From Salicibibacter cibarius (lineage in GTDB: Bacteria > Bacillota > Bacilli > Bacillales > Marinococcaceae): a DNA stretch of 64,000 bases. Position numbers and translations under genes: made by a program. Below, piece after piece: positions 1 to 64,000 of the stretch (within the stretch, counting starts at the first letter, position 1; each line of letters starts with the position of its first letter). The notes under the pieces were generated by a model that saw only the letters and a program-made list of their open reading frames with translations, did no database searches and was not told where the DNA came from. The stretch spans positions 2,170,001-2,234,000 of the forward strand of contig NZ_CP054705.1 of NCBI RefSeq assembly GCF_016495725.1, written 5' to 3'.

Positions 1-216
1 TTCAAACGGATTAATGCCGAGAGCGGTTGTTAACGGATAAAACGATTGCTTTTCGTAAAGGGAAGGTGCCACTTCCCGCACGGCTTCCATCAATCCGTTA
101 CTTTCAACGCCCGCTTGCCGCCAAGCTTCATTGCATGTCGCCAGCAAAGCTTCGGAAATGCTTTTTTTATCCCATAGTAATGTGTCATCCAAATCAAAAA
201 GAAGTGTATGGATCAT
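1..216 (-). CDS. HAD-superfamily hydrolase, N-terminal part (cut by window edge)
   Basis: Only the first 72 codons are in the window; the gene runs off the left edge on the minus strand. The protein begins MIHTLLFDLDDTLLWDKK, which carries the DxDxT motif (Asp8, Asp10) of haloacid-dehalogenase phosphatases; the first Asp is the nucleophile that forms a phospho-aspartate intermediate. The ATG at 216 is preceded on its own strand by GGAAAGGGTGG, a reasonable ribosome site. The substrate cannot be told from this fragment. It is divergent from odhA, with about 450 bp between them. The family assignment is firm, the exact function is not. Confidence 0.8.
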   Translation of the reverse strand, partial: MIHTLLFDLDDTLLWDKKSISEALLATCNEAWRQAGVESNGLMEAVREVAPSLYEKQSFYPLTTALGINPFE

Positions 217-669
217 GTAAATCCACCCTTTCCAATTTTAAGTCTAATGATGTGAGTGAAATCTCCCCCGGGAGATTCCATCTTATTGTAGCATATAGGC
301 AAACAATACCAATAGCAATTGTTGAGAATTCTTTTCCTGATAATGGAATTGTTGCTGTCGGATATTGGAGAAACGAAAAAATCCTGGACTTTTGCCAAGA
401 ATAGTGGCCTTTCTTTTGTATCCTTCTAGAGGGCATGTTAAAATAAATTTGTGAACACATGATGACTTTATGATTTGCATGAAAATGGGAAGCGTGTTTT
501 GGGAAAATTTGTCGTATAAAGATGTGGTGCTCCCCAATTTTTCATGCACTAAAAGACAAGTGCAACGGGAGAGTGATGATGCCGGAGTCCGGTTACCTTA
601 AAACGCACCTTAAAAAAAAAGACCGTCAATCCTTGAGAAGCAAACAAGTGTAGTTGGAGGTAGTAGCAG
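217..669. other. Intergenic region upstream of odhA
   Basis: There is no convincing gene in this divergent spacer; the short open frames on both strands lack ribosome sites and look random. It holds an 18-nt palindrome, AATCTCCC-CC-GGGAGATT at 260-277, close to the HAD gene start, which could be an operator. No well spaced sigma-A promoter for odhA stands out, though TTGCAT (475-480) and TATAAA (515-520) are present with wrong spacing. A GGAGG at about 656-660 serves odhA. Confidence 0.5.
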
Positions 670-3504
670 ATGGACAGAAACGTTTCCAAGGCGGATAAGA
701 CTTGGGAAACATTTCACGGGCCTAACTTAGGTTACGTGATGGATATGTATGAGAAATATAAGAATGAGTCAGACGAAGTAGATTCAGACTTAAAAGAATG
801 GTTTCAAACCTACGGAGCACCATCCGTGGAACCATTAAATGGACATGCAACGGCTGCATCGACGGAAGTATCCGCTTCTGCAATGCATAAAATAGGAAAA
901 GCCATCAAATTGGCGGATAATATCCGTACCTTCGGCCATATTTTGGCAGACATGCACCCCCTTGAAACTCCTGGAGAGGAGTCTCCTCTTTTACAGCCCG
1001 AGGAACATGGTTTAGATGAAGAAGATCTGAGATCCATGCCTGCCGATATGCTGTGCAAAGATGCCCCAAGCTATGTAGAAGATGGATATGAAGCTATTCT
1101 ACATTTAAAACAGATGTATACAAAGACCATCGCTTTTGAATTCGATCATGTATACGACTTGGAAGAACGACACTGGTTGAACCGTATGGTCGAGTCGGGA
1201 GATATTTATGAAGACTTATCGAACGAAAAACGACGGAACCTGCTTGAACGTTTAACGGCCACGGAGAAATTTGAACAGTTTTTGCATAAAAATTTTGTCG
1301 GGCAAAAACGCTTTTCCGTTGAGGGTCTTGATTCCATGGTTCCCATGCTTGAAGAGATGGTCCAGCATTTTACGCAAGAGGGCGCGAAACACGTCATGCT
1401 CGGAATGGCGCACCGCGGCCGCTTAAGCACGCTGGCACATGTGCTCGGAAAGCCATATAGCCTGATTTTTTCCGAATTTATGAATGCGCCCAACAGAGAA
1501 GTCTCTCCTTCCGAAGGTGCGTCCACGTTAAATTATGGATGGACCGGTGATGTGAAGTATCACTTAGGCGCAAATAGAAAATTTAATCAAGCATCTACCC
1601 ATACAACGGTGAGCGTAGCCAACAACCCCAGCCACCTGGAATTTGTCAATCCTGTTGTTGCCGGATATGCACGCGCTGCTCAGGAAGATCGCGATAAAAC
1701 CGGTTTTCCGGATGTTGAACTAAACAAAGCAGGCGCCATTCTTGTGCATGGAGATGCAGCATTCCCCGGCGAAGGCATCGTGGCTGAAACGTTGAATTTA
1801 AGCCGGTTGAAGGGATATCAAACCGGAGGGACACTCCATATCATCGCGAATAATTTACTAGGTTTCACGACTGAAAGCCACGATTCCAGATCAACAACTT
1901 ACTCAAGTGACTTGGCTAAAGGATTTGAGATCCCCATTATCCATGTGAACGCCGATGATCCGGATGCGTGCATAGCAGCCGTCCATTTGGCTTGCGAGTA
2001 CCGCAGCCGTTTCCATAAAGATTTTTTAATTGATTTAGTCGGTTATCGTCGTTACGGCCATAATGAGATGGATGAGCCGGCGGCTACACAGCCCCAACTG
2101 TACGATACGATTCGTTCCCACGAAACGGCAAGGGCCATCTACGCCGATAAGCTTCAACAAGAAGGGATCGTCGAAGAGGATCAACCAAAAGCCATGCAAG
2201 AGGAAGCCCAGGAAAAGTTGGAAAAAGAATATGAAAAGGTTTCCGGACGAAGCGCAACTCCCGGAAAAGCAGAACCCCCGGAAGTCATTGAAAAAGGCTT
2301 GCCCGACATTGACACCACCGTTGATTACGAGACACTTAAACAAATCAACGAAGAATTGCTGCAATTTCCGGAAGGATTCACGGTCTTTCCCAAGTTAAAA
2401 CGCATTCTTAATCGAAGGGAAACAGCTTTTACCGAGGGGAAAATTGACTGGGGGCACGCAGAAGCCCTGGCTTTCGCATCCATTATTTCCGATGGCACAC
2501 CGATCCGAATGACCGGTCAGGATTCGGAACGGGGAACATTTAACCATCGCCATCTCATCCTTCACGATGCAGAGACCGGGGATAACCATTCGCCTATGCA
2601 TACATTATCGACGGCTAAAGCATCCTTCGCCCTTCATAATAGTCCTTTGTCGGAGGCTGCAGTCGTAGGGTTTGAGTATGGATACAACGTGCAAGCCCCG
2701 GACACTTTAGTGCTTTGGGAAGCGCAATACGGGGATTTCAACAACGCCGCCCAGGTTATCTATGACCAGTTCATATCTGCCGGAAGAGCAAAGTGGGGCC
2801 AAAAGTCAGGCATTGTGCTGTTATTGCCACATGGCCATGAAGGCGCGGGACCCGAGCATTCCAGCGCTCGTTTGGAACGCTTCTTATCTCTGGCCGCCGA
2901 AAATAACTGGAACGTCGTCAATGCCACCAACACGTCGCAGTATTTCCATTTGTTGCGTCGGCAAGCTGCTTCTTTGAACATGGATGAAGTAAGGCCGCTG
3001 GTATTGATGACACCGAAGAGCCTCCTTAGAAACCAAACGATTGCCGACACGAACGAAGCATTTACGGATGGGACATTTTCAGCCGTTATCGAAGATCCGA
3101 AAACCGCCGAGAACAATGATGACGACGTGGAAACGTTAATCTTTTGCAGTGGCAAAATTTCCATTGATCTCCATGAAAGCATCGACGAAAATGTCAATGT
3201 AGACCATTTGCATATCGTAAGAATCGAAGAATTGTATCCTTACCCGAAAGAAGACATTCAAGCGGTTCTGTCCAAATATAAAAATGTGAAACGGGCAAAA
3301 TGGGTACAAGAAGAACCAAAAAACATGGGAGCCTGGGGCTACATCGAACCTTATCTTCGTGAAACGTTGCCCGAGAAACTTGACATCGAATATATCGGCC
3401 GCAGACGCCGTTCCAGCCCATCTGAAGGTGACCCTAATGTCCACAAACATGAACAGCAAAGAATTATCGACAAAGCGTTAGGCCTTAAAGAAGGGAGAAA
3501 CTAG
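670..3504 (+). CDS. odhA: 2-oxoglutarate dehydrogenase E1 component
   Basis: This is the thiamine-diphosphate-dependent E1 subunit of the 2-oxoglutarate dehydrogenase complex (TCA cycle), which decarboxylates 2-oxoglutarate and passes the succinyl group to the lipoyl arm of OdhB. The 944-residue length is normal for the family. Visible landmarks are an N-terminal segment ([13 protein letters not shown]), the thiamine-diphosphate motif starting GDAAFPGEG near residue 361 and ending in NN near 394, the transketolase-like domain with [13 protein letters not shown] near 615, and the C-terminal [18 protein letters not shown] typical of E1o. The ATG is preceded by GTTGGAGG. Its stop is one base upstream of the odhB start, so the two genes are one operon. 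Confidence 0.97.
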
Positions 3505-3505
3505 A

Positions 3506-4819
3506 ATGGCAGAAATAAAAGTACCAGAGCTTGCGGAATCGATCACAGAAGGAACGATTGCCGAATGGTTGAAAAAACCGGGCGATTTTGTCGAAAAGGG
3601 AGAAGCGGTTGCCGAGCTGGAAACCGATAAAGTAAACGTAGAATTGAACGCAGAACAATCAGGAGTCCTACAAGAAATCATTAGCGAAGAAGGAGCAGAC
3701 GTCTCCGTCGGAGACGTCGTTGCCACCCTGGATGAAAACGCTACGGAAGGAAGTAGCGGAACATCCGGAGAATCCGAAACAAAAGAAGAGGATTCCAAAG
3801 GCGAGAAAGAAGAAACGCAAGCGGATAAAAGGGAAGGCGACAACAAAGAAGCGAAAACCGAAACCGCTTCGCAGCAAGAAAGTTCCGAGACTGCGGAAGA
3901 TGCGTCATCCGAGCATGTTGTTGCCTCTCCCGCTGCCCGCAAACTTGCACGGGAAAAAGGCATTAACCTTGACGATATCCCGGTTCGGGATCCGCTGGGT
4001 CGAGTGCGAAAAGAAGATGTTGAATCATATGAATCAAATAAAGCGGCACAAAAACAAACGTCCACACAAAAAAGCGCTTCTGAAAACGATGAAGAAAGCG
4101 ATGAGTTCGGCGGAAAACCGGTGGAACGCGAACGCATGTCAAGACGCCGGCAAACGATTGCCAATCGTCTCGTAGACGTCCAACAGTCCACCGCTATGCT
4201 CACGACATTCAATGAAGTGGATATGTCTGCCATCATGGATTTAAGAAAACGAAAAAAAGAATCTTTCCAGGAGAAACACGATGGCACAAAACTGGGTATG
4301 ATGTCTTTCTTTACGAAAGGTGTTATCGGTGCGCTTAAGCAATATCCGCTCCTGAATGCGGAAATCCAGGGCAAAGACATTATCAAAAAGAATTTCTACG
4401 ATATCGGCATGGCTGTTTCCACCGATAACGGTCTCGTCGTACCCGTTGTGCGCGATGCCGACCGCTTAAGCTTTGCCGGCATCGAAGAAGAGGTTGGCAG
4501 ACTCTCGAAGAAAGCCCGGGATAATAAATTAGGCTTGGATGATTTACAAGGAGGGACCTTCACCATCACGAACGGCGGTGTCTTCGGCTCCTTATTGTCC
4601 ACTCCAATCTTGAACACACCGCAAGTCGGGATCCTCGGCATGCATACCATTCAATGGCGTCCGGTTGCCATTGATAAAGAACGAATGGAAAACAGACCGA
4701 TGATGTATACCGCTCTATCGTATGACCACCGAATCGTCGATGGAAAAGAAGCCGTAAGCTTTCTCGTCACATTAAAACAGTTGCTTGAAGAGCCGGAAAA
4801 TCTATTGTTGGAAGGATAG
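3506..4819 (+). CDS. odhB: Dihydrolipoamide succinyltransferase, E2 of 2-oxoglutarate dehydrogenase
   Basis: E2 carries the succinyl group from OdhA to CoA. The 437 residues show the three expected parts: an N-terminal lipoyl domain with the lipoyl-lysine in ETDKVNVEL (about residue 41), a highly charged Glu/Lys/Ser linker (about 85-135), a peripheral-subunit-binding domain ([13 protein letters not shown], about 140-175), and the C-terminal catalytic domain ending in [13 protein letters not shown], the HxxxDG active-site motif near residue 406. The long acidic linker fits a halophilic proteome. It starts 1 bp after odhA and is followed by a strong terminator, so odhAB is a two-gene operon. 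A 302-codon Ser-rich open frame on the opposite strand is only a shadow. Confidence 0.97.
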
Positions 4820-4831
4820 TCGATCGGATCG

Positions 4832-4861
4832 AAAAACGCCCTTGCGGGGGCGTTTTTTTTT
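4832..4861 (+). terminator. Rho-independent terminator of odhAB
   Basis: AAAACGCCC pairs with GGGCGTTTT around a TTGCGG loop and is followed by a run of T. It lies 13 bp after the odhB stop. Confidence 0.93.
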
Positions 4862-4863
4862 CA

Positions 4864-4955
4864 CATTAAGAATGTTTAACTTTGTTAAAGGACTAAAGTA
4901 TAAGATAAACTAAGGCTTCCACTATAAAGACTTGGTGGAAGCCAAGTTTTTCTAA
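4864..4955. repeat. Small dispersed element A (TnpB left-end-like relic)
   Basis: This segment matches a second one at 36735-36835. Both share TTAAGAAT.TTTA, then AAGGA(C/T)TAAAGTATAAGA, then a hairpin and TTTTCTAA. Here the hairpin is GGCTTCCAC / GTGGAAGCC. The core AAGTATAAGA also occurs directly upstream of the TnpB gene that starts at 47642. I infer that this is a solo relic of an IS200/IS605-type left end. There is no coding capacity. Confidence 0.5.
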
Positions 4956-5017
4956 AGGGAAAAAGCACTCATTTCCCCCTTTATCGTTGCAAATATGAAA
5001 AATCTTAAAAAATGGGC

Positions 5018-5045
5018 TTGCAAAAATCAAGAATTATGATATTAT
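5018..5045 (+). promoter_or_regulatory. Sigma-A promoter for the gene at 5178
   Basis: TTGCAA (5018-5023) and TATTAT (5040-5045) are separated by 16 bp. Transcription would start near 5052, giving a leader of about 125 nt. Confidence 0.6.
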
Positions 5046-5051
5046 ATTGCT

Positions 5052-5090
5052 ACCTGCAATACATCCCGCCAAGCGATATGAATTGTAGGT
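5052..5090 (+). promoter_or_regulatory. Leader hairpin in the 5' UTR
   Basis: ACCTGCAAT (5052-5060) can pair with ATTGTAGGT (5082-5090), 9 bp with one G-T pair and a 21-nt loop. It sits at the predicted start of the transcript, so it could stabilise the 5' end or act as a regulatory leader. No known riboswitch or T-box was recognised. Confidence 0.4.
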
Positions 5091-5177
5091 GTTCTTTTCT
5101 AAAGTCTCACATTTTAGTCGCATCCATACGGTGCACACGTCAATGGCAAACGCCTAATTTTTTGAGGAGGGATTGAC

Positions 5178-5594
5178 ATGCGTGTACAATCAAAAGCGCG
5201 TGAACTATGTGCGGCTATTCAAATGCGAGGCTGGTCTAACACTCAGCTTTCTCCGAATCAACATCAAGGATTTGTGCTGAATAGTCGAACGGGTTGTCGT
5301 TCCTGGAAGGGAACAAGATGGGGACTGATTTCCGAAAACACACCGGAGCGTCTCACGATCAGCGTTGATTTACCGAGCGGTCATTTTGAAATTGAAGCGG
5401 TGGCCGAAAAACTGGGATTGGATATTATTCCCGGAAAAGAAATGACGGATACCAGCGGTGTATTTTTGGAAAACAAATCGGACCGGGACACGTTGCACAT
5501 ATTCTTGTGTGAAGAAGAACTGAGCAATACTAAGTTCAACGATTCCGCGCTCGTTGATATGATCGGTGACATTCGACGATTAAATTGTCTATAA
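5178..5594 (+). CDS. Uncharacterised 138-residue protein
   Basis: I do not recognise this protein. It starts MRVQSKARELCAAIQMRGW, is soluble with mixed alpha/beta character, has no signal peptide or membrane segment, and has an acidic second half (LHIFLCEEELSNTKF). The start is well supported by GAGGAGG six bases upstream of the ATG. It is transcribed alone from a sigma-A promoter with a structured leader and ends at a palindrome plus a strong terminator, so it is a single-gene unit. A real expressed gene is likely because promoter, ribosome site and terminator all agree. Function unknown. Confidence 0.75.
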   Translation: MRVQSKARELCAAIQMRGWSNTQLSPNQHQGFVLNSRTGCRSWKGTRWGLISENTPERLTISVDLPSGHFEIEAVAEKLGLDIIPGKEMTDTSGVFLENKSDRDTLHIFLCEEELSNTKFNDSALVDMIGDIRRLNCL

Positions 5595-5610
5595 TGAACG
5601 TCCCATGAGT

Positions 5611-5665
5611 TGGGAGAGGGCGCCCTCTCCCATAAAACAACCGGTCCGGGTACCGGTTGTTTTTT
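5611..5665 (+). terminator. Palindrome plus Rho-independent terminator
   Basis: A perfect 22-nt palindrome (GGGAGAGGGC/GCCCTCTCCC, 5611-5632) is followed by AACAACCGGT/ACCGGTTGTT (5636-5661) with a T run. The second hairpin is the terminator of the 138-residue protein gene. The first may be an extra stabiliser. Confidence 0.9.
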
Positions 5666-5706
5666 CATTCGCTGCCTTCCGGGTTTTTTTCTCAGGATAC
5701 ACATGA

Positions 5707-5729
5707 TATAATAATGATAATTACTATCA
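5707..5729 (+). promoter_or_regulatory. -10 box overlapped by a Fur-box-like site
   Basis: A perfect TATAAT lies at 5707-5712, with only a T-rich -35 region. Right after it, 5715-5729 reads TGATAATTACTATCA. The known 7-1-7 Fur consensus of Bacillus is TGATAATnATTATCA, so this differs at one base. Its position over the transcription start suits repression. Fur control of the gene at 5787 is inferred. Confidence 0.55.
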
Positions 5730-5786
5730 ATTAAAGGGAAAAAACGTTGCGCGTGATTGACGCGAACAACGCCTGGAGGGATCACC

Positions 5787-6275
5787 ATGAGCAAAGCTCC
5801 TAAGCACTATTATTATCTTCGTTCACTAAACCATTCCATTGAACCGATTACATGGTCAAAAATAAAAGAAGATGGGTTCGATTTAACGATTAAACGTGAA
5901 GATGTTCCGTTTTTTATTTCTTTCTTTCGGGAATTAACCGACCTCTATGAAAACAAAGCTACCCGTGTTTCCGATTCGCACCGCATTTACATGGAGGAGC
6001 TTGCCTCTTTCTTCCGGGAACAAGCGCGGGAAATGTCCCAATGTACGTCTTTACAAAGCGAAACGAACGTTTACGTCATTCCGTTCAGCGATTTTGTTGC
6101 CGCGTTCATGTTGGCCGATGAAGCCTTCGAACGAATTTTTCAGGACAATGAAAAAATGGCGCATCATTTCGATAAAGTGTTGACGTATTACAAACGATTC
6201 AACTTAAAAGCAGACCCTATGAAAGCGCAGTTTATTTTGGATCACTTACCTGAACTTAGCTTTCATTATGAGTAA
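5787..6275 (+). CDS. Uncharacterised 162-residue protein, possibly iron-regulated
   Basis: The protein begins MSKAPKHYYYLRSLNHSIEP. I chose the ATG at 5787 because TGGAGGG sits 8 bases upstream; an in-frame ATG 30 bases earlier lacks a ribosome site. The sequence looks mostly helical and soluble, without signal peptide, membrane segments or a recognised motif. A Fur-box-like site overlaps the presumed transcription start, so expression may rise when iron is scarce. It is followed after 28 bp by a 68-residue gene on the same strand, with a terminator only after that gene, so the two probably share a transcript. Function unknown. Confidence 0.75.
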   Translation: MSKAPKHYYYLRSLNHSIEPITWSKIKEDGFDLTIKREDVPFFISFFRELTDLYENKATRVSDSHRIYMEELASFFREQAREMSQCTSLQSETNVYVIPFSDFVAAFMLADEAFERIFQDNEKMAHHFDKVLTYYKRFNLKADPMKAQFILDHLPELSFHYE

Positions 6276-6303
6276 CGACGACAGATGATGGGAGAGGCGT
6301 TTC

Positions 6304-6510
6304 ATGCAACATTTGCAGTGGCAAAACCGGGCCCCGATAAAAACAATTACGTGTGTCCATGCAAACGCGGAAAAATACAAAGTGGACCGGGTGCTGACCC
6401 CCGGGAAAACATACGATGTGCAAAATGAAACCGATGAATTCTATTTCATCATTGATAACACCGGGATTATCGGGGGATTTAAAAAAGATTATTTTCGAGA
6501 GAAAGCCTAA
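6304..6510 (+). CDS. Small conserved protein, DUF6501-like
   Basis: This is a 68-residue protein, MQHLQWQNRAPIKTITCVHA and onward, with a pattern (KYKVDRVLTPGKTYDVQNET then EFYFIIDNTGIIGGFKKDYF) that I associate with a small Bacillaceae family, probably DUF6501. That link is from memory and not checked. It looks like a compact beta-rich, SH3-like fold. The ATG follows GGGAGAGG at a good distance. It lies downstream of the 162-residue gene and upstream of a UUCG terminator, so it is likely the second gene of that unit. Function unknown. Confidence 0.7.
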   Translation: MQHLQWQNRAPIKTITCVHANAEKYKVDRVLTPGKTYDVQNETDEFYFIIDNTGIIGGFKKDYFREKA

Positions 6511-6556
6511 ACTTTTCGCCAAAAATGGCGGATGTTACAGACTTTCTTACATTATC

Positions 6557-6583
6557 AAACGGCTGCTTCGGCGGCCGTTTTAG
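6557..6583 (+). terminator. Rho-independent terminator with TTCG tetraloop
   Basis: AAACGGCTGC-TTCG-GCGGCCGTTTT (6557-6581) forms a 10-bp stem with a stable tetraloop, 47 bp after the small gene. Confidence 0.85.
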
Positions 6584-6679
6584 CTTTTCATTGGCATCTT
6601 TTTCTCGATTGTGTTATGATAACGAAAACATATGTTCTTTATTTTCCTCTATGTTAGTATAAAGGGTGGCTTATTACAT

Positions 6680-7543
6680 ATGGATCACTACAGACGACGG
6701 GAACATGATGAACGAGATAAAGATCCCTTTGAAGAAAAGGATCATGATACGGGGGAAAGAGACGATGAGGACATCCCGCCGGAAGAGCCTCCGTTAGAGG
6801 ATTTTTATCGCGAAGAAATAGAAGATGCAGGAACTGTAAAGAAAAAGAAAAGCAAGAGACGTTGGATGAAACTAGGCATCATTTTTGTATCTTTTTTATT
6901 GGTCATTCAAGGGACCACCTCCCTTATTCAACTTTTTCAACCTGATGTCGTGGATTTCCTGGCAACATCTTATGAGTTATCCCAAGATGAAGACGTGGCG
7001 GAGTGGCGGGAATCCGTCGTCACATTGGAAGTGGAAAAACCGGGCCAGACAACGCGGGGGACAGGTTTTTTTATTCATGAGGACGGGCTCATTGCTACGA
7101 ACCGCCATGTGGTAGAGGATGCGTTGCAAACGGTTGTTACCTTGCACGACGGCTCCGCTTATGAAGCAACGCCCGTGAGCCAATCCGAGGATGTGGATTT
7201 GGCATTGATCCGGATCGAGGAAGATGTTGCTGTCGATCCGCTCCAACTGCAATCGGAAGAAGATGTTGAAGAAGGAACTTATATTACGATTATAGGAAAT
7301 CCGCTTAATTTTAGCGGTATCGCCAACGAGGGCGAGATAATTGAAAGCGGCAACCCAACTGCCATTTCCGCACCCACTTATCGAGGAAACAGCGGCAGCC
7401 CTGCCATCAATGAGGAAGGAGACGTCGTCGGTGTCATTTTTGCGACAAGGCATCAGCCGAGAGGACAAGGAGGAAGTGTAGGGTTGATGGTTCCTGTGGG
7501 TGAAGTATGGCGACACATTCAAGAAATAGGAGAGGAAGGGTAA
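6680..7543 (+). CDS. Membrane-anchored trypsin-like serine protease without PDZ domain
   Basis: The 287-residue protein has a very acidic cytoplasmic N-terminus (about 1-55), a basic stretch KKKKSKRRW, one membrane segment (about 64-83, LGIIFVSFLLVIQG) and an extracellular HtrA/trypsin-like domain. The catalytic triad is visible: His in NRHVV (about 141), Asp in VDLALI (about 172) and Ser in GNSGSP (about 237). It ends soon after the protease domain, so unlike HtrA/DegP it has no PDZ domain. The ATG at 6680 is chosen over one 48 bases upstream because AAGGGTGG precedes it. Its stop is 2 bp before addB. A role in envelope protein quality control or signalling is inferred. Confidence 0.85.
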   Translation: MDHYRRREHDERDKDPFEEKDHDTGERDDEDIPPEEPPLEDFYREEIEDAGTVKKKKSKRRWMKLGIIFVSFLLVIQGTTSLIQLFQPDVVDFLATSYELSQDEDVAEWRESVVTLEVEKPGQTTRGTGFFIHEDGLIATNRHVVEDALQTVVTLHDGSAYEATPVSQSEDVDLALIRIEEDVAVDPLQLQSEEDVEEGTYITIIGNPLNFSGIANEGEIIESGNPTAISAPTYRGNSGSPAINEEGDVVGVIFATRHQPRGQGGSVGLMVPVGEVWRHIQEIGEEG

Positions 7544-7545
7544 GC

Positions 7546-10500
7546 ATGCAATTGCGTTTTTATATGGGGGAAAGCGGAACCGGAAAAACAACCGCCTTAT
7601 TGAATGAAGTAGAGCGCGCATTGTCTGAAGAAGCCGTCGACGGCCCGCCCATCCTTTTTCTCGTTCCGGAACAAATGACGTTTCAAATCGAATACCAATT
7701 GACTAAACAGCTCGGCGGGATGTCGCGTGCCCATGTGTTAAGTTTCTCGCGTCTGGCTCTGCGTGTCTTGCAAGAAACCGGGGGGAATACCGGTGACCGT
7801 TTGCAACGGGCCGGTGTCCATATGCTGCTTCGCAAAATTGTGGAAGAGGAGAAAAAGCATTTCCGCGTGTTTCGAAAAGCAGCCGATACGGACGGCTTTA
7901 TTAATGAACTGGAACTGATGATGACGGAAATGCGGCGGCAAGCGTTAACACCGGAGATGATCGCCGAAAAGCAATCGCTATTGGGAGAAGATGGAAAAAC
8001 GGCCGGGCTGCACGATAAGCTTCATGATATATCTCTCGTTTTTGAGCGGTTTGAACAAGCCTTTCAGGGCACTTACATGAACACGGAAGAAGCGCTAAAA
8101 CGGCTCATCCGACAATTGCCTGATTCGGAGTGGCTGGAGGGTGCCATCGTTTACATTGACGGGTTTTACGATTTCAGCCCGCAGGAGCTGTATGTCATCG
8201 AATCCTTGTTTGCCAGAGCAAAGGAAATGACAGTTGCCCTTACCATCGATCATGTCCCTAACCAAGACAGGGATCCCAATGAACTTGACCGTTTCTATCT
8301 GACGTCAAAAACGTACACAAAATTGACCACTCTTACCATTGATCACAATATTGGTTGGAACGTCCGTATGTTTTCAGACGAACACCCAAGTGTTCACGAA
8401 GAAGCCCCTCAGTTGTTTGAAGCGGTGAACCGGCGAGCGGAAGTTGAAGGCGTTGCGCGTAAAATCATTGAACTCGTTCGCGACGATGGGTATAAATACA
8501 AGGACATTGCCCTTCTCGTTCGCGATGACAGACCGTACGATGAATTGCTAAAACGCGTGTTTGGCCGCCTTGAAATCCCGATTTTTTTGGATGAAAAAAG
8601 GTCAATGATGCATCACCCGGTCGTAGAGCTTATTCGTTCTACGCTCGAAATCGTTGAAAAAAATTGGCCGTTTGAAGCGGTATTTCGCGCCTTGAAAACC
8701 GACTTGTTTTTTTTGCCCGAAGACAATTGGAGGGATTGGCGTGAGAAAGTGGACGAGCTGGAAAACTACGCGTTGGCTCACGGCATTTACGGAAATAAAT
8801 GGAAAGAAGAACATCGTTGGCACTATTTACGGCACCGAAATGTGATGGATACCGATGGACAGACCGATATGGAAAAAAAGATTGAAGCTCGCCTTAACAA
8901 CACGCGAGATGCGTTGATTGCGCCGTTACTCACGTTGGAAACGCGTTTGAAAGAAAGAAAAAGCGTACGGGGGCGTTGCGAAGCATTGTATCTTTTTTTC
9001 GAAGAATTGCAGTTGCCGGCTAAAATAGAAAGGATGCGGGATCAAGCAATGACAGACGGTGCGTTGGAAAGTGCTGCAGAGCATGATCAAGTATGGGAAA
9101 ATGTGATGGATCTGCTCGATCAATTTGTGGACGCGGCCGGCGATGACCATCTCTCGCTCTTTTACTTTAGCCGCATGATGGATGCCGGCTTGGAAAGCAT
9201 GCAATTTGCAATCGTCCCCCCTGCCATTGATCAAGTGACCATCGCGGATATGGAACGCTCTCGTCTGCCGGATGTACGCGTCACCTTTATTCTCGGTGCA
9301 AATGAGGGGATTTTGCCGGCTAAACCGGAAGAAGAAGGGTTGATCCGCGACCGTGAACGTGATCAGCTGGAATCCATCGGTCTTTCCGTCGGACCTTCAG
9401 CCAATGACCGTCTTTGGAACGAACCCTTTTACTTATATATGGCAGAAGAAAGCCCGGCCGATTTGCTTATTTACACCTATGCACTTGCCGACGAAGACGG
9501 CAAAACATTGCTTCCGTCCCCGCTTGTTACGCGTTTGCGGGAACAATATCCAAATATGGCACAAACATTTATCGAAGCGGATGCCGGCAGCGCGCAGGAA
9601 GACATGCAATGGACGTTTATCAATCATCCGGAACAAGCGATTGAGGAACTGGTTATGCAATTGCAGAGATGGCGGAATGGCGAAGAGCTCCCTGACGTTT
9701 GGGGTCATGTCTATAATTGGTTTACGGCAAAATCAGAATGGCAGGATCGCTTGCGAACCGCGTTGGGAAGTTTATTTTACAAAAATCAAGCCATGAGGTT
9801 GGATGAAGGAACGACGAAGGAGCTTTATGGAGAAGATATCCAAACGAGCGTCAGCCGTATGGAAATGTTTCAAAAATGTGCGTTTCGGCATTTTGGTACG
9901 TATGGATTAGGGTTAAAAGAACGTGAGATTTTCAAATTGGAAGCCCCGGATATCGGTGAGCTTTTTCATGCTGCCCTTAAAGATGTAGCGGAAGTTGTCC
10001 GGGAACAAAACCTTGTATGGGCGGATCTATCCGATCATGAGTGCGCGCAGATTGCCCGCGAAACCGTAGAGAAGCTGTTGCCCTACGTCCAACGAAATAT
10101 TATGTTCAGCACGAATCGCTATGCTTATTTAAGCAAAAAATTGGAGGATGTTGTTGTCCATACGACGAAGACGTTGCGTACTCAGGCGCAATCATCAAGT
10201 TTTGTCCCTATCGGGCTTGAAGTCCAATTCGGAAATCAAAAAGGGAATATCCCCACTTATGAATTTCATTTAAAAAATGGAAGCAATCTGTCTTTGCGCG
10301 GGCGTATTGACCGCGTGGATCATGCCAAAAGTGAAAGCGGCGACCTGTTGCGTGTGATCGACTATAAATCGAGCCGGCAACAATGGCGCCTATCGGATGT
10401 CTTTCATGGTATTTCCCTACAAATGCCGGTTTATTTGGATATCATTTTGCATGGCGCCAAACAATGGTTGGGGACGGACGCGGATATCGGCGGGATGTTT

Positions 10501-10980
10501 TATTTCCATGTCCACAACCCGATCGTTGAAGCGGATGAGGATATGGATGAGGCCAAGATTGCCGACAAACTTTTGAAGCAGTTTAAGATGCAGGGGATTT
10601 TACCCGCGGATGAAACGATTGCCACCTTGATGGATCAATCCCTTCATGAAGGCGGTCACTCGTCCATTATCCCTGTTTACATGAAAAAGGACGGCGCTTT
10701 TTCCGAATCTAAATCTTCCATTGTTGCAAAAGATGATTTCCAATCGTTGCGACGGTATTTGCGTACCAAGATGAAAGACATCGGAGAAATGATGAGTGAA
10801 GGCAAGGTAGGGATCGACCCATACCGCACCGATAAAAACGAAATCGCTTGTACGTATTGCCCGCTTCAATCGGTTTGTCAATTTGATCCCACACTTCCGA
10901 GCAATGACTATCGACTGCTCCCTACGCTTTCGGATGAAATAACGATGGCAAATATGAAACGTGAGGAGGATGAGTCTTGA
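7546..10980 (+). CDS. addB: ATP-dependent helicase/nuclease subunit AddB
   Basis: AddB pairs with AddA to process double-strand breaks, degrading to a Chi site and preparing RecA loading; it is the functional counterpart of RecBCD in Bacilli. The 1144 residues match the family length. Visible are the Walker A motif GESGTGKT (about 8-15), the C-terminal RecB-type nuclease residues in LRVIDYKSS, and the four cysteines of the AddB iron-sulfur cluster: FQKCAFRHF (about 778) and the C-x2-C-x5-C group CTYCPLQSVC (about 1102-1111). The ATG at 7546 follows GAGGAAGGG. Its stop overlaps the addA start (TTGA), which suggests translational coupling. Confidence 0.97.
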   Translation: MQLRFYMGESGTGKTTALLNEVERALSEEAVDGPPILFLVPEQMTFQIEYQLTKQLGGMSRAHVLSFSRLALRVLQETGGNTGDRLQRAGVHMLLRKIVEEEKKHFRVFRKAADTDGFINELELMMTEMRRQALTPEMIAEKQSLLGEDGKTAGLHDKLHDISLVFERFEQAFQGTYMNTEEALKRLIRQLPDSEWLEGAIVYIDGFYDFSPQELYVIESLFARAKEMTVALTIDHVPNQDRDPNELDRFYLTSKTYTKLTTLTIDHNIGWNVRMFSDEHPSVHEEAPQLFEAVNRRAEVEGVARKIIELVRDDGYKYKDIALLVRDDRPYDELLKRVFGRLEIPIFLDEKRSMMHHPVVELIRSTLEIVEKNWPFEAVFRALKTDLFFLPEDNWRDWREKVDELENYALAHGIYGNKWKEEHRWHYLRHRNVMDTDGQTDMEKKIEARLNNTRDALIAPLLTLETRLKERKSVRGRCEALYLFFEELQLPAKIERMRDQAMTDGALESAAEHDQVWENVMDLLDQFVDAAGDDHLSLFYFSRMMDAGLESMQFAIVPPAIDQVTIADMERSRLPDVRVTFILGANEGILPAKPEEEGLIRDRERDQLESIGLSVGPSANDRLWNEPFYLYMAEESPADLLIYTYALADEDGKTLLPSPLVTRLREQYPNMAQTFIEADAGSAQEDMQWTFINHPEQAIEELVMQLQRWRNGEELPDVWGHVYNWFTAKSEWQDRLRTALGSLFYKNQAMRLDEGTTKELYGEDIQTSVSRMEMFQKCAFRHFGTYGLGLKEREIFKLEAPDIGELFHAALKDVAEVVREQNLVWADLSDHECAQIARETVEKLLPYVQRNIMFSTNRYAYLSKKLEDVVVHTTKTLRTQAQSSSFVPIGLEVQFGNQKGNIPTYEFHLKNGSNLSLRGRIDRVDHAKSESGDLLRVIDYKSSRQQWRLSDVFHGISLQMPVYLDIILHGAKQWLGTDADIGGMFYFHVHNPIVEADEDMDEAKIADKLLKQFKMQGILPADETIATLMDQSLHEGGHSSIIPVYMKKDGAFSESKSSIVAKDDFQSLRRYLRTKMKDIGEMMSEGKVGIDPYRTDKNEIACTYCPLQSVCQFDPTLPSNDYRLLPTLSDEITMANMKREEDES

Positions 10981-13900
10981 CTCCAGATGTAGAACACGTG
11001 CGGTGGCAGATGGCCGAAAAGCCGACCAATGTCCGTTGGACCAATGATCAGTGGCGTGCGATCGCGTTACGCGGGGGGAATATTCTCGTATCGGCGGCCG
11101 CCGGTAGCGGGAAAACCGCTGTGCTTGTCGAACGAATCGCGCGCAGAGTTATCGATCCAAATGATCCGGCAGAGATCGATCATTTGCTCGTCGTTACCTT
11201 TACAAATGCAGCTGCAGCGGAAATGAGCATACGCATTGGCGAACGATTGGATGAAGCTTTGAAAGATAATCCCGGATCATTACATTTACAAAGGCAGCGC
11301 CAATTGTTAAACCGTGCCCACATCTCCACGCTTCATTCATTCTGCAATCAAGTGATTCGACATTATTATTATGAAGCTAATATTGATCCGAATGTGAGAG
11401 TCGCCAATGATACCGAACGGGAAATTTTGAAAGAAGAAGTGCTGGACGAGGTTTTGGAAGAATACTACGGATCCGGGGACGGGCTTTTCTTTGAGTTGGT
11501 GGATGCTTACAGCGGCGACCGCAGTGATGAAGGGCTTCGACAGTTGCTATTGTCCTTGTTCACTCAAGCCCGGGCGCAGCCGGAACCGCACCGCTGGCTG
11601 GAAGATGTGGCCCGCATGTATGAACGTTCCTATGAAAGCTTGGAGGATACGCCCTGGGGGGCTTCTTTTCAATCGCACGCCCGTGAACAATTGCAAGTCG
11701 CCGCAGATTTATTATCAAAAGCAATAACTCTCGCCGAGCACCCTTCCGGCCCTTCAAAATACATTGGCGTGCTCACAAATGAACAGCAAATGTTGGAAAC
11801 TTTGCTTGCGAGTGATACTTGGGACGATTTGCACGAGACATTCAAACATTTCTCTTCGCAAAGGATGCCCGCCAAAGACAAAGAAGCCGATGAATCGATG
11901 GCAAAAGAGAGCAAGGGTTATCGGGACGAAGCAAAGAAAATCATCGATGATGTTGCCAAAATATTCGCCCCGAACCCAGAAACCCATTTGGATAAGATTC
12001 GCGGTATGAAAGAGAATGTACGCTTGCTTGTGACCCTTGTCCAAGACTTTAGCGTACGCTATGCGGATGAGAAAAGGGAAAAAGCGCTCATTGACTATGA
12101 AGATTTGGAGCATTTAACGTTGCAAATTTTGCGGGAAGGAGACACGCAACAACCATCGGCGGTTGCCCTTGCCTACCGGGATTATTTTACGGAAATTCTC
12201 ACCGATGAGTACCAGGATACAAACCGTGTCCAAGAAGCGATTCTTCAATTGCTTTCCAACGGTCACAACCGTTTCATGGTCGGGGATGTAAAACAGAGCA
12301 TTTACCGTTTTCGCCTCGCTGAGCCCTCGCTTTTTTTAGAGAAACAACAAAGCTACGGAACATTGAAAAATGAAGATGTAGGGAGCGTGAAGAATAATGG
12401 GATTCGCGTGGACCTCGCTGAAAATTTCCGAAGCAGAAAACAGGTGCTCGACGGGGTCAACTATGTTTTTAAGCAAGTGATGGATGAAACGATCGGAGAT
12501 GTCCATTATGATGAGGACCAAGCGCTTCGTTACGGCAATCTGGACTATGACCAAGAAGCTATAGGTTATGAAAACGAGGTCGTCCTGCTAGACAGAACGG
12601 GGCATGGGCACGACGACGAAGAGGAAGAACTTCAAGCCGCAGAAAAGGAAGGACAATGGATCGCGGAGCGCATCCAATCCATGATTGAAAACCGCTTTCC
12701 CGTTTACGATAAACACTCCGGCCAAACGCGACCTGTGGAATACCGGGATATCACGATTTTGATGCGCACAATGAATGCTGCGCCAACATTTATGGATGTC
12801 TTTAAACAGGCGGGAATCCCCAGTTACGCGGCCCAGTCCGGCGGGTATTTCAGACGCGTGGAAGTACAAGTTATGATGGCTTTACTTCGTGTGATTGACA
12901 ACCCATATCAAGACATTCCACTCGCGAGTGTGCTCCGTTCTCCAATCGTTGGGCTGCGTGAAAATGAACTGGCAGACATCCGTTTGGCCGGTAAAGGAGA
13001 AGCCTTCTATGAAGCGATGAAAAAAATTGTGGCGGAACAACCCGTCCTTCCGGCCGACGCCAAACTTTCGTTTATGGAAGAAAAACAAAGAGCCGGAGAA
13101 GAATGGAGAAATCGGGTGGCGGCCTTTTACCGCCATTTACAAAAATGGCGCTCCCAAGCGCGCAATCATTCTTTATCCAAATTAATCTGGGATTTGTTCC
13201 ATGAAACAGGTTATGATGCCTTCGTCGGTGGTCTTCCCGGAGGAAAGGAGAGGCAGGCGAACCTCCATGCTCTTTATGATCGGGCACGTGCTTATGAACA
13301 GACTTCTTTCAGAGGCTTGTTTCGCTTTCTGCGTTTCGTTGACCGTATGGAAGAGAGGGGAGACGATTTGGAAGTAGCGCGTACCCTCGGAGAACAAGAA
13401 AACGTTGTGAAAATCATGTCGGTTCATAAAAGCAAGGGGTTGGAGTTTCCCGTGCTGTTCGTCGCCGGGATGACGAAACAATTTAATTTGAGAGATGCAC
13501 AAGCGCCCATACAAATTCATCAATCGCTTGGGTTTGGCTCCAAATATATAGACACCGAAAAACGGGCAACATTCCAAACATTGCCCCTCATCACGATGAA
13601 ACAGGAAACACGAAAAGAGCAAATTTCGGAGGAGCTCCGCATTCTTTACGTAGCGATGACGCGCGCCAAAGAAAAAGCCATTCTTGTCGGGGTCGCAAAA
13701 GAACCCGAGAAAACGGTCGATGGATGGCTGAAAAAAGCAATGACAGCGAGCGAAAAATTACCCTTTCAAACGAGGGCTCGGGCGAAAACATTTTTTGATT
13801 GGATTGGTCCTTCCATCATTCGACACCCCGCTTCAAGCGCATTGCGTGAAATAGCGGAAATCCCATTCGATTCTATTCTTGCGGATGAATCCGAGTGGAA

Positions 13901-14744
13901 CGTCACCTTTTCTGAAACCGAGGGCTTATTTGCCGACGAACCAAACAGTGGCGACTTGGAAGCGACATTTGCTAAGGTGCAAACCTTACAGCCCATTGAA
14001 TTGGAGTCAAAAGACGATACCGTTGCCGACCTCGTGCAAAAACGTCTCGATTGGGTTTATCCACGCCCTTCGGCAACAACACATTTTGCCAAGCAGAGTG
14101 TGAGCGAAATAAAAAAGCGTAACGATAACGAAGATCCATATGCTGCAAAACCGATGCGTGAACAGCATTTTCAATCGAACAATGCCACGCGTCCACGTTT
14201 CATGCAAGAAGATAAAGGTTCCCTTAACCGTGCCGAGTTCGGAACAGCAATGCACGCGGTGATGCAACGCATCTCCCTTCAAAGCCATACTGTTTCTCAA
14301 ATTGAGGCAAAGGTTAAAGAAATGAAAGAAAAAGAGCAGTTAACAAAAACACAAGCACAAGCGATTGATGTCCATGCCATTTCTCGTTTCTTTCAATCCG
14401 ACTTGGGCAAACGGCTCCGATGTTCCTCTCATGTCTATCGCGAAGTGCCATTTACGTTCGTTAAATCCGCTGAGGAAATCCATCCTGGCTGGGACGATGA
14501 ATATTCGGAACCAATCCTTATCCAAGGGGTGGCTGACTGTTTGTTTCATGATGATGATCAACGATTCGTTCTTATTGATTACAAGAGCGATAAGATCAAT
14601 ACCCGGATGAATGAGACATTGCTTCGCAAGCGTTATGAACAACAGGTGAACCTCTACACGGAAGCGATCGAACAAATATGGAAAACGAATGTTCATGAAA
14701 AATATTTGTATTTCTTTGATGGCGGGTTCACGATCTCGATATAA
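10977..14744 (+). CDS. addA: ATP-dependent helicase/nuclease subunit AddA
   Basis: AddA is the UvrD-like 3'-5' helicase and nuclease partner of AddB. The 1255 residues show the Q motif and Walker A (AAAGSGKTAVLVERI, about 40-50), SF1 motifs such as TDEYQDTNRVQ and GDVKQSIYRFR, MSVHKSKGLEFPVLF, YVAMTRAKEKAIL, and the C-terminal nuclease motif LIDYKSDK (about 1199-1206). Translation appears to begin at TTG 10977, which overlaps the addB stop and has GAGGAGG upstream; the next ATG lies 11 codons in. No terminator was seen directly after it. Confidence 0.97.
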   Translation: MTPDVEHVRWQMAEKPTNVRWTNDQWRAIALRGGNILVSAAAGSGKTAVLVERIARRVIDPNDPAEIDHLLVVTFTNAAAAEMSIRIGERLDEALKDNPGSLHLQRQRQLLNRAHISTLHSFCNQVIRHYYYEANIDPNVRVANDTEREILKEEVLDEVLEEYYGSGDGLFFELVDAYSGDRSDEGLRQLLLSLFTQARAQPEPHRWLEDVARMYERSYESLEDTPWGASFQSHAREQLQVAADLLSKAITLAEHPSGPSKYIGVLTNEQQMLETLLASDTWDDLHETFKHFSSQRMPAKDKEADESMAKESKGYRDEAKKIIDDVAKIFAPNPETHLDKIRGMKENVRLLVTLVQDFSVRYADEKREKALIDYEDLEHLTLQILREGDTQQPSAVALAYRDYFTEILTDEYQDTNRVQEAILQLLSNGHNRFMVGDVKQSIYRFRLAEPSLFLEKQQSYGTLKNEDVGSVKNNGIRVDLAENFRSRKQVLDGVNYVFKQVMDETIGDVHYDEDQALRYGNLDYDQEAIGYENEVVLLDRTGHGHDDEEEELQAAEKEGQWIAERIQSMIENRFPVYDKHSGQTRPVEYRDITILMRTMNAAPTFMDVFKQAGIPSYAAQSGGYFRRVEVQVMMALLRVIDNPYQDIPLASVLRSPIVGLRENELADIRLAGKGEAFYEAMKKIVAEQPVLPADAKLSFMEEKQRAGEEWRNRVAAFYRHLQKWRSQARNHSLSKLIWDLFHETGYDAFVGGLPGGKERQANLHALYDRARAYEQTSFRGLFRFLRFVDRMEERGDDLEVARTLGEQENVVKIMSVHKSKGLEFPVLFVAGMTKQFNLRDAQAPIQIHQSLGFGSKYIDTEKRATFQTLPLITMKQETRKEQISEELRILYVAMTRAKEKAILVGVAKEPEKTVDGWLKKAMTASEKLPFQTRARAKTFFDWIGPSIIRHPASSALREIAEIPFDSILADESEWNVTFSETEGLFADEPNSGDLEATFAKVQTLQPIELESKDDTVADLVQKRLDWVYPRPSATTHFAKQSVSEIKKRNDNEDPYAAKPMREQHFQSNNATRPRFMQEDKGSLNRAEFGTAMHAVMQRISLQSHTVSQIEAKVKEMKEKEQLTKTQAQAIDVHAISRFFQSDLGKRLRCSSHVYREVPFTFVKSAEEIHPGWDDEYSEPILIQGVADCLFHDDDQRFVLIDYKSDKINTRMNETLLRKRYEQQVNLYTEAIEQIWKTNVHEKYLYFFDGGFTISI

Positions 14745-14795
14745 AAGGCTGACGCTTCACCGAAATCCATCGTTAAGATTTAGCTGTGGAAAAAC

Positions 14796-14950
14796 ACTGC
14801 GCTTTCCGTGGGCTTGCGCTCAGCCTCCTCGTTAGTCGCACTTATGCCGGTAAGAAAGTTGATTATAATTTCTTACCGGCAAAAAAGAAGTTTGCTTTTT
14901 TTGGCGGGGGCTTCCCACTGCGCTTTCCCACAGGGGTATTCGTGTTTTTC
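14796..14950. repeat. Degenerate copy of a common Bacilli intergenic repeat with hairpin
   Basis: GCGCTTTCCGTGGGC, CTCAGCCTCCTCGTTAG and the closing GCGCTTTCCCACAGG resemble a palindromic intergenic repeat that I know to be widespread in Bacillus and relatives. Its middle is occupied by a perfect hairpin, GCCGGTAAGAAA/TTTCTTACCGGC (14846-14880). The family link is from memory. Confidence 0.5.
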
Positions 14951-14970
14951 ATCCGCTAGCCAGTGTTGTG

Positions 14971-15007
14971 TGGTTGAATTACCTGGTCACCCAGCATCGG
15001 GCAAGCC
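14971..15007. repeat. 37-bp dispersed repeat, copy 1
   Basis: TGGTTGAATTAC, then GGTCACCCAGCATCGGGCA, are shared with 39356-39391, with only a few differences. Both copies lie in gene-free, repeat-rich DNA. Confidence 0.6.
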
Positions 15008-15341
15008 ACGCGTCAATCGGCCGCAAGCAGTCGCCCATCTCTGTTTTCGACGATCATCCAGATTTTAGATCGATAGAATCCTGCGCAAAGAGGGGCAACC
15101 CATATTGAACCCGTGTCTCAGTAGCATTTGCAGGTGTGATCTTTTATTTCAGCCATAGTGCACACTAGTAGAAGGACCGAGGAGACAGCAAACACTCGCA
15201 AGGGTAACAAACATCAGACACGCGGGAAACGTGCCCGAAAAAGGGCTATATTTCGAGTGTGTGTCTCTGTTGCCATCCAGGTTCGGAGTCGCGCCACTTT
15301 TAACAGAAACTTCTCATAAGCTTCGTTTTGTGTTCTGTTTC

Positions 15342-15546
15342 TAATATCGCATGTGGACAGCTTACGATCTAATTTCAGCGCTATCGCCGTTTTTATATCG
15401 CAAAAAGCCATTATGCGTTATAATTTCGCGGATCGTTTCAGTCATTATATCGCAAAGAGCCGTCATACGTTATAATTTCAGCGAAAGCTCCGCTAATATA
15501 TCGTATCGAGCTGTCTTCGGGTCTAGTTGGTCACCCTTCTATTCTA
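15342..15546. repeat. Tandem array, four imperfect copies of about 52 bp
   Basis: Units begin near 15342, 15393, 15445 and 15496, each starting with (T)TATATCGCA or a variant, followed by GAGCCGTCAT, CGTTATAATTTC and a GC-rich end. Periods are 51-52 bp and the outer copies are more diverged. There are no unique spacers, so it is not a CRISPR array. Confidence 0.65.
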
Positions 15547-15750
15547 GCCCGAATTGTAACTGTTCTTACCGATGTCAAGCGTATAAACATTTGGATCTTT
15601 ACTCGTTTGTTAGTCGCACATTAATCCATATACCATCGATTTTAGCGTTTGCCCAATGACGGAAGTCAGATTTCAAAAGCCTGAGATCGAAAATCCCTCT
15701 TAGGAAACGAAGAATGATTCTCCGACTTCCGGCATAAAGGAGGTTCTTTA

Positions 15751-16947
15751 ATGAGAATTTTACACACCGCCGACTGGCACTTGGGACGCACATTGGAAGG
15801 CAGAGACCGAAAGCCTGAACATGAGGCGTTTATGGATGAACTCATGACGATTGTTGACGAATATGCCGTTGATGCCGTTCTGATTGCCGGGGATATTTTC
15901 GACAGCAGCAACCCACCTGCCGAGGCCGAACGTTTCTATTATGAAAGCATGAGCAGACTTTCTGATCAAGGGAAGCGACCGGTCGTCATCATTGCCGGCA
16001 ATCACGATCAGCCGGAGCGTTTGTCGGCCGCAATGCCCCTCGTTCAAGGCCAAGAGATTTACATGGTCGGATTGCCGCAATCCGCAGCGTTAAAAGTCCC
16101 GATAAAACAGGAAGGGACGCATTTACACATTGCCGCGCTTCCTTATCCCTCGGAGGCAAGGTTAAAGGAGAGTTTTTCGGATTCCGAAGCATTTGCAGGG
16201 GATGATGAAACGTATCGTGCTGCATATGATGCCCGCATTGCCCGTTTATTTCAACAGTTAAGCAGCGGCTTCACGCGTGATAACGTCAATATGGCGATGA
16301 GCCATCTCTTTATAGCCGGAGGCGCAGGCTCCGACTCGGAACGTCCAATCGAAATGGGCGGGGCATACACGGTGCGTCCGGGAAGTCTTCCCGAGAATGT
16401 TGCTTACACCGCTTTGGGCCACTTGCATCGTCCCCAATGGGTAAAAGAAGCAACATCTTCGGCCCGTTATGCCGGTTCCCCCCTTGCTTTTTCCTTCAAT
16501 GAGACCGGGGTTACCAAATCGGTCACGGTGATTGAAGCTGACCCCGGTAAGCAAGCGCGTGTAACGGAAGTACCGCTTTCGAGCGGGAAAAGACTGACAC
16601 GTTGGCATGCCACGGAAGGCATTGCACAAGTGCATCGATGGTTGGATGAACGTCATGGAATGAATGATTGGATTGACTTGTCTATTCATAGCGAGCACAC
16701 CATCAAACCTGATGATATCCAAGCGATTCGTCGTGCTCACCCGGGAATTGTAACCATTCGCGCCGTTTTACCCGAAGAGACGTTTAAACCAATGGAATCG
16801 CGTCAACATCTGCCCATTGATGAATTATTCCGGCAATTTTATGAGAAAAAAAGCGATGGAGCTACACCGGAACCTGAACTTACGCAACTATTTTTGGAAC
16901 TTCTGGAAGAAGATGATTCCGTTCAGGAGGAGGTGAATGTCCGTTGA
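15751..16947 (+). CDS. sbcD: Nuclease SbcCD subunit D
   Basis: SbcD is the Mre11-type Mn-dependent nuclease that with SbcC opens hairpins and trims blocked DNA ends. The 398 residues contain all phosphoesterase motifs: HTADWHLG (Asp and His near 8-10), GDIFDSSNPP (about 49), AGNHDQPE (about 87) and LGHLHRPQ (about 230). The ATG follows AAAGGAGGTTCTTTA. Its stop overlaps the TTG start of sbcC (TTGA), so the two are translationally coupled. Position after addAB matches the Bacillus order. Confidence 0.96.
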   Translation: MRILHTADWHLGRTLEGRDRKPEHEAFMDELMTIVDEYAVDAVLIAGDIFDSSNPPAEAERFYYESMSRLSDQGKRPVVIIAGNHDQPERLSAAMPLVQGQEIYMVGLPQSAALKVPIKQEGTHLHIAALPYPSEARLKESFSDSEAFAGDDETYRAAYDARIARLFQQLSSGFTRDNVNMAMSHLFIAGGAGSDSERPIEMGGAYTVRPGSLPENVAYTALGHLHRPQWVKEATSSARYAGSPLAFSFNETGVTKSVTVIEADPGKQARVTEVPLSSGKRLTRWHATEGIAQVHRWLDERHGMNDWIDLSIHSEHTIKPDDIQAIRRAHPGIVTIRAVLPEETFKPMESRQHLPIDELFRQFYEKKSDGATPEPELTQLFLELLEEDDSVQEEVNVR

Positions 16948-19900
16948 GACCATTACAGTTAAACGTACGGGGCCTCCACAGTTTTCGCAAAGAACAAACG
17001 ATTGATTTCAGCCAACTCTGTGATGGTGGTGTCTTCGGTATTTTCGGCCCTACGGGAAGTGGGAAGTCGTCGATTCTGGACGCGATGACGTTTGCTTTGT
17101 ATGGGAAAATTAGCCGGTCTGGAAGTGTCGGCGCGAGCATGATTAATCAATCGGAGACGGAAGTCGCCGTTTCTTTCTCTTTTCGGCTCGGCAACCGTAC
17201 GTTTATCGCCGACAGAAGGGCAAAACGAAAAGATACGGCCTTGCAAACGACGCGTTCCCGTTTTATCGAAACGACCGAAGAACCGGTCGTACTGGCCGAC
17301 AAAAAAGGGGCAATGGATCGGGAGATCGAAATGATGATCGGGTTGAAAATTGAAGATTTCACCCGCGCGGTCGTTCTCCCGCAAAACAAGTTTTCCGAAT
17401 TTCTGAGTCTCAAAGGCGCCGAACGCAGCAAAATGTTGCAACGATTATTTGATTTAGAGAAATATGGGGATGAGTTAAACGAGAAAATCAAAAAACATCT
17501 CGCCGAGGCAAGTGCAAAAAAAGATACAATTGAAGCCGAACAAAACGGGCTAGGCGATGCTTCCGAAGAAGCATTGACGAAAGCCAGGCAGACGGTAGTC
17601 CAAGTAGAGAACGCACTACATAGGGAAGAAACCTTAAAAGAAGAACTGGAAACGAAATGGCAAAGGGCAAAAGAAATACTACAACAACAAAAGATTGAAG
17701 CTGAACTCGAAAACGAGCTAGCATCCTTATCGGAGGAACGCCCCCATCACGAAAAGCGCCGGCAAGCGTTGCGTATCAGCGCGATCGCGAATCAGCTGCT
17801 CCCGTATCGGGAAGAGCAGGAACGGAGCGAACGTGAACAACATGAGGCCGAAAAAGCGTTAAAAGAAAGCAGTGAACAAGTGGAAAAACTGGTAAAAAAG
17901 GAAAAAGAAGCGCAAGATTACTATCGGAAAACAAAGGAAAAACGACAAGCGGAAGAGCCACAGCTCACCGTAAAAATCGCGAAACTGGAAGAGGCAAAAG
18001 GACTGGAAGCAGAGTTGCAAACATCTGCTCAAAAAATGGAGGCGCTCCGGGAAGAAGAATCGCGTTTGTCAAAGGAAAAAGAAACCGCAGATAATAACTT
18101 TCAGAAAGCACAAGAAACGGAAACGAACGCGAAGCGCCTTATAAAGGAGAAAGAAGAGCTGCTTAACGCCTATGAAACAGCTCAATCCAGTCGGGAAAAA
18201 ATTCGACAGGCTTTTGAAAAGGGCGAAGCTTTAAGGCAACAAGCCGAGCGTTTGGATGAGGAGAAAAGCGCGGAACAAATCGCCGTTGATAAAGTTAAAC
18301 AACAGGAAGCTTACATGAGAGAGGAAAAAGCAAAAAGGGATCAATTATTCGAGCGTTTGAAGTCGACCCGAAAAAACCTTTTCCAGTGGTTTTTTGATTT
18401 AAGCGAAGCAAAAAGAGAACAACAATCCTTAATCGCTACCATCAAGGACATGCAAGCAAAAAAGATTCATGCGAGCGAGGCGAAAGCGGTACAAGCCCTT
18501 GTTTCCCGACTGGAAAAAGGAGACGCTTGTCCTGTTTGCGGTTCCACCGAGCATCCGGCGCCAGGGCATTCACTTGATGCTCAAGCGCACGATAGAGATT
18601 TGTTTCAATCCATATGTGAGCGTTTGGAAGCAGAAACAAGCATTGACCGATATCGTTGGGAACTTGAGCGTTATTCCGAGCAAATCACGGCGGTGACAAA
18701 GGAGAAGGCAGCGCAGCCACCAATAGATCAAGGCACGCCTTCCCATCCTAAGCTTTTAAGCGATTTGACCGCAGAGGATGCACAAACGAGAGCAGATCAA
18801 TTTTTGCATAAATTGGAAGCGAAAACCAAATCATTGGATACACTTTTGACTAATACAAAGCAATGGCTCGAACAAGCACAACAACACACCTCTAATCTCA
18901 ACGAAATCGACGCACTCTACAAGCAAACGGCGTCCAATCGCGAGGATGCCACAATGAAAAAACAAAAGCAGGAAACCATTTACGAAAAACAAAAGAAAGA
19001 ATGGCACGAATCGTTTCCGGATCATTCCTTGGAGACCATTCATGAAGAATGGCAAACGGCACAAAAAGAACATGAACAACAGGAAGAGCTTAGGGAAGAT
19101 GTGCGTCAACAACAAAAACATTTAGAATCATTACGAGAAAACATAAAAGAGATCGAATCCAAACGAACCAACGTACAAATGTTTCTTTTACAACGAAAAG
19201 CGGAACGGGAACATCAGGAAAAAGAATACCGGCAAGCTCAAGTAAAGCTTGAGGAAGCACTCGGTGAAAACACATCAGCAACAAAAGCACTGGCGGACGC
19301 TGAGGAGACCCTCCGGCATCTCCAAAACGACGAGAAAACCGCGGAAGAGAACTATCAAAAAACGACAACCAGCCGACAAGAAGCAGAACAAACAAAATCG
19401 GCCGCCGAGGAACAATACGCATCTGCACATAGAAATCATGCATTGGCGAACGAACGCTGGGAACAGCAAAAAAACACAGACGAAGGCACGGAAGCCGAAA
19501 AGCTTTTGCAAGGGGCATTGGATAGTTCAACACTTAAAGGTTATGCCTTAAATGCTGAAAAACGAAACGAATACGAAACGCAAATTCAGCGTTTTGAAAC
19601 GAAATGGGCTCAAACAAAGCAACGACTAGCGGAAGTAGAGGAAGCATTGGACGGAAAACGGATGACAGAGGAAGAATGGGGATCATTAGACGAAGCCTTT
19701 CAACAAAAAAAGGAACAAGTCGATCAAAAGAAGGAAGAACGAAGCGTTGCCCGCTCAAAATGGGAGGACCTTCAAGAAAAGCATCACCGTTATGTGGAAC
19801 TTGAAGAAGAACGGCAACAAGCGGCGACTAAAATCGGTCATTATCAAGAATTGGAGAGAGTGTTTAAAGGAAAAGCATTTGTCAATTATATCGCCGAAGA

Positions 19901-20339
19901 ACAACTTGTGCAAGTGACTCGGCATGCTTCCGAGCGCCTCCATGCCCTCACACAGGGGAGGTACGCCTTGGCGCTCGATTCAGACAATAACTTTTTAATT
20001 GCTGATTATTTTAACGGCGGGCAAAAACGGCCGACGTCCACGCTTTCCGGAGGGGAAACCTTTTTAACTTCGTTGGCGCTCGCTCTTTCCCTGTCCGTAT
20101 CCATTCAATTGAGAGGCCAGTATCCGCTCGAATTCTTTTTCCTTGATGAAGGCTTTGGTACGCTCGATGCTGAATTGTTGGACACTGTCGTCAACGCTCT
20201 TGAACAATTGCAGACCGACCACCTTGCCGTTGGCGTCATCAGCCACGTCCCCGAATTGCAAGAGCGTTTGCACAAACGCTTGCTCGTGGAAGCGCCGAAA
20301 CCCGATGGCCAAGGCAGCTGCTTAACGATCACGAGCTGA
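16944..20339 (+). CDS. sbcC: Nuclease SbcCD subunit C
   Basis: SbcC is the Rad50-type SMC ATPase partner of SbcD. The 1131 residues show Walker A (GPTGSGKSSILDAM, about 34-47), a long Glu/Lys/Gln-rich coiled coil, the zinc hook CPVCG (about 529-533) at the turn, a second coiled coil, and the C-terminal signature TLSGGETFLTSLAL and Walker B FFLDEGFGTLD. Start is TTG 16944, overlapping the sbcD stop, with GGAGGAGGTG upstream. No strong terminator follows; a tandem 52-bp repeat begins 11 bp after the stop. Confidence 0.96.
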   Translation: MRPLQLNVRGLHSFRKEQTIDFSQLCDGGVFGIFGPTGSGKSSILDAMTFALYGKISRSGSVGASMINQSETEVAVSFSFRLGNRTFIADRRAKRKDTALQTTRSRFIETTEEPVVLADKKGAMDREIEMMIGLKIEDFTRAVVLPQNKFSEFLSLKGAERSKMLQRLFDLEKYGDELNEKIKKHLAEASAKKDTIEAEQNGLGDASEEALTKARQTVVQVENALHREETLKEELETKWQRAKEILQQQKIEAELENELASLSEERPHHEKRRQALRISAIANQLLPYREEQERSEREQHEAEKALKESSEQVEKLVKKEKEAQDYYRKTKEKRQAEEPQLTVKIAKLEEAKGLEAELQTSAQKMEALREEESRLSKEKETADNNFQKAQETETNAKRLIKEKEELLNAYETAQSSREKIRQAFEKGEALRQQAERLDEEKSAEQIAVDKVKQQEAYMREEKAKRDQLFERLKSTRKNLFQWFFDLSEAKREQQSLIATIKDMQAKKIHASEAKAVQALVSRLEKGDACPVCGSTEHPAPGHSLDAQAHDRDLFQSICERLEAETSIDRYRWELERYSEQITAVTKEKAAQPPIDQGTPSHPKLLSDLTAEDAQTRADQFLHKLEAKTKSLDTLLTNTKQWLEQAQQHTSNLNEIDALYKQTASNREDATMKKQKQETIYEKQKKEWHESFPDHSLETIHEEWQTAQKEHEQQEELREDVRQQQKHLESLRENIKEIESKRTNVQMFLLQRKAEREHQEKEYRQAQVKLEEALGENTSATKALADAEETLRHLQNDEKTAEENYQKTTTSRQEAEQTKSAAEEQYASAHRNHALANERWEQQKNTDEGTEAEKLLQGALDSSTLKGYALNAEKRNEYETQIQRFETKWAQTKQRLAEVEEALDGKRMTEEEWGSLDEAFQQKKEQVDQKKEERSVARSKWEDLQEKHHRYVELEEERQQAATKIGHYQELERVFKGKAFVNYIAEEQLVQVTRHASERLHALTQGRYALALDSDNNFLIADYFNGGQKRPTSTLSGGETFLTSLALALSLSVSIQLRGQYPLEFFFLDEGFGTLDAELLDTVVNALEQLQTDHLAVGVISHVPELQERLHKRLLVEAPKPDGQGSCLTITS

Positions 20340-20350
20340 TATCAGGGGCT

Positions 20351-20506
20351 ATGGTGCCCGAACAATGTAAAAAACAGGCGATTCGGGTATCATAAAGCGT
20401 TCATGAAGCCCGAGAAGAGTCAAAAATCAACGATTCGGTCGCCATGAACGCCCTATGGAGCCCGAAAGCATGTAAAAAAGGTGAATTCAGTCGTCATGGG
20501 GATCCG
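20351..20506. repeat. Tandem array, three copies of a 52-bp unit
   Basis: Units start at 20351, 20403 and 20455, so the period is exactly 52 bp. Each reads roughly ATG.AGCCCGA.AG..TGTAAAAA....GATTCGGTCGTCATGA.CG. The copies differ at many positions. Each unit contains CCCGA and TTCGG, which can form a small stem. There is no open frame with a ribosome site. Confidence 0.65.
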
Positions 20507-20612
20507 AGTGAAGCAAAAAAGCGGAAAAGACATCGGCGGCTAGGCTTCTCACTATGCATTCAATGACTTTCCAGCATACAATAACGAAAAATGAAAGTAA
20601 TGAGGGACGAAC

Positions 20613-20747
20613 ATGTCATTTAATGAGCGCATCCATTTAGGGGCCGAGCGTTATCAAAACCAAAAAGATAAAAGATTGTGCCGAAATCCAAAGCCCTCTT
20701 GCCCACAGTGTTGTATGGTTTGTTATTTCTTGAAAAACTGTGGTTAA
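20613..20747 (+). CDS. Possible 44-residue cysteine-rich small protein
   Basis: The frame reads MSFNERIHLGAERYQNQKDK and ends KPSCPQCCMVCYFLKNCG, with six cysteines in the last 22 residues. The ATG is preceded by TGAGGGACGAAC, a fair ribosome site. The cysteine pattern could bind a metal or form disulfides, or the frame could be the relic of a longer gene. It is followed by a hairpin. I do not recognise a family, so this is a candidate only. Confidence 0.35.
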   Translation: MSFNERIHLGAERYQNQKDKRLCRNPKPSCPQCCMVCYFLKNCG

Positions 20748-20759
20748 AGGATATTAATA

Positions 20760-20800
20760 AGAGATAGCCATGAGGGTAAATGCTTCGTGGCTATCTCTTT
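20760..20800 (+). terminator. Hairpin, possible terminator
   Basis: AGAGATAGCCA...TGGCTATCTCTTTG is an 11-bp stem with a short T tail, downstream of the cysteine-rich frame and upstream of the toxin-antitoxin pair. Confidence 0.5.
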
Positions 20801-20862
20801 GTGCTACATTTTACGGTTAAGATGTGATAAAATACAGAAAAAGGTGTTTGAGGTGATCTGAA

Positions 20863-21045
20863 ATGCACAAGGAGCAGGTAAAGGATATTATTGATAAGAT
20901 GCCTGAAAACAGTTCTTTCGAAGATCTTCAATATACCATTTTTGTACAGAGTAAAATTCAAAACGGACTTCACGCTGTCGAAAATGGTGATATTGTTTCC
21001 CAAGATGAAATGGAGAAACGGGTAGAAAAATGGCTAAAACAGTAA
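20863..21045 (+). CDS. Antitoxin-like protein of a ParE/RelE-type pair
   Basis: This is a 60-residue acidic protein, MHKEQVKDIIDKMPENSSFE and onward, ending DEMEKRVEKWLKQ. Small acidic helical proteins of this form (FEDLQYTIFVQSKIQNGLHAVENGDIVSQDEM) are typical antitoxins encoded just before a RelE/ParE toxin, where they bind the toxin and often repress the operon. The ATG follows GAGGTGATCTGAA. Its end overlaps the toxin start by 16 bp. Because the toxin gene is frameshifted, the antitoxin may now be an orphan. The class is inferred from size, context and partner. Confidence 0.75.
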   Translation: MHKEQVKDIIDKMPENSSFEDLQYTIFVQSKIQNGLHAVENGDIVSQDEMEKRVEKWLKQ

Positions 21046-21324
21046 TCTGGTCAAGTCCGGCTGCTACTGATTTGGAAAGGGCAGTCGCGTACATTTACGA
21101 GGATTCACCATCGTATGCGATTGCTTTTTATAATAAAGTCAAAGAACGTTCCAGATCTTTAAGTGAGTTTGCCAATCGTGGAAGGATAGTTCCTGAACAC
21201 GACGACAAACAAACAAGTGAGAGAGATATTCATTCATCGTTACCGCCTAATTTATAAAGTTTTCTACCGAGAAATTGTGATACTTGCTTTTGTACATGGT
21301 GCTCAACAATGTATGAAAAGATAA
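21030..21324 (+). pseudogene. ParE/RelE-type toxin, frameshifted
   Basis: The first part reads MAKTVIWSSPAATDLERAVA to FANRGRIVPEHDDK, which is the standard N-terminal two-thirds of a ParE toxin. The frame then breaks: the sequence has ACAAACAAACAAG where one AAAC fewer restores the expected QVREIFIHRYRLIYKVFY and RE.VILAFVHGAQQ to a stop at 21324. The lesion is thus a 4-bp tandem duplication at about 21208-21218, and the present product stops at 21257. ParE-type toxins inhibit gyrase or cut mRNA; this one is probably inactive. Confidence 0.8.
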
Positions 21325-21339
21325 TCAGCCTTAGGATGA

Positions 21340-22227
21340 TTATCCATTAAACCCCCGCCGTTCGATCTCCATCTCGCTCCATGCCCAAAGGTCCTTTGCG
21401 AGTTCGTCATCCAACGCTTTTCTCTTCAGTACCTGTCGTCTCCCGCCTTCATAATAATAACCGCCGTTCACCAATTCGCGGGTCGAAGCCAAATAAATGC
21501 TCGTTTGCGCACCTTCACGCGCTGTTTTCAAAAAAGGGCGCAGGACATCATGAATCTTTTGACCGAATCCCGTGTCGCGATTGACTCCGATTTGGGTGCT
21601 TGCCGCCCCCGGATGCACACTGACGGCATTGACAAAACTTGTCTTCAAACGCCTCGCCAATTCTATCGTAAACAAGACATTGGCAAGCTTTGAGCGTGCA
21701 TACCCTTTCCATATCCCAAACGTTTCTAAATGCGGATCAGAAAAATCAATCGTTCCCCATTTGTAAGCGCCGGAAGAAAGGGTAATAATGCGGGCGTTAT
21801 CCTTTCCATTAAGTAATGGCAACAGTTTGGTTGTTAAGTAAAAATGGCCAATATGGTTGACGCCGAGCATCTTTTCAAAACCGTCTTCGGTGTATTCCCG
21901 CTTCACTGTTACGATTCCGGCATTATTGATGAGCGCATAAAGATGTCCGTGTTTTTCTCGATACGTTTCGGCAAAGGAATGAACGCTCGCTAGTGAAGCC
22001 AAGTCACAGTGCTTCACATCCAGTTGGGCATACGGAATGCGGGTGAGGATATCCGCTTTCGCATCTTCTCCCCGCCGGACATTCCGACTCGCGATCGTCA
22101 CATGTGCGCCCCTCGCCGCCAATACTTCCGCTGTTTCTTTTCCTATTCCTCCACTCGCTCCGGTAATAATGATTTTTTTGCCTTGCACTGAAAAGTTTCC
22201 CTCGCTATCATAAGAAGATAGATTCAT
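21340..22227 (-). CDS. Short-chain dehydrogenase/reductase (retinol-dehydrogenase-like SDR)
   Basis: This is an NAD(P)-dependent SDR oxidoreductase of about 295 residues. The Rossmann motif is TGASGGIGKETAE, the NNAG motif is LINNAGIV, the catalytic Ser lies in ITLSSGAYKW, and the active-site pair is YARSKLAN. Substrate is unknown. The ATG at 22227 (MNLSSYDSEGNF) is my choice: an earlier ATG at 22302 would add 25 residues encoded by what looks like the left end of the neighbouring TnpB element. Neither start has a ribosome site, so insertion may have removed the native upstream region and lowered expression. Confidence 0.85.
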   Translation of the reverse strand: MNLSSYDSEGNFSVQGKKIIITGASGGIGKETAEVLAARGAHVTIASRNVRRGEDAKADILTRIPYAQLDVKHCDLASLASVHSFAETYREKHGHLYALINNAGIVTVKREYTEDGFEKMLGVNHIGHFYLTTKLLPLLNGKDNARIITLSSGAYKWGTIDFSDPHLETFGIWKGYARSKLANVLFTIELARRLKTSFVNAVSVHPGAASTQIGVNRDTGFGQKIHDVLRPFLKTAREGAQTSIYLASTRELVNGGYYYEGGRRQVLKRKALDDELAKDLWAWSEMEIERRGFNG

Positions 22228-22329
22228 TTTATCATTTAGCCGAGAAAATCGCGACTTCAGTCGTGTAGATGAATCGGCTTTAGCTATGTCAATTAACGAC
22301 ATATGTTATAATGAAATAAAGACCAAAAG

Positions 22330-23493
22330 TTGGCATTACTGGAGGTGAGCTTAATCCTTCAACACAAAGCATATAAATTTCGCATCTATCCAAACAAAGA
22401 ACAAGAAATACTAATTGCAAAAACAATAGGTTGTACGAGATTCGTGTATAATCATTTTCTAAATCTATGGAATAAAGAATATTCCGAAGCCGGTAAAGGC
22501 TTATCCTATAACGCCTGTTCTGCTTTACTGCCGCGAATGAAAAATGACTCAGAAACTTGTTGGCTGAAAGAAGTGGATAGCATCGCCATTCAATCTTCGC
22601 TTAAACATCTTGCCGATGCGTTCGCTCGATTTTTTAATAAGCAAAATCATAAACCTCAATTCAAAAGCAAAAAACATCCTGTTCAAAGTTATACGACAAA
22701 AAATGTGAATGACAGCATCCAAATCAAAGAGAATCGTTTGAAATTACCTAAACTTGGCTACGTTAAATTTGCCAAAAGCAAAGACGTCAAAGGACGTATC
22801 CTCAATGCCACGATTCAAAAAAAGCCGAGCGGTAAGTTTTTTGTCTCTATGCTTTGCGAAGAAGCCATCAGCGAGCTTCCTAAAACGGATTCGACGGTTG
22901 GTATTGACTTAGGTATTACTGATTTCGCCATTCTTTCTGACGGCCGAAAAGTGGACAATCATAGATTCACGTCTCAAATGGAAAAGAAACTAAAGTGTGA
23001 ACAGCGCAAGTTATCAAGGCGTGCGTCAGTGGCTAAAAACAAAGGCATCAATCTCTTTGACGCCAAAAACTATCAAAAGCAAAAGAAGAAGGTTGCTACA
23101 TTACACGAAAAAGTGAATAATCAACGGACGGATTTTTTGAATAAGCTAAGTACAGACATCATCACAAACCACGATGTGATCTGTATTGAAGATTTAAACA
23201 CAAAAGGGATGTTGCGTAATCATAAATTGGCCAAAAACATTTCTGACGTATCATGGTCTAGTTTTGTCGAGAAATTGTATTATAAGGCTGACTGGTATGG
23301 GCGTGACATCATCAAAGTGGATCAATGGTTTCCGTCTAGTCAGATTTGTTCCGGGTGCGGACACCATGATGGTAAGAAAACGCTTGATATTCGAGCATGG
23401 ACTTGCCCTGAATGTCTGGCTCACCATGACCGTGATATCAACGCCAGTAAAAACATCTTAACCGAAGGGTTAAAACATCTTTCTTCAATATAA
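22330..23493 (+). CDS. tnpB: TnpB, RNA-guided nuclease of an IS1341-like element
   Basis: TnpB proteins are RuvC-type nucleases guided by an RNA copied from the element's right end. The N-terminus KAYKFRIYPNKEQE is canonical. The RuvC residues are Asp in GIDLGITDF (about 193), Glu in CIEDLN (about 287) and Asp in DRDINASKNI (about 368), and the zinc ribbon CSGCG/CPEC (about 339-362) is intact, so the enzyme is probably active. The start is unclear: GGAGGTG lies at 22341, but no ATG follows at the right distance; TTG 22330 or GTG 22345 are the in-frame options. TATAAT at 22309 may serve as its -10 box. Confidence 0.85.
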   Translation: MALLEVSLILQHKAYKFRIYPNKEQEILIAKTIGCTRFVYNHFLNLWNKEYSEAGKGLSYNACSALLPRMKNDSETCWLKEVDSIAIQSSLKHLADAFARFFNKQNHKPQFKSKKHPVQSYTTKNVNDSIQIKENRLKLPKLGYVKFAKSKDVKGRILNATIQKKPSGKFFVSMLCEEAISELPKTDSTVGIDLGITDFAILSDGRKVDNHRFTSQMEKKLKCEQRKLSRRASVAKNKGINLFDAKNYQKQKKKVATLHEKVNNQRTDFLNKLSTDIITNHDVICIEDLNTKGMLRNHKLAKNISDVSWSSFVEKLYYKADWYGRDIIKVDQWFPSSQICSGCGHHDGKKTLDIRAWTCPECLAHHDRDINASKNILTEGLKHLSSI

Positions 23494-23629
23494 GATCAAC
23501 AAAAACCGTAGGGACTACGGGGATAGCTTGGTAAATAAGAGAAACCGCTGATGCTTGCGTATGCCGCTATTCATCAAGTATGCTCTTTTCCCAAGAATCT
23601 CGCGACTGTTTAGTCGGGAGAGGTTCAAC
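23494..23629 (+). ncRNA. Predicted omega-RNA scaffold / right end of the TnpB element
   Basis: Between the tnpB stop and the terminal GGTTCAAC lie several stems (ACCGTAG/CTACGG near 23505-23520, and TCTCGCGACT/AGTCGGGAGA near 23598-23622). In characterised TnpB systems this region is transcribed as the guide RNA, and the guide is the DNA just outside the right end. Here that would be about 23630-23649, starting GCAACCTTTCTGGG, which is the recQ leader. The role is inferred from the family. Confidence 0.55.
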
Positions 23630-23652
23630 GCAACCTTTCTGGGAGGATCTCA

Positions 23653-25419
23653 ATGTTTACGAAAGCGCGCCATCTATTGCACACGTATTATGGCTATAAT
23701 GATTTTCGGCCCGGCCAAGAAGCGATCCTCGGTTCCATTTTTAACGGGCAGCACACGATGGGGATCATGCCTACCGGAGGCGGAAAATCGGTTTGTTATC
23801 AATTGCCGTCGCTCGTTTTGGATGGACTGACGATCGTTATTTCGCCGTTGATTGCGTTAATGAAAGATCAAGTCGACGAGATTCAGGAACTCGGCATTTC
23901 TGCCACGTATTTAAATAGTTCCTTATCCTTTGAAGAGATGCAGGAGAGGTTGAGTGACGTGCAGGCCGGAAAATATTCCTTGTTATACTTGGCACCGGAA
24001 CGTTTAACCGCGCCTCATTTTTTGGCTCGTATCCAATCGATGCCGGTCTCGCTAGTCGCCATTGATGAAGCGCATTGCCTCTCGCAATGGGGCCATGATT
24101 TTCGCCCGAGTTATCTTGATATCCCTCATTTTATCAATCAACTGCAATCCGAGCCAGTGATTTTAGCGCTCACGGCAACGGCAACGCCGACGGTCGCTGA
24201 CGATGTATGCAAATCCCTCGGGATTCCGGCAGGAAATATCGTAAAAACCGGGTTCGCGCGTGATAATCTCACGTTCTCTGTCATTAAAGGGCAGGACCGA
24301 GACGCGTACATACAAAATTATATTGAAAACAATCAAAACGAGTCGGGCATCATTTACGCGACAACGAGAAAAGAAGTGGAACGCATTGCCCAACGTTTAA
24401 AGACGAAAGGATTCAATGCCGCTTATTACCATGGGGGTATGGAAGCAAACGAGCGCGCCGAAAGCCAAGAAGCATTCGTATACGACGAAATCAACGTGAT
24501 GGTGGCCACAAACGCTTTCGGGATGGGGATTAACAAATCGAATGTTCGCTATGTGATTCACGCGCAAATCCCGAGGACGATGGAAGCATATTATCAAGAA
24601 GCGGGGAGAGCAGGGCGGGATGGCGAAAACAGCGATTGCATATTGCTATTTTCCCCTCAAGATATTCAAATTCAGCAATACCTGCTCGAACAATCCCAGC
24701 TTGACGAACCGAGAAAAGCAAACGAATTCCGTAAACTACGGGAAATGGTTAATTATTGCCACACCGAATCTTGTCTGCAAGCGTACATTCTTGACTATTT
24801 CGGCGAAGCAAACCCGATCGATTGCAAACGATGTCTCCATTGCACAGATCAGCGCAATGTTATTGACGTCACGAAAGACGCCCAAATCGTGTTATCATGC
24901 ATTAAACGAATGAAAGAAAGGTTTGGGAAAACGATCATTGCCCAGGTGCTTACAGGATCCGGCAACCAAAAAATAAAAGATTTACGCTTTGACCAATTGT
25001 CTACCTACGGCCTCATGAAAGGGGAGTCTCAAAAGGCGATCGTTGCATTTATTGATTTTTTAACCGCCCATCGTTATTTAACGCTTACGCAAGGGCAGTA
25101 CCCTGTGTTGCAACTAAGCGAAAAGTCGGTTGCGATCCTCAAAGGGGAGCAAAAAGTGATGAAAAAAGAGGATGCAACGGCCAAAGCACAAGTCACGGAT
25201 GACGACCCTCTCTTTCATCGTTTGCGAGAGCTGAGAACCGCACTCGCAAAGAAACATAAAATAGCCCCGTATATGGTGTTTTCCGATCAAACCTTAAAGG
25301 AAATGTCCGGCAAACAGCCCGCGACAAAAGCAAGTATGCTTGCCATTAAAGGCGTCGGCGAGCATAAATATGAAGTGTACGGCGAAGCGTTTTTGGACGA
25401 GATTCATGGGGAGGAATAA
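23653..25419 (+). CDS. recQ: ATP-dependent DNA helicase RecQ
   Basis: RecQ is a 3'-5' helicase acting in recombination and stalled-fork repair. The 588 residues contain Walker A (TGGGKSVCYQLP, about 39-50), the DEAH box in AIDEAHCLSQWGHDFRPSY, the helicase C domain (AGRAGRDGENSDC), the zinc-binding cysteines CHTESC and CKRCLHC (about 368-397), a winged helix and a C-terminal HRDC domain (about 516-585). GGGAGG lies 7 bases before the ATG. The TnpB element ends only 24 bp upstream, so recQ may now be transcribed from the element. The HRDC-coding 3' end is repeated twice elsewhere in the window. Confidence 0.96.
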   Translation: MFTKARHLLHTYYGYNDFRPGQEAILGSIFNGQHTMGIMPTGGGKSVCYQLPSLVLDGLTIVISPLIALMKDQVDEIQELGISATYLNSSLSFEEMQERLSDVQAGKYSLLYLAPERLTAPHFLARIQSMPVSLVAIDEAHCLSQWGHDFRPSYLDIPHFINQLQSEPVILALTATATPTVADDVCKSLGIPAGNIVKTGFARDNLTFSVIKGQDRDAYIQNYIENNQNESGIIYATTRKEVERIAQRLKTKGFNAAYYHGGMEANERAESQEAFVYDEINVMVATNAFGMGINKSNVRYVIHAQIPRTMEAYYQEAGRAGRDGENSDCILLFSPQDIQIQQYLLEQSQLDEPRKANEFRKLREMVNYCHTESCLQAYILDYFGEANPIDCKRCLHCTDQRNVIDVTKDAQIVLSCIKRMKERFGKTIIAQVLTGSGNQKIKDLRFDQLSTYGLMKGESQKAIVAFIDFLTAHRYLTLTQGQYPVLQLSEKSVAILKGEQKVMKKEDATAKAQVTDDDPLFHRLRELRTALAKKHKIAPYMVFSDQTLKEMSGKQPATKASMLAIKGVGEHKYEVYGEAFLDEIHGEE

Positions 25420-25491
25420 CTGGAGTGGCAAAAGGGATGCCCATGGAGGCGCCCCTTGTTTGGCTAATATTGATTAATGAGTCTAGGGAGA
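25243..25491 (+). repeat. recQ 3' end plus about 75 bp: parent copy of a dispersed segment
   Basis: From TCGCAAAGAAACATAAAATA to the recQ stop, and on through GGAGTGGCAAAAGGGATGCC and TTGTTTGGCTAATATTG to GTCTAGGGAG, this sequence recurs at 31743-31911 plus 34904-34987, and in part at 41163-41431. Because it encodes a canonical HRDC domain here, this is the source copy. Confidence 0.8.
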
Positions 25492-25505
25492 AAGGTGAAA
25501 AAGCG

Positions 25506-25749
25506 GTACTAAGAAAACTAGTAATCGCTGTAATATCTATTGTACTCTTTAGTTTCATTATCCCGTTTATCCAATATACGCCACAATCAGAACAAGAACC
25601 CAATGTGGGCTATTTTTCTTTTCTTGATCTTGTAATATCTTATATCATCAATTCATCCCTATTTTTTAGTAGGTGGTATCCCCACTTCGTTATTAATTGG
25701 AAAAATGGATGAGAAGATTACTTTTCCCCTGAAAAAGCATTGGTTTTGA
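25506..25749 (+). pseudogene. Frameshifted small membrane protein (UPF0715-like)
   Basis: Reading from 25506 gives RKLVIAVISIVLFSFIIPFI and, after a loop, SFLDLVISYIINSSLFF. At the T run near 25663 the frame breaks; adding one T restores LVGGIPTSLLIGKMDEKITF to a stop at 25749. The two hydrophobic segments and loop fit a small Bacillus membrane family, perhaps UPF0715 (from memory). There is no clear start codon. It is probably a dead gene whose upstream part was replaced by the recQ-flank segment. Confidence 0.5.
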
Positions 25750-26145
25750 AAGGCAATTGTATATCGTTGTTTCAGAGCTATAAAATCATATTCCCACACG
25801 AAATGGTATCCACAACTCTGACATTCTCGCGCAATCGCGAGAAACACCCATGGATAAATGGCGAATACCACGCTTATAAGGCGTGCCGTTCCGTTTCACC
25901 TGTTCAGAGAGATAAACCGGACAAGGTTGAATATGCTTGGTAGGCGTTATCTCAAAGATTAAATCTTTCTCGGGATTGAGATAGCTTTGTTTAATATATT
26001 AACGTCTGGAAGTTCGAGCAATTGCTTGGTACAATGATTGTCCACCTGATCACCCCACTATGATTTTGGTTGCACATTCATCATAGCAAGGGTGGCGGAT
26101 ACTATTCATTTATTTGGATTTATTAACATATTTGTCTGTCGATAT
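25750..26145. other. Gene-free stretch with possible transposase debris
   Basis: No gene with a ribosome site is visible. On the minus strand a frame near 25820-25940 reads YLSEQVKRNGTPYKRGIRHLS before stops, which may be a decayed transposase fragment, but I could not assign it. The rest is low-information AT-rich sequence. Confidence 0.35.
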
Positions 26146-26753
26146 TTACTTATCCCACTTCCCAGTAATGGCCGCAAGGATCAGCCAAGGCTCAATAAAT
26201 AAATTAATCAAAACATGAGCAACTATGGGGGCGAATATATTACGATCAGCAATAATGTACAAAATGGCCAGTAACCCACCAAGGACTGTCGTAGACAAAA
26301 TAGCCGGAAGAGCAATCTTCAGCTCTCCTCTAAGTAACACGCCAAACCAAATAAAATAGCTGACGCTAGCACTTGGATCGTTAGTGAATAATCTAAGCGC
26401 AGTAACCAATCCATCAATAGCTGCCGGAATAATATTTCTTCTACCGTACTAAGAACAAGTGCGGCCCATATACCAATCAGTTTAAGACGCGAGATTGTGA
26501 ATAAGTTTTCACGAACAAACGGAATGGCTTTAACGGTAAATATAATATACCCAATCGCAATGATTAACGTTAGTATCCAAACGATCGGATTGTTAAAAGC
26601 ATTGGAATTGATGCCTAATTGATGCTCAATAAATTGCTGCGGATTTCCAACATACCTGAACAACAACCAAATTGTAATCATTAATGAAATACTTACGAGT
26701 ACGAATGCTGTTTTTCTTTCACCCGGTGCCATCGAGGTTTTCATTGTATTCAT
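26146..26753 (-). pseudogene. CPBP-family intramembrane metalloprotease, broken
   Basis: The first frame (from ATG 26753) gives several membrane segments and the CPBP motif EEILFRQ, then ends ILFGLACYLEES. A second frame continues with LLRGELKIALPAILSTTVLG, RNIFAPIVAHVLINLF to a stop at 26146. Restoring one base in CTTAGAGG (probably CTTAAGAGG) joins them. The second motif, normally FxxxH, reads FGLAC, so a metal-binding His is also lost. CPBP (Abi/CAAX-like) proteins are membrane proteases linked to bacteriocin immunity and protein processing. This copy looks dead. Confidence 0.8.
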
Positions 26754-26912
26754 ATCAAGACTCCTTTAATATGAGTTTGAAACGAATTCATGTATTTTCA
26801 TAATAAGATCTTAAAGCTTTCCGATATCATAAATCCGACAATTTCAATGTCAAAAATATCGGATCGATGTAGATTGCAGATAATAGATTGTTTGTGTAAT
26901 GGAGCGGGTACA

Positions 26913-27809
26913 ATGATAAAGGAGCTTAATAACGTCGTATCATATATTGAAGATCATTTGGCAGAAGAATTAAATTTAGATAAAGAAATTCCTCATATGA
27001 CAGGCATTTCCTTATTTCAGTTTAAAAAACTATTTCTTTTGTTAGCGCATATGCCTTTGTTAGAGTACATTCGTAAAAGAAGGATGGCTTTGGCAGGTTA
27101 TGATCTTAGGGAAAGAAAAATGAAAGTGATTGATGTAGCGGTGAAATACGGGTATGATTCACCGGATGCTTTTGCAAAGGCTTTTTATAAAGTACACGAA
27201 GTGAATCCATCGAATGTGTATGAAGAGAAGACGCTAATAAAATCCTATTCTCCAATCTACTTCCAATTGACAATGATTGGAGGATCTCAAATGAATTATC
27301 GAATTGAAGAGAAAAACGCTTTTAACGTGGTCGGAATCCAAAAAAGAATTCCTTTTGTTAAGTGGGGGAAAAGCAAAGCCATTACGACTATTAAAGAAAC
27401 ATTAGATGATGAGATGTATCATAAATTAAATCAATTATCTAATGTGGAGCCTTACGGCGGCTATAGTGCAGTGTACAATATTATGGATTTTGAAGATGAA
27501 ACAAATGCTCAGTGCGATTTTATTTTAGGAACATTAACAACAAAAGAAAATGTGTTCGATTTAGATGCCCTTTATGTTCCTGAAGCCACCTGGGCGATTT
27601 TTACTTCTGATGAAAACAAACAACTCCAACTCCAAGAAGTATGGGCAAAGATTTATACAGAATGGCAGCCATCCTCTGAATACGAAATAATTGATGATGC
27701 GCCCGGAATCTTCTTTATGGAGAATGAAGGGGTTGACGATCCTTCGGTAAGAAAAGAAATTTGGGTACAAGTTAAGAACTCAACTTTCGGAGCTAAAAAT
27801 TACAGGTAA
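26913..27809 (+). CDS. AraC-family regulator with GyrI-like effector-binding domain
   Basis: The protein has an N-terminal AraC helix-turn-helix pair (about 1-105: TGISLFQFKKLFLLLAHMPL, then VAVKYGYDSPDAFAKAFYKV) and a C-terminal GyrI-like/effector-binding domain (about 130-298). I chose ATG 26913 because GGAGCGGG precedes it. It is divergent from the broken CPBP gene, which it may have controlled. The last codons belong to an inserted IS4: the native end, rebuilt by removing 27780-29370, would be GTT AAG AAG AAA TAA (VKKK), while the present end is VKNSTFGAKNYR. The protein should therefore still work. Confidence 0.85.
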   Translation: MIKELNNVVSYIEDHLAEELNLDKEIPHMTGISLFQFKKLFLLLAHMPLLEYIRKRRMALAGYDLRERKMKVIDVAVKYGYDSPDAFAKAFYKVHEVNPSNVYEEKTLIKSYSPIYFQLTMIGGSQMNYRIEEKNAFNVVGIQKRIPFVKWGKSKAITTIKETLDDEMYHKLNQLSNVEPYGGYSAVYNIMDFEDETNAQCDFILGTLTTKENVFDLDALYVPEATWAIFTSDENKQLQLQEVWAKIYTEWQPSSEYEIIDDAPGIFFMENEGVDDPSVRKEIWVQVKNSTFGAKNYR

Positions 27810-29363
27810 ACCCTTATAAAATCAGGATTTGTGGCAGATTTTTTATCCAAAAAAAGCAAAAAACACCCTATTCTTTGGTAAAATAAAGGTACCACACCAA
27901 AACCAAAGAAAGGATGTTTTCTGTGGTTTCAATGATACCAAATTCTGATCAAGGTAACCAGCAACAATCTCGCGTGACGCACTTTTTCAAACAGGCTAAA
28001 ATTGGTACGTTTTTGCACCAATCCAATATCCATAAAGAAAAAGGATTTTCTGCCCTCGTTCTTGTACAATTTATCTTTTCCCTCGTTCTGCAAGGGAAGA
28101 ATCTTTATCGGACGCTCGAGTCCGGCCGCCTTCCGGATGCGCCGGAAAAGGATGCCGTGTACGACTTGATGAAACGCGCAACGTATAACTGGCGGAAATT
28201 TCTCGTCTTGGTGAGCGCGCATCTCATAGAGACCTATCTCCAACCGTTGACGGATCGCGATGGTGTGTTGATCGTCGATGACTCGAGCTATGACCGTAAT
28301 CGCAGTAAAGCCGTCGAACTCCTATCACGTGTCAAAGACCACAGCACAGGCGCCTATTTCAAAGGTTTTCGGATGCTTACACTTGGTTGGTCGGATGGTG
28401 CAACGTTTCTACCTTTGGCCTTTTCATTGCTCAGTTCAAGAAAGGCAAAAAACCGTTTCCAGGAGGTGAATCCGACCATCGACAAACGAACGGTGGGTTA
28501 CCGCCGCCGACAAGAAGCGCTGCAGAAAGGGACGGAAACGTTGTTCACCTTGCTGGATGACATCAATCCTGTGAAGCTTGGCGCTAAAACGCTCCTTTTC
28601 GATAGCTGGTTTGCGTATCCTTCGATCATCAAACGCGTAGTTACCCAGTATCCCCTGGATGTCGTATGTATGATCAAGCGATCCCCCAAGATTCACTACA
28701 CCTACGAAGGGGAATCCTATACGTTGAACCAGCTTTACCAAAACGTGCGCAAGAAACGAGGCCGGGCAAAAATCCTTGCTTCCATTCTTGTTGGCCTAGG
28801 TTCGGATGAAAATGGGCAAGAGATTCAAGCTCGCATCATTTTTGTTCGTGATCGTAACCGTTCGAAACAGTGGTTAGCCATTCTCACGACGAACCTGGAT
28901 CATACCGAAGAAGATGCTGTTCGCATTTATGGTAAACGCTGGGCCATTGAATGCTTTTTCAAAGTGACCAAATCTCACTTGAGATTGGCCAAGGAATTCC
29001 AATGCCGCAGTTATGATGCGTTAACTGCGCACACATCAATTGTTTTTCTCCGCTACATGATGCTCGCTGTGAGCTCGCGGGAGGAAGAAGATCCTCGCAC
29101 GATTGGTCAGCTGTTTTTCATGTGTTGTGATGAGGTCGAAGATCTTCGATTTTCCGAAGCGATCTTGATGATCCTTGAAGTGTTAGGTTCGATGCTGGCG
29201 GAAGAACACTTGCTCACCGACGAGCAAATTCAGCCGTTTTTGGATCGATTGTTTGATAACTTGCCGGATTTTTTGCGAAAACCGTTACTTTCTTGAGGGT
29301 GAATTAGTCTTAAATCCCTTTATATCAGGTGTTTTCGTGTATTAGTCATGTCCGAAAGTTGAG
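27780..29363 (+). mobile_element. IS4-family insertion sequence inserted in the end of the AraC-type gene
   Basis: The terminal inverted repeats are CTCAACTTTCGGA (27780-27792) and TCCGAAAGTTGAG (29351-29363), 13 of 13 matching. A 7-bp target duplication, TTAAGAA, flanks it (27773-27779 and 29364-29370). Length is 1584 bp. Removing the element and one duplication restores a sensible end to the regulator gene. Confidence 0.9.
27914..29296 (+). CDS. IS4-family DDE transposase
   Basis: The 460-residue transposase has the IS4 pattern: first Asp in LIVDDSSYDRNRSKAVELL (about residue 120), second Asp in LLFDSWFAYPS, and the YREK-like segment YGKRWAIECFFKVTKSHLRL near the C-terminal third, which supplies the catalytic Glu. 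The ATG at 27914 directly abuts AAAGG; the GTG at 27923 has better spacing to that site and may be the true start. The gene is intact, so the element may still move. Confidence 0.9.
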   Translation: MFSVVSMIPNSDQGNQQQSRVTHFFKQAKIGTFLHQSNIHKEKGFSALVLVQFIFSLVLQGKNLYRTLESGRLPDAPEKDAVYDLMKRATYNWRKFLVLVSAHLIETYLQPLTDRDGVLIVDDSSYDRNRSKAVELLSRVKDHSTGAYFKGFRMLTLGWSDGATFLPLAFSLLSSRKAKNRFQEVNPTIDKRTVGYRRRQEALQKGTETLFTLLDDINPVKLGAKTLLFDSWFAYPSIIKRVVTQYPLDVVCMIKRSPKIHYTYEGESYTLNQLYQNVRKKRGRAKILASILVGLGSDENGQEIQARIIFVRDRNRSKQWLAILTTNLDHTEEDAVRIYGKRWAIECFFKVTKSHLRLAKEFQCRSYDALTAHTSIVFLRYMMLAVSSREEEDPRTIGQLFFMCCDEVEDLRFSEAILMILEVLGSMLAEEHLLTDEQIQPFLDRLFDNLPDFLRKPLLS

Positions 29364-29440
29364 TTAAGAAGAAATAAAAATGCCTGACAAGAGTGATGTT
29401 TAAATGAACATAATTAGAGGTAATGTTTACCTAAAGTTAC

Positions 29441-29465
29441 ATTATGATCAAATTATGATCATAAT
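29441..29465. promoter_or_regulatory. Repeated palindromic site upstream of the nuclease gene
   Basis: ATTATGATCA occurs at 29441-29450 and again at 29452-29461, 11 bp apart (one helical turn). The second copy is part of a 14-bp palindrome ATTATGATCATAAT (29452-29465). It lies 64 bp before the nuclease start in very AT-rich DNA. It may be an operator; no regulator is encoded beside it. Confidence 0.45.
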
Positions 29466-29528
29466 GATAATTTATTCTGTTAATTTGATAAAATAAAAAT
29501 AATACTATCCAGTTAAGGGGGCAATAAA

Positions 29529-31400
29529 TTGGAATATTGGGATGTATACGAGCTTAAAAGTAATAGAAACAAAAAATGTTTTATTGAATATCTTGAGGAG
29601 CTTCTGAAAACAGAAAATTATGATGCATTATTCCGTGCTATAAAAAGTTCTGGTGTGTATATAGCATATGATCCCAAGACAACAATAGATGAAAAGCAAG
29701 TGGAATTAGTAACAAATTTTATAATGGATAACCTTTATATGCTTTCACCAGAGAGAGTTGATTCTTTATTAAAAGAAGTTAAAACATTACAAGAGTTAAG
29801 AGATTCAGTTCTAAAAAAAGTGAATAAAACTTATAAACTCATATCAAAACAAAAGCAACCTTATTATTTGATAGAATATATTAATAAATTCTTTGCAGAG
29901 AGGTCTGAAGTTGAATTGTATATTAATTCAGATTTCAGTGATATACTTGATTTAAATGAAGAGATTATTATGTCCTTAGGTATTATTTTAAAAGACATGT
30001 CTAGCAGAAAAATACCTTTCTTAGTGACCAATGATCCTTCAAGTAATGAATATTATTTAATAGGCAAACATCTGGAAGTTGCTACTGAATTGAGATGCAT
30101 TAATAATATTATTGAGATGTGGATGTTTGGAGACATAGAAATAAATGAGAATGGAGAAAATGGCCTGCTCGAGATTAGAGAAGTAGGTAATTGGGGGAAA
30201 AAGGTATTAATGAGTAAAATACCTTTTCTAGACTTAAAAGAAACTAAGAATGTAAATATGAACAAAGGTTATAATTCAGAGATATTTAATAAAAGAAAAG
30301 TGTTAGAAAATAAAATTAAGGAGTATTTTTACACACAAGATTTTTTACAGAAATATAAAGGAATACCTCTAAAAGATTGGATTAATTCCTATTGGTGTCT
30401 CTATGAGTATTCTTTGAGACTCGGAACTAACCCTAATATTATTCACCATAGTATAACAGAATGGGAATATATTTTAATGAATGCTGGTGTTTCTGAAGTG
30501 CATGTATCTAATTTATTAAATCAGCTCACTTTTACAAAAAGTTCTAGAGATCTGTTTGACGCTCCGTTAATTAAATTTTCTGATGGACTTGTTTGTATAA
30601 CCAATATGATACCTTATATTGATATTTCTAGAGCATTAATGTCTCAACTTGGTATTCAAGAGGATGAAAATAATAAATTTGGTAGTTTTAACCAAAAAGG
30701 CGGGAATTTTGAGAACCATATAGAGCTGCTTACAAAGAAAAATATATCCAAAGTTATTCCGAATTTAAAGCGTAGTGTTAAAAAGAATGAACTTTATGAG
30801 GTAGACTTAATTTTTCAATTGGAGGGAAATTTATTTTTCGTTGAAGCAAAAACCCAAAAGCAACCTGTTTCACACAAGGATTATAAGAGGAATCAAGAAG
30901 AATTATTTTCCTATATTAAAAAATTCAATCGTAATGTCAATTATTTCATGAATAGTGAAACAGAAAAAAAGCTTATTATGAAAGAACTCGGAATGGAAAA
31001 AATAGAAAAAGTATATAGGATATTTGTTACAAATGTATATCAAGTTTTATCTTTCCTAGAAGGAGTTTATATAACAGATGAAATAAATTATTTTTGTTAT
31101 ATGAATCGAAGACCACAAGCAATCCATATTGAATCTGTTACTAAAAGAACTTTTACTAAATACCTTGATCCACATTTATATCAGGGCGATATAACATCTG
31201 ATCAATTTTTATCAATGATTACTAATGATGAACAAAATAATAGATTGATAAAAAGAATTGGAATTCGCGAAGTGGATTTAAAGGAGCAACTAAATCTTAT
31301 CCATACTTGTTACTATATAAAAAATGGAGCATACAAATTTTATGATGGTGATTTATCCAACAACGAAATGTTTAAAAACCTATATAATGATTACTTGTAG
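29529..31400 (+). CDS. Orphan 623-residue protein with a PD-(D/E)XK-type nuclease motif
   Basis: I do not recognise a named family. Near residues 395-445 the sequence GGNFENHIELL, then YEVDLIFQLEGNLFFVEAKTQ fits a restriction-like fold: Glu395, Asp426, then E-x-K at Glu439 and Lys441. The first 380 residues are helical and lysine/glutamate-rich with no motif I can name; there are no membrane segments or ATPase motifs. The start is TTG 29529, preceded by AAGGGG. Codon use is strongly AT-rich, unlike odhA or addA, and the gene lies between IS4 and IS21 insertions, so it was probably acquired. A single-gene phage-defence or mobile-element role is inferred, not shown. Confidence 0.7.
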   Translation: MEYWDVYELKSNRNKKCFIEYLEELLKTENYDALFRAIKSSGVYIAYDPKTTIDEKQVELVTNFIMDNLYMLSPERVDSLLKEVKTLQELRDSVLKKVNKTYKLISKQKQPYYLIEYINKFFAERSEVELYINSDFSDILDLNEEIIMSLGIILKDMSSRKIPFLVTNDPSSNEYYLIGKHLEVATELRCINNIIEMWMFGDIEINENGENGLLEIREVGNWGKKVLMSKIPFLDLKETKNVNMNKGYNSEIFNKRKVLENKIKEYFYTQDFLQKYKGIPLKDWINSYWCLYEYSLRLGTNPNIIHHSITEWEYILMNAGVSEVHVSNLLNQLTFTKSSRDLFDAPLIKFSDGLVCITNMIPYIDISRALMSQLGIQEDENNKFGSFNQKGGNFENHIELLTKKNISKVIPNLKRSVKKNELYEVDLIFQLEGNLFFVEAKTQKQPVSHKDYKRNQEELFSYIKKFNRNVNYFMNSETEKKLIMKELGMEKIEKVYRIFVTNVYQVLSFLEGVYITDEINYFCYMNRRPQAIHIESVTKRTFTKYLDPHLYQGDITSDQFLSMITNDEQNNRLIKRIGIREVDLKEQLNLIHTCYYIKNGAYKFYDGDLSNNEMFKNLYNDYL

Positions 31401-31740
31401 CAAAAAATATCTAATTTAATAATTAGATATAAAAGGTGAAGATGAAGCGATGATTATAATCTCCAAAAAATTCCATAAGGAGATTGATGATCTGAATATC
31501 AATGATTTCAATGAGTAAGTCATTTATAAATTTAGAAGAAGGAAGTTTAACATTCTATTTAAAGCAAGCCCAAATTCACCAATGGGGATGGGGTTCACCG
31601 CCGAATCGTGTAAATCGATCAATTCGTGTTACACTGGATATTTCGGCTGATGCATCCATGAGCTTTTTTCTCCTAGCCTCGGACTAACAGATGGGATTAT
31701 TTCCCATTAGATGTCCTAATTTTGCATGTATCTCGGAGCA
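31401..31740. other. AT-rich debris and start of a mosaic repeat
   Basis: After the nuclease gene, a 22-codon frame with a ribosome site (AAAGGTGAAG, ATG 31451) encodes MIIISKKFHKEIDDLNINDF. It is followed by MSKSFINLEEGSLTFYLK (from about 31511), which looks like the N-terminus of a lost protein. At about 31590 the sequence changes to repeat DNA: 31603-31637 matches 39314-39349, and 31647-31742 matches 41067-41162. Nothing here looks functional. Confidence 0.5.
31603..31637. repeat. 35-bp dispersed repeat, copy 1
   Basis: GAATCGTGTAAATCGATCA then TTCGTGT.ACACT is shared with 39314-39349. Both lie in gene-free mosaic repeat DNA. Confidence 0.6.
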
Positions 31741-31911
31741 CCCGTCGCAAAGAAACATAAAATAGCCCCGTATATGGTGTTTTCCGATCAAACCTTAAAG
31801 GAAATGTCCGGAAAGCAGCCCGCGACAAAAGCAAGTATGCTTGCCATTAAAGGCGTCGGCGAGCATAAATATGAAGTGTACGGCGAAGCGTTTTTGGACG
31901 AGATTCATGGG
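31647..31911 (+). repeat. Second copy of the recQ 3'-end segment, left part
   Basis: Positions 31743-31911 are almost identical to the end of recQ (25243-25411), including HKIAPYMVFSDQTLKEMSGK. Before it, about 95 bp (31647-31742: GATGC.TCCATGAGCTTTTT ... CGTATCTCGG-like) has no match in recQ but does match the third copy at 41067-41162. The copy is interrupted by an IS21 at 31915 and resumes at 34904. Confidence 0.8.
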
Positions 31912-32030
31912 GGGTGAGTACGGCGGACAATTCTTACCACTTGTGCGGTCTTTTTTACCACCTTTTGCAGGAAAATGTACCACTCAATGCGGATCCCTTT
32001 ACCACAGATGAAAAGAACGGCTTGAAATAA

Positions 32031-32060
32031 GATATTCCCCGCCCATGGGCGGGGAATATC
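32031..32060. terminator. Perfect palindrome, likely terminator of the IS21 operon
   Basis: GATATTCCCCGCCCA and its exact complement TGGGCGGGGAATATC form a 15-bp stem 8 bp after the stop of the third gene. T-rich sequence follows on the minus strand. Confidence 0.75.
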
Positions 32061-32068
32061 TTTAGCCA

Positions 32069-32386
32069 TTAAAATGGGAGTCTCCCTAATTCAAAGTCAA
32101 GCTCACATTTCAGCTTATCAATCTTTTTTTGTAACTCTTCCACTTTTTCCTCGAGTCTTACGATTTTGGTTTTATCACTAATTCCTTTTTCATAGGGTGT
32201 TCCAACACGACTTAAATCGACCAAAAACGATAATACTGCTGGCTCTGTAATATTGAAATCTTCTCCATTTTCTGTTGCTTCGATTTCACCTTCAGCGATC
32301 CATTTTCTAACATCTAATTCATCGCAGTCAATCTCATAATTGTGTAGGAGATCGAGAGTCTCCGCGAGTGTCATGTATTCCCTCAT
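32069..32386 (-). CDS. Third gene of the IS21 element, small helix-turn-helix/coiled-coil protein
   Basis: This 105-residue protein begins MREYMTLAETLDLLHNYEID. The first half (LDVRKWIAEGEIEATENGEDF) resembles a MerR/excisionase-like winged helix, and the second half (KTKIVRLEEKVEELQKKIDK) is a clear coiled coil. The ATG at 32386 is preceded by AAAGGGTGT. It lies 29 bp after istB in the same direction and before the element's terminator, so it is a passenger in the transposition operon. Most IS21 elements carry only istA and istB. A regulatory role is inferred. Confidence 0.7.
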   Translation of the reverse strand: MREYMTLAETLDLLHNYEIDCDELDVRKWIAEGEIEATENGEDFNITEPAVLSFLVDLSRVGTPYEKGISDKTKIVRLEEKVEELQKKIDKLKCELDFELGRLPF

Positions 32387-32414
32387 TTTAAACACCCTTT
32401 CATTTCTAGGTTTT

Positions 32415-33197
32415 TTATAAAAAATTGTTGTTCTCTTTATCGTTTGCCGTTTGTTTTTGCACACCAAGACGTTCGCGCATCGACACTTTTCCGTCAATGA
32501 AAATATCATAGGAATCATGAATAATTCGGTCGAGAATGGCTTCTGCCAAGGTGCCATCTCCCAGTTTCTCGTACCATCCATCAATATCAAATTGAGAACA
32601 AAAGATGTTGGATTGTTTTGCCTGACGTCTTGCGTTTATGATTTCAAGAAGGAGAGCTGCTTCTTCATTGGTTAAGGCGTGAAGCAGCCATTCATCAAGA
32701 ATAAGAAGATCTACCTTTAGAAGCTTTCTCATGAGTTTGACATAGCTGTCATCCTGTTGATATTTTGCAAGTTTAAATTCCTCTAATAGATCAGGAAGCC
32801 GTGTGTAATGTACTTTGAAGAACTGTCGGCACGCCTGTACGCCAAATGCGGCGGCCATCCACGATTTCCCGGCTCCAGACACGCCTTTAAAGATAATATT
32901 TCGCCCATCCAGAATATAGCTTCCGCTGGCTAAACGCTGGAGTAAATCTTTGTCTAGTTTCCGGTCATCATAATACATGATCTCTTCGATTGAAGCCGGT
33001 TCAGGAAACGCTGCCTGTTTGAGAAGACGGTTGAGTTTATTACTTTTCCGGCGGGATTCTTCATGGTCAATTAAGATGCCGAATAATGTATCAAAATCCA
33101 TCTCTTTATTTTCTGCCTTCGTGAAAAGAGATTCATAGGCTTCTGCCATCCCTGATAGTTTCAATGTTTTTAGTTTATCAATATTCTGCTGGTTCAT
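32415..33197 (-). CDS. istB: IS21 helper ATPase IstB
   Basis: IstB is the AAA+ ATPase that helps IstA select and join to target DNA. The 260 residues show Walker A (GVSGAGKSW, about 106-114), Walker B (LLILDEW) and the family's typical start NIDKLKTLKLSGMAEAYESL. The DEW in place of the usual DE(W/D) plus LLHALTNEE is within family range. Its start overlaps the istA stop by 4 bp. The gene is intact. Confidence 0.93.
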   Translation of the reverse strand: MNQQNIDKLKTLKLSGMAEAYESLFTKAENKEMDFDTLFGILIDHEESRRKSNKLNRLLKQAAFPEPASIEEIMYYDDRKLDKDLLQRLASGSYILDGRNIIFKGVSGAGKSWMAAAFGVQACRQFFKVHYTRLPDLLEEFKLAKYQQDDSYVKLMRKLLKVDLLILDEWLLHALTNEEAALLLEIINARRQAKQSNIFCSQFDIDGWYEKLGDGTLAEAILDRIIHDSYDIFIDGKVSMRERLGVQKQTANDKENNNFL

Positions 33198-34744
33198 TTG
33201 TTTTTCCCTCCAAAATAGGAAGCCCCACGTGTAAACGCATGCTTATTTTTGACGTTCTGTTGCTTCTGTGTGAAAGCTTTCTCTGCGTCTGCTTTTTTAT
33301 TGTTCTTGATGAGCGTTTGAATACTTTTTACTGTAGGCCGATTCGTGATCTGGTGGACCATTTTACACGCACGTTCGATATCATAAACCGTGTAGGTGCG
33401 TTCCAATTTCTTTAAGGCAAAAACAGACTTCAGCGCTTGTTTTTCAACCCCGTAGCTCTCCAACAAGAACTTCACCACGGAAAGCGTATGTTCCCCAACA
33501 TCTGTAGCCCAATCTAATGCATTTTGCGGCGTTTGTTCCACGTAATGCTTATGGTTATCCGGCATATGATCTTTCACAGTAGAATGTTGGCCGTATTTCC
33601 CATATAATGTTTGATGTGAGGCAATCCTCATGTGATCGAAATAGACTTCGATCACATGATCTGAGACTTTCACATCGACGTGCTTTCCGATGTATTCATA
33701 GGGAACGGAGTAGAACATGCTTTTCACAGAGATGTGATAATCAGGCTGCACCTTGGCGGTTCGCCACTCAGACATCTCGTAGGGTTTAACGGGAAGAGGA
33801 GTAAGGGCGAACTTCTCTTCTTCCATAAACGCTGACCAGCGAGAGCCTTCTTTTTTTGTGAAGGGCCGGTGGTTAAACTCCCCTAGCTTCTTTCGGATCT
33901 CTTGGTTCATTTCCTCCAACGTAAAACATTGGACATGCCTTAACGCAGCGATAATCCACGTCGACACCGTGTTCACCGAACTTTCCACACTCGGCTTATC
34001 TTTGGGTGAACGCACGCGTGCTGGCATGACCACGGAGTGATAGTGGCGGACCATTTCTTCATACGTCTTGTTTAACACCAGCTCTTTGGAGGTATGCTTG
34101 GTCACCCCTGTCCTTAAATTATCGGGCACAATAATTTGGGTGGTGCCTCCCATGTATTCAAACGCGTGTTGATGAAGCTTAATCCAAGAAGCTAAATCCA
34201 TGGATAAAGAGCCCTCCACATAGGAAAGCTGAGAACACGGTAAAGCTGCCACAAATACATAGACTTTCACTTTTTCCCCGGTATCGGGATCAATGATAAA
34301 TAGGGTAGAACCTGCCCAATCGACTTCTAACAATTCCCCTGGTTTCCGCTTAATTCTCATGGTCGCTTTATACTTCTGGGCAAAATTGTGGTAGTGTTCC
34401 GTAAAAGTCCGATAGGCATAGGGAATCTTCGCTTGGTCCCGGGCTTTCCTCACATATTCCTCATGAAGCAATGTCAAAGTGACATGGGGCTTGGCCAACT
34501 CCTCATGCAAATAATCAAAATCAATCATTTGCCGTCCAGAAGCTTCTAACTTTTTCTCTGGATATAGAAAATCTTCAATCCAAGCATCTGTCATTTCCTC
34601 ATCGAGCGGACACTTCAACCCTCTTTTCTCCGCCAAGCGTATGACTTCCGTTACTTTTTGCCTTGAACGGCGGGTCATAGCTGCGATACTTCGTAAACTC
34701 CTTTCCTCGTCATGTAATTCCAGCATCTGTCGATATGGGAACAT
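33194..34744 (-). CDS. istA: IS21 transposase IstA
   Basis: IstA is the DDE transposase of IS21 elements. The 516 residues contain an N-terminal helix-turn-helix (LRSIAAMTRRSRQKVTEVIR), the integrase core beginning GELLEVDWAGSTLFI (first Asp about residue 139), IIVPDNLRTGV (second Asp) and a third acidic residue in KDKPSVESSVNTV. The order and spacing are typical. It is translationally coupled to istB. The gene is intact, so the element may be active. Confidence 0.93.
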   Translation of the reverse strand: MFPYRQMLELHDEERSLRSIAAMTRRSRQKVTEVIRLAEKRGLKCPLDEEMTDAWIEDFLYPEKKLEASGRQMIDFDYLHEELAKPHVTLTLLHEEYVRKARDQAKIPYAYRTFTEHYHNFAQKYKATMRIKRKPGELLEVDWAGSTLFIIDPDTGEKVKVYVFVAALPCSQLSYVEGSLSMDLASWIKLHQHAFEYMGGTTQIIVPDNLRTGVTKHTSKELVLNKTYEEMVRHYHSVVMPARVRSPKDKPSVESSVNTVSTWIIAALRHVQCFTLEEMNQEIRKKLGEFNHRPFTKKEGSRWSAFMEEEKFALTPLPVKPYEMSEWRTAKVQPDYHISVKSMFYSVPYEYIGKHVDVKVSDHVIEVYFDHMRIASHQTLYGKYGQHSTVKDHMPDNHKHYVEQTPQNALDWATDVGEHTLSVVKFLLESYGVEKQALKSVFALKKLERTYTVYDIERACKMVHQITNRPTVKSIQTLIKNNKKADAEKAFTQKQQNVKNKHAFTRGASYFGGKNK

Positions 34745-34903
34745 AAAAAACCTCCTGTATTCCTAATGTCATGCCGTTTGGCATGCCCATTAAGTATACA
34801 GGAGGTGGTGTATTGGTAAAGGCTTCCGCAATAAGTGGTAAATATCTCCGCACTTGGTGGTAAAAAAGATTGCAAGGGTGGTACAAACCGAATGCAATAC
34901 TCA

Positions 34904-34987
34904 GGGGGGAAATAACTGGAGTGGCAATAGGGATGCCCATGGAGGCACCCCTTGTTTGGCTAATATTGGTTAATGAATCTAGAGAGA
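34904..34987 (+). repeat. Second copy of the recQ 3'-end segment, right part
   Basis: AATAACTGGAGTGGCAATAG and on through TTGTTTGGCTAATATTGGTT to TCTAGAGAGA match the recQ downstream flank 25412-25491 with a few changes. Homology stops at 34987. Confidence 0.8.
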
Positions 34988-35546
34988 TTCATAATACCTG
35001 CCGGAAGACGGTAACGGGTCCATCATTAGAGGCTAAAAAAGCCACATATACGAAAAAGCTGTGATAAAGGGTTTTATTGTACTTCCAATTGGCTCTTTCA
35101 ATGCCCCTTATAACAACAGTTTCTGCTATTCGGGGGACGTTGTGGACCTTATAAGGACCGGCGATCACTGCTCGGAGGTGCGATGGGTGCTAATCAGCTG
35201 TATCAAGCTATCGGTGAATGTGAACAGTTGTTTTGGGAAGAACTCCTGTTATCAAAAGCGTAATATCAACCGTATTATTTTGGTTGAAAATATCATATTG
35301 ACTTCAATTGGAGTCATGATCGCTCCGCCAATCAGTGATTATGTATATAGATTGGTTGTTCAATCTTTATCCAATTCCAATTAATAGATTCCTGACACTT
35401 TTAATTTGGCATCAATAGATTTGGCAATCATTTGTATTAACGATCATATCGAATCTGAAGCGTGTTGAATAGGTATTTCAGAAGGACAGTTTTATCAATT
35501 TTTTTCAAACTCTGGCGGCTATCACAAGAGCACTCCATTAACATTG
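34988..35546. other. Gene-free stretch with decayed membrane-protein-like sequence
   Basis: No gene with a ribosome site is visible. A plus-strand frame ending at 35384 reads IILVENIILTSIGVMIAPPI and SDYVYRLVVQSLSN, which looks like the end of a small membrane protein after frameshifts. It may be a relic of the gene that once followed this recQ-flank copy. I see no promoter or structured element. Confidence 0.35.
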
Positions 35547-36089
35547 TCATCCCCCCATCCGTACAAAGTAAAAGCTATAAAAGGTTAGCCAAAACAATAA
35601 CCAGGTGATCATCTTCCAGTGTAACCAGATAGGCTTTAACAACCACTGACTAAGTCCCCATACGAGCAATCCGGCAAGAAGAAAACGTACCACACGCGCC
35701 GGGACACTAATGAGCAAAAAGAGCAGGAGGGAAATGTCTGCTTCAGCGGCGTAGCTGGCATAAATTTTATAAGGGATGCCTTGAGTAGGGCCCAGGATGA
35801 TCGCTTGCCATCCTGTCTCTCGTAATTGTGTACGAACGTCTTCAATTAAAGCGTCATCAATCGCCGGGACCATGACAAGAAGTTGGCGCGTGTGATCAGC
35901 AAACCATACGCCCATGATGTACATCAGGCATCCCCCTATTAAAGCTCCGCCAAGCGCCCACAAGCATAAACGAACGACCATCCGGATTCGATTCGAGAGA
36001 GCCCCATAGGTAATGAGCACATCGGGAACGATGAAGAAAAGGGTTGCCTCTGCCAACCCCCACACACCTGACCAACGCTTCATTCCCAT
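35547..36089 (-). CDS. Integral membrane protein of the lipid operon
   Basis: The 180-residue protein has about four hydrophobic segments (LAEATLFFIVPDVLITYGAL, LCLWALGGALIGGCLMYIMG, ISLLLFLLISVPARVVRFLLA, KMITWLLFWLTFYSFYF) and a central GPTQGIPYKIYASYA loop that recalls VTT/DedA-like proteins, though I cannot confirm this. It overlaps the upstream acyltransferase gene by 10 bp and is the last gene of a four-gene operon, so a role in membrane lipid synthesis or transport is likely. Function not known. Confidence 0.75.
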   Translation of the reverse strand: MGMKRWSGVWGLAEATLFFIVPDVLITYGALSNRIRMVVRLCLWALGGALIGGCLMYIMGVWFADHTRQLLVMVPAIDDALIEDVRTQLRETGWQAIILGPTQGIPYKIYASYAAEADISLLLFLLISVPARVVRFLLAGLLVWGLSQWLLKPIWLHWKMITWLLFWLTFYSFYFVRMGG

Positions 36090-36718
36090 TCGCCGTAGTT
36101 CCCTTCTTCTTTCAATGTCCGAAAGCGGTCACTGGCAGCAGCCATAAATTGCTCGCGGTCCCCTTGCCAAAAAAGCGGTTCCCCAATATGAATATTAGCG
36201 GTAAACGGGACGATCAACGGATCTCCTTTCGGCATCGCTTTTCCTAATCCGTGTGTAAAAATGGGATGCACAGGGACATGCGGGTGACGTTTAATCAAAT
36301 GAGCCAATCCGCTTTTCAGTTCTGTCATTTGCTCCGGTTCTCCGCGTGTGCCTTCGGGGAAGAAAATAAGCACCTCGCCACGATCAAGAGCATCTGATAA
36401 CGGTTCAAGCGGATCCCCTTGTTTTTTGTCGCCACGTCTTGCAATCGGGATGATATTCATAATGTTTGTGGCGAACCAAGCAAGCCAGCGTGTTTTGAAA
36501 AAGTAATCAGCGGCGGCAATCGGACGGACGTTGGGCAATTTGCTGAGTGGAAACAGATTCATCAATAGCGGTGTGTCCATATGACTGTTGTGATTGGCAA
36601 TCAACACTGCAGGTCCGTCCTTAGGCAGCCGGTCCGGATGATGGAGGTTAATGCCGAGCACAATGAGCAATATCGGTTTTACCATAAAAATAAAGAAGAG
36701 CTTTTGTAACCAGGGCAT
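36080..36718 (-). CDS. 1-acyl-glycerol-3-phosphate acyltransferase-like protein (PlsC family)
   Basis: PlsC-type enzymes add an acyl chain to lysophosphatidate at the membrane. The 212 residues contain the acyltransferase block I NHNSHMDT (HxxxxD, about 42-49), block III FPEGTRGEP (about 120-128) and an N-terminal hydrophobic segment. The gene lies downstream of the CdsA-like gene, separated by a 115-bp insert that resembles a small mobile relic. It is most likely a specialised paralogue serving this operon and not the only PlsC of the cell. Confidence 0.88.
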   Translation of the reverse strand: MPWLQKLFFIFMVKPILLIVLGINLHHPDRLPKDGPAVLIANHNSHMDTPLLMNLFPLSKLPNVRPIAAADYFFKTRWLAWFATNIMNIIPIARRGDKKQGDPLEPLSDALDRGEVLIFFPEGTRGEPEQMTELKSGLAHLIKRHPHVPVHPIFTHGLGKAMPKGDPLIVPFTANIHIGEPLFWQGDREQFMAAASDRFRTLKEEGNYGEWE

Positions 36719-36734
36719 AATGCCACCCCCTTTT

Positions 36735-36835
36735 TAACACTTTAAGAATATTTACCTTCGTTTTTCGTTTAAGGATTAAAGTATAAGAAAAGACTTTGAC
36801 TTTCGCCAATTTCGGCGATAAGGAAAGATTTTCTA
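36735..36835. repeat. Small dispersed element B (TnpB left-end-like relic)
   Basis: It matches element A at 4864-4955: TTAAGAATATTTA, AAGGATTAAAGTATAAGA, then a hairpin (CTTTCGCC/GGCGATAAGG) and TTTTCTAA. AAGTATAAGA..AGACTTTG is also found upstream of the TnpB gene at 47642. It sits between the CdsA-like and PlsC-like genes and touches the CdsA-like stop codon. Confidence 0.5.
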
Positions 36836-37804
36836 ATAAAAGAAATTTGTGAAATGGAAAAACAACGGGGCAGTGTAAGTCAAGCTGTCGATCCGATCGA
36901 GGATTCCCCCGTGGCCCGGAAGCGCCTTCCCGCTGTCTTTGACACCAATGTCCCGTTTTAAGGCTGAAACATTCACATCCCCGATAAAACCGAAGACACT
37001 GATCAATACCCCGCTGCCAATTGCTGCCACCCATGTGAAAGGTGTGAGCAAGGGAGCAAGTAAAAGAGCAAGCAACACCGTGGATCCGACACCACCAAGA
37101 AACCCGGCCCACGTTTTGTTCGGGCTGACGGCAGGGACAATTTTTCGCTTGCCGAGCATTTTTCCGAATAAAAATTGTGAGACATCATTCAATTGCGTAA
37201 GAATGACCAAGTAGATAATAAAACCGGCACCGCCTGCTAACGGGTTCATCGCTTCAGGCAGCGCCAGAAAATAAGCCAAGTGGCTTAAGCCGAAAACCAT
37301 CAGCATGATTCCCCAATGGATGGCCCCGATGGACTTCAGAAAACCCTTCGTCTGACCGATCAATACCATTACAATAGGCAAAAACAAGAACATATAAATG
37401 GGAATGAAAATGATAAACATGCCATACCATTCCATATAAATCCACAGAAATTGAATAGGAATGGAAAGATAGGCAAAGAACAACACTCTGCGATCCGCTC
37501 GCCGTGTCGGGATCATCGAAAAGTATTCTTTTAAAGCCAGATATGTAAGAAAAGCAAAAAAAACGAGTGATATGTTCTCGTGAATCAACGTCGCGATGGA
37601 AAAGACAATCGCCATAAACCACCATGAACGAATGCGGTTGCCGATCTCACTGAAATTTTTGTCAGGTCTCGATCGTTTCAGAAGATGATTAACAATACTC
37701 GCGATAATCAAAAGCACGAAAATCCCGAGCAGCACTTGCACTAGAGGATTTGCCCAAACATTCATGTCCAAAATGGTCTCCATTACATCCGATAGAAATG
37801 CCAT
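36833..37804 (-). CDS. CDP-diacylglycerol synthase-like protein (CdsA family, YnbB-like)
   Basis: This membrane enzyme makes CDP-diacylglycerol from CTP and phosphatidate. The 323 residues have about eight membrane segments and the full CdsA signature near the C-terminus, SALKRDIGVKDSGKALPGHG followed by GILDRID. It starts directly after the stop of the upstream phosphatidyltransferase gene (spacing 0), with GGAGG in that gene's end. The pairing with a YnbA-like enzyme suggests a YnbB-type accessory synthase and not the housekeeping CdsA. Element B at its 3' end may weaken co-transcription of the downstream genes. Confidence 0.9.
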   Translation of the reverse strand: MAFLSDVMETILDMNVWANPLVQVLLGIFVLLIIASIVNHLLKRSRPDKNFSEIGNRIRSWWFMAIVFSIATLIHENISLVFFAFLTYLALKEYFSMIPTRRADRRVLFFAYLSIPIQFLWIYMEWYGMFIIFIPIYMFLFLPIVMVLIGQTKGFLKSIGAIHWGIMLMVFGLSHLAYFLALPEAMNPLAGGAGFIIYLVILTQLNDVSQFLFGKMLGKRKIVPAVSPNKTWAGFLGGVGSTVLLALLLAPLLTPFTWVAAIGSGVLISVFGFIGDVNVSALKRDIGVKDSGKALPGHGGILDRIDSLTYTAPLFFHFTNFFY

Positions 37805-38413
37805 TTATGAACGAACCTCCTTTAAAGCACGGTTTGCGCGATTAAATGTTGTTAAAACCAAGAGCAGAAATAATACAGCGATCACGATGGTGTAAAGGAT
37901 CGATGGAAAAGAAAAAAAATAAATCAACAGAGACAGCATACCAAACACAAACGCACGATCACTTTTGCCCATAGGGCCATCATAACGCCTGCTTCCGCCA
38001 ATCACTGTACCAAGAATCCCCGTGACTTCCGTAACAAGCGCTAATACTACGAGAGATACGACCAAAGCGGGAGGTACATCAAGAATGAGGGCAAAAGGTA
38101 AATAAAGGGCTGCATCGGAAACAATGTCCCCCAATTCGTTTAAAATGGCTCCCATGGAAGATTCCATCCCATGTTCACGGGCAAGCATGCCATCAATGGC
38201 ATTCAACATCATTCGAAAAAATAAAAAAACAGGGACAAATAAAATCAGCCAGTTATAAGAGGGATATAGCAGCAAAAGGATCCCGAGCGCGATCGACAGG
38301 ACAGCGGCAGTTATTGTAACGAAATTTGCTGTTACTCCTATTTTCGCCAATCCTCTCACAAGTGGGCGTAATAATTGTTGAAATTTAGGCTTCAATTCGT
38401 AGATACTCACCAC
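37805..38413 (-). CDS. CDP-alcohol phosphatidyltransferase (YnbA-like)
   Basis: Members of this membrane family swap CMP of CDP-diacylglycerol for an alcohol. The motif reads DGMLAREHGMESSMGAILNE then LGDIVSD: the DGxxAR start and final Asp pair are present, but where PgsA has D-x-x-x-D the first Asp is Asn followed by Glu (NELGDIVSDAALYLPF). That variant recalls E. coli YnbA (from memory). The 202 residues have about five membrane segments. It is the first gene of the operon; the alcohol substrate is unknown. ATG 38413 lies about 155 bp from the divergent HAD gene. Confidence 0.85.
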   Translation of the reverse strand: MVSIYELKPKFQQLLRPLVRGLAKIGVTANFVTITAAVLSIALGILLLLYPSYNWLILFVPVFLFFRMMLNAIDGMLAREHGMESSMGAILNELGDIVSDAALYLPFALILDVPPALVVSLVVLALVTEVTGILGTVIGGSRRYDGPMGKSDRAFVFGMLSLLIYFFSFPSILYTIVIAVLFLLLVLTTFNRANRALKEVRS

Positions 38414-38518
38414 AGCAATATGACTCCTAACGTAAATAGGATCTTATATTGAGCATATCGAATGTCAGTGATTCGGCAAGGGACGATAAGCCTATTTTTC
38501 TAGGTTTTTCTTCATCCC

Positions 38519-38547
38519 TTGCATTTATCAAAAAGGAAAATGATAAT
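38519..38547 (+). promoter_or_regulatory. Sigma-A promoter of the HAD phosphatase gene
   Basis: TTGCAT (38519-38524) and GATAAT (38542-38547) are 17 bp apart, just ahead of the ribosome site GGGAGGGG. Confidence 0.65.
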
Positions 38548-38568
38548 TTAAGTAACGGGAGGGGTACA

Positions 38569-39204
38569 ATGAAAATGAAAGCGATACTATTCGATTTTGA
38601 TGGCACACTCGCCAATACTTTGCCGGTGGTGCACCATGCTTTTCAAACAACCTTTGCAACCTTTGACGGGAAAAATCTCTCGGCGCAAGAGGTCATGTCT
38701 ATGTTCGGTCCGTCAGAGACAGAGATTATTAGAAAAAACCTTGTGAATCAGGCGAAAAATGATGCCATCGAAACGTATTACGAGGCATATAAAAAGAACC
38801 ATGCCAGGTTGGTACATAACAACGAAGACATCAACAATTTATTGCGTTCATTGAAAAGCGATCAAGGGATAAAAGTGGGGATCGTCACGGGAAAAGCGAG
38901 GCGAAGTTTGGATCTATCTTTGGAAGCGCTTGGAATGGAACATTTTTTTGATGTCATCATTACCGGCGATGATGTTGAACGTCCGAAGCCCGATCCGGAA
39001 GGGATACAACAAGCGCTCTCTATCGTAAAGACGGACACTGATCAAGCAATGTTTCTCGGTGATAGTGATGCGGACATTGAAGCTGGGCTCGCCGCTAAAG
39101 TGTACACGATTGGGGTACAATGGCTTCCGGAATATCAAACAACAGACTTTAAGCAACAGCCACATCGTATTTTAAAGCGAGTGGAGGAATTTAACAATCT
39201 CTAG
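38569..39204 (+). CDS. HAD-family phosphatase (phosphoglycolate phosphatase/PpaX-like)
   Basis: The 211-residue hydrolase has the motif DFDGTLANT (nucleophile Asp9 region), a helical cap (about 15-85), the motif II Thr in VGIVTGKARR, the Lys in ERPKPDPEGI and motif III GDSDADIEAG. This set matches the GmhB/Gph/PpaX-like group acting on small phosphate esters; the true substrate is unknown. I chose ATG 38569 because GGGAGGGG precedes it; the frame is open further upstream but that part overlaps the promoter. It is a single-gene unit, divergent from the lipid operon. Confidence 0.88.
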   Translation: MKMKAILFDFDGTLANTLPVVHHAFQTTFATFDGKNLSAQEVMSMFGPSETEIIRKNLVNQAKNDAIETYYEAYKKNHARLVHNNEDINNLLRSLKSDQGIKVGIVTGKARRSLDLSLEALGMEHFFDVIITGDDVERPKPDPEGIQQALSIVKTDTDQAMFLGDSDADIEAGLAAKVYTIGVQWLPEYQTTDFKQQPHRILKRVEEFNNL

Positions 39205-39498
39205 TACGCTAGTCAAAAGAGAGTTTGCATGGATATCGATCTATAGATTTATCCGATTATTTTTGTGGTCGGTTTTTTCGTTGGTATTATTAATACCGTA
39301 TTGCGGATGGCATGAATCGTGTGAATCGATCAGTTCGTGTCACACTAGTGCAGGGTGGTTGAATTACTCGGTCACCCAGCATCGGGCAGGCGCTAGTAAT
39401 CCCTCTGCCGGAGATCGAGCCGCTCCGAGCGGAACAAAGTAAGCAATATCATCCCGTCCCCCTCTCATATTTGGTATGACCACCGTCGGGGGATATAG
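39205..39498. other. Mosaic repeat DNA downstream of the HAD gene
   Basis: No gene is visible. It contains the repeats 39314-39349 (matches 31603-31637) and 39356-39391 (matches 14971-15007), here joined side by side, and a CCGCTCCGAGCGG stem near 39420. Confidence 0.5.
39314..39391. repeat. Two dispersed repeats side by side (copy 2 of each)
   Basis: GAATCGTGTGAATCGATCAG then TTCGTGTCACACT (39314-39349) is followed directly by TGGTTGAATTACTCGGTCAC then CCAGCATCGGGCAG (39356-39391). Elsewhere in the window these two occur apart, at 31603 and 14971. This suggests that both are pieces of one longer ancestral repeat. Confidence 0.6.
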
Positions 39499-39721
39499 AT
39501 ACGCACAATTGAGGATATTTCTTTTCTTAGTGACACAGGAGCTTTCAACGTCCCCCATATCGAAGATCATACTTTTTTAAAGACGCTGGAGCTGGCCAGT
39601 GTACGCCTGTTTGAGAAATCATTCCAGTTAAAATTTGATGATTCTTCTGTTATACCTTTTTACACTATAAGGATAAACGTACCATTGGCGAGAGGTCACG
39701 TTTTTCTAAAAGGCATATACC

Positions 39722-40982
39722 CAGGCGCGTTGATTTACCATTAAATTCCATACAATTACTTACGTAGGTGTCATGTTCTTCCTGTCATCTAGAAATTGAG
39801 CTAAGGTGTCTTTGACTTCCAATGGTGATGTACCAAGGATCAATTCCCGTGCAAATTGAATGAACGTACGCCGGGTCATCCGCCATACAGGTGCCAGCTG
39901 GTTGTATAAAAATCGCAGGACCATATAAACCATGATGGCGCAAAATAATTGCCCATAGACCGCATTCGGCGTCGTTCCAAAGAAGTGATTCAGATTCAAG
40001 TGTTGTTTGAGAAAGCGGTGAAAAAGCTCGATCTGCCAGCGTGCCTTATAGAGATCGGCGATATCTTCGGCAAAAAGGGTGCTGAGGTTTGTGGCCACCC
40101 GAAGGGTATTCCCTTCATCATCATAAAAACAAACGATACGAAACCGGTGATTGGACTGCTTCTTCCCTTTCCCTATTTTCGCTGAATAATCATCGAAAAC
40201 TCTGGAATGTTCAGACGTTACACGTGGGATAGGCTCCCGCTCTTCGGTATAGATGGACGTTTTCAAGCGGATCACAAAGCCTTTGTCCTCGTCTTCAAGG
40301 TTATCGAAATCACGGATGGTAGCATAGGCGCGGTCTCGAACAGATGTGATCAATTGGTGCGAAAATGAATGAGCAACAGCCGCATCATGCGTCAATCCTT
40401 TGGAAGCCTCCACTTGGATCGGAAGCAGCGTATCCACACGGAAAAATGTATGCATTTTAACGCCGTTACGTTTCCCGTGATAAGGCGCCCATGGGAGCCG
40501 GTTTTCGCCTACGGTCATCGTCGTTGAATCCAGCGCTGCCAACGAAACCGGCAAGTCCATGGAACGACGAGTTTCCCGATTGAAACGGGAACCTAAAAGC
40601 TCCAGTATCTCTTTGACGGCTTCATAAGGAAGGATGCTAGCTTTTGTCGATAACGTCGTGTGATCAACGGCTTTGAGGCTCGGATCAATTTTGAGTTTGT
40701 TCTCGCTTTCACGGTAATTTTGCCATTGTTCACTTGACGCCAATAGCCAAAAGAAAATTTGATCGGTTCCCAGCCATTTTCGCCCGACTTCTTGGTAATC
40801 ATGTGAACGAAGAATGTTCTCGATTTCTTCCATCGACACGAAGGATTTAAAAACCTTTAAAAGTGTGTTAGATTGTCCCATGAAGGCATCACTCCTTTGG
40901 TAGGGTTTACCTTTATGGTCATAGTGATGCCTTCATTTTTTTAAGTCATTTGCTTGGATAATTTTGGCTAATCAACGCGCCT
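39722..40982 (-). mobile_element. IS4-family insertion sequence with 10-bp target duplication
   Basis: The terminal inverted repeats CAGGCGCGTTGATT (39722) and AATCAACGCGCCTG (ending 40982) match exactly over 14 bp. The flanks GGCATATACC (39712-39721) and GGCGTATACC (40983-40992) are a 10-bp duplication with one change, in the 10-12 bp range known for IS4. Length is 1261 bp. Confidence 0.9.
39760..40881 (-). CDS. IS4-family DDE transposase
   Basis: The 373-residue transposase carries the exact IS4 signature Y(2)R(3)E(6)K in LYKARWQIELFHRFLK, with the first Asp in LAALDSTTMTVG (about 117) and the second in SVRDRAYATI. The N-terminus MGQSNTLLKVFKSFVSMEEI is typical of the subgroup. It fills most of a 1261-bp element with intact ends. 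It is different from the IS4 transposase at 27914 in length and sequence. It appears intact. Confidence 0.93.
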   Translation of the reverse strand: MGQSNTLLKVFKSFVSMEEIENILRSHDYQEVGRKWLGTDQIFFWLLASSEQWQNYRESENKLKIDPSLKAVDHTTLSTKASILPYEAVKEILELLGSRFNRETRRSMDLPVSLAALDSTTMTVGENRLPWAPYHGKRNGVKMHTFFRVDTLLPIQVEASKGLTHDAAVAHSFSHQLITSVRDRAYATIRDFDNLEDEDKGFVIRLKTSIYTEEREPIPRVTSEHSRVFDDYSAKIGKGKKQSNHRFRIVCFYDDEGNTLRVATNLSTLFAEDIADLYKARWQIELFHRFLKQHLNLNHFFGTTPNAVYGQLFCAIMVYMVLRFLYNQLAPVWRMTRRTFIQFARELILGTSPLEVKDTLAQFLDDRKNMTPT

Positions 40983-41066
40983 GGCGTATACCCTTTATTT
41001 GATCACCCAAAGCGTCCTTGCCGAGGGTGATTCCCTATTTCAGCTGTTTTGCGCTAGATATGTGAC

Positions 41067-41431
41067 TGATGCTTCCATGAGCTTTTTCCCCTAGCCGCAG
41101 ACTAACAGATGGTATTATTCCCGATGGGATGTCCTAATTTTGCACGTATCTCGGATTTACCCGTCGCAAAGAAATATAAAATAGCCCCGTATATGGTGTT
41201 TTCCGATCAAACTATAAGGGAAATGTTTGGAAAAAAGCCCGCGATAAAGCAGGTATGGTTGCCATTAAACGACCCACCTGCTTTAGCAGGTGGGTTTGGA
41301 CATAAAATGTCCGCGATTGAAAGCCGCTTTTCAGACTGAGCCCTTCTGAAAGACCCTAAGCTCAAGCATCTGATTTCTTAAAGGGGTCGGCGAGCATAAA
41401 TATGAAGTGGAAGCGATTCATGGGGAGGAAT
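41067..41431 (+). repeat. Third copy of the recQ 3'-end segment, rearranged
   Basis: 41067-41162 matches the non-recQ flank at 31647-31742. Then 41163-41269 matches recQ (HKIAPYMVFSDQT is still readable, with point changes), a 113-bp piece intervenes, and 41383-41431 resumes with GGTCGGCGAGCATAAATATG to GATTCATGGGGAGG, lacking about 25 bp. It is the most decayed of the copies. Confidence 0.75.
41270..41382. mobile_element. 113-bp MITE-like insert with hairpins
   Basis: The insert interrupts the third recQ-tail copy, with TTAAA on both sides (41265-41269 and 41378-41382). It begins with a hairpin CCCACCTGC-TTTA-GCAGGTGGG and a small stem GGACATAAAATGTCC. Such hairpins are typical of IS200/IS605-derived small elements, which is my inference. 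It has no coding capacity. Confidence 0.5.
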
Positions 41432-41483
41432 AAGTGTAAATGAGCAGCCGCATGATCCTGTTGGTCAAGCGGCGCTTCAAAAA

Positions 41484-41864
41484 TCAGCCTAAAATTACGC
41501 CTGCGAAAGTGCCCGTCAATACTTTGGTTTCGTTTTGATTTAAACAAACAAATGATGCAGAAATGGAGGTTTTTGCTTCATCTTTTTTCTTTAATTCATC
41601 AATGGTGACCTCGCACTGTATCGTGTCTTCCGTATAAACAGGTTTTCTAAAATCAAACGTCATGGTTCGGGCGAGCACATTATTGTCTCCTCCGATTTTT
41701 GTTGGCAACGTTGCGGTCAATAATCCTTGGATGACAAGTCTCCCTTTCTCGTCAGGAGTTACGTGGTGCGAACCTTCGTCCAACGATATTTTCGTAAACA
41801 ATTCAACATCCTCTTTTGTGAACGAACGTTCGAACGTAATAACGTCTCCCGATTTCAGTGACAA
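41484..41864 (-). CDS. MaoC-like hot-dog protein
   Basis: The 126-residue protein fits the MaoC dehydratase/hydratase hot-dog fold: LKSGDVITFERSFTKEDVEL, then SHHVTPDEKGRLVIQGLL and NNVLARTMTFDFRKPVYTED. Family members hydrate enoyl-CoA thioesters or act in related acyl-CoA steps. The usual catalytic pattern D-x5-H reads ISLDEGSHHVTPDE here, so activity is plausible. It lies 26 bp downstream of a metallo-beta-lactamase-fold gene on the same strand, so the two form an operon. The substrate is unknown. Confidence 0.82.
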   Translation of the reverse strand: MSLKSGDVITFERSFTKEDVELFTKISLDEGSHHVTPDEKGRLVIQGLLTATLPTKIGGDNNVLARTMTFDFRKPVYTEDTIQCEVTIDELKKKDEAKTSISASFVCLNQNETKVLTGTFAGVILG

Positions 41865-41890
41865 TGAAATTCCTCCTCCGAAAAAGATCC

Positions 41891-42868
41891 CTATTCTTTT
41901 TCAGTCAACCCCCAAACAAAATAATCGCTGTATTCAGGAACGGCAAAATGGTGATCGAGAAACGATCGGTAAGGATCCTCATAATAATTGTTTTGTTTGG
42001 CAAGGCGTTTCAGGTGCTTGGCAATGCCCATGATTTCAGAATCGAGCAACATTGGGGCCATATCCAAATTTCTTTGTAAATAAAATACTTCACGATAAAT
42101 GAGATCTTCGATGGACGTCCCTCCCTTTAATAAGCGGATAATTTTCTGTTCACGCTTTTCGATGATCGCTAAATACTGCCGGAGCGCTTCCTCATACTCC
42201 GAACGCGAAAAGGTTCCTTTATGGTGAAACGTCACATAATAGTCGGCGTCGATGTCCAACGTTCGTTCACCCGAAGTGATGAAATCGTCAATGTCCGAAT
42301 CAGCGTTGTTGTACCACGGACCGAAAGAGGTTAAATCATAGTCGCCCACGACGAGCACGCCTTCGTCGGGAAAGTAAGGGCAACAATAGCTTTCGCAATG
42401 CCCGGGGGTATAGAGCATTTGTACATTTTGCCCCGCGATCGTCATCGGTGTTTCATAAGGGTAGCGCTTTTTCTCTCTAGTTATGACCCCTTGATACGGT
42501 GGCGTATCCTTGTTGCTTTCGATCCATTCTTCAACAGCGCTATTCCCTTTTAAAGCATACATCCCCATTGCCTTGGCAAGTGAATCCAAATTGCTTAATT
42601 TATATTCGTCAACGGCATTTACCCATATTGTTGCCTCCGTGAAATGGGGAACGCCTTTGATATGGTCAATATGATAATGGGTGATAAAGATGTCTTCGAC
42701 ATTATGATTTTCATGAATGTATGCGTACCCTTCTTTTCCCGTACCGATATCCACGAGTGCGTCTTTTTCCCCGTTTTTCCCTTTGATAACAATACTTGTG
42801 GAGTAGGGCACTTTACTGTTTCGCCTCCCTTTCACCAGTTCCAAGTTCCCGATTTTATCTATGTCCAT
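41891..42868 (-). CDS. Metallo-beta-lactamase-fold hydrolase
   Basis: The 325-residue protein contains the metal motif THYHIDHIKG (HxHxDH, about 80-87), a later His in TPGHCESYCCPYF, an Asp in VVGDYDLTSF and a His in YVTFHHKGTF. These are the ligands of a di-metal centre. A C-terminal helical tail (about 225-325) is longer than in short members. The ATG at 42868 follows GGAGGAACAAAACAG; an earlier in-frame start is not needed. It is first in an operon with the MaoC-like gene. The substrate, possibly a thioester or lactone, is not known. Confidence 0.85.
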   Translation of the reverse strand: MDIDKIGNLELVKGRRNSKVPYSTSIVIKGKNGEKDALVDIGTGKEGYAYIHENHNVEDIFITHYHIDHIKGVPHFTEATIWVNAVDEYKLSNLDSLAKAMGMYALKGNSAVEEWIESNKDTPPYQGVITREKKRYPYETPMTIAGQNVQMLYTPGHCESYCCPYFPDEGVLVVGDYDLTSFGPWYNNADSDIDDFITSGERTLDIDADYYVTFHHKGTFSRSEYEEALRQYLAIIEKREQKIIRLLKGGTSIEDLIYREVFYLQRNLDMAPMLLDSEIMGIAKHLKRLAKQNNYYEDPYRSFLDHHFAVPEYSDYFVWGLTEKE

Positions 42869-43163
42869 CTGTTTTGTTCCTCCTATTCTGAATGATGATT
42901 CAGTATGTAGCAATAAGATGATTGTACCGTTTCTTGAAGGTTTCGTAAATATTGAAACGCGATTATTCGAACATAAGGCAGAAAAGCACACATATTCGAA
43001 GGATTTTTAGCCTAAAGCCTGGAAGTTCGCGCTCATAAACGATTACTGCGAATCAGTTATAAATGCAGCCACGAATGAACGTTGATTATTCGACAATCTT
43101 TGATAGTATACTATAAGTAATAGTTGATTTATACTTTTCTTACCTGCCAAGGAGGCTTGGATT
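42869..43163. promoter_or_regulatory. Divergent promoter region with a 12-bp palindrome
   Basis: This spacer separates the minus-strand hydrolase operon from the plus-strand aldolase/transporter operon. ATAGTATACTAT (43103-43114) is a perfect palindrome that contains TATACT and overlaps a TATAAG, so it may be an operator over the -10 region. CCAAGGAGGCTTGG before the aldolase ATG contains the ribosome site within a small stem. Confidence 0.45.
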
Positions 43164-43958
43164 ATGGAAAAAAATCAGGAGGAACGCGTACGCGGCGAAA
43201 ATGCCGTCGATTATTTGCAAGTTCCCTCCTTTAATAACGTTGAAGAGGAACGTCTGCATAACAAACAACGGTTAGCAGGCGCTTTTCGTTTATTTGCACG
43301 TTTTGGTTTTACAGAAGGCGTTGCCGGTCATATTACTTATCGCGACCCTGAATATAACGATCATTTATGGGTGAACCCGTATGGAGTTCCATTTGGAAAA
43401 ATGAAAGTGTCGGACTTGGTGCTTGTCAATGAAAAAGGGGAAGTCGTTGAAGGGAAATATTTTCTTCACAAATCAGCATTAACCATCCATTCGGCTGTTC
43501 ACAAAGCAAGACCGGATGTCGTGGCTTCCGCTCACGCGCACCCGATTTATGGAAAAACATGGTCAACAAGCGGAAGGCTGCTTGACCCACTAACACAGGA
43601 CGCATGTGCGTTTTACAACGACCATGCCGTACTGGATCAATATTCCGGTGTCGTCTTTGAGGAAGCAGAAGGAGAACAAATCGCGAAAGCGTTAGGGAAT
43701 CACAAAGCCGTTTTATTAAGAAGCCACGGTCCATTGACGGTCGGACAATCGGTTGATTCAGCCGCCTTCTGGTTTATTACGATGGAGCAATCTTGCAAGG
43801 CTCAGTTAATGGCTGAGGCAGCCGGCATTGTTAACCCCATTGATGAAAAAAATGCTGAATTGACCGCTAAACAAGTGGGAAGGGAACAAGATGGCTGGGA
43901 TAATTTTCAACCGCTTTGGGAAACGATCGTGAATGAAGAACCGGATTTATTAGAATGA
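43164..43958 (+). CDS. Class II aldolase/adducin-family protein
   Basis: Family members use a divalent metal to cleave or isomerise sugar phosphates and related compounds. The 264 residues show GFTEGVAGHITYRDPE near the N-terminus, the metal histidines in SAHAHPIYGKTW (about 127-130) and a third His in LLRSHGPLTVGQS (about 191). This pattern matches the adducin-like group often described as putative aldolases. AAGGAGG precedes the ATG. The stop is 16 bp before an OpuC-type transporter gene, so it is probably the first gene of that operon. The substrate may be related to what the transporter imports. Confidence 0.88.
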   Translation: MEKNQEERVRGENAVDYLQVPSFNNVEEERLHNKQRLAGAFRLFARFGFTEGVAGHITYRDPEYNDHLWVNPYGVPFGKMKVSDLVLVNEKGEVVEGKYFLHKSALTIHSAVHKARPDVVASAHAHPIYGKTWSTSGRLLDPLTQDACAFYNDHAVLDQYSGVVFEEAEGEQIAKALGNHKAVLLRSHGPLTVGQSVDSAAFWFITMEQSCKAQLMAEAAGIVNPIDEKNAELTAKQVGREQDGWDNFQPLWETIVNEEPDLLE

Positions 43959-43974
43959 TTAGGGGGGCTCATAG

Positions 43975-45144
43975 TTGTTAAAATTTGAAAATGTATCAAA
44001 GACTTATAAAGGCAACCAATACGCCGTTAAAAATCTTTCTTTTGAATTTGATGAAGGCGAATTTATTGTTTTCATCGGACCGAGTGGCTGCGGTAAAACG
44101 ACGACGATGAAAATGATCAATCGCTTGATCGATCCTACCGAAGGCTCTATTTTGATCAATAGCCAAAATGCCCAAGAAAAAGATGCGGTAAAGCTACGCC
44201 GGGATATCGGTTATGTTATCCAACAGATTGGTTTATTTCCGCACATGACCATTCAGGAAAACGTAACGCTCGTGCCGAAACTGATGAACTGGTCCAAAGA
44301 ACAAAGGAAGGAACGGGCGAAAGAACTGTTGGAACTTGTGGATATGGGCGAAGAATATTTATCACGTTACCCTAATGAACTAAGCGGGGGACAACAGCAA
44401 CGTATCGGCGTATTGCGGGCACTTGCGGCCGATCCGCCGTTAATTTTAATGGACGAGCCTTTTGGGGCGCTTGATCCGATCACCAGGGACACGCTCCAAG
44501 ATGAATTCAAAAATCTACAACAGCGACTAGGTAAAACGATTGTTTTTGTCACTCATGATATGGACGAAGCATTAAAATTGGCCGATCGGATGGTCATCCT
44601 TCGCGACGGGGAACTCGTGCAAATGGGCACCCCCGATGAAATCCTGGCGGCGCCCGCCAATGAATTTGTTGAGGAATTCATCGGGAAAGACCGTCTGTTG
44701 CAAAGTCGCGCGACCGTGCAAACCGTGGAACAACTTATGAACGCAAATCCAATCACGATTTCCGAAGGGGCGACGACGTCGGAAGCAGTGCAAATCATGC
44801 GCGAAAAACGGGTGGACTCTTTGCTTGTGACTAATGGTAACGGCACCCTTAAAGGCTATGTGGATATTGAAATGATTGAAAGTAACCGAAAAAATACGGA
44901 AAACATATCCGACATCCTCTTGTCTAAATTGCACACGGTGAATAAAGATGCACGCGTACGCGACTCCATCAGTCGAATTTTAAAAATTGGCGTTAGCTTC
45001 GTCCCGGTTGTCGATGGAGACATACGGCTTGTCGGGATTCTGACACGAGCATCTCTCGTCGACTTGGTTTACGATTCGATTTGGGGTGTGGAAGAGCCTG
45101 CAGAGGATGAGCAAGCGGCCGCGATTGAGGAGTCGATTTTATGA
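43975..45144 (+). CDS. opuCA: Glycine betaine/carnitine/choline-type ABC transporter ATPase
   Basis: This is the ATPase of an OpuC-type osmolyte importer. The 389 residues contain Walker [10 protein letters not shown] (about 39-47), signature LSGGQQQR, Walker [12 protein letters not shown] and a pair of C-terminal CBS domains (about 250-380) that in OpuA/OpuC sense ionic strength or nucleotides. The start is TTG 43975, 14 bases after AGGGGGG. Its stop overlaps the permease start by 4 bp. Substrate within the quaternary-amine group cannot be told from the sequence. Confidence 0.93.
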
Positions 45145-45791
45145 ACGCTATCATCGATTTTTTTCAAGCGAACGGGGGAGAAATGCTTTTTTTAACCTCA
45201 CAGCATCTTTTCATTACCTTGAGCGCGCTTTTTCTCGGAATTATCGTAGCGGTTCCCCTCGGTGTTGGTTTAAACAAAGTGCCATCTAAGCTGGGGAATG
45301 TTGTCATCGGCATCGTAAGCATTCTGCAAACGTTCCCGAGCCTTGCCATACTGGCTTTTGTTATCCCGTTTTTAGGTGTAGGGATGTTTCCGGCGATTGT
45401 TGCCCTTTTTATTTATTCACTGCTGCCTATTTTACGAAACACTTACGTCGGCATTCGCGGCGTTGACCCTGCACTTAATGAATCCGGCAGGGGCATGGGC
45501 ATGAGTGCGTGGGAGCGTATCAGATATGTAGAATTGCCGCTCGCGACACCGGTGATCATGGCCGGTATTCGCCTCGCAACTGTCTACTTGGTAGGATGGG
45601 CGACGCTTGCCTCATTTATCGGTGGCGGGGGATTGGGTGATTTTATTTTTAACGGCTTGAACCATTATCAGCCGGAATTCATTATTGCCGGTGCCATTCC
45701 GGTGACATTGATGGCACTGTTTTTCGAAATCGTTTTATCAAGACTGGAAAAAGGCATGACCCCGAAAGGGTTGCGAAATCCTGCCACATAA
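45141..45791 (+). CDS. opuCB: OpuC-type ABC transporter permease
   Basis: The 216-residue permease has about five or six membrane segments and the binding-protein-dependent transport EAA-like motif [20 protein letters not shown] (about 114-133), where it docks the ATPase. Its start overlaps the opuCA stop (ATGA). It is one of two permeases in the operon, the usual OpuC arrangement. A likely ribosome site lies inside the end of opuCA. Confidence 0.93.
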
Positions 45792-45805
45792 GGAGGGACA
45801 AGCCA

Positions 45806-46726
45806 ATGGCGAAAACGAAAATAAGACAGGGATTTTTAACGCTTGCGCTAACGGCCGGCTTAATGAGCGGGTGTGCACTCCCCGGTCTTGGCGGCGGTGG
45901 TGGAGATGAGCAAGTCATCATCGGCACGCAGCCTCAATCAGAATCGCAAATTTTGGGGCATATGATACGAATTTTGATCGAGAGAGAAACAGATACAAAT
46001 GTTGAAATGATCAACAATCTCACGACCAATGTCGTGTTGCATCAAGCGATGCAAAACGGTGACATAAACGTTTCGGCGACGCGATACACCGGAACAGACA
46101 TTGCAGGTGTGTTGAATGAAGATCCGATCCTTGAGCCTGATGAAGCCTTAGATGTTGTGATTGAGGAATTCGATGAACGATTTGATCAAACGTGGTTTCC
46201 TACCTATGGTTTTGATAATTCTTATGCATTCACAATCCGGGCAGATTTGGCCGAAGAAGAAGGGATTGAAACTGTCTCCGATCTGGAAGCGATCGCCGAT
46301 AACGCTGCCACCGGCGTCGATAACAACTGGTTAACGAGGGAAGGGGATGGCTACCCTGCCTTTCAGGAAGAATACGGGTTTGAATTTAACAATATTAATC
46401 CCATGCAGATCGGACTCGTTTATGATGCACTTGCGAACGAACATATGGACATTGTGCTCGCTTATACTTCGGACGGACGAATTGCGGCCTATGACCTCGT
46501 TTTGTTGGAAGATGACGAACAGTTTTTCCCTCCTTACGACACTTCGGCCGTGGCCACCAATGAAGTGTTGGAAGCCAATCCGGAACTGGAAGAAGCTATT
46601 TCCAAATTGGAAGGACAAATCAGCACCGAACAAATGCAAGAGTTGAACTACGAAGCGGATGCAGAACTGCGGGAACCTGCTACAGTTGCGCAAGATTTCC
46701 TTGAAGAAAATAACTACTTTGAGTAA
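45806..46726 (+). CDS. opuCC: OpuC-type substrate-binding lipoprotein
   Basis: The 306-residue extracellular binding protein has a lipoprotein signal with lipobox LMSGC (Cys about 27), a short Gly-rich tether, and the glycine-betaine-binding fold (VIIGTQPQSESQILGHMIR, YTGTDIAGVLNED, DGRIAAYDLVLLEDD). It is strongly acidic, as expected for a surface protein of a halophile. AAGGAGG precedes the ATG. It lies between the two permease genes, as in opuC operons of Bacillus. Confidence 0.92.
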   Translation: MAKTKIRQGFLTLALTAGLMSGCALPGLGGGGGDEQVIIGTQPQSESQILGHMIRILIERETDTNVEMINNLTTNVVLHQAMQNGDINVSATRYTGTDIAGVLNEDPILEPDEALDVVIEEFDERFDQTWFPTYGFDNSYAFTIRADLAEEEGIETVSDLEAIADNAATGVDNNWLTREGDGYPAFQEEYGFEFNNINPMQIGLVYDALANEHMDIVLAYTSDGRIAAYDLVLLEDDEQFFPPYDTSAVATNEVLEANPELEEAISKLEGQISTEQMQELNYEADAELREPATVAQDFLEENNYFE

Positions 46727-46760
46727 ATAATTTACAATTAGAAAAGTAGGAGGTGAGCAC

Positions 46761-47441
46761 ATGATTGAAGTGATTGGAGATGTCGTAAACTATTACAGCC
46801 AAAACTTTTCGTATGTTGCGCATGAATTTTTCCGCCACTTTTTGATGGCGGCGTATGGCGTCTTATTTGCGGCCATTGTAGCGATCCCCCTCGGGGTATT
46901 GATCGCGAGATACGGCCGATTGAGCAACTGGGTGATTCAAGTCGCGAACATTATTCAGACGATCCCGCACTTGGCGATGCTCTCCATCCTCATGCTTGCC
47001 ATGGGACTTGGAGCAAATACCGTCATCGCCGCCTTATTCCTTTATTCCATCCTCCCGATTCTAAAAAATACGTATACGGGCATTGTCAATGTCGATCAAG
47101 TCCTGCTTGATTCCGGCAAAGCCATGGGGATGACAAAAGGGCAAATCTTACGAATGGTGGAGCTGCCGCTCGCGCTGTCGGTGATGATGGCCGGGCTGAG
47201 AAACGCCCTTATCATCGCCATCTCGATCGTCGCCATCGGCGCATTCTTCGGAGCCGGTGGATTGGGAGACATTATTATTAGGGGGACAAACGTCACCGAT
47301 GGCACAGCGATTATTCTCGCCGGTGCTATTCCCACTGCATTGATGGCCATCATCGCCGATTTAATCATGGGGACGCTTGAAAAGCTTTTAAACCCGGTGA
47401 AAACGGCAAAAAAAGGACCTGCAGATGTAGAAGCGGCTTGA
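46761..47441 (+). CDS. opuCD: OpuC-type ABC transporter permease, second subunit
   Basis: The 226-residue membrane protein pairs with the other permease. It has six hydrophobic segments and the docking motif DSGKAMGMTKGQILRMVELP (about 115-134). AGGAGGTG precedes the ATG. It is the last gene of the transporter operon; no classical terminator follows, but a right-end-like hairpin of a TnpB element lies just beyond the stop. Confidence 0.93.
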   Translation: MIEVIGDVVNYYSQNFSYVAHEFFRHFLMAAYGVLFAAIVAIPLGVLIARYGRLSNWVIQVANIIQTIPHLAMLSILMLAMGLGANTVIAALFLYSILPILKNTYTGIVNVDQVLLDSGKAMGMTKGQILRMVELPLALSVMMAGLRNALIIAISIVAIGAFFGAGGLGDIIIRGTNVTDGTAIILAGAIPTALMAIIADLIMGTLEKLLNPVKTAKKGPADVEAA

Positions 47442-47449
47442 ACAAAAAG

Positions 47450-47505
47450 TTAGCGCCGCTTTCCCTTCAAAATCTCTGATTTAGTGGGCGTTAGGCGCTA
47501 AGGTC
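47450..47505. repeat. Relic of a TnpB-element right end
   Basis: CTTCAAAATCTCTGATTTAG (about 47465-47484) resembles the right-end core of the following TnpB element, ATCAAAATCTTTGATTTAG (49044-49062). Outer TAGCGCC/GGCGCTA can pair. It may be left by an earlier insertion at the same place, or serve as a terminator for the transporter operon. Confidence 0.4.
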
Positions 47506-47641
47506 TTGGTCTGTATAATTTTAAAATCATATTGGCTAAGTATAAGACTAGACTTTGCATAAAGGATAAAGTATAATAAAATCAAACAAATGTTCCTCTT
47601 ATAAATAGATAACCTTGGAAAATGCTTGGAAGGAGGGTTTG

Positions 47642-49003
47642 ATGATGAACATAGCCAAAACGTTGTCGCACAAGATTACGAATCACTCTCGTATCTTTGA
47701 TGCAACGCTAGATATCTACAACGATGCTTTATCCTTTATTATCGAAGTCATAGACAAAGAATTTGATAATCTCGATGAGATGACGACGACATCTATCGTA
47801 CCTGCGGTGGAACGGCTCATTCATACAACTAAATCAAACCCTTCTCCAAAATACCGGGCGTTTAACGCTCGTTTTTATAAGTTCCCTTCGTATTTTCGAA
47901 GAAGCGCCATTGCTTCGGCTTTTGGGAAAGTGAAAAGTTATCGTTCTAATCATTGTAACTGGGAAGAAGAGAAGGCAATTGCGCTTACTGAGGGGAAACA
48001 TTTTAAAAAGAACCCTCCAAGGTTACAATTAAAACACAAAGCGTTTCCAGTGTTTTATCGAGATAATATGTTCAAGCGAACATCAGATGCAACGGCTCAA
48101 ATCAAAATTTTTTATAACAATGATTGGGTATGGGTAGATATTACCTTCAAAGACCAAGATTTATATAAACGTGGCGTTTGGGATTGGAAAGAAAATAATC
48201 CTACGCTTGTGAAAGTCGGTAAGAAGTATTTCCTGAACGTTAGTTATCAAGCAAAAGTGACATTAAATAAAACCAAAATTAATGACCAAAAAGTATGTGC
48301 GATAGACCTTGGCATCAACAACTCTGCGGTTTGTTCGGTCATGGATATAAAAGGCACTGTCTTGGCTCGTAAGTTTATTAACCAGCCAAAAGAAAAAGAC
48401 CGGTTATATACGTTGACGAACAAACTACGCAAAGCGCAACGGACGTCGGGTTGGATTGCTGCGCCGAATGTTTGGAGAAAAATCAATGGGCTTCAAAAAC
48501 ACATTGTGAACGATACGTCGCATGACATTGTGACATTTGCGAGCGAGAATGATTGCGATGTCATTGTTTTTGAGTATCTGGATAAGATGAAGATCCCAAA
48601 AGGGTTTTGGGGCGCAAAGAAACTTCGCTTCAAACTTCGTTACTGGCGGAAAAAAGGGATTCAGAATAAAGTAACGGAGATGGCGCATTATCTAGGTATG
48701 CGTATGTCAAGAGTGAACGCCCGAAACACAAGTGCCCTGGCATTTGACGGTTCCGGAGAAGTGAAACGGAATAGAAGAAAAGACCTCGCCACATTTTCAA
48801 GTGGAAAGGTCTATCATGCCGATTTATCAGCTTCGTATAATATTGGAGCGCGATATTTCGTTCGGGGAATCCAAAAATCCATCTCTGAAAAGCGATGGTC
48901 GTCACTCCAGGCAAAAGTCCCTGGATTGGCAAAAAGGACATATACGACTTTGTCTTCATTCATTAGCCTTACGAAAGCATTAGAGTCGCCGAAGGCGGCT
49001 TAA
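47642..49003 (+). CDS. tnpB: TnpB-like nuclease lacking zinc-ribbon cysteines
   Basis: The 453-residue protein has RuvC motifs CAIDLGINNSAVC (Asp about 217), VIVFEYLDK (Glu about 309) and ADLSASYNIGARY (Asp about 395). Between the last two, where TnpB proteins normally carry four cysteines, it reads NTSALAFDGSGEVKRN and LATFSSGKVYHA with no cysteine at all. I chose ATG 47642 because GGAGGG precedes it; the frame is open nine codons further up. It differs strongly from the TnpB at 22330. Nuclease activity is uncertain; a regulatory TnpB-derived role is possible. Confidence 0.8.
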   Translation: MMNIAKTLSHKITNHSRIFDATLDIYNDALSFIIEVIDKEFDNLDEMTTTSIVPAVERLIHTTKSNPSPKYRAFNARFYKFPSYFRRSAIASAFGKVKSYRSNHCNWEEEKAIALTEGKHFKKNPPRLQLKHKAFPVFYRDNMFKRTSDATAQIKIFYNNDWVWVDITFKDQDLYKRGVWDWKENNPTLVKVGKKYFLNVSYQAKVTLNKTKINDQKVCAIDLGINNSAVCSVMDIKGTVLARKFINQPKEKDRLYTLTNKLRKAQRTSGWIAAPNVWRKINGLQKHIVNDTSHDIVTFASENDCDVIVFEYLDKMKIPKGFWGAKKLRFKLRYWRKKGIQNKVTEMAHYLGMRMSRVNARNTSALAFDGSGEVKRNRRKDLATFSSGKVYHADLSASYNIGARYFVRGIQKSISEKRWSSLQAKVPGLAKRTYTTLSSFISLTKALESPKAA

Positions 49004-49076
49004 CCGCTTTTGTTTGTGCTGTATTTAAGATAAGGGGTGCTCCATCAAAATCTTTGATTTAGGTGGAGAGGTTCAC
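49004..49076 (+). ncRNA. Predicted omega-RNA end / right end of the second TnpB element
   Basis: The hairpin CTCCATCAAA/TTTGAT..GGTGGAG and terminal GGTTCAC mark the right end. By family knowledge the guide would be the next bases, from about 49077 (AGGCAATCATCAACTTCTGC). This is inferred; transcription is not shown by the sequence. Confidence 0.45.
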
Positions 49077-49156
49077 AGGCAATCATCAACTTCTGCAGAG
49101 AGTGCAATTTTCAAGCTGCAAATCAATGATCGACTTGAACAATTTGGGAGGACGAC

Positions 49157-50827
49157 ATGGATAACAACATACCATTCACTGTTTCGGAAGCAATTGTAAA
49201 AGAACTTGTACAGACAGGCGTAGATGTCGTTTACGGGATTGTCAGCATCCATAATATGCCTATTTATGAAGCGATACGACGACAGGGAAGTATTCGCATT
49301 GTCACCGCTCGCGGCGAAAGTGCTGCCGTCAATATGGCTGATGCGTATGGACGTACGACAGGCAAATTAGGGGTTGTCCTGACGAGCACTGGCGCCGGCG
49401 CCGGAAACGGCGCAGGTTCATTAACAGAGACATGGAATTCAAGTACCCCTCTTTTACACATTACGGGCGAAGCCGATTCGCATTATATCGGAACGGACCA
49501 GCGTTATATTCATGAATGTAAAGATCAGTTGAAAATGATGGATGGCGCGAATAAAAAAGCCTATTTATTGAAGCGGCCGAAACAAATCACCCCATTTATT
49601 CGCGAAGCGATCAAAGAGGCGCTGACGGTTCCGACTGGACCGGTTACCGTTTCCATACCGACTGATTTTCAAACCCAAATCATTCCCCATTATCAATTGA
49701 TCGAAGCGGAAACAACCGAAAGACAAAAAAGAACCGTGGACATTCCCCCGGCAGTCATTGAAAAAGTGTTAGAGGCAAAGCGGCCGGTCCTTTGGGCAGG
49801 GAAAGGCGTTATCGCTTCAGAAGCTTCCGAAGAACTTTTAACATTCGTAGAAAAGATCCAACCCGGAGTCCTCACAAGTGAAGCCGGAAAAGGTTCGATA
49901 CCGGAAAACCATTCGCTTTGTATCGGGAATTTCGCAGCTACCCCACAAGTGGAAGACTTATTAAGCAAGTCGGATCTGCTTATTAGCATTGGTACTCATT
50001 TCCGGGGAGAAGAAACGAATGATTGGACGTTGCCAATTCCGAAAAATCATATCAATATTGATGCAGATCCAAATGCATTTAACCGTAATTTCGAAACATC
50101 ATACGGCTTAATTGGCGATGCAAAAGCTGTTTTATTGGAAATGAATAAATCCTTGGAAGGGAAGGATTTATCTCCGGATACAGCCTATGTAGAAGAAGTG
50201 AAGTCCGTTCGTAAGGCAGTACGTGAAACCCTTCGAGGTACAATTGGCCCTTATGGAGACATTGCAGATAGCATGCGAGAGCAGTTGCCGGAAGATACGA
50301 TTTTGGTACGGGACATAACCATACCGGCTTACACTTGGGGAAATAAATTGTTTGATATTTATAAGCCAAGAACGTCGATAACGGCTACCGGTGGAGGAAT
50401 CGGCCAAGGGTTGCCTATGGCCATTGGTGCAAAAATCGGGCATAAAGCGGAGCCGGTCGTTTTGATGGCAGGTGACGGCGGATTCATGTTAAATGCGGGG
50501 GAGATGATTACTGCCGTTCAAGAAGACGCGCCAATCATCATCCTTTTGTTCGACGACTCCGGATACGGGATTTTGCGATACCTTCAAGATGCAGCTTACG
50601 GAGAGTGCACATCCGTTGATCTGAAAAATCCCGACTTCGTTATGATGGCAAAATCGATGGGATTTGAATCAGAAAAAGTTACATCCGTAGACGAATTCAA
50701 ACATGGGTTGGAAAAAGCGATCGCTAGCCAAAACCATTACATGATTGTCGTGGATATGGATAAACTGGAACCCATGAACTACGAGGAATCCAACGAATAT
50801 ATCGAGACATTCCGTCCGAAAAAATAG
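49157..50827 (+). CDS. Thiamine-diphosphate-dependent decarboxylase/synthase family protein
   Basis: The 556-residue enzyme has the three domains of the acetolactate-synthase/pyruvate-decarboxylase family: PYR domain with the catalytic Glu in TARGESAAVNMADAYGR (about 54), a central domain (about 195-330) and the PP domain with the metal motif GDGGFMLNAGEM (about 439). The residues that usually read NN after this motif are DD (LLFDDSGYG), an uncommon metal-ligand variant. GGGAGGACGAC precedes the ATG. The next gene is an aldehyde dehydrogenase 66 bp on, so a 2-oxo acid decarboxylation followed by aldehyde oxidation is a reasonable inference. The substrate is unknown. Confidence 0.87.
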   Translation: MDNNIPFTVSEAIVKELVQTGVDVVYGIVSIHNMPIYEAIRRQGSIRIVTARGESAAVNMADAYGRTTGKLGVVLTSTGAGAGNGAGSLTETWNSSTPLLHITGEADSHYIGTDQRYIHECKDQLKMMDGANKKAYLLKRPKQITPFIREAIKEALTVPTGPVTVSIPTDFQTQIIPHYQLIEAETTERQKRTVDIPPAVIEKVLEAKRPVLWAGKGVIASEASEELLTFVEKIQPGVLTSEAGKGSIPENHSLCIGNFAATPQVEDLLSKSDLLISIGTHFRGEETNDWTLPIPKNHINIDADPNAFNRNFETSYGLIGDAKAVLLEMNKSLEGKDLSPDTAYVEEVKSVRKAVRETLRGTIGPYGDIADSMREQLPEDTILVRDITIPAYTWGNKLFDIYKPRTSITATGGGIGQGLPMAIGAKIGHKAEPVVLMAGDGGFMLNAGEMITAVQEDAPIIILLFDDSGYGILRYLQDAAYGECTSVDLKNPDFVMMAKSMGFESEKVTSVDEFKHGLEKAIASQNHYMIVVDMDKLEPMNYEESNEYIETFRPKK

Positions 50828-50893
50828 GAAGTGATCGGGTAGGGAGCAACAGATCTCATGTGTTCTCCCCACTCGCATAAAGAGGTGAAAAAA

Positions 50894-52372
50894 ATGCTGG
50901 ATGTATCCATGTATATAGATGGGGAATGGAAATGGAGAAGCGCGAAAGGGGATAACACGCGGAACATTTTCAATCCTGCCACCGGTGAGGTGATCGCCAC
51001 CGCGGCGGAAGGGAACGAAGATGATGCACAAGCAGCCATTACAGCCGCCAGAAAAGCTTTCGATAGCGGTCCGTGGCCCGATATGGGCGTGGATAAGCGC
51101 GCGGAATATTTGTTTAAAATAGCGGATAACATGGAAGAAAAACAGCAAGCACTCACGCAACTGGAGACGATGAATAATGGCAAAACCTTTCCCGAAGCAA
51201 GTTACGATGTCAGTGATGCAGCCGCTTGTTTTCGCTATTATGGTGAGCTTATCAAAAAATCCAGTGATCAAACCATAGATGTCCCCGATCCCATGCAATC
51301 CATCATCACACATGAACCTATTGGTGTATGCGGCTTAATCGTTCCTTGGAATTTCCCTTTGCTCATAAGTGCATGGAAGCTTGCGCCTGCTTTAGCTGCC
51401 GGTAATACGGTCATTTTGAAACCGGCGGAAATCACCCCTCTTACTGCTATAAAGCTATTTGAAATCTTTGATGCCGTGGGACTTCCAAATGGTGTCGCCA
51501 ATTTGGTGCTTGGTGCAGGGGATACTGTCGGCAATAAACTGGCTACTGATCATGAGGTGGATAAAATTTCGTTTACCGGGGGAACAGAAACCGGCAGGCA
51601 CATTATGCGGGCAGCTGCCGGAAACATAAAAGATGTTTCATTGGAACTCGGCGGAAAATCACCGAATATTATTTTTGCCGATGCGGATTTTGAAACAGCG
51701 GTTGATTATGCCCTTTACGGAACTTTTTTTGGAGCAGGCCAAGTTTGTACCGCCGGATCACGAATTTTGGTGGAGGAAAGTATTCACGACTTATTTATCG
51801 AACGATTGGTTAACCGAGCGAAGAACATTAAGGTGAAACCCGGAAATCAAACTGGCGCGGAAATGGGTCCGCTCGTTAGCGAAGACCATTTTAACAACGT
51901 CATGAGTTACATCGAAGCAGGTCAACAAGAAGGTGCGACATTAAGGTGTGGCGGAAAACGGCTACTATCTCCGGATTTGGAAAATGGATTTTTTGTTGAA
52001 CCAACGATTTTCACTGACGTAAAAGAGGATATGAAAATTGTGCAAGAAGAAATTTTCGGTCCGGTAGCTGTCGTGCAAACATTCAAAGATGAACAAGAAG
52101 CTATCCGTCTTGCCAATGGGACGGATTATGGGCTTGCCGGCAGTGTATTTACTACCGATGATAAAAAAGCAATGCGTGTCATAAAAAAAGTTCGGGCAGG
52201 CATTACTTGGATCAATGCATATCATGCAGCTTATAACGAAGCACCTTGGGGCGGGTATAAGCAAAGTGGAATCGGACGCGGATTAGGGACCTATGGGTTA
52301 GAAGAATTTCAAGAGGTTAAACAAATAAATGTTAATCTCCAAGTAGAACCTGTCAATTGGTTTTCCGAGTAA
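50894..52372 (+). CDS. NAD(P)-dependent aldehyde dehydrogenase (betaine-aldehyde-dehydrogenase-like)
   Basis: The 492-residue enzyme shows the family residues: Asn in VPWNFPLLISAWKLAPALAA (about 155), the general base Glu in LELGGKSPN (about 250), catalytic Cys in GQVCTAGSRI (about 284) and EEIFGPVAVVQTF. The form is close to betaine/amino-aldehyde dehydrogenases, but no specific substrate can be assigned. I chose ATG 50894 since AGAGGTG precedes it. It follows the thiamine-diphosphate enzyme gene and likely oxidises that enzyme's aldehyde product. Confidence 0.92.
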   Translation: MLDVSMYIDGEWKWRSAKGDNTRNIFNPATGEVIATAAEGNEDDAQAAITAARKAFDSGPWPDMGVDKRAEYLFKIADNMEEKQQALTQLETMNNGKTFPEASYDVSDAAACFRYYGELIKKSSDQTIDVPDPMQSIITHEPIGVCGLIVPWNFPLLISAWKLAPALAAGNTVILKPAEITPLTAIKLFEIFDAVGLPNGVANLVLGAGDTVGNKLATDHEVDKISFTGGTETGRHIMRAAAGNIKDVSLELGGKSPNIIFADADFETAVDYALYGTFFGAGQVCTAGSRILVEESIHDLFIERLVNRAKNIKVKPGNQTGAEMGPLVSEDHFNNVMSYIEAGQQEGATLRCGGKRLLSPDLENGFFVEPTIFTDVKEDMKIVQEEIFGPVAVVQTFKDEQEAIRLANGTDYGLAGSVFTTDDKKAMRVIKKVRAGITWINAYHAAYNEAPWGGYKQSGIGRGLGTYGLEEFQEVKQINVNLQVEPVNWFSE

Positions 52373-52446
52373 CAAGAAAGCTCTATCAATCATTTTGAAT
52401 ATTTTTCCGCTTCCGTGCATATGATAGAATATGGGAGGGGATGCAG

Positions 52447-52590
52447 ATGACACGACTGTCACGTGCAGAGATGATACGCCTGCTGATAGACCTATGCGGA
52501 ATTCCCAAACCATTTCTGGAAACCATGGACACGGAGACCGTTCAAAAACTGTTTGGAGAGCGGCTTGGCAGCCTGGAAAAAGAAGCATGA
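52447..52590 (+). CDS. Small 47-residue protein (BH0509-like)
   Basis: The protein begins MTRLSRAEMIRLLIDLCGIP and ends LFGERLGSLEKEA. It resembles the tiny helical BH0509 family of Bacilli, from memory. GGGAGGGG at 52434 supports ATG 52447 (or ATG 52441 two codons earlier, which is closer to that site). TTGAAT and TATGAT upstream may be a weak promoter, and a terminator-like hairpin follows 5 bp after the stop, so it is a compact single-gene unit. Function unknown. Confidence 0.6.
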   Translation: MTRLSRAEMIRLLIDLCGIPKPFLETMDTETVQKLFGERLGSLEKEA

Positions 52591-52594
52591 ACAT

Positions 52595-52625
52595 AAAAGA
52601 GCGCGCCTACGGGTGGCGTTCTTTT
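52595..52625 (+). terminator. Rho-independent terminator
   Basis: AAAAGAGCGC pairs with GCGTTCTTTT (one G-T pair) around an 11-nt loop. It follows the 47-residue gene. Confidence 0.7.
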
Positions 52626-52675
52626 CGCTTTTCGCTTAAGCTAGAAAGCAAATGTAATCAAAAGGGGTAGACGGC

Positions 52676-54400
52676 ATGGCAGATATTCAAATTGACTTTA
52701 ATCGCGGAGCACCCCTGTACTTTCGCGACCCCGTTTCCATTATCCAAACGGAGCAGCCAAACGAGGTAGAAGCATGTATCAGTAAAGTCCAAACAGCCGT
52801 CGATGAAGGATTTTATGCCGCGGGGTATATATCATACGAAGCGGCCAAAGGTCTGAGGCCGGATTTGTCAGTCGTTAGCGGGCATAAAATGCCTCTCGTT
52901 TGGTTTGGCATTTTTGAAGAACCGAGCCTGCCACCTGATAGGATGACACAACCTTATCATCTCTCGGATTGGGCGTTTTCGACGAGCGCGCCGGATTACA
53001 AAAATAACGTCGAGGCCATTCGCCGGGCCATTGCAAGAGGAGAAACCTATCAAGTGAATTATACGATGCGCATGGAAGCTCGCTTTCAAGGACATGCTCG
53101 CACCTTGTATGAACATTTAAAGCCATCCCAACAAGGGATTTACAGTGCTTTTTTGAACATAGGGCAACAACAAATCCTTTCGGTGTCTCCGGAGCTCTTT
53201 TTTGAAAAAAAGGGAAATCACTTGCGAACGAAGCCAATGAAAGGCACAATCGCCCGCGGCACTACGAAACAAGAAGACGAGCGCCTATATAACGAACTGC
53301 GGCATTCAAAAAAAGATCAGGCGGAAAACGTCATGATCGTCGACCTGCTCCGAAATGACTTGGGGCTAATTGCCGAGACGGGCAGTGTCCATACGACAGA
53401 CCTTTTTGCCATCGAAGCGTATCCGACCGTTTGGCAAATGACGTCAACGATTGACGCTGAGCTAAAGCGAGGGATTGACTTCGTTGAAATATTTCGTGCC
53501 CTCTTTCCGTGCGGCTCCATAACAGGCGCACCGAAAAAAGAGACGATGAAAAAAATTGCGGCGTTGGAGTTCGATTCCCGTGACGCCTATTGTGGGGCAA
53601 TCGGCTATATAACCCCAACAGGGGACAGTGTGTTCAACGTTGCCATCCGTACCGCCGTCGTTGATTCTGCGAAAAAAACGATCACTTATGGCACAGGCGG
53701 TGGTGTTACGTGGGACTCAAGTCCGCAAGGAGAGTACGAAGAGGCTGTTCTGAAAAGTAAAATCATGACCGACATGAGGACTGATTTTTCTTTACTGGAA
53801 AGTTTGCGTTTGGAAGATGGGCATTATCCGTTTTTAGCGCGGCATTGTCAACGCATGCAAACGTCTGCGGATGTTTTTCACTGGTCATTTTCCGTGGAAA
53901 AAATGCGTGATGTTCTGCTTTCATTTGCCCGCGAACACCCGAACGGGGCTTATAAGGTTCGTTTGCTTTATCATCCGGAGCGAGGGTTTTCTATCGAAGG
54001 AGCCGAGATTCAAGGAATGAGTGAACCGGTCGTCGTTGAGTTAGCCCCGGCGGCGATTGCCACGAACGATCCGTTTTCCTTTCACAAAACGACGGCCAGA
54101 GACGTGTTCAATGCGCTTCATTCCCGGGCATCAGGTAATGCCTTTGATATTTTGCTCTATAATGATAACGATGAGCTTTTAGAGTTCACGATCGGCAATC
54201 TTGTGCTTGACATCGATGGAGCGTATGTGACTCCGCCTGTATCCTTCGGTTTGTTGCCGGGTGTCTATCGACAGTATCTTTTCGAGCAAGGCGTCGTCAA
54301 AGAGCAAATGCTTTCGATTGCTGATTTGGAAAAAGCTAATCGCGTTTGGCTAATTAACAGTGTACGCGGATGGGTTGAAGTTTCGTTAAAAAGTTTGTGA
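52676..54400 (+). CDS. pabB: Fused aminodeoxychorismate synthase component I and aminotransferase-class-IV (PabB-PabC-like)
   Basis: The 574-residue protein serves folate synthesis. Residues about 100-365 are a chorismate-binding domain (RAIARGETYQVNYTMRMEAR, KPMKGTIARG, LLRNDLGLIAETGSV, FPCGSITGAPKKETM, the last with the chorismate-binding residues). From about 370 to the end it is a PLP aminotransferase-class-IV domain like 4-amino-4-deoxychorismate lyase (SFGLLPGVYRQYLFEQG, LINSVRGWVEV), so one chain carries two successive steps. No glutamine amidotransferase (PabA) is encoded next to it. AAAGGGGTAGACGGC precedes the ATG. Confidence 0.9.
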   Translation: MADIQIDFNRGAPLYFRDPVSIIQTEQPNEVEACISKVQTAVDEGFYAAGYISYEAAKGLRPDLSVVSGHKMPLVWFGIFEEPSLPPDRMTQPYHLSDWAFSTSAPDYKNNVEAIRRAIARGETYQVNYTMRMEARFQGHARTLYEHLKPSQQGIYSAFLNIGQQQILSVSPELFFEKKGNHLRTKPMKGTIARGTTKQEDERLYNELRHSKKDQAENVMIVDLLRNDLGLIAETGSVHTTDLFAIEAYPTVWQMTSTIDAELKRGIDFVEIFRALFPCGSITGAPKKETMKKIAALEFDSRDAYCGAIGYITPTGDSVFNVAIRTAVVDSAKKTITYGTGGGVTWDSSPQGEYEEAVLKSKIMTDMRTDFSLLESLRLEDGHYPFLARHCQRMQTSADVFHWSFSVEKMRDVLLSFAREHPNGAYKVRLLYHPERGFSIEGAEIQGMSEPVVVELAPAAIATNDPFSFHKTTARDVFNALHSRASGNAFDILLYNDNDELLEFTIGNLVLDIDGAYVTPPVSFGLLPGVYRQYLFEQGVVKEQMLSIADLEKANRVWLINSVRGWVEVSLKSL

Positions 54401-54460
54401 GCCCGCGATAATACAAACGTGAGTTCTTGTGTGCTATACTTAAAAAGAAGGAGGGAGATC

Positions 54461-56734
54461 ATGAGACAAAAAGAAGACCTCCAAAGCTTAATCGCGACAC
54501 TTAAAGAAGATGAACATATCGCCCATTGGCATGAACAACCGGAAAAAGAAGCCAAATACGCGGCGTTTCCTTCCACGTTAAACGAAACGTTGGCCCATAC
54601 ACTCGGCAAACGGGGGATTGAGTCACTATATACCCATCAACGTTCGGCCTATGATGAAGTGGAGGCTGGGGAGAATATCGTGACGGTGACCCCGACCGCT
54701 TCCGGGAAAACGCTTTGTTACAACTTGCCCGTGCTTAACGCGATCACAGGGGATCCCGAGGCACGTGCCATTTATTTATTTCCGACCAAAGCGCTTGCCC
54801 AGGACCAGAAAAGCGAAATGGCGGAGTGGATTGAAGCGGCCGACCTGGATGTTAAGAGCTATACGTACGACGGAGATACGGCGCCGGCCATCAGGCAAAA
54901 AATTCGCCATGCCGGCCATATCGTCATGACAAATCCTGATATGCTGCACACCTCGATTTTGCCCCATCACACGAAATGGGTGTCTTTGTTTGAAAAGCTG
55001 CGCTTTATCGTCATCGATGAGCTGCACACCTATAGGGGTGTATTCGGGAGTCACGTCGCGAACGTCATCCGCCGTCTCTTGCGGCTTGCAAATTATTATG
55101 GAAGCAATCCACAATTTATCGCGACCTCGGCAACGATCCGCAACCCGCGAGAACTGGCCGAAACGTTAACCGGGCGCTCCTTTTCCCTTATTGACAACAA
55201 CGGAGCTCCGCAGGGGAAAAAACATCTCGCTTTATACAATCCGCCGGTCGTCAATCAATCGTTAAATGTACGCCGCAACGCCTCCAAAGAAGTACGTACA
55301 CTCGCTAAAAAGTTTCTTGAAGCGGATGCCCAAATCATCGTATTCGTCCGCAGTCGTGTGCGTGTAGAGGTGATCTATAGCGACCTGCAAACGTTAATCA
55401 AGGATGATTACGGCCCTGCCTCCATTCGCGCGTACCGCGGCGGTTACCTCCCGAACGAACGACGCGCCATCGAACGCGGCTTGCGGGAGGGAGAGATTCG
55501 TGGGGTTGTCAGCACGAATGCGCTTGAATTGGGGATGGACATCGGACAACTCCAAGTATGCCTACTGACAGGGTATCCGGGCTCAGTCTCCAGCCTTTGG
55601 CAACAAGCAGGCCGTGCCGGACGCCGTCAGGAAGAATCCCTCGTCATTATGGTCGCGGGCTCAACGCCGATCGATCAATACGTTATGCAGCACCCGGACT
55701 ATATTTTGTCATCGCCCGTGGAAGAGGCGAGAATCGAACCGAACAACTTGATTATTTTAATCGATCACTTGAAATGCGCCGCTTATGAATTGCCATTTAA
55801 GGTAGGTGACACGTTTGGCGGCATCGACATCAGCGATATGATGAACTATCTTGCCGAGGAGCGTGTCGTCCACAAACGCAAAGATTCCTGGTACTGGATG
55901 AGCCAAGCTTTCCCGGCCCACAATGTGAGCCTGCGCTCCGCTTCCCAAGAAAATATCGTCATTATTGACACAACAATGACGGGAAGCGCAAAGGTCATCG
56001 GCGAAATGGATCGGTTCAGTGCCATGACGTTGCTCCATGAAGAGGCGATTTATCTTCACCAAGGGCAGCAATACCAAGTAGAAGAGCTCGACTGGGACGA
56101 AAAAAAGGCATACGTCCGACTCGTCGAGGTCGAATATTTTACCGACGCGAGCCTGAATGTGAAATTAACCGTCATTGAAAAAGACGAAAGCAAACACCGT
56201 GACCATCATCACGTCGCGTTTGGCGATGTGGCAGTGACGATTATGCCTTCCATTTTTAAAAAAATAAAACTATCGACGTATGAAAATATCGGTTCAGGGC
56301 CGATTCATCTTCCGCAGGAAGAAATCCATACCGCGGGCACATGGATGGACTTTGACGAAACATGGTTGCAAAGATTTGGCGAGCAACGTTTCGAACTTAT
56401 GCTTGTGTCTTTTTCCCAAGTGGTTCATCACCTGGGCGCAGTGCTTACGATGAGCGACAAGAGTGATCTCCATGTGGCGGTACAAATCAAAGCCGATCAT
56501 TCTCAAATGCCGGCGATTTTCATTTATGACCATTATCCGGGCGGCATTGGCCTTGCTTCCCAGTTGTATAAGCGCGTGGACGAGCTGATTGAACGAAGTG
56601 CCAAATTGATTCACGACTGCCCTTGCAGCGACGGTTGCCCGGTCTGTATCGGCACGAGTGAGCAAGAAGGGCTGAAAAACGATGTCCAACAATGGTTATC
56701 ATCATTATTGGAAAAACAAGCGAGGAACGTGTAG
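54461..56734 (+). CDS. mrfA: DEAD/DEAH-box helicase MrfA (YprA)
   Basis: MrfA is a helicase that with MrfB repairs mitomycin-type DNA adducts in Bacillus subtilis. The 757 residues contain Walker A TPTASGKTLC (about 80-88), DELH in VIDELHTYRGVFGSH (about 186), helicase C motifs (STNALELGMDIGQL, QQAGRAGRRQE) and a C-terminal DUF1998-type domain with the four-cysteine group CPCSDGCPVC (about 720-729). I chose ATG 54461 because AAGGAGGGAG precedes it. The mrfB start is 3 bp after its stop. The arrangement matches yprA-yprB. Confidence 0.93.
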   Translation: MRQKEDLQSLIATLKEDEHIAHWHEQPEKEAKYAAFPSTLNETLAHTLGKRGIESLYTHQRSAYDEVEAGENIVTVTPTASGKTLCYNLPVLNAITGDPEARAIYLFPTKALAQDQKSEMAEWIEAADLDVKSYTYDGDTAPAIRQKIRHAGHIVMTNPDMLHTSILPHHTKWVSLFEKLRFIVIDELHTYRGVFGSHVANVIRRLLRLANYYGSNPQFIATSATIRNPRELAETLTGRSFSLIDNNGAPQGKKHLALYNPPVVNQSLNVRRNASKEVRTLAKKFLEADAQIIVFVRSRVRVEVIYSDLQTLIKDDYGPASIRAYRGGYLPNERRAIERGLREGEIRGVVSTNALELGMDIGQLQVCLLTGYPGSVSSLWQQAGRAGRRQEESLVIMVAGSTPIDQYVMQHPDYILSSPVEEARIEPNNLIILIDHLKCAAYELPFKVGDTFGGIDISDMMNYLAEERVVHKRKDSWYWMSQAFPAHNVSLRSASQENIVIIDTTMTGSAKVIGEMDRFSAMTLLHEEAIYLHQGQQYQVEELDWDEKKAYVRLVEVEYFTDASLNVKLTVIEKDESKHRDHHHVAFGDVAVTIMPSIFKKIKLSTYENIGSGPIHLPQEEIHTAGTWMDFDETWLQRFGEQRFELMLVSFSQVVHHLGAVLTMSDKSDLHVAVQIKADHSQMPAIFIYDHYPGGIGLASQLYKRVDELIERSAKLIHDCPCSDGCPVCIGTSEQEGLKNDVQQWLSSLLEKQARNV

Positions 56735-56737
56735 GTT

Positions 56738-57967
56738 ATGGATGTTCAAAAAAAATTGCAACGGCTTAAACCGCATATCAATCGTTCCCAACCAGCTGAA
56801 ACCGTCCCGGAGGAGCAAGATGTGCCTACACAAAAATGGCATGATTTTCAATGTGATGTTTTACCTTTTGAAGATGGCTACGCAGTTCGGCGGCGTAGGC
56901 GCTACCCACTTTCCCACGTGCATGGCATTCACCCTTTCAAAAAACTGCAAAAGGCAATTGCCGCCTGGAAAGAAGCCGGCATTGAAGGTCATCCGCTCGC
57001 TCCCGGGAAAGACATTGAAGCAGAAGATCTCGTCTTTCTCGATACGGAAACGACCGGACTCAGCCACGGGGCGGGAAATATGATTTTCATGATAGGGACG
57101 GCGCAGCTGAGTGAAGAGGAGATCATCGTCGATCAATTTTTCTTGCCGGGACCGGAACATGAAATCGCGTTTTACCACCACTTTTTAATGAACAAAACGT
57201 CTCTGCATGCCCTGGTGACGTATAATGGAAAAGCGTTCGATTGGCCGCAGCTAAAAACACGGCATACGTTACTGCGTGAAGAACTCCCGTCATTGCCTGT
57301 TTTTGGGCATTTCGATCTCTTGCACGCTGCTCGGCGTTTATTTAAGCATGAATTGGCTTCGTGTCGCTTAAACATCGTGGAAGAAGCGATTCTCAGGTTT
57401 GTGAGAGATGACGATATACCGGGTTATCTAGCCCCCATGTTTTATCAGGATTTTCTTTCCGAAGGAGAACCATCTTATATTGAAGGTGTATTTCGCCATA
57501 ACGAGCATGATTTATTATCACTTATCAGCCTATATATCGAACTTTCGGAAAGGGTTCTGAATGGAGGAACATCAGCTGAAGAAACCTATGAAATTGCACG
57601 TTGGTGGCGGGATACAGGGCACTATGCATGGGCAATCGATGCATACGCCGAAGTAAACGAACAAAGCGGTTGCTATGAATATGCCCTTTACGAACGAGGG
57701 CATATTCTCAAGAAAACAAACAGGCATGCCGACAGTATTGGTTATTTTGAAAAGGTTTGGGCCATCCAAGGATACTTGGCTCCTAACGCGGCAGAGGCGC
57801 TCGCGATCTGGTATGAACATCACCAAAAAGATTACGTCCGCGCCTATTATTACAGTAAGCGCGGGCAGGAAAAATCTCAAGATCGGGATGCAAAAAACGA
57901 TGCATGGGAACATCGGCTGGGGAGGCTGCGAAGGAAATTGGGAAATAAAGCTCCATTTCCGGGGTGA
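56738..57967 (+). CDS. mrfB: Exonuclease MrfB (YprB)
   Basis: MrfB is the DnaQ-like 3'-5' exonuclease partner of MrfA. The 409 residues include the first exonuclease motif FLDTETTGLSHG (about 99-110), YNGKAFDWPQLKTRH (motif II region), and HNEHDLLSLISLY (motif III), followed by a helical TPR-like C-terminal part (about 275-409, with EIARWWRDTGHYAWAIDAYA). The start follows the mrfA stop by 3 bp with GAGGAACG upstream, so the two form an operon. Confidence 0.92.
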   Translation: MDVQKKLQRLKPHINRSQPAETVPEEQDVPTQKWHDFQCDVLPFEDGYAVRRRRRYPLSHVHGIHPFKKLQKAIAAWKEAGIEGHPLAPGKDIEAEDLVFLDTETTGLSHGAGNMIFMIGTAQLSEEEIIVDQFFLPGPEHEIAFYHHFLMNKTSLHALVTYNGKAFDWPQLKTRHTLLREELPSLPVFGHFDLLHAARRLFKHELASCRLNIVEEAILRFVRDDDIPGYLAPMFYQDFLSEGEPSYIEGVFRHNEHDLLSLISLYIELSERVLNGGTSAEETYEIARWWRDTGHYAWAIDAYAEVNEQSGCYEYALYERGHILKKTNRHADSIGYFEKVWAIQGYLAPNAAEALAIWYEHHQKDYVRAYYYSKRGQEKSQDRDAKNDAWEHRLGRLRRKLGNKAPFPG

Positions 57968-58114
57968 TTATTTCCCGGGGAAGCGCAAGATTCGCTAAAA
58001 TAATGGTTTTGTATGTAAAATCATCGCGGCTGCTGTCAATGTATTGGAGATTTTCCGATGAAAGTGCCCACAAAAAAATAGGTACTTGCATTATTCCTCC
58101 AACTACCTATTCCT

Positions 58115-58123
58115 CATAAGTTA
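58115..58123 (+). promoter_or_regulatory. Sigma-K-like -10 element for the coat gene
   Basis: CATAAGTTA fits the known sigma-K -10 consensus CATAnnnTA and lies about 35 bp before the coat-protein ATG. The -35 (AC) is not clearly placed. The late mother-cell timing of CotD supports it. Confidence 0.45.
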
Positions 58124-58157
58124 TTAGTAGCCCCAAAATAAAGGAGGAATTGGTGTC

Positions 58158-58484
58158 ATGGGTTATAATCATTGGAACAACAATAACAATCATTGCGGCA
58201 ATAACCATGCGCAAATGCAACCGATGCAGCATTGCCCGCAAAAACCGGTTGTTTTGCCTGCCGTTGTCCATCCGCCGAAATGCAATGTCACACACAGTAT
58301 GCAGGAATATGTTGTCCCTGAAGTGCATCCATCGCACACGACGCATGTTCACAATGACGTCTACAAACATGTACACAGTTATCCGCACAGCCAGGATCAA
58401 GTCGCCGGTGCACAGTCAGAGCATTATCATTGCCCGCCGGAGCAGCAACACGGGCACGGGAAGCATTGTAATCGTCCTTGGTAG
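58158..58484 (+). CDS. cotD: Spore coat protein CotD
   Basis: CotD is an inner-coat protein of the endospore. The 108 residues are rich in His, Pro and Asn and carry the family core HPPKCNVTHSMQEYVVPEVH followed by PSHTTHVHNDVYKHVHSYPH. The ATG is preceded by AAAGGAGGAATTGGTGTC, a strong ribosome site. Its place between mrfAB and gpsB-rnpB matches Bacillus subtilis. Its presence says that the organism forms endospores. About 190 bp upstream hold no other gene. Confidence 0.92.
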   Translation: MGYNHWNNNNNHCGNNHAQMQPMQHCPQKPVVLPAVVHPPKCNVTHSMQEYVVPEVHPSHTTHVHNDVYKHVHSYPHSQDQVAGAQSEHYHCPPEQQHGHGKHCNRPW

Positions 58485-58650
58485 TTCGTCGGCCAGCCTT
58501 GATATGACAACTGCCTTTCCATTCCCCCATATCCCCGGCAGACAGATTTTCTGTCGGGATTTATGCATGTCATCAGCAGCAAATTGACATTTCCCGCGTC
58601 TTCTGAAAAAATAAAGATAAGTTTAAGAATACTAGCGCGGGGTGTGTACG

Positions 58651-59010
58651 ATGCCAGCAAATGTTCAATTAGAAGCAAAAGAGATCCTTGAAAAAGAATT
58701 TAAGACGAGTATGAAAGGCTATAACAAAGAAGAAGTTGATCAATTTTTAGATACGATTATCCAAGACTATGAGCGATTCCGGGAGCAGGTCGACAAGTTG
58801 GAGAAGGAAGTAGGACAATTGCGCAAAATGCAATCATCAGGCCTTTCCCAACGCTCCCAACGTTCGCAAGCGGAGCCGGTGGAAGAAGCCACGGCAACGA
58901 GTCGGGCACCGGCTGCGGATGCATCAGCGGCCGGGTCAAGCAACTATGATATATTAAAGCGTATTTCCAATCTGGAAAAAGAAGTGTTCGGAAAGAAATT
59001 ATCTGAATGA
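58651..59010 (+). CDS. gpsB: Cell-division regulator GpsB
   Basis: GpsB shuttles penicillin-binding protein PBP1 between septum and side wall. The 119 residues have the DivIVA-like N-terminal domain (LEAKEILEKEFKTSMKGYNK, EEVDQFLDTIIQDYERF) with a coiled coil to about 65, a Gln/Ser/Ala-rich linker, and a C-terminal helix NYDILKRISNLEKEVFGKKL that forms the trimer. I chose ATG 58651 with GGGGTGTG upstream. The stop overlaps the next gene by 4 bp. Position beside rnpB is the Bacillus order. Confidence 0.93.
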   Translation: MPANVQLEAKEILEKEFKTSMKGYNKEEVDQFLDTIIQDYERFREQVDKLEKEVGQLRKMQSSGLSQRSQRSQAEPVEEATATSRAPAADASAAGSSNYDILKRISNLEKEVFGKKLSE

Positions 59011-59411
59011 CGACCGCCCAAGTGGTTCATGTCTATGTCGATGCAGCGTGTAACGGGGACCCCGGTGCATGCGGATACGGCCTTTTTATGAAGCATCCAA
59101 GCGGGCAAGTGGAAAGAAAGATGGAAGTTTCACAGTTAACGCATATCCACGAAGTGGAATTTGCGGCTCTTTTTGAAGGGTTGAAATGGGCGAGACGTTT
59201 TGGCTATCATCAAGGTCGATTTTTCACGGACTCTCAACTCGTTTTTGATGCAGTGAATCAGGGAGCGGTGAAACGTGCCCGTTACAAGTCCTTTCTAGAC
59301 GAAATTTTGCTCGTAAGCGCTGACTTTTCCCTGTTTATCGTGGATTGGATCCCCACGCGTGCAAACAAAGAAGCTGATCGCTTGGCGAAAAAGGCTTGTT
59401 TTCATTCATGA
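59007..59411 (+). CDS. RNase HI-like protein (YpeP family)
   Basis: The 134-residue protein has the RNase H fold residues: Asp in VYVDAACNGDPGACGYG (about 12), Glu in HEVEFAALFEGL (about 52), Asp in FFTDSQLVF (about 73) and Asp in RANKEADRLAKKA. These suit hydrolysis of the RNA strand of RNA-DNA hybrids, though many such proteins are uncharacterised. It lacks a hybrid-binding domain. ATG 59007 overlaps the gpsB stop (ATGA), so the two are coupled; in B. subtilis such a gene is not placed here as far as I recall. Confidence 0.85.
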   Translation: MTTAQVVHVYVDAACNGDPGACGYGLFMKHPSGQVERKMEVSQLTHIHEVEFAALFEGLKWARRFGYHQGRFFTDSQLVFDAVNQGAVKRARYKSFLDEILLVSADFSLFIVDWIPTRANKEADRLAKKACFHS

Positions 59412-59413
59412 TG

Positions 59414-59442
59414 TTGCATAAAATGGGAAAGCGCGTTATAAT
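59414..59442 (+). promoter_or_regulatory. Promoter of the RNase P RNA gene
   Basis: TTGCAT (59414-59419) and a perfect TATAAT (59437-59442) are 17 bp apart; transcription would start at about 59449. It begins within three bases of the RNase H-like stop. Confidence 0.85.
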
Positions 59443-59448
59443 ACAGCT

Positions 59449-59860
59449 TGGTACACGCTGAAAATGTTCGGGCAATCGCTCTGTTCATGCAGGACAGAGA
59501 GGAAAGTCCATGCTCGCACAACCTTAAAGGGTTGTAACGATCGTGCCTGACGAAACCATAAGTCAGGGCAGCCCGGATATCCGGGCTGACGGCGCAAGGA
59601 ACACCTACGTTCTTTTTGAAGAATACGGTTATCCTTCTGAAAGTGCCACAGTGACGAAGTCTTCGTGGAAACGCGAAGAGTGGAACGCGGTAAACCCCGC
59701 GAGCGAGTAACCCAAAAATATGGTAGGGGCACTCTCCCCGTTGGAAACGACAGGGAGAGGCGATTGGTTCGCAGATAGATGATTGCCATCGCCATGCAAG
59801 GTGAACAGCCGTAGCACGGCGATACAGAACATGGCTTACAGAACGTTTTCAGCCTCTGGG
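59449..59860 (+). ncRNA. rnpB: RNase P RNA, Bacillus type B
   Basis: This RNA is the catalytic part of RNase P, which trims the 5' end of tRNA precursors. The P1 stem forms from GCTGAAAATGTTC (59457-59469) and GAACGTTTTCAGC (59841-59853). Conserved elements are visible: GAGGAAAGTCCATGCTCGCAC, the AACCCCGCGAGCGAGTAACC-like region and a final ACAGAAC near the 3' end. The B-type form is the one used by Bacilli. It has its own promoter and terminator. Confidence 0.95.
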
Positions 59861-59863
59861 AGG

Positions 59864-59886
59864 ACCCCGTATACGGGGTTTTTTTC
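59864..59886 (+). terminator. Terminator of rnpB
   Basis: ACCCCGTATACGGGGT is a perfect stem followed by seven T. Confidence 0.93.
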
Positions 59887-59915
59887 ATACTTACGGACAG
59901 GAAAGGACCCAATTC

Positions 59916-61043
59916 ATGGGAACATATACATACATTGCAACGGCAACGATGGGGCTTGAGAGCCTCGTTGCCAAAGAAGTGCAAAAACTCGGATACGAAA
60001 CGACGGTTGAAAACGGAAAAGTGATGTTTGAAGGGGACGAGAAAACCCTTTGTCGGGCCAACCTTTGGCTACGAACGGCCGATCGGGTGAAACTTAAAAT
60101 CGGCGGTTTCACCGCGACATCTTTTGAGGAATTGTTCGAAGGAACGAAAGCCTTGCCTTGGGAGGCGATCATCCCCGTTTACGGCACGTTCCCCGTTGTT
60201 GGACGCTCCGTAAAATCCCAGCTGTATAGCGTCCCCGATTGCCAACGGATTGTAAAAAAAGCGGTCGTGGAGCGTTTGAAACAAACGTATAACCAATCGT
60301 GGTTCAATGAGGATGGACCTCTTTTTAAAATTGAAGTCGCACTGTTAAAAGATGAAGTCACGCTTACGATTGACACGACAGGAGACGGGCTGCATAAGCG
60401 GGGGTATCGGCGTCTGCACGGCGAAGCACCGCTGAAAGAAACGTTGGCCGCTGCCATGATTCAATTAACGAATTGGCAACCCGATTCCGAGATGGCCTTC
60501 CTTGACCCGTTCTGCGGTTCCGGAACGATTCCGATTGAAGCCGCATTGATGGCCAAAAACATCGCTCCCGGCCTGCAGAGAGGCTTTCAGTCCGAACAAT
60601 GGCCGCTGATTGACGAAAAGACATGGGCGGAGGCGAGGGAAGAAGCCCGGGATCTTGCCCAGGCGTCGATGACACCCTCTATACACGGCAGCGATCGGGA
60701 TCCGGAGATGACTAGACTTGCTACCGAAAATGCAACACTCGCCGGGGTGGGCGAAATTGAATGGGGAACGAAACACGTTAAAGATCTCGGACAACTGGCG
60801 GAAAAAGGGGTTCTCGTTTGCAACCCCCCTTACGGAACGAGGATGGAAGAACGGGATAAAGTTCAAACCCTTTATGAAACCCTCGGCCGTGTGAGCGAGA
60901 AATATTTTCAAGGTTGGTCCGTCTATGTACTCACCGCAAACGAACAGTTTGAACAATTTTACGGACAAAAAGCCACAAAAAAAAGAAAGCTGTTTAACGG
61001 TAATATCAAAACCGACTATTACCAATTTTGGGCGAAGAAATAG
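59916..61043 (+). CDS. 23S rRNA methyltransferase-like protein with THUMP domain (YpsC/RlmL-like)
   Basis: The 375-residue enzyme begins with a THUMP RNA-binding domain (about 1-155) and continues with a SAM-dependent methyltransferase domain: FLDPFCGSGTIPIEAALMA (about 193-211) binds SAM, and CNPPYGTRM (about 301-309) is the target-base motif of N2-guanine or N6-adenine methylation. It corresponds to YpsC, placed right after rnpB in Bacillus, and to the N-terminal half of E. coli RlmL. The ATG follows GACAGGAAAGGACC. Confidence 0.9.
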   Translation: MGTYTYIATATMGLESLVAKEVQKLGYETTVENGKVMFEGDEKTLCRANLWLRTADRVKLKIGGFTATSFEELFEGTKALPWEAIIPVYGTFPVVGRSVKSQLYSVPDCQRIVKKAVVERLKQTYNQSWFNEDGPLFKIEVALLKDEVTLTIDTTGDGLHKRGYRRLHGEAPLKETLAAAMIQLTNWQPDSEMAFLDPFCGSGTIPIEAALMAKNIAPGLQRGFQSEQWPLIDEKTWAEAREEARDLAQASMTPSIHGSDRDPEMTRLATENATLAGVGEIEWGTKHVKDLGQLAEKGVLVCNPPYGTRMEERDKVQTLYETLGRVSEKYFQGWSVYVLTANEQFEQFYGQKATKKRKLFNGNIKTDYYQFWAKK

Positions 61044-61137
61044 TCAGTTTCGCGACAAAGGATCGAGGTTATTGTACCATTGGGCGTCGTTTTCTTTCCT
61101 CTTGAGGGACGAAATCGGGTTAGTTTGCTGCTCCCCC

Positions 61138-61755
61138 TTAAAAGTGGACATCTTTTCCGTGGCATATGGATACGATCGTTGGGTTAACGTTTTCTAGCGC
61201 TTCCCGCCCCGAACGCACAGCTTCATCCATATTTGCAGTAAAAGCAGCCATGGGTTTTGTTAACGTACCTTTCTTCGACATGAATGCATCGCCGGCAATG
61301 AAAACATCGTCTTCAACATGATAAAACGCAGTGTGCCCGGGGGAGTGTCCCGGTGTTTGATGAATGGTCAAACCCGTATCTTCCGTGAAACGATCATGAA
61401 AGGCCTCTAAATGGCCCGATCCCGAAGGCTTTTGAGGTTTCTTCCTGCCGGGATACGGCTTCTCCCCGAGCACATAAGGGATTTCCGATTCGTGCAGAGA
61501 AACGGGAACAGGTTTTTCTTTCAAAATCGCGTCCAAGGCCCCAATATGATCAGGGTGCCCATGCGTGAGCACAATCCGTTGGAGGGCGCCCTCTTTTCCA
61601 ATCTGTTTCATGATTGATCTTTTCATCATCCCAATTCCCGTATCGACAAGTACGACTCCGCCTCTAAGCTTCACGATCCAAACACTGATTTTCAGCCCGA
61701 AATTGTATTCCAATTTCACGATGTGCTTCGATAATTGTATACGTTTCATCCTCAT
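61138..61755 (-). CDS. Metallo-beta-lactamase-fold hydrolase
   Basis: The 205-residue protein carries LTHGHPDHIG (HxHxDH, about 63-70), TPGHSPGHTAFY (His), IAGDAFMS (Asp) and CHGKD (final His), which make up the di-metal site. Members hydrolyse thioesters, lactones and related esters; the substrate is unknown. Its ATG overlaps the TetR stop by 4 bp, so it is co-transcribed with its presumed regulator. It is convergent with ypsC, 94 bp away. Confidence 0.88.
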   Translation of the reverse strand: MRMKRIQLSKHIVKLEYNFGLKISVWIVKLRGGVVLVDTGIGMMKRSIMKQIGKEGALQRIVLTHGHPDHIGALDAILKEKPVPVSLHESEIPYVLGEKPYPGRKKPQKPSGSGHLEAFHDRFTEDTGLTIHQTPGHSPGHTAFYHVEDDVFIAGDAFMSKKGTLTKPMAAFTANMDEAVRSGREALENVNPTIVSICHGKDVHF

Positions 61756-62294
61756 TCCCCCCGCACTATTTTTTCGACTGCAACTTCAACAAGCGGCATC
61801 ACTCTGGCTCCAATCGTTTCAAAATCTTCCTCTGAATTTACATACGTCATGATTGTTCCGTGTAACTGAAAAAATAGAATCCGCGTGAGCAGCAACGTGT
61901 CTGCATCTTTTGTTGTTTCACTACTTAAAATGGTTCTGAGTTGTTCAAACAATTGAATGCGAATCTGATTCAGAAAATCTTCACTCTCTTCATCAACGCG
62001 CGAACCGTGAAATGTGATATAGAGTTCGTATAAATGACGATGCACGAGACCGAAGCGCACGTAATGTTTCGCCACTTCCACCAGCGACATATCCTGTTTA
62101 AGTTCATGAAGCAACTGTTCCAATGGCGGCGCAGCCAGGGAAACAAGGAGCTGCCATTTCGTTTTGTAGTACACATAGATGCTCGTATGCGAAGTATCCG
62201 CTTCCTTGGCGATCTCACGAACCGAAACATTTTCATAGCCTTTCGTTGTAAATAACTTCTCAGCCGCGATCAAAATTCTCTTTTTTGCAGACAT
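61752..62294 (-). CDS. TetR-family transcriptional regulator
   Basis: The 180-residue repressor has a TetR helix-turn-helix (KRILIAAEKLFTTKGYENVS then VREIAKEADTSHTSIYVYYK, about 5-50) and a helical ligand-binding domain. The ATG is preceded by GGAGGTGGG, and the downstream hydrolase gene is coupled by overlap. The doubled palindrome just upstream of the ribosome site is a good candidate for autoregulation of the two-gene operon. The ligand is unknown; the hydrolase may act on it or its source. Confidence 0.92.
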   Translation of the reverse strand: MSAKKRILIAAEKLFTTKGYENVSVREIAKEADTSHTSIYVYYKTKWQLLVSLAAPPLEQLLHELKQDMSLVEVAKHYVRFGLVHRHLYELYITFHGSRVDEESEDFLNQIRIQLFEQLRTILSSETTKDADTLLLTRILFFQLHGTIMTYVNSEEDFETIGARVMPLVEVAVEKIVRGE

Positions 62295-62308
62295 GTATTC
62301 CCACCTCC

Positions 62309-62337
62309 ATAACCAATGGTTACTAACCGATGGTTAT
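62309..62337. promoter_or_regulatory. Doubled palindromic operator for the TetR-type regulator
   Basis: TAACCAATGGTTA (62310-62322) and TAACCGATGGTTA (62324-62336) are two copies of one palindrome, spaced by one base, which gives a 29-bp symmetric site from ATAACC to GGTTAT. It lies directly before the regulator gene. Two dimers could bind side by side. Confidence 0.75.
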
Positions 62338-62465
62338 AATTGTAATGGAAAAAGAAACAAAAGAAAAGCCCCTTTTTTCACCAGGAATAATTGCGCGAGG
62401 CATAATCTAACAATCCTGTGCGTACAATAGCTTTGTTACCACCATCTTAAAGGGAGGAAAGATCG

Positions 62466-62675
62466 TTGTACGCACAGCTGTGTTTCAAGGAACGCTCGCA
62501 TACTTACGAACAAATCGCTCGTATTCAATCCGCCGTCAAACACACGGAAGAACAGCTTCATCATATACCGCCCGAATTCGAAAACGATGAAGCGGAAAAA
62601 GTGAAAGCGGCTCTGAAAAAAGCGCACCTTTATATCGATCGAGCGCTTTATCATGAACTGGTACATGACGGATAA
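62466..62675 (+). CDS. Small helical protein of 69 residues, unknown
   Basis: The protein reads (M)YAQLCFKERSHTYEQIARI to ALYHELVHDG and looks all-helical. The start is TTG 62466, seven bases after GGGAGGAAAG. A strong terminator begins at its stop codon, so it is a single-gene unit. It is divergent from the TetR gene, from which the operator lies 130 bp away, so shared control is possible. I do not recognise a family. Confidence 0.55.
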   Translation: MYAQLCFKERSHTYEQIARIQSAVKHTEEQLHHIPPEFENDEAEKVKAALKKAHLYIDRALYHELVHDG

Positions 62676-62701
62676 ACTGTCGTTTTTTCGACAGTTTTTT
62701 T
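62674..62701 (+). terminator. Rho-independent terminator
   Basis: AAACTGTCG-TTTTTT-CGACAGTTTTTTT follows the 69-residue gene. It also shows that translation of the next gene must start after it. Confidence 0.9.
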
Positions 62702-62763
62702 GTTTGGTGATGGAAAGAAGCGGGAAAGTTAATGAATGTGAGAGGCAGGTGACGTTTGCTAAA

Positions 62764-63825
62764 ATGATCTCATTCAACAATGTATCAAAAACTTTTTTCG
62801 CCCAATTTGAAGCGGTAAGGAAACTTAATTTCCATGTGGAAAAAGGAGAGTTCTTTGCCCTTATTGGACCAAGCGGGTGCGGAAAAACGACGAGTTTAAA
62901 AATGATAAACCGGCTTGTGGAACCGACAGAGGGAACCATTTCTATTGCCGGGAAAGACATTCGCGACTTTAACCGGCAGAAATTGCGTTGGAATATCGGG
63001 TACGTGTTACAGCAAATCGGGCTATTCCCGACGATGACGGTTTCTGAAAATATCGCGGTCGTCCCGGAGATGAAAAAGTGGGGAAAGCAGGAAACCAAAA
63101 AGCGGATCGACGAATTGCTGGAAATGGTCGGTTTAGAACCGGATACATATCGAAATCGTCGGCCTGAAGAACTATCCGGCGGTGAACAGCAACGGGTGGG
63201 TGTTGTGCGGGCGCTCGCGGGTGACCCCGATATCTTGCTTATGGACGAGCCCTTTAGTTCCCTTGACCCGATCAGCCGCGAACATTTGCAAAGAGATGTC
63301 GCCAAATTACAAGCGAGAATTAAAAAAACGATCGTCTTTGTCACCCATGACATCGAAGAGGCGATGCAACTTGCCGATCGCGTATGCTTGATGAGACAAG
63401 GAGAGGGTGTGCAGATCGGGTCCCCGCGTGAACTCATGTATTCCCCCGCAAATACGTTTGTGAAAAGGTTCATTGGCGATCGAGGGAGAGATCTGTGGGA
63501 GACACCGGTCTCGGAAGTGATGGATAAGGACAGCAAACATATGGCCAAGGAAACGACCCTTCAAGCCCCATCCTACCCTGCACCTTTATATGTGTTTGGC
63601 GATCAAAGACGTTTTATCGGTCGTTTGGAACCGTCGGGGACCGTGACCCATGAACTGATGGTTTCACCAGACCGGCCGTTACATGAAGTTGTTCCCACCG
63701 TGGAAGCATCCGAATATGATGCGCTCCCCGTCGTTGATGATGATAAACTTGTTGGCGTTTTGACCTATCGAAGCATTGTCGCGTACATGCACGCCCATCG
63801 CACGGAAGCGGAGGGTCTATCATGA
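62764..63825 (+). CDS. OpuC-type ABC transporter ATPase (second set)
   Basis: The 353-residue ATPase has Walker [10 protein letters not shown] (about 35-43), the signature ELSGGEQQR, Walker B LLMDEPFSSLD and C-terminal CBS-like domains (about 245-345), of which the first is diverged. I chose ATG 62764 (MISFNNVSKTF); an open frame upstream runs through a terminator and cannot be translated as one message. AGGCAGGTGA lies about 10 bases before. The stop overlaps the permease start. It differs clearly from the ATPase at 43975, so the cell has at least two such importers. Confidence 0.9.
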   Translation: MISFNNVSKTFFAQFEAVRKLNFHVEKGEFFALIGPSGCGKTTSLKMINRLVEPTEGTISIAGKDIRDFNRQKLRWNIGYVLQQIGLFPTMTVSENIAVVPEMKKWGKQETKKRIDELLEMVGLEPDTYRNRRPEELSGGEQQRVGVVRALAGDPDILLMDEPFSSLDPISREHLQRDVAKLQARIKKTIVFVTHDIEEAMQLADRVCLMRQGEGVQIGSPRELMYSPANTFVKRFIGDRGRDLWETPVSEVMDKDSKHMAKETTLQAPSYPAPLYVFGDQRRFIGRLEPSGTVTHELMVSPDRPLHEVVPTVEASEYDALPVVDDDKLVGVLTYRSIVAYMHAHRTEAEGLS

Positions 63826-64000
63826 CAGAAGCGATACAGGAATTTTTCACCCTATTCGCCAATCAACAAGAAATGCTTCTGGAATTGCTCTGGGAGCATG
63901 TGCAAATGTCTTTCATCTCCCTGTTATGCGCGATTCTCATAGCCGTTCCTCTCGGAATCGTCCTTACACGCACACGACGGCTGGCCGAACCCGTGATTGG
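63822..64000 (+). CDS. OpuC-type permease, N-terminal part (cut by window edge)
   Basis: The fragment MTEAIQEFFTLFANQQEMLL then ELLWEHVQMSFISLLCAILI resembles the start of OpuCB-type permeases: an amphipathic N-terminus, then a first membrane segment (about 30-48) ending AVPLGIVLTRTRRLAEPVI. Its ATG overlaps the stop of the ATPase gene (ATGA). The gene leaves the window after 59 codons. Confidence 0.88.
   Translation, partial: MTEAIQEFFTLFANQQEMLLELLWEHVQMSFISLLCAILIAVPLGIVLTRTRRLAEPVI

Follow-up and report, generated by a model that had tools for sequence, protein, structure and literature searches.

The 64,000-nucleotide stretch of Salicibibacter cibarius DNA analyzed here (hereafter, the window) carries at positions 29529-31400 of its forward strand a lone gene encoding a 623-residue PD-(D/E)XK nuclease, which we interpret, with a probability of roughly 57%, as a single-gene defense nuclease that cleaves DNA when triggered by infection or by foreign DNA. 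The computed support for this interpretation consists of an intact gene, a family of relatives, the core fold, invariant catalytic residues, the lack of a recurring partner in the loci compared, and genomic settings that are mobile and in part defense islands; DNA cleavage, the trigger and the defensive outcome are what we infer for the window gene.

The gene opens with a TTG codon placed 7 nt after a well-spaced ribosome-binding site, AAGGGGG (29515-29521, forward strand), and runs through 623 codons without interruption. With a GC content of 27.9% and a GC3 of 22.8%, against window medians of 46.7% and 47.5%, it is the lowest in GC of the 39 non-overlapping window ORFs of at least 150 residues that were compared, bearing out an initial annotation that had called it far more AT-rich than the core genes. 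A promoter scan was uninformative (15 sites, 15.4 expected). The host genome is a single contig of 4.51 Mb in which the protein matches only itself. That no named defense family could be recognized, as the same annotation had stated, holds across three profile libraries: there is no match at E<=1 among the Pfam, PADLOC and NCBIfam models, the best row of a PHROG scan (E 0.021) lies at chance level, and a PDB sequence search returned nothing; a match to a non-nuclease family, named in advance as the result that would speak against a nuclease, did not occur.

The residues on which the catalytic prediction turns are Glu395 (codon 30711-30713), Asp426 (30804-30806) and the Glu439-Ala-Lys441 motif (30843-30851, all on the forward strand), which had already been singled out in the 623-residue protein. 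They are indeed present, and E395, D426, E439 and K441 are kept in 12 of the 12 close members aligned, at identities to the window protein of 20-29%; since only 13 of the 299 query columns are invariant, these four among them, the chance of all four predicted residues being so is about 4e-6. The members aligned from two distant types (one SEC-C-tailed, one of another type), which the 12-member alignment omits, likewise retain all four residues. Across the catalytic stretch, the C-terminal profile of the family matches Can2 at E 2e-4. As to other profile rows for the family alignment A1, Pfam gave weak NERD rows for six of its 10 members (E 0.0013 at best), a SEC-C row for one, a DUF4143 row for one (E 0.00022) and two further rows at E 0.04-0.07 in one member each, NCBIfam gave SEC-C-type rows in one of the 10, and PADLOC gave PDC-S12 and E2 rows in one of the 10. 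When 10 relatives were scanned singly with PADLOC, a set to which L038 does not belong, these PDC-S12 and E2 rows did not come up.

AlphaFold models place these residues in a PD-(D/E)XK fold, an assignment that we regard as very nearly certain. The model of the window protein, built on an 8-row alignment, is middling (pLDDT 66.3, pTM 0.64), and that of a central relative, on 7 rows, reaches a pLDDT of 76.7 and a pTM of 0.77; the two concur in a helical N-terminus followed by a winged-helix-like domain and a PD-(D/E)XK core, with a tail that is predicted poorly, and the restriction-like core that structure prediction had been expected to reveal around residues 395-441 is in the model. On the forward strand of the window, secondary structure and models delimit a helical N-terminal region, a putative sensor or assembly part (residues 1-244; 29529-30260), a tentative winged-helix-like domain (residues ~274-378; 30348-30662) and the nuclease core (residues 390-525; 30696-31103). 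The core, of the order alpha-beta-beta-beta-alpha-beta, is matched by Can2, Card1, Cdn1 and AF1548 at 2.9-4.1 A over 109-122 residues, with Z scores for the window protein of 8.5 (Card1; 109 residues, 3.2 A), 8.5 (AF1548), 8.4 (Cdn1), 8.3 (Can2) and 7.0 (SduA), and for the relative of 9.0 (AF1548), 8.9 (Cdn1), 8.4 (Can2) and 6.9 (Card1); McrC is also among the matches. Because the fold tool warns that a Z below 8, or below about 13 for helical parts, can mean a common arrangement, the profile match to Can2 is the firmer link. A BFVD fold search gave nothing at E<=0.001, and we discounted a match to the coiled-coil fusion 6h9m (E 0.008-0.03) as a helical one.

For the window protein, the winged-helix-like domain is proposed because the C-terminal domain of Cdt1 (Z 6.5 over 93 residues at 3.4 A) and a CAP protein (Z 5.9 over 76 residues at 2.8 A) match there; for the relative, the match is again Cdt1 (Z 5.6). 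The domain contains the conserved residues F335, S339, D341, D344 and P346. Its predicted place immediately before the nuclease would suit a lone restriction enzyme, either type IV-like (modification-dependent) or sequence-specific, in which the winged helix reads the DNA and the nuclease cuts beside it without any infection trigger. FokI and N.BspD6I carry their nuclease behind DNA-reading domains, and both are among the fold matches of the relative, FokI as its top row by Z (Z 9.8, rmsd 17 A) and N.BspD6I with Z 8.2 over 137 residues at 3.9 A. Among 332 neighbors compared by blastp at 1e-4, moreover, no cognate methyltransferase of a type I or type II system recurs, type I sets being found at only 2 of 16 loci, as a type IV enzyme would predict; the N6_Mtase genes of the host genome itself lie about 0.9 and 1.4 Mb from the window gene. 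Yet the rmsd to FokI is very large, the lack of any Pfam family in the protein means that it has no known modification reader, and the long helical N-terminus is left unexplained, and on balance we consider a restriction enzyme of either kind unlikely.

Among named systems, the CARF-linked nucleases Can2, Card1 and Cdn1 come nearest when the sequence of the nuclease core is compared (E 2e-4 for Can2) and are high by fold (Z 8.3-8.9), although for the relative the Card1 match is lower (Z 6.8-6.9). The weak CARF_PDDEXK matches that PADLOC gives for relatives are mostly restricted to the core, and the PADLOC rows lie in the nuclease stretch save for one weak Csx1 row at residues 302-518. Whereas the Can, Card and Cdn proteins carry an N-terminal, Rossmann-like CARF domain, none is seen in our models, where the N-terminus is predicted to be almost entirely helical, and we noticed no partner of a type III CRISPR system near the family loci.

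Shedu systems consist of a single gene whose variable N-terminal part precedes a C-terminal PD-(D/E)XK nuclease. The window gene is laid out in the same manner, as one gene with an N-terminal part, which may differ from that of SduA, ahead of such a nuclease; a passage of PMC12839542 also describes this layout for Shedu. The SduA core aligns with the window protein at Z 7.0 (142 residues, 4.2 A) and with the relative at Z 6.7, both near the level of a common arrangement. The window protein matches no SduA/DUF4263 profile in Pfam or PADLOC, libraries in which such models are presumably present, and none of 10 relatives gives a row named SduA in PADLOC.

The longest structural alignment is that with Upx (PDB 9wuf), residues 752-1271 of which superpose on residues 73-524 of the window protein (Z 10.4, 384 residues, rmsd 7.0 A), the relative aligning in the same register (Z 9.4, 372 residues, rmsd 7.4 A). 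In Foldseek, Upx headed the matches of the window protein (E 8.2e-6, the sole PDB match below 0.001); for the relative, Foldseek gave no PDB match below 0.001, with Upx absent from the top 50 listed. Upx is numbered to residue 1271, so that the 623-residue window protein is about half as long and the N-terminal part of Upx is unaligned, and it gave no sequence match to the window protein or its relatives in the PDB search and no row in the PADLOC scans, whose library (PADLOC-DB 2.0.0) may or may not include a Upx model. Given an rmsd of about 7 A and a Z short of what the tool recommends for helical parts, we treat the resemblance as a lead that may or may not reflect common descent. Upx figures as an antiphage system in Table 1 of PMC10855318 and is also treated in passages of PMC12629846 and PMC12824646; the name was not found in PMC13367071. 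On present evidence, the gene product is comparable to Shedu or Upx and a member of neither. Membership in GapS1 was likewise rejected, the Agrobacterium member of the family reaching E 0.14 and 10.9 bits against NCBIfam NF047931, whose cut-off is 320.

Another parallel may be found in BREX loci, for which PMC12839542 reports PD-(D/E)XK nucleases, stand-alone or fused, as the most prevalent auxiliary effectors. The kind of protein is thus already known, while its passages on auxiliary nucleases do not describe the family of the window gene, which is without a name there. One of the 12 close members is seen in a BREX locus, in Alkalibacillus haloalkaliphilus, 77 nt behind the BrxHII/DrmD gene of a BREX type 3-like cluster recognized by PADLOC (PglXI, PglZ, BrxA, BrxHII/DrmD; DrmD is the top-scoring model for the helicase), and PglZ was found in 1 of the 11 carrier genomes searched. 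A literature search that spanned the relatives' accessions, Upx, BREX stand-alone nucleases, GAPS1, recQ integration, winged-helix XK nucleases and the Alkalibacillus BREX locus did not find the family described in titles and abstracts.

The family is rare and scattered across phyla, its 12 close members coming from Bacillota, Fusobacterium and Proteobacteria. By tblastn, 6 of 72,556 plasmid records match (Priestia, Exiguobacterium, Agrobacterium, Erwinia, Klebsiella and Fusobacterium, the last through a record of 2.1 Mb that is classed as a plasmid). Within the class, protein matches at E<=0.001 occur in 6 of 398 genomes, one of them a dropped 58-residue piece with three stops (row G336, left out), profile matches at E<=1e-6 in 4 of 397 genomes of the order, the host's own included, and a phylum scan of 398 genomes found only the own one. 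A 12-row C-terminal profile at 1e-5 matched 11 of 378 genomes of the class, distant types included; its weak rows L052-L055 were not taken as members, and the neighborhood L058 of weak row L053 was left out of the counts. Of 39 stretches picked up by pattern scanning of genome contigs, 3 were confirmed (Alkalibacillus haloalkaliphilus, Rossellomorea arthrocnemi and Lysinibacillus sp. FJAT-14745), as against none of 10 with the window protein alone, and E. coli genomes searched with the DNA of the Klebsiella relative gave no match. Proteins of one distant branch reach a greater length, 730-757 residues (L004/L022, 8396-10588; L057, 7929-10202), and the L004/L022 member of this branch has a C-terminal SEC-C motif. 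Since PD-(D/E)XK cores are found in repair nucleases too, and EndoMS, Hjc and Bax1 are among our fold matches, one may ask whether the nuclease works in repair or recombination, for the host or for a mobile element, with no part in defense. Such a role appears very improbable, as none of the 28 other genomes searched in the family of the host, including all three congeners (3/3), has a match, the composition is strongly foreign, and the relatives are scattered over phyla.

The initial annotation had located the gene in an insertion hot-spot between an IS4 and an IS21. The hot-spot is real, although its site is the 3' end of recQ (25244-25419 within the intact recQ, 23653-25419, forward strand), and the IS21 landed in a scar that was already there. 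Scar copy 2 of this gene end lies at 31745-31912 (forward strand; 99% identity to the last 168 bp of recQ) and continues past the IS21-type element at 34904-34987 (forward strand; 92% identity to 25408-25491), and scar copy 3 comprises two degraded pieces, 41164-41269 and 41378-41436, within 41164-41436 (forward strand); no additional copy was found elsewhere in the host genome. Comparison by blastn with three congeners places the insertion point directly behind recQ: the genes from 41484 onward, the first of which is absent in two of the three, follow recQ at once in two congeners and after about 1.8 kb in the third, and in the window, where the site covers 25244-41490, 16 kb lie between. The left end of this insert (25488-25727) may be older local DNA, because it has an 85% counterpart within the 1.8 kb of the third congener. 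Aligned with the congeners L034 and L036, both scars start at one and the same recQ base (position 5706 and position 5684, respectively); against the third congener, L035, the starts fall at 5719 and 5723, no more than four bases apart, and ACCCG before the junction is common to both. To judge from these alignments, the 3' end of recQ appears to have received site-specific insertions repeatedly, with a fresh gene end brought in each time; no integrase was recognized among the insert ORFs (ORF lists, and 10 ORFs compared with Pfam).

As for the flanks, a DDE transposase ORF (27914-29296, forward strand; Pfam DDE_5 and DDE_Tnp_1) stops 232 bp before the nuclease gene, so that a transposase does stand there, IS4 being the initial annotation's name for it, and the IS21 assignment stands, the element (31915-34903, reverse strand) beginning 0.5 kb past the gene end and containing an IstB_IS21 and Mu-transpos_C_2 ORF pair (Pfam, 32415-34744). 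Its position inside scar copy 2, with GGGGGG on both sides (31909-31914 and 34904-34909), indicates that it arrived once the scar was in place. The second half of the insert, 34904-41163, holds reversed lipid-synthesis-type genes and another DDE transposase, the former comprising an acyltransferase and a cytidylyltransferase (Pfam), a VTT-domain row below cut-off and, by eye, a CDP-alcohol-transferase-like ORF. The same insert also holds, at 26319-27809, a CAAX-protease-like ORF that is truncated, together with an AraC-type regulator that has a GyrI-like domain and ranks second-lowest in GC among the 39 window ORFs. An island with such a fragment and the recQ scars, and a gene between IS elements, would also be compatible with a decaying passenger that has no function in the strain; the gene is nevertheless of full length, has its ribosome site and keeps all 13 residues invariant in the family, and we give this explanation hardly any credence. 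For codon selection, every relative is too distant from the window gene for comparison.

In Alkalibacillus haloalkaliphilus, MzaC and MzaD (PADLOC) lie on the side of the nuclease opposite the BREX-like cluster, and the whole of L017 1825-19818 (PglXI, PglZ, BrxA, BrxHII/DrmD, then the family nuclease, a resolvase, MzaC and MzaD) is a composite defense island. The Lysinibacillus FJAT-14745 member stands before hsdM, hsdS, hsdR and a HEC-06/Orf5-type gene; among distant members, L004/L022 adjoins a type I restriction-modification system (hsdM/hsdR), L057 adjoins GajA/GajB, and another lies, by eye, within a prophage. When, for a rough control, HsdM (at least 190 bits), PglZ and GajA were counted in 11 carrier genomes, one of these markers lay within 10 kb at 4 of the 11 family loci, against 0.047 expected (P ~2e-7); the three marker families were picked after the neighbors had been seen, and with 20 times more markers the P for at least four would be ~0.015. 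The four comprise 2 of 7 close and 2 of 4 distant members. The large gene that precedes the member in L019 had no PADLOC match.

The remaining settings raise the question of whom the nuclease serves. Plasmid records of 53-115 kb hold 5 of the 12 close members, those of Priestia, Exiguobacterium, Erwinia, Klebsiella (a prophage-like plasmid) and Agrobacterium (near an integrase and toxin-antitoxin genes), with no adjoining gene annotated as anti-phage (going by annotation), and the window gene itself lies in an insertion island, all of which would agree with a nuclease that benefits its carrier element, in competition between plasmids or islands, exclusion or stabilization, and not the host. 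Other members, however, stand by eye among seemingly ordinary chromosomal genes, one inside an apparent cobalamin operon in Fusobacterium and one close member behind an rlmH-like gene, at what we take to be an SCCmec-type site, and no small antitoxin-like partner recurs among ORFs of at least 50 residues; a service confined to the carrier thus seems quite improbable. Nor does any other partner recur that would make up a conserved two-gene operon: among 332 ORFs around 16 loci, some of them short (e.g., 3 kb upstream in L038), only five cross-locus blastp pairs were found at 1e-4, namely an hsdM pair and an hsdS pair, both between one set of two loci, plus three generic ones, and the gene is as lone as it had been described.

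Some findings weigh against the defense reading. Only 2 of the 12 close members were seen to touch a named defense system, PADLOC having been run on few of the other loci, and the remaining two cases concern distant members; no defense gene was recognized among the neighbors of the window gene itself (10 island ORFs compared with Pfam); and none of 50,697 phage records matches by tblastn, nor was any of 4, 21 and 81 stretches confirmed in pattern scans of viral contigs. The earlier expectation that homologues would lie near defense genes or insertion sequences is borne out in part, some being near defense genes and several on mobile DNA. The single-gene system for phage defense or element competition that had been proposed for the window gene is partly supported, an activity of either kind being a prediction.

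The single-gene immune nuclease nonetheless remains the reading that we favor, as rarity, scatter over phyla, foreign composition, location in hot spots, the lack of a partner and adjacency to BREX, restriction-modification and Gabija systems all fit it. In the mechanism we propose, the protein would act as a stand-alone effector requiring no partner gene and built of three parts, a helical N-terminus (residues ~1-250), a winged-helix-like domain that would contact DNA (274-378) and the PD-(D/E)XK nuclease (390-525), where E395, D426, E439 and K441 would cut DNA with the help of a divalent metal. A lone nuclease must be restrained, and release upon infection or entry of foreign DNA is hence to be expected, the N-terminal part presumably detecting either and setting the nuclease free. 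Mobile DNA would have brought the gene into the hot spot at the recQ 3' end, where it most likely guards the host, or the element that carries it, from phages or competing elements. A bolder extension, to which we give somewhat less than even odds, is that the relatives constitute a partner-free immune nuclease family without a prior name, spread thinly across Bacillota, Fusobacteriota and Pseudomonadota, that adds, on its own, a second line of immunity next to BREX, type I restriction-modification or Gabija, with the C-terminal half of Upx perhaps a longer cousin.

For Salicibibacter cibarius, these comparisons point to the 3' end of recQ as an insertion site that has been used repeatedly in its genome. 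If the proposed function were confirmed, bacterial immunity would gain a single-gene nuclease family that has no name yet, for which the catalytic prediction is clear, a structural link to Upx is possible, and the portable, partner-free layout makes testing easy; it would also mean that the Pfam, PADLOC and NCBIfam libraries overlook families that are rare and yet cross phyla.
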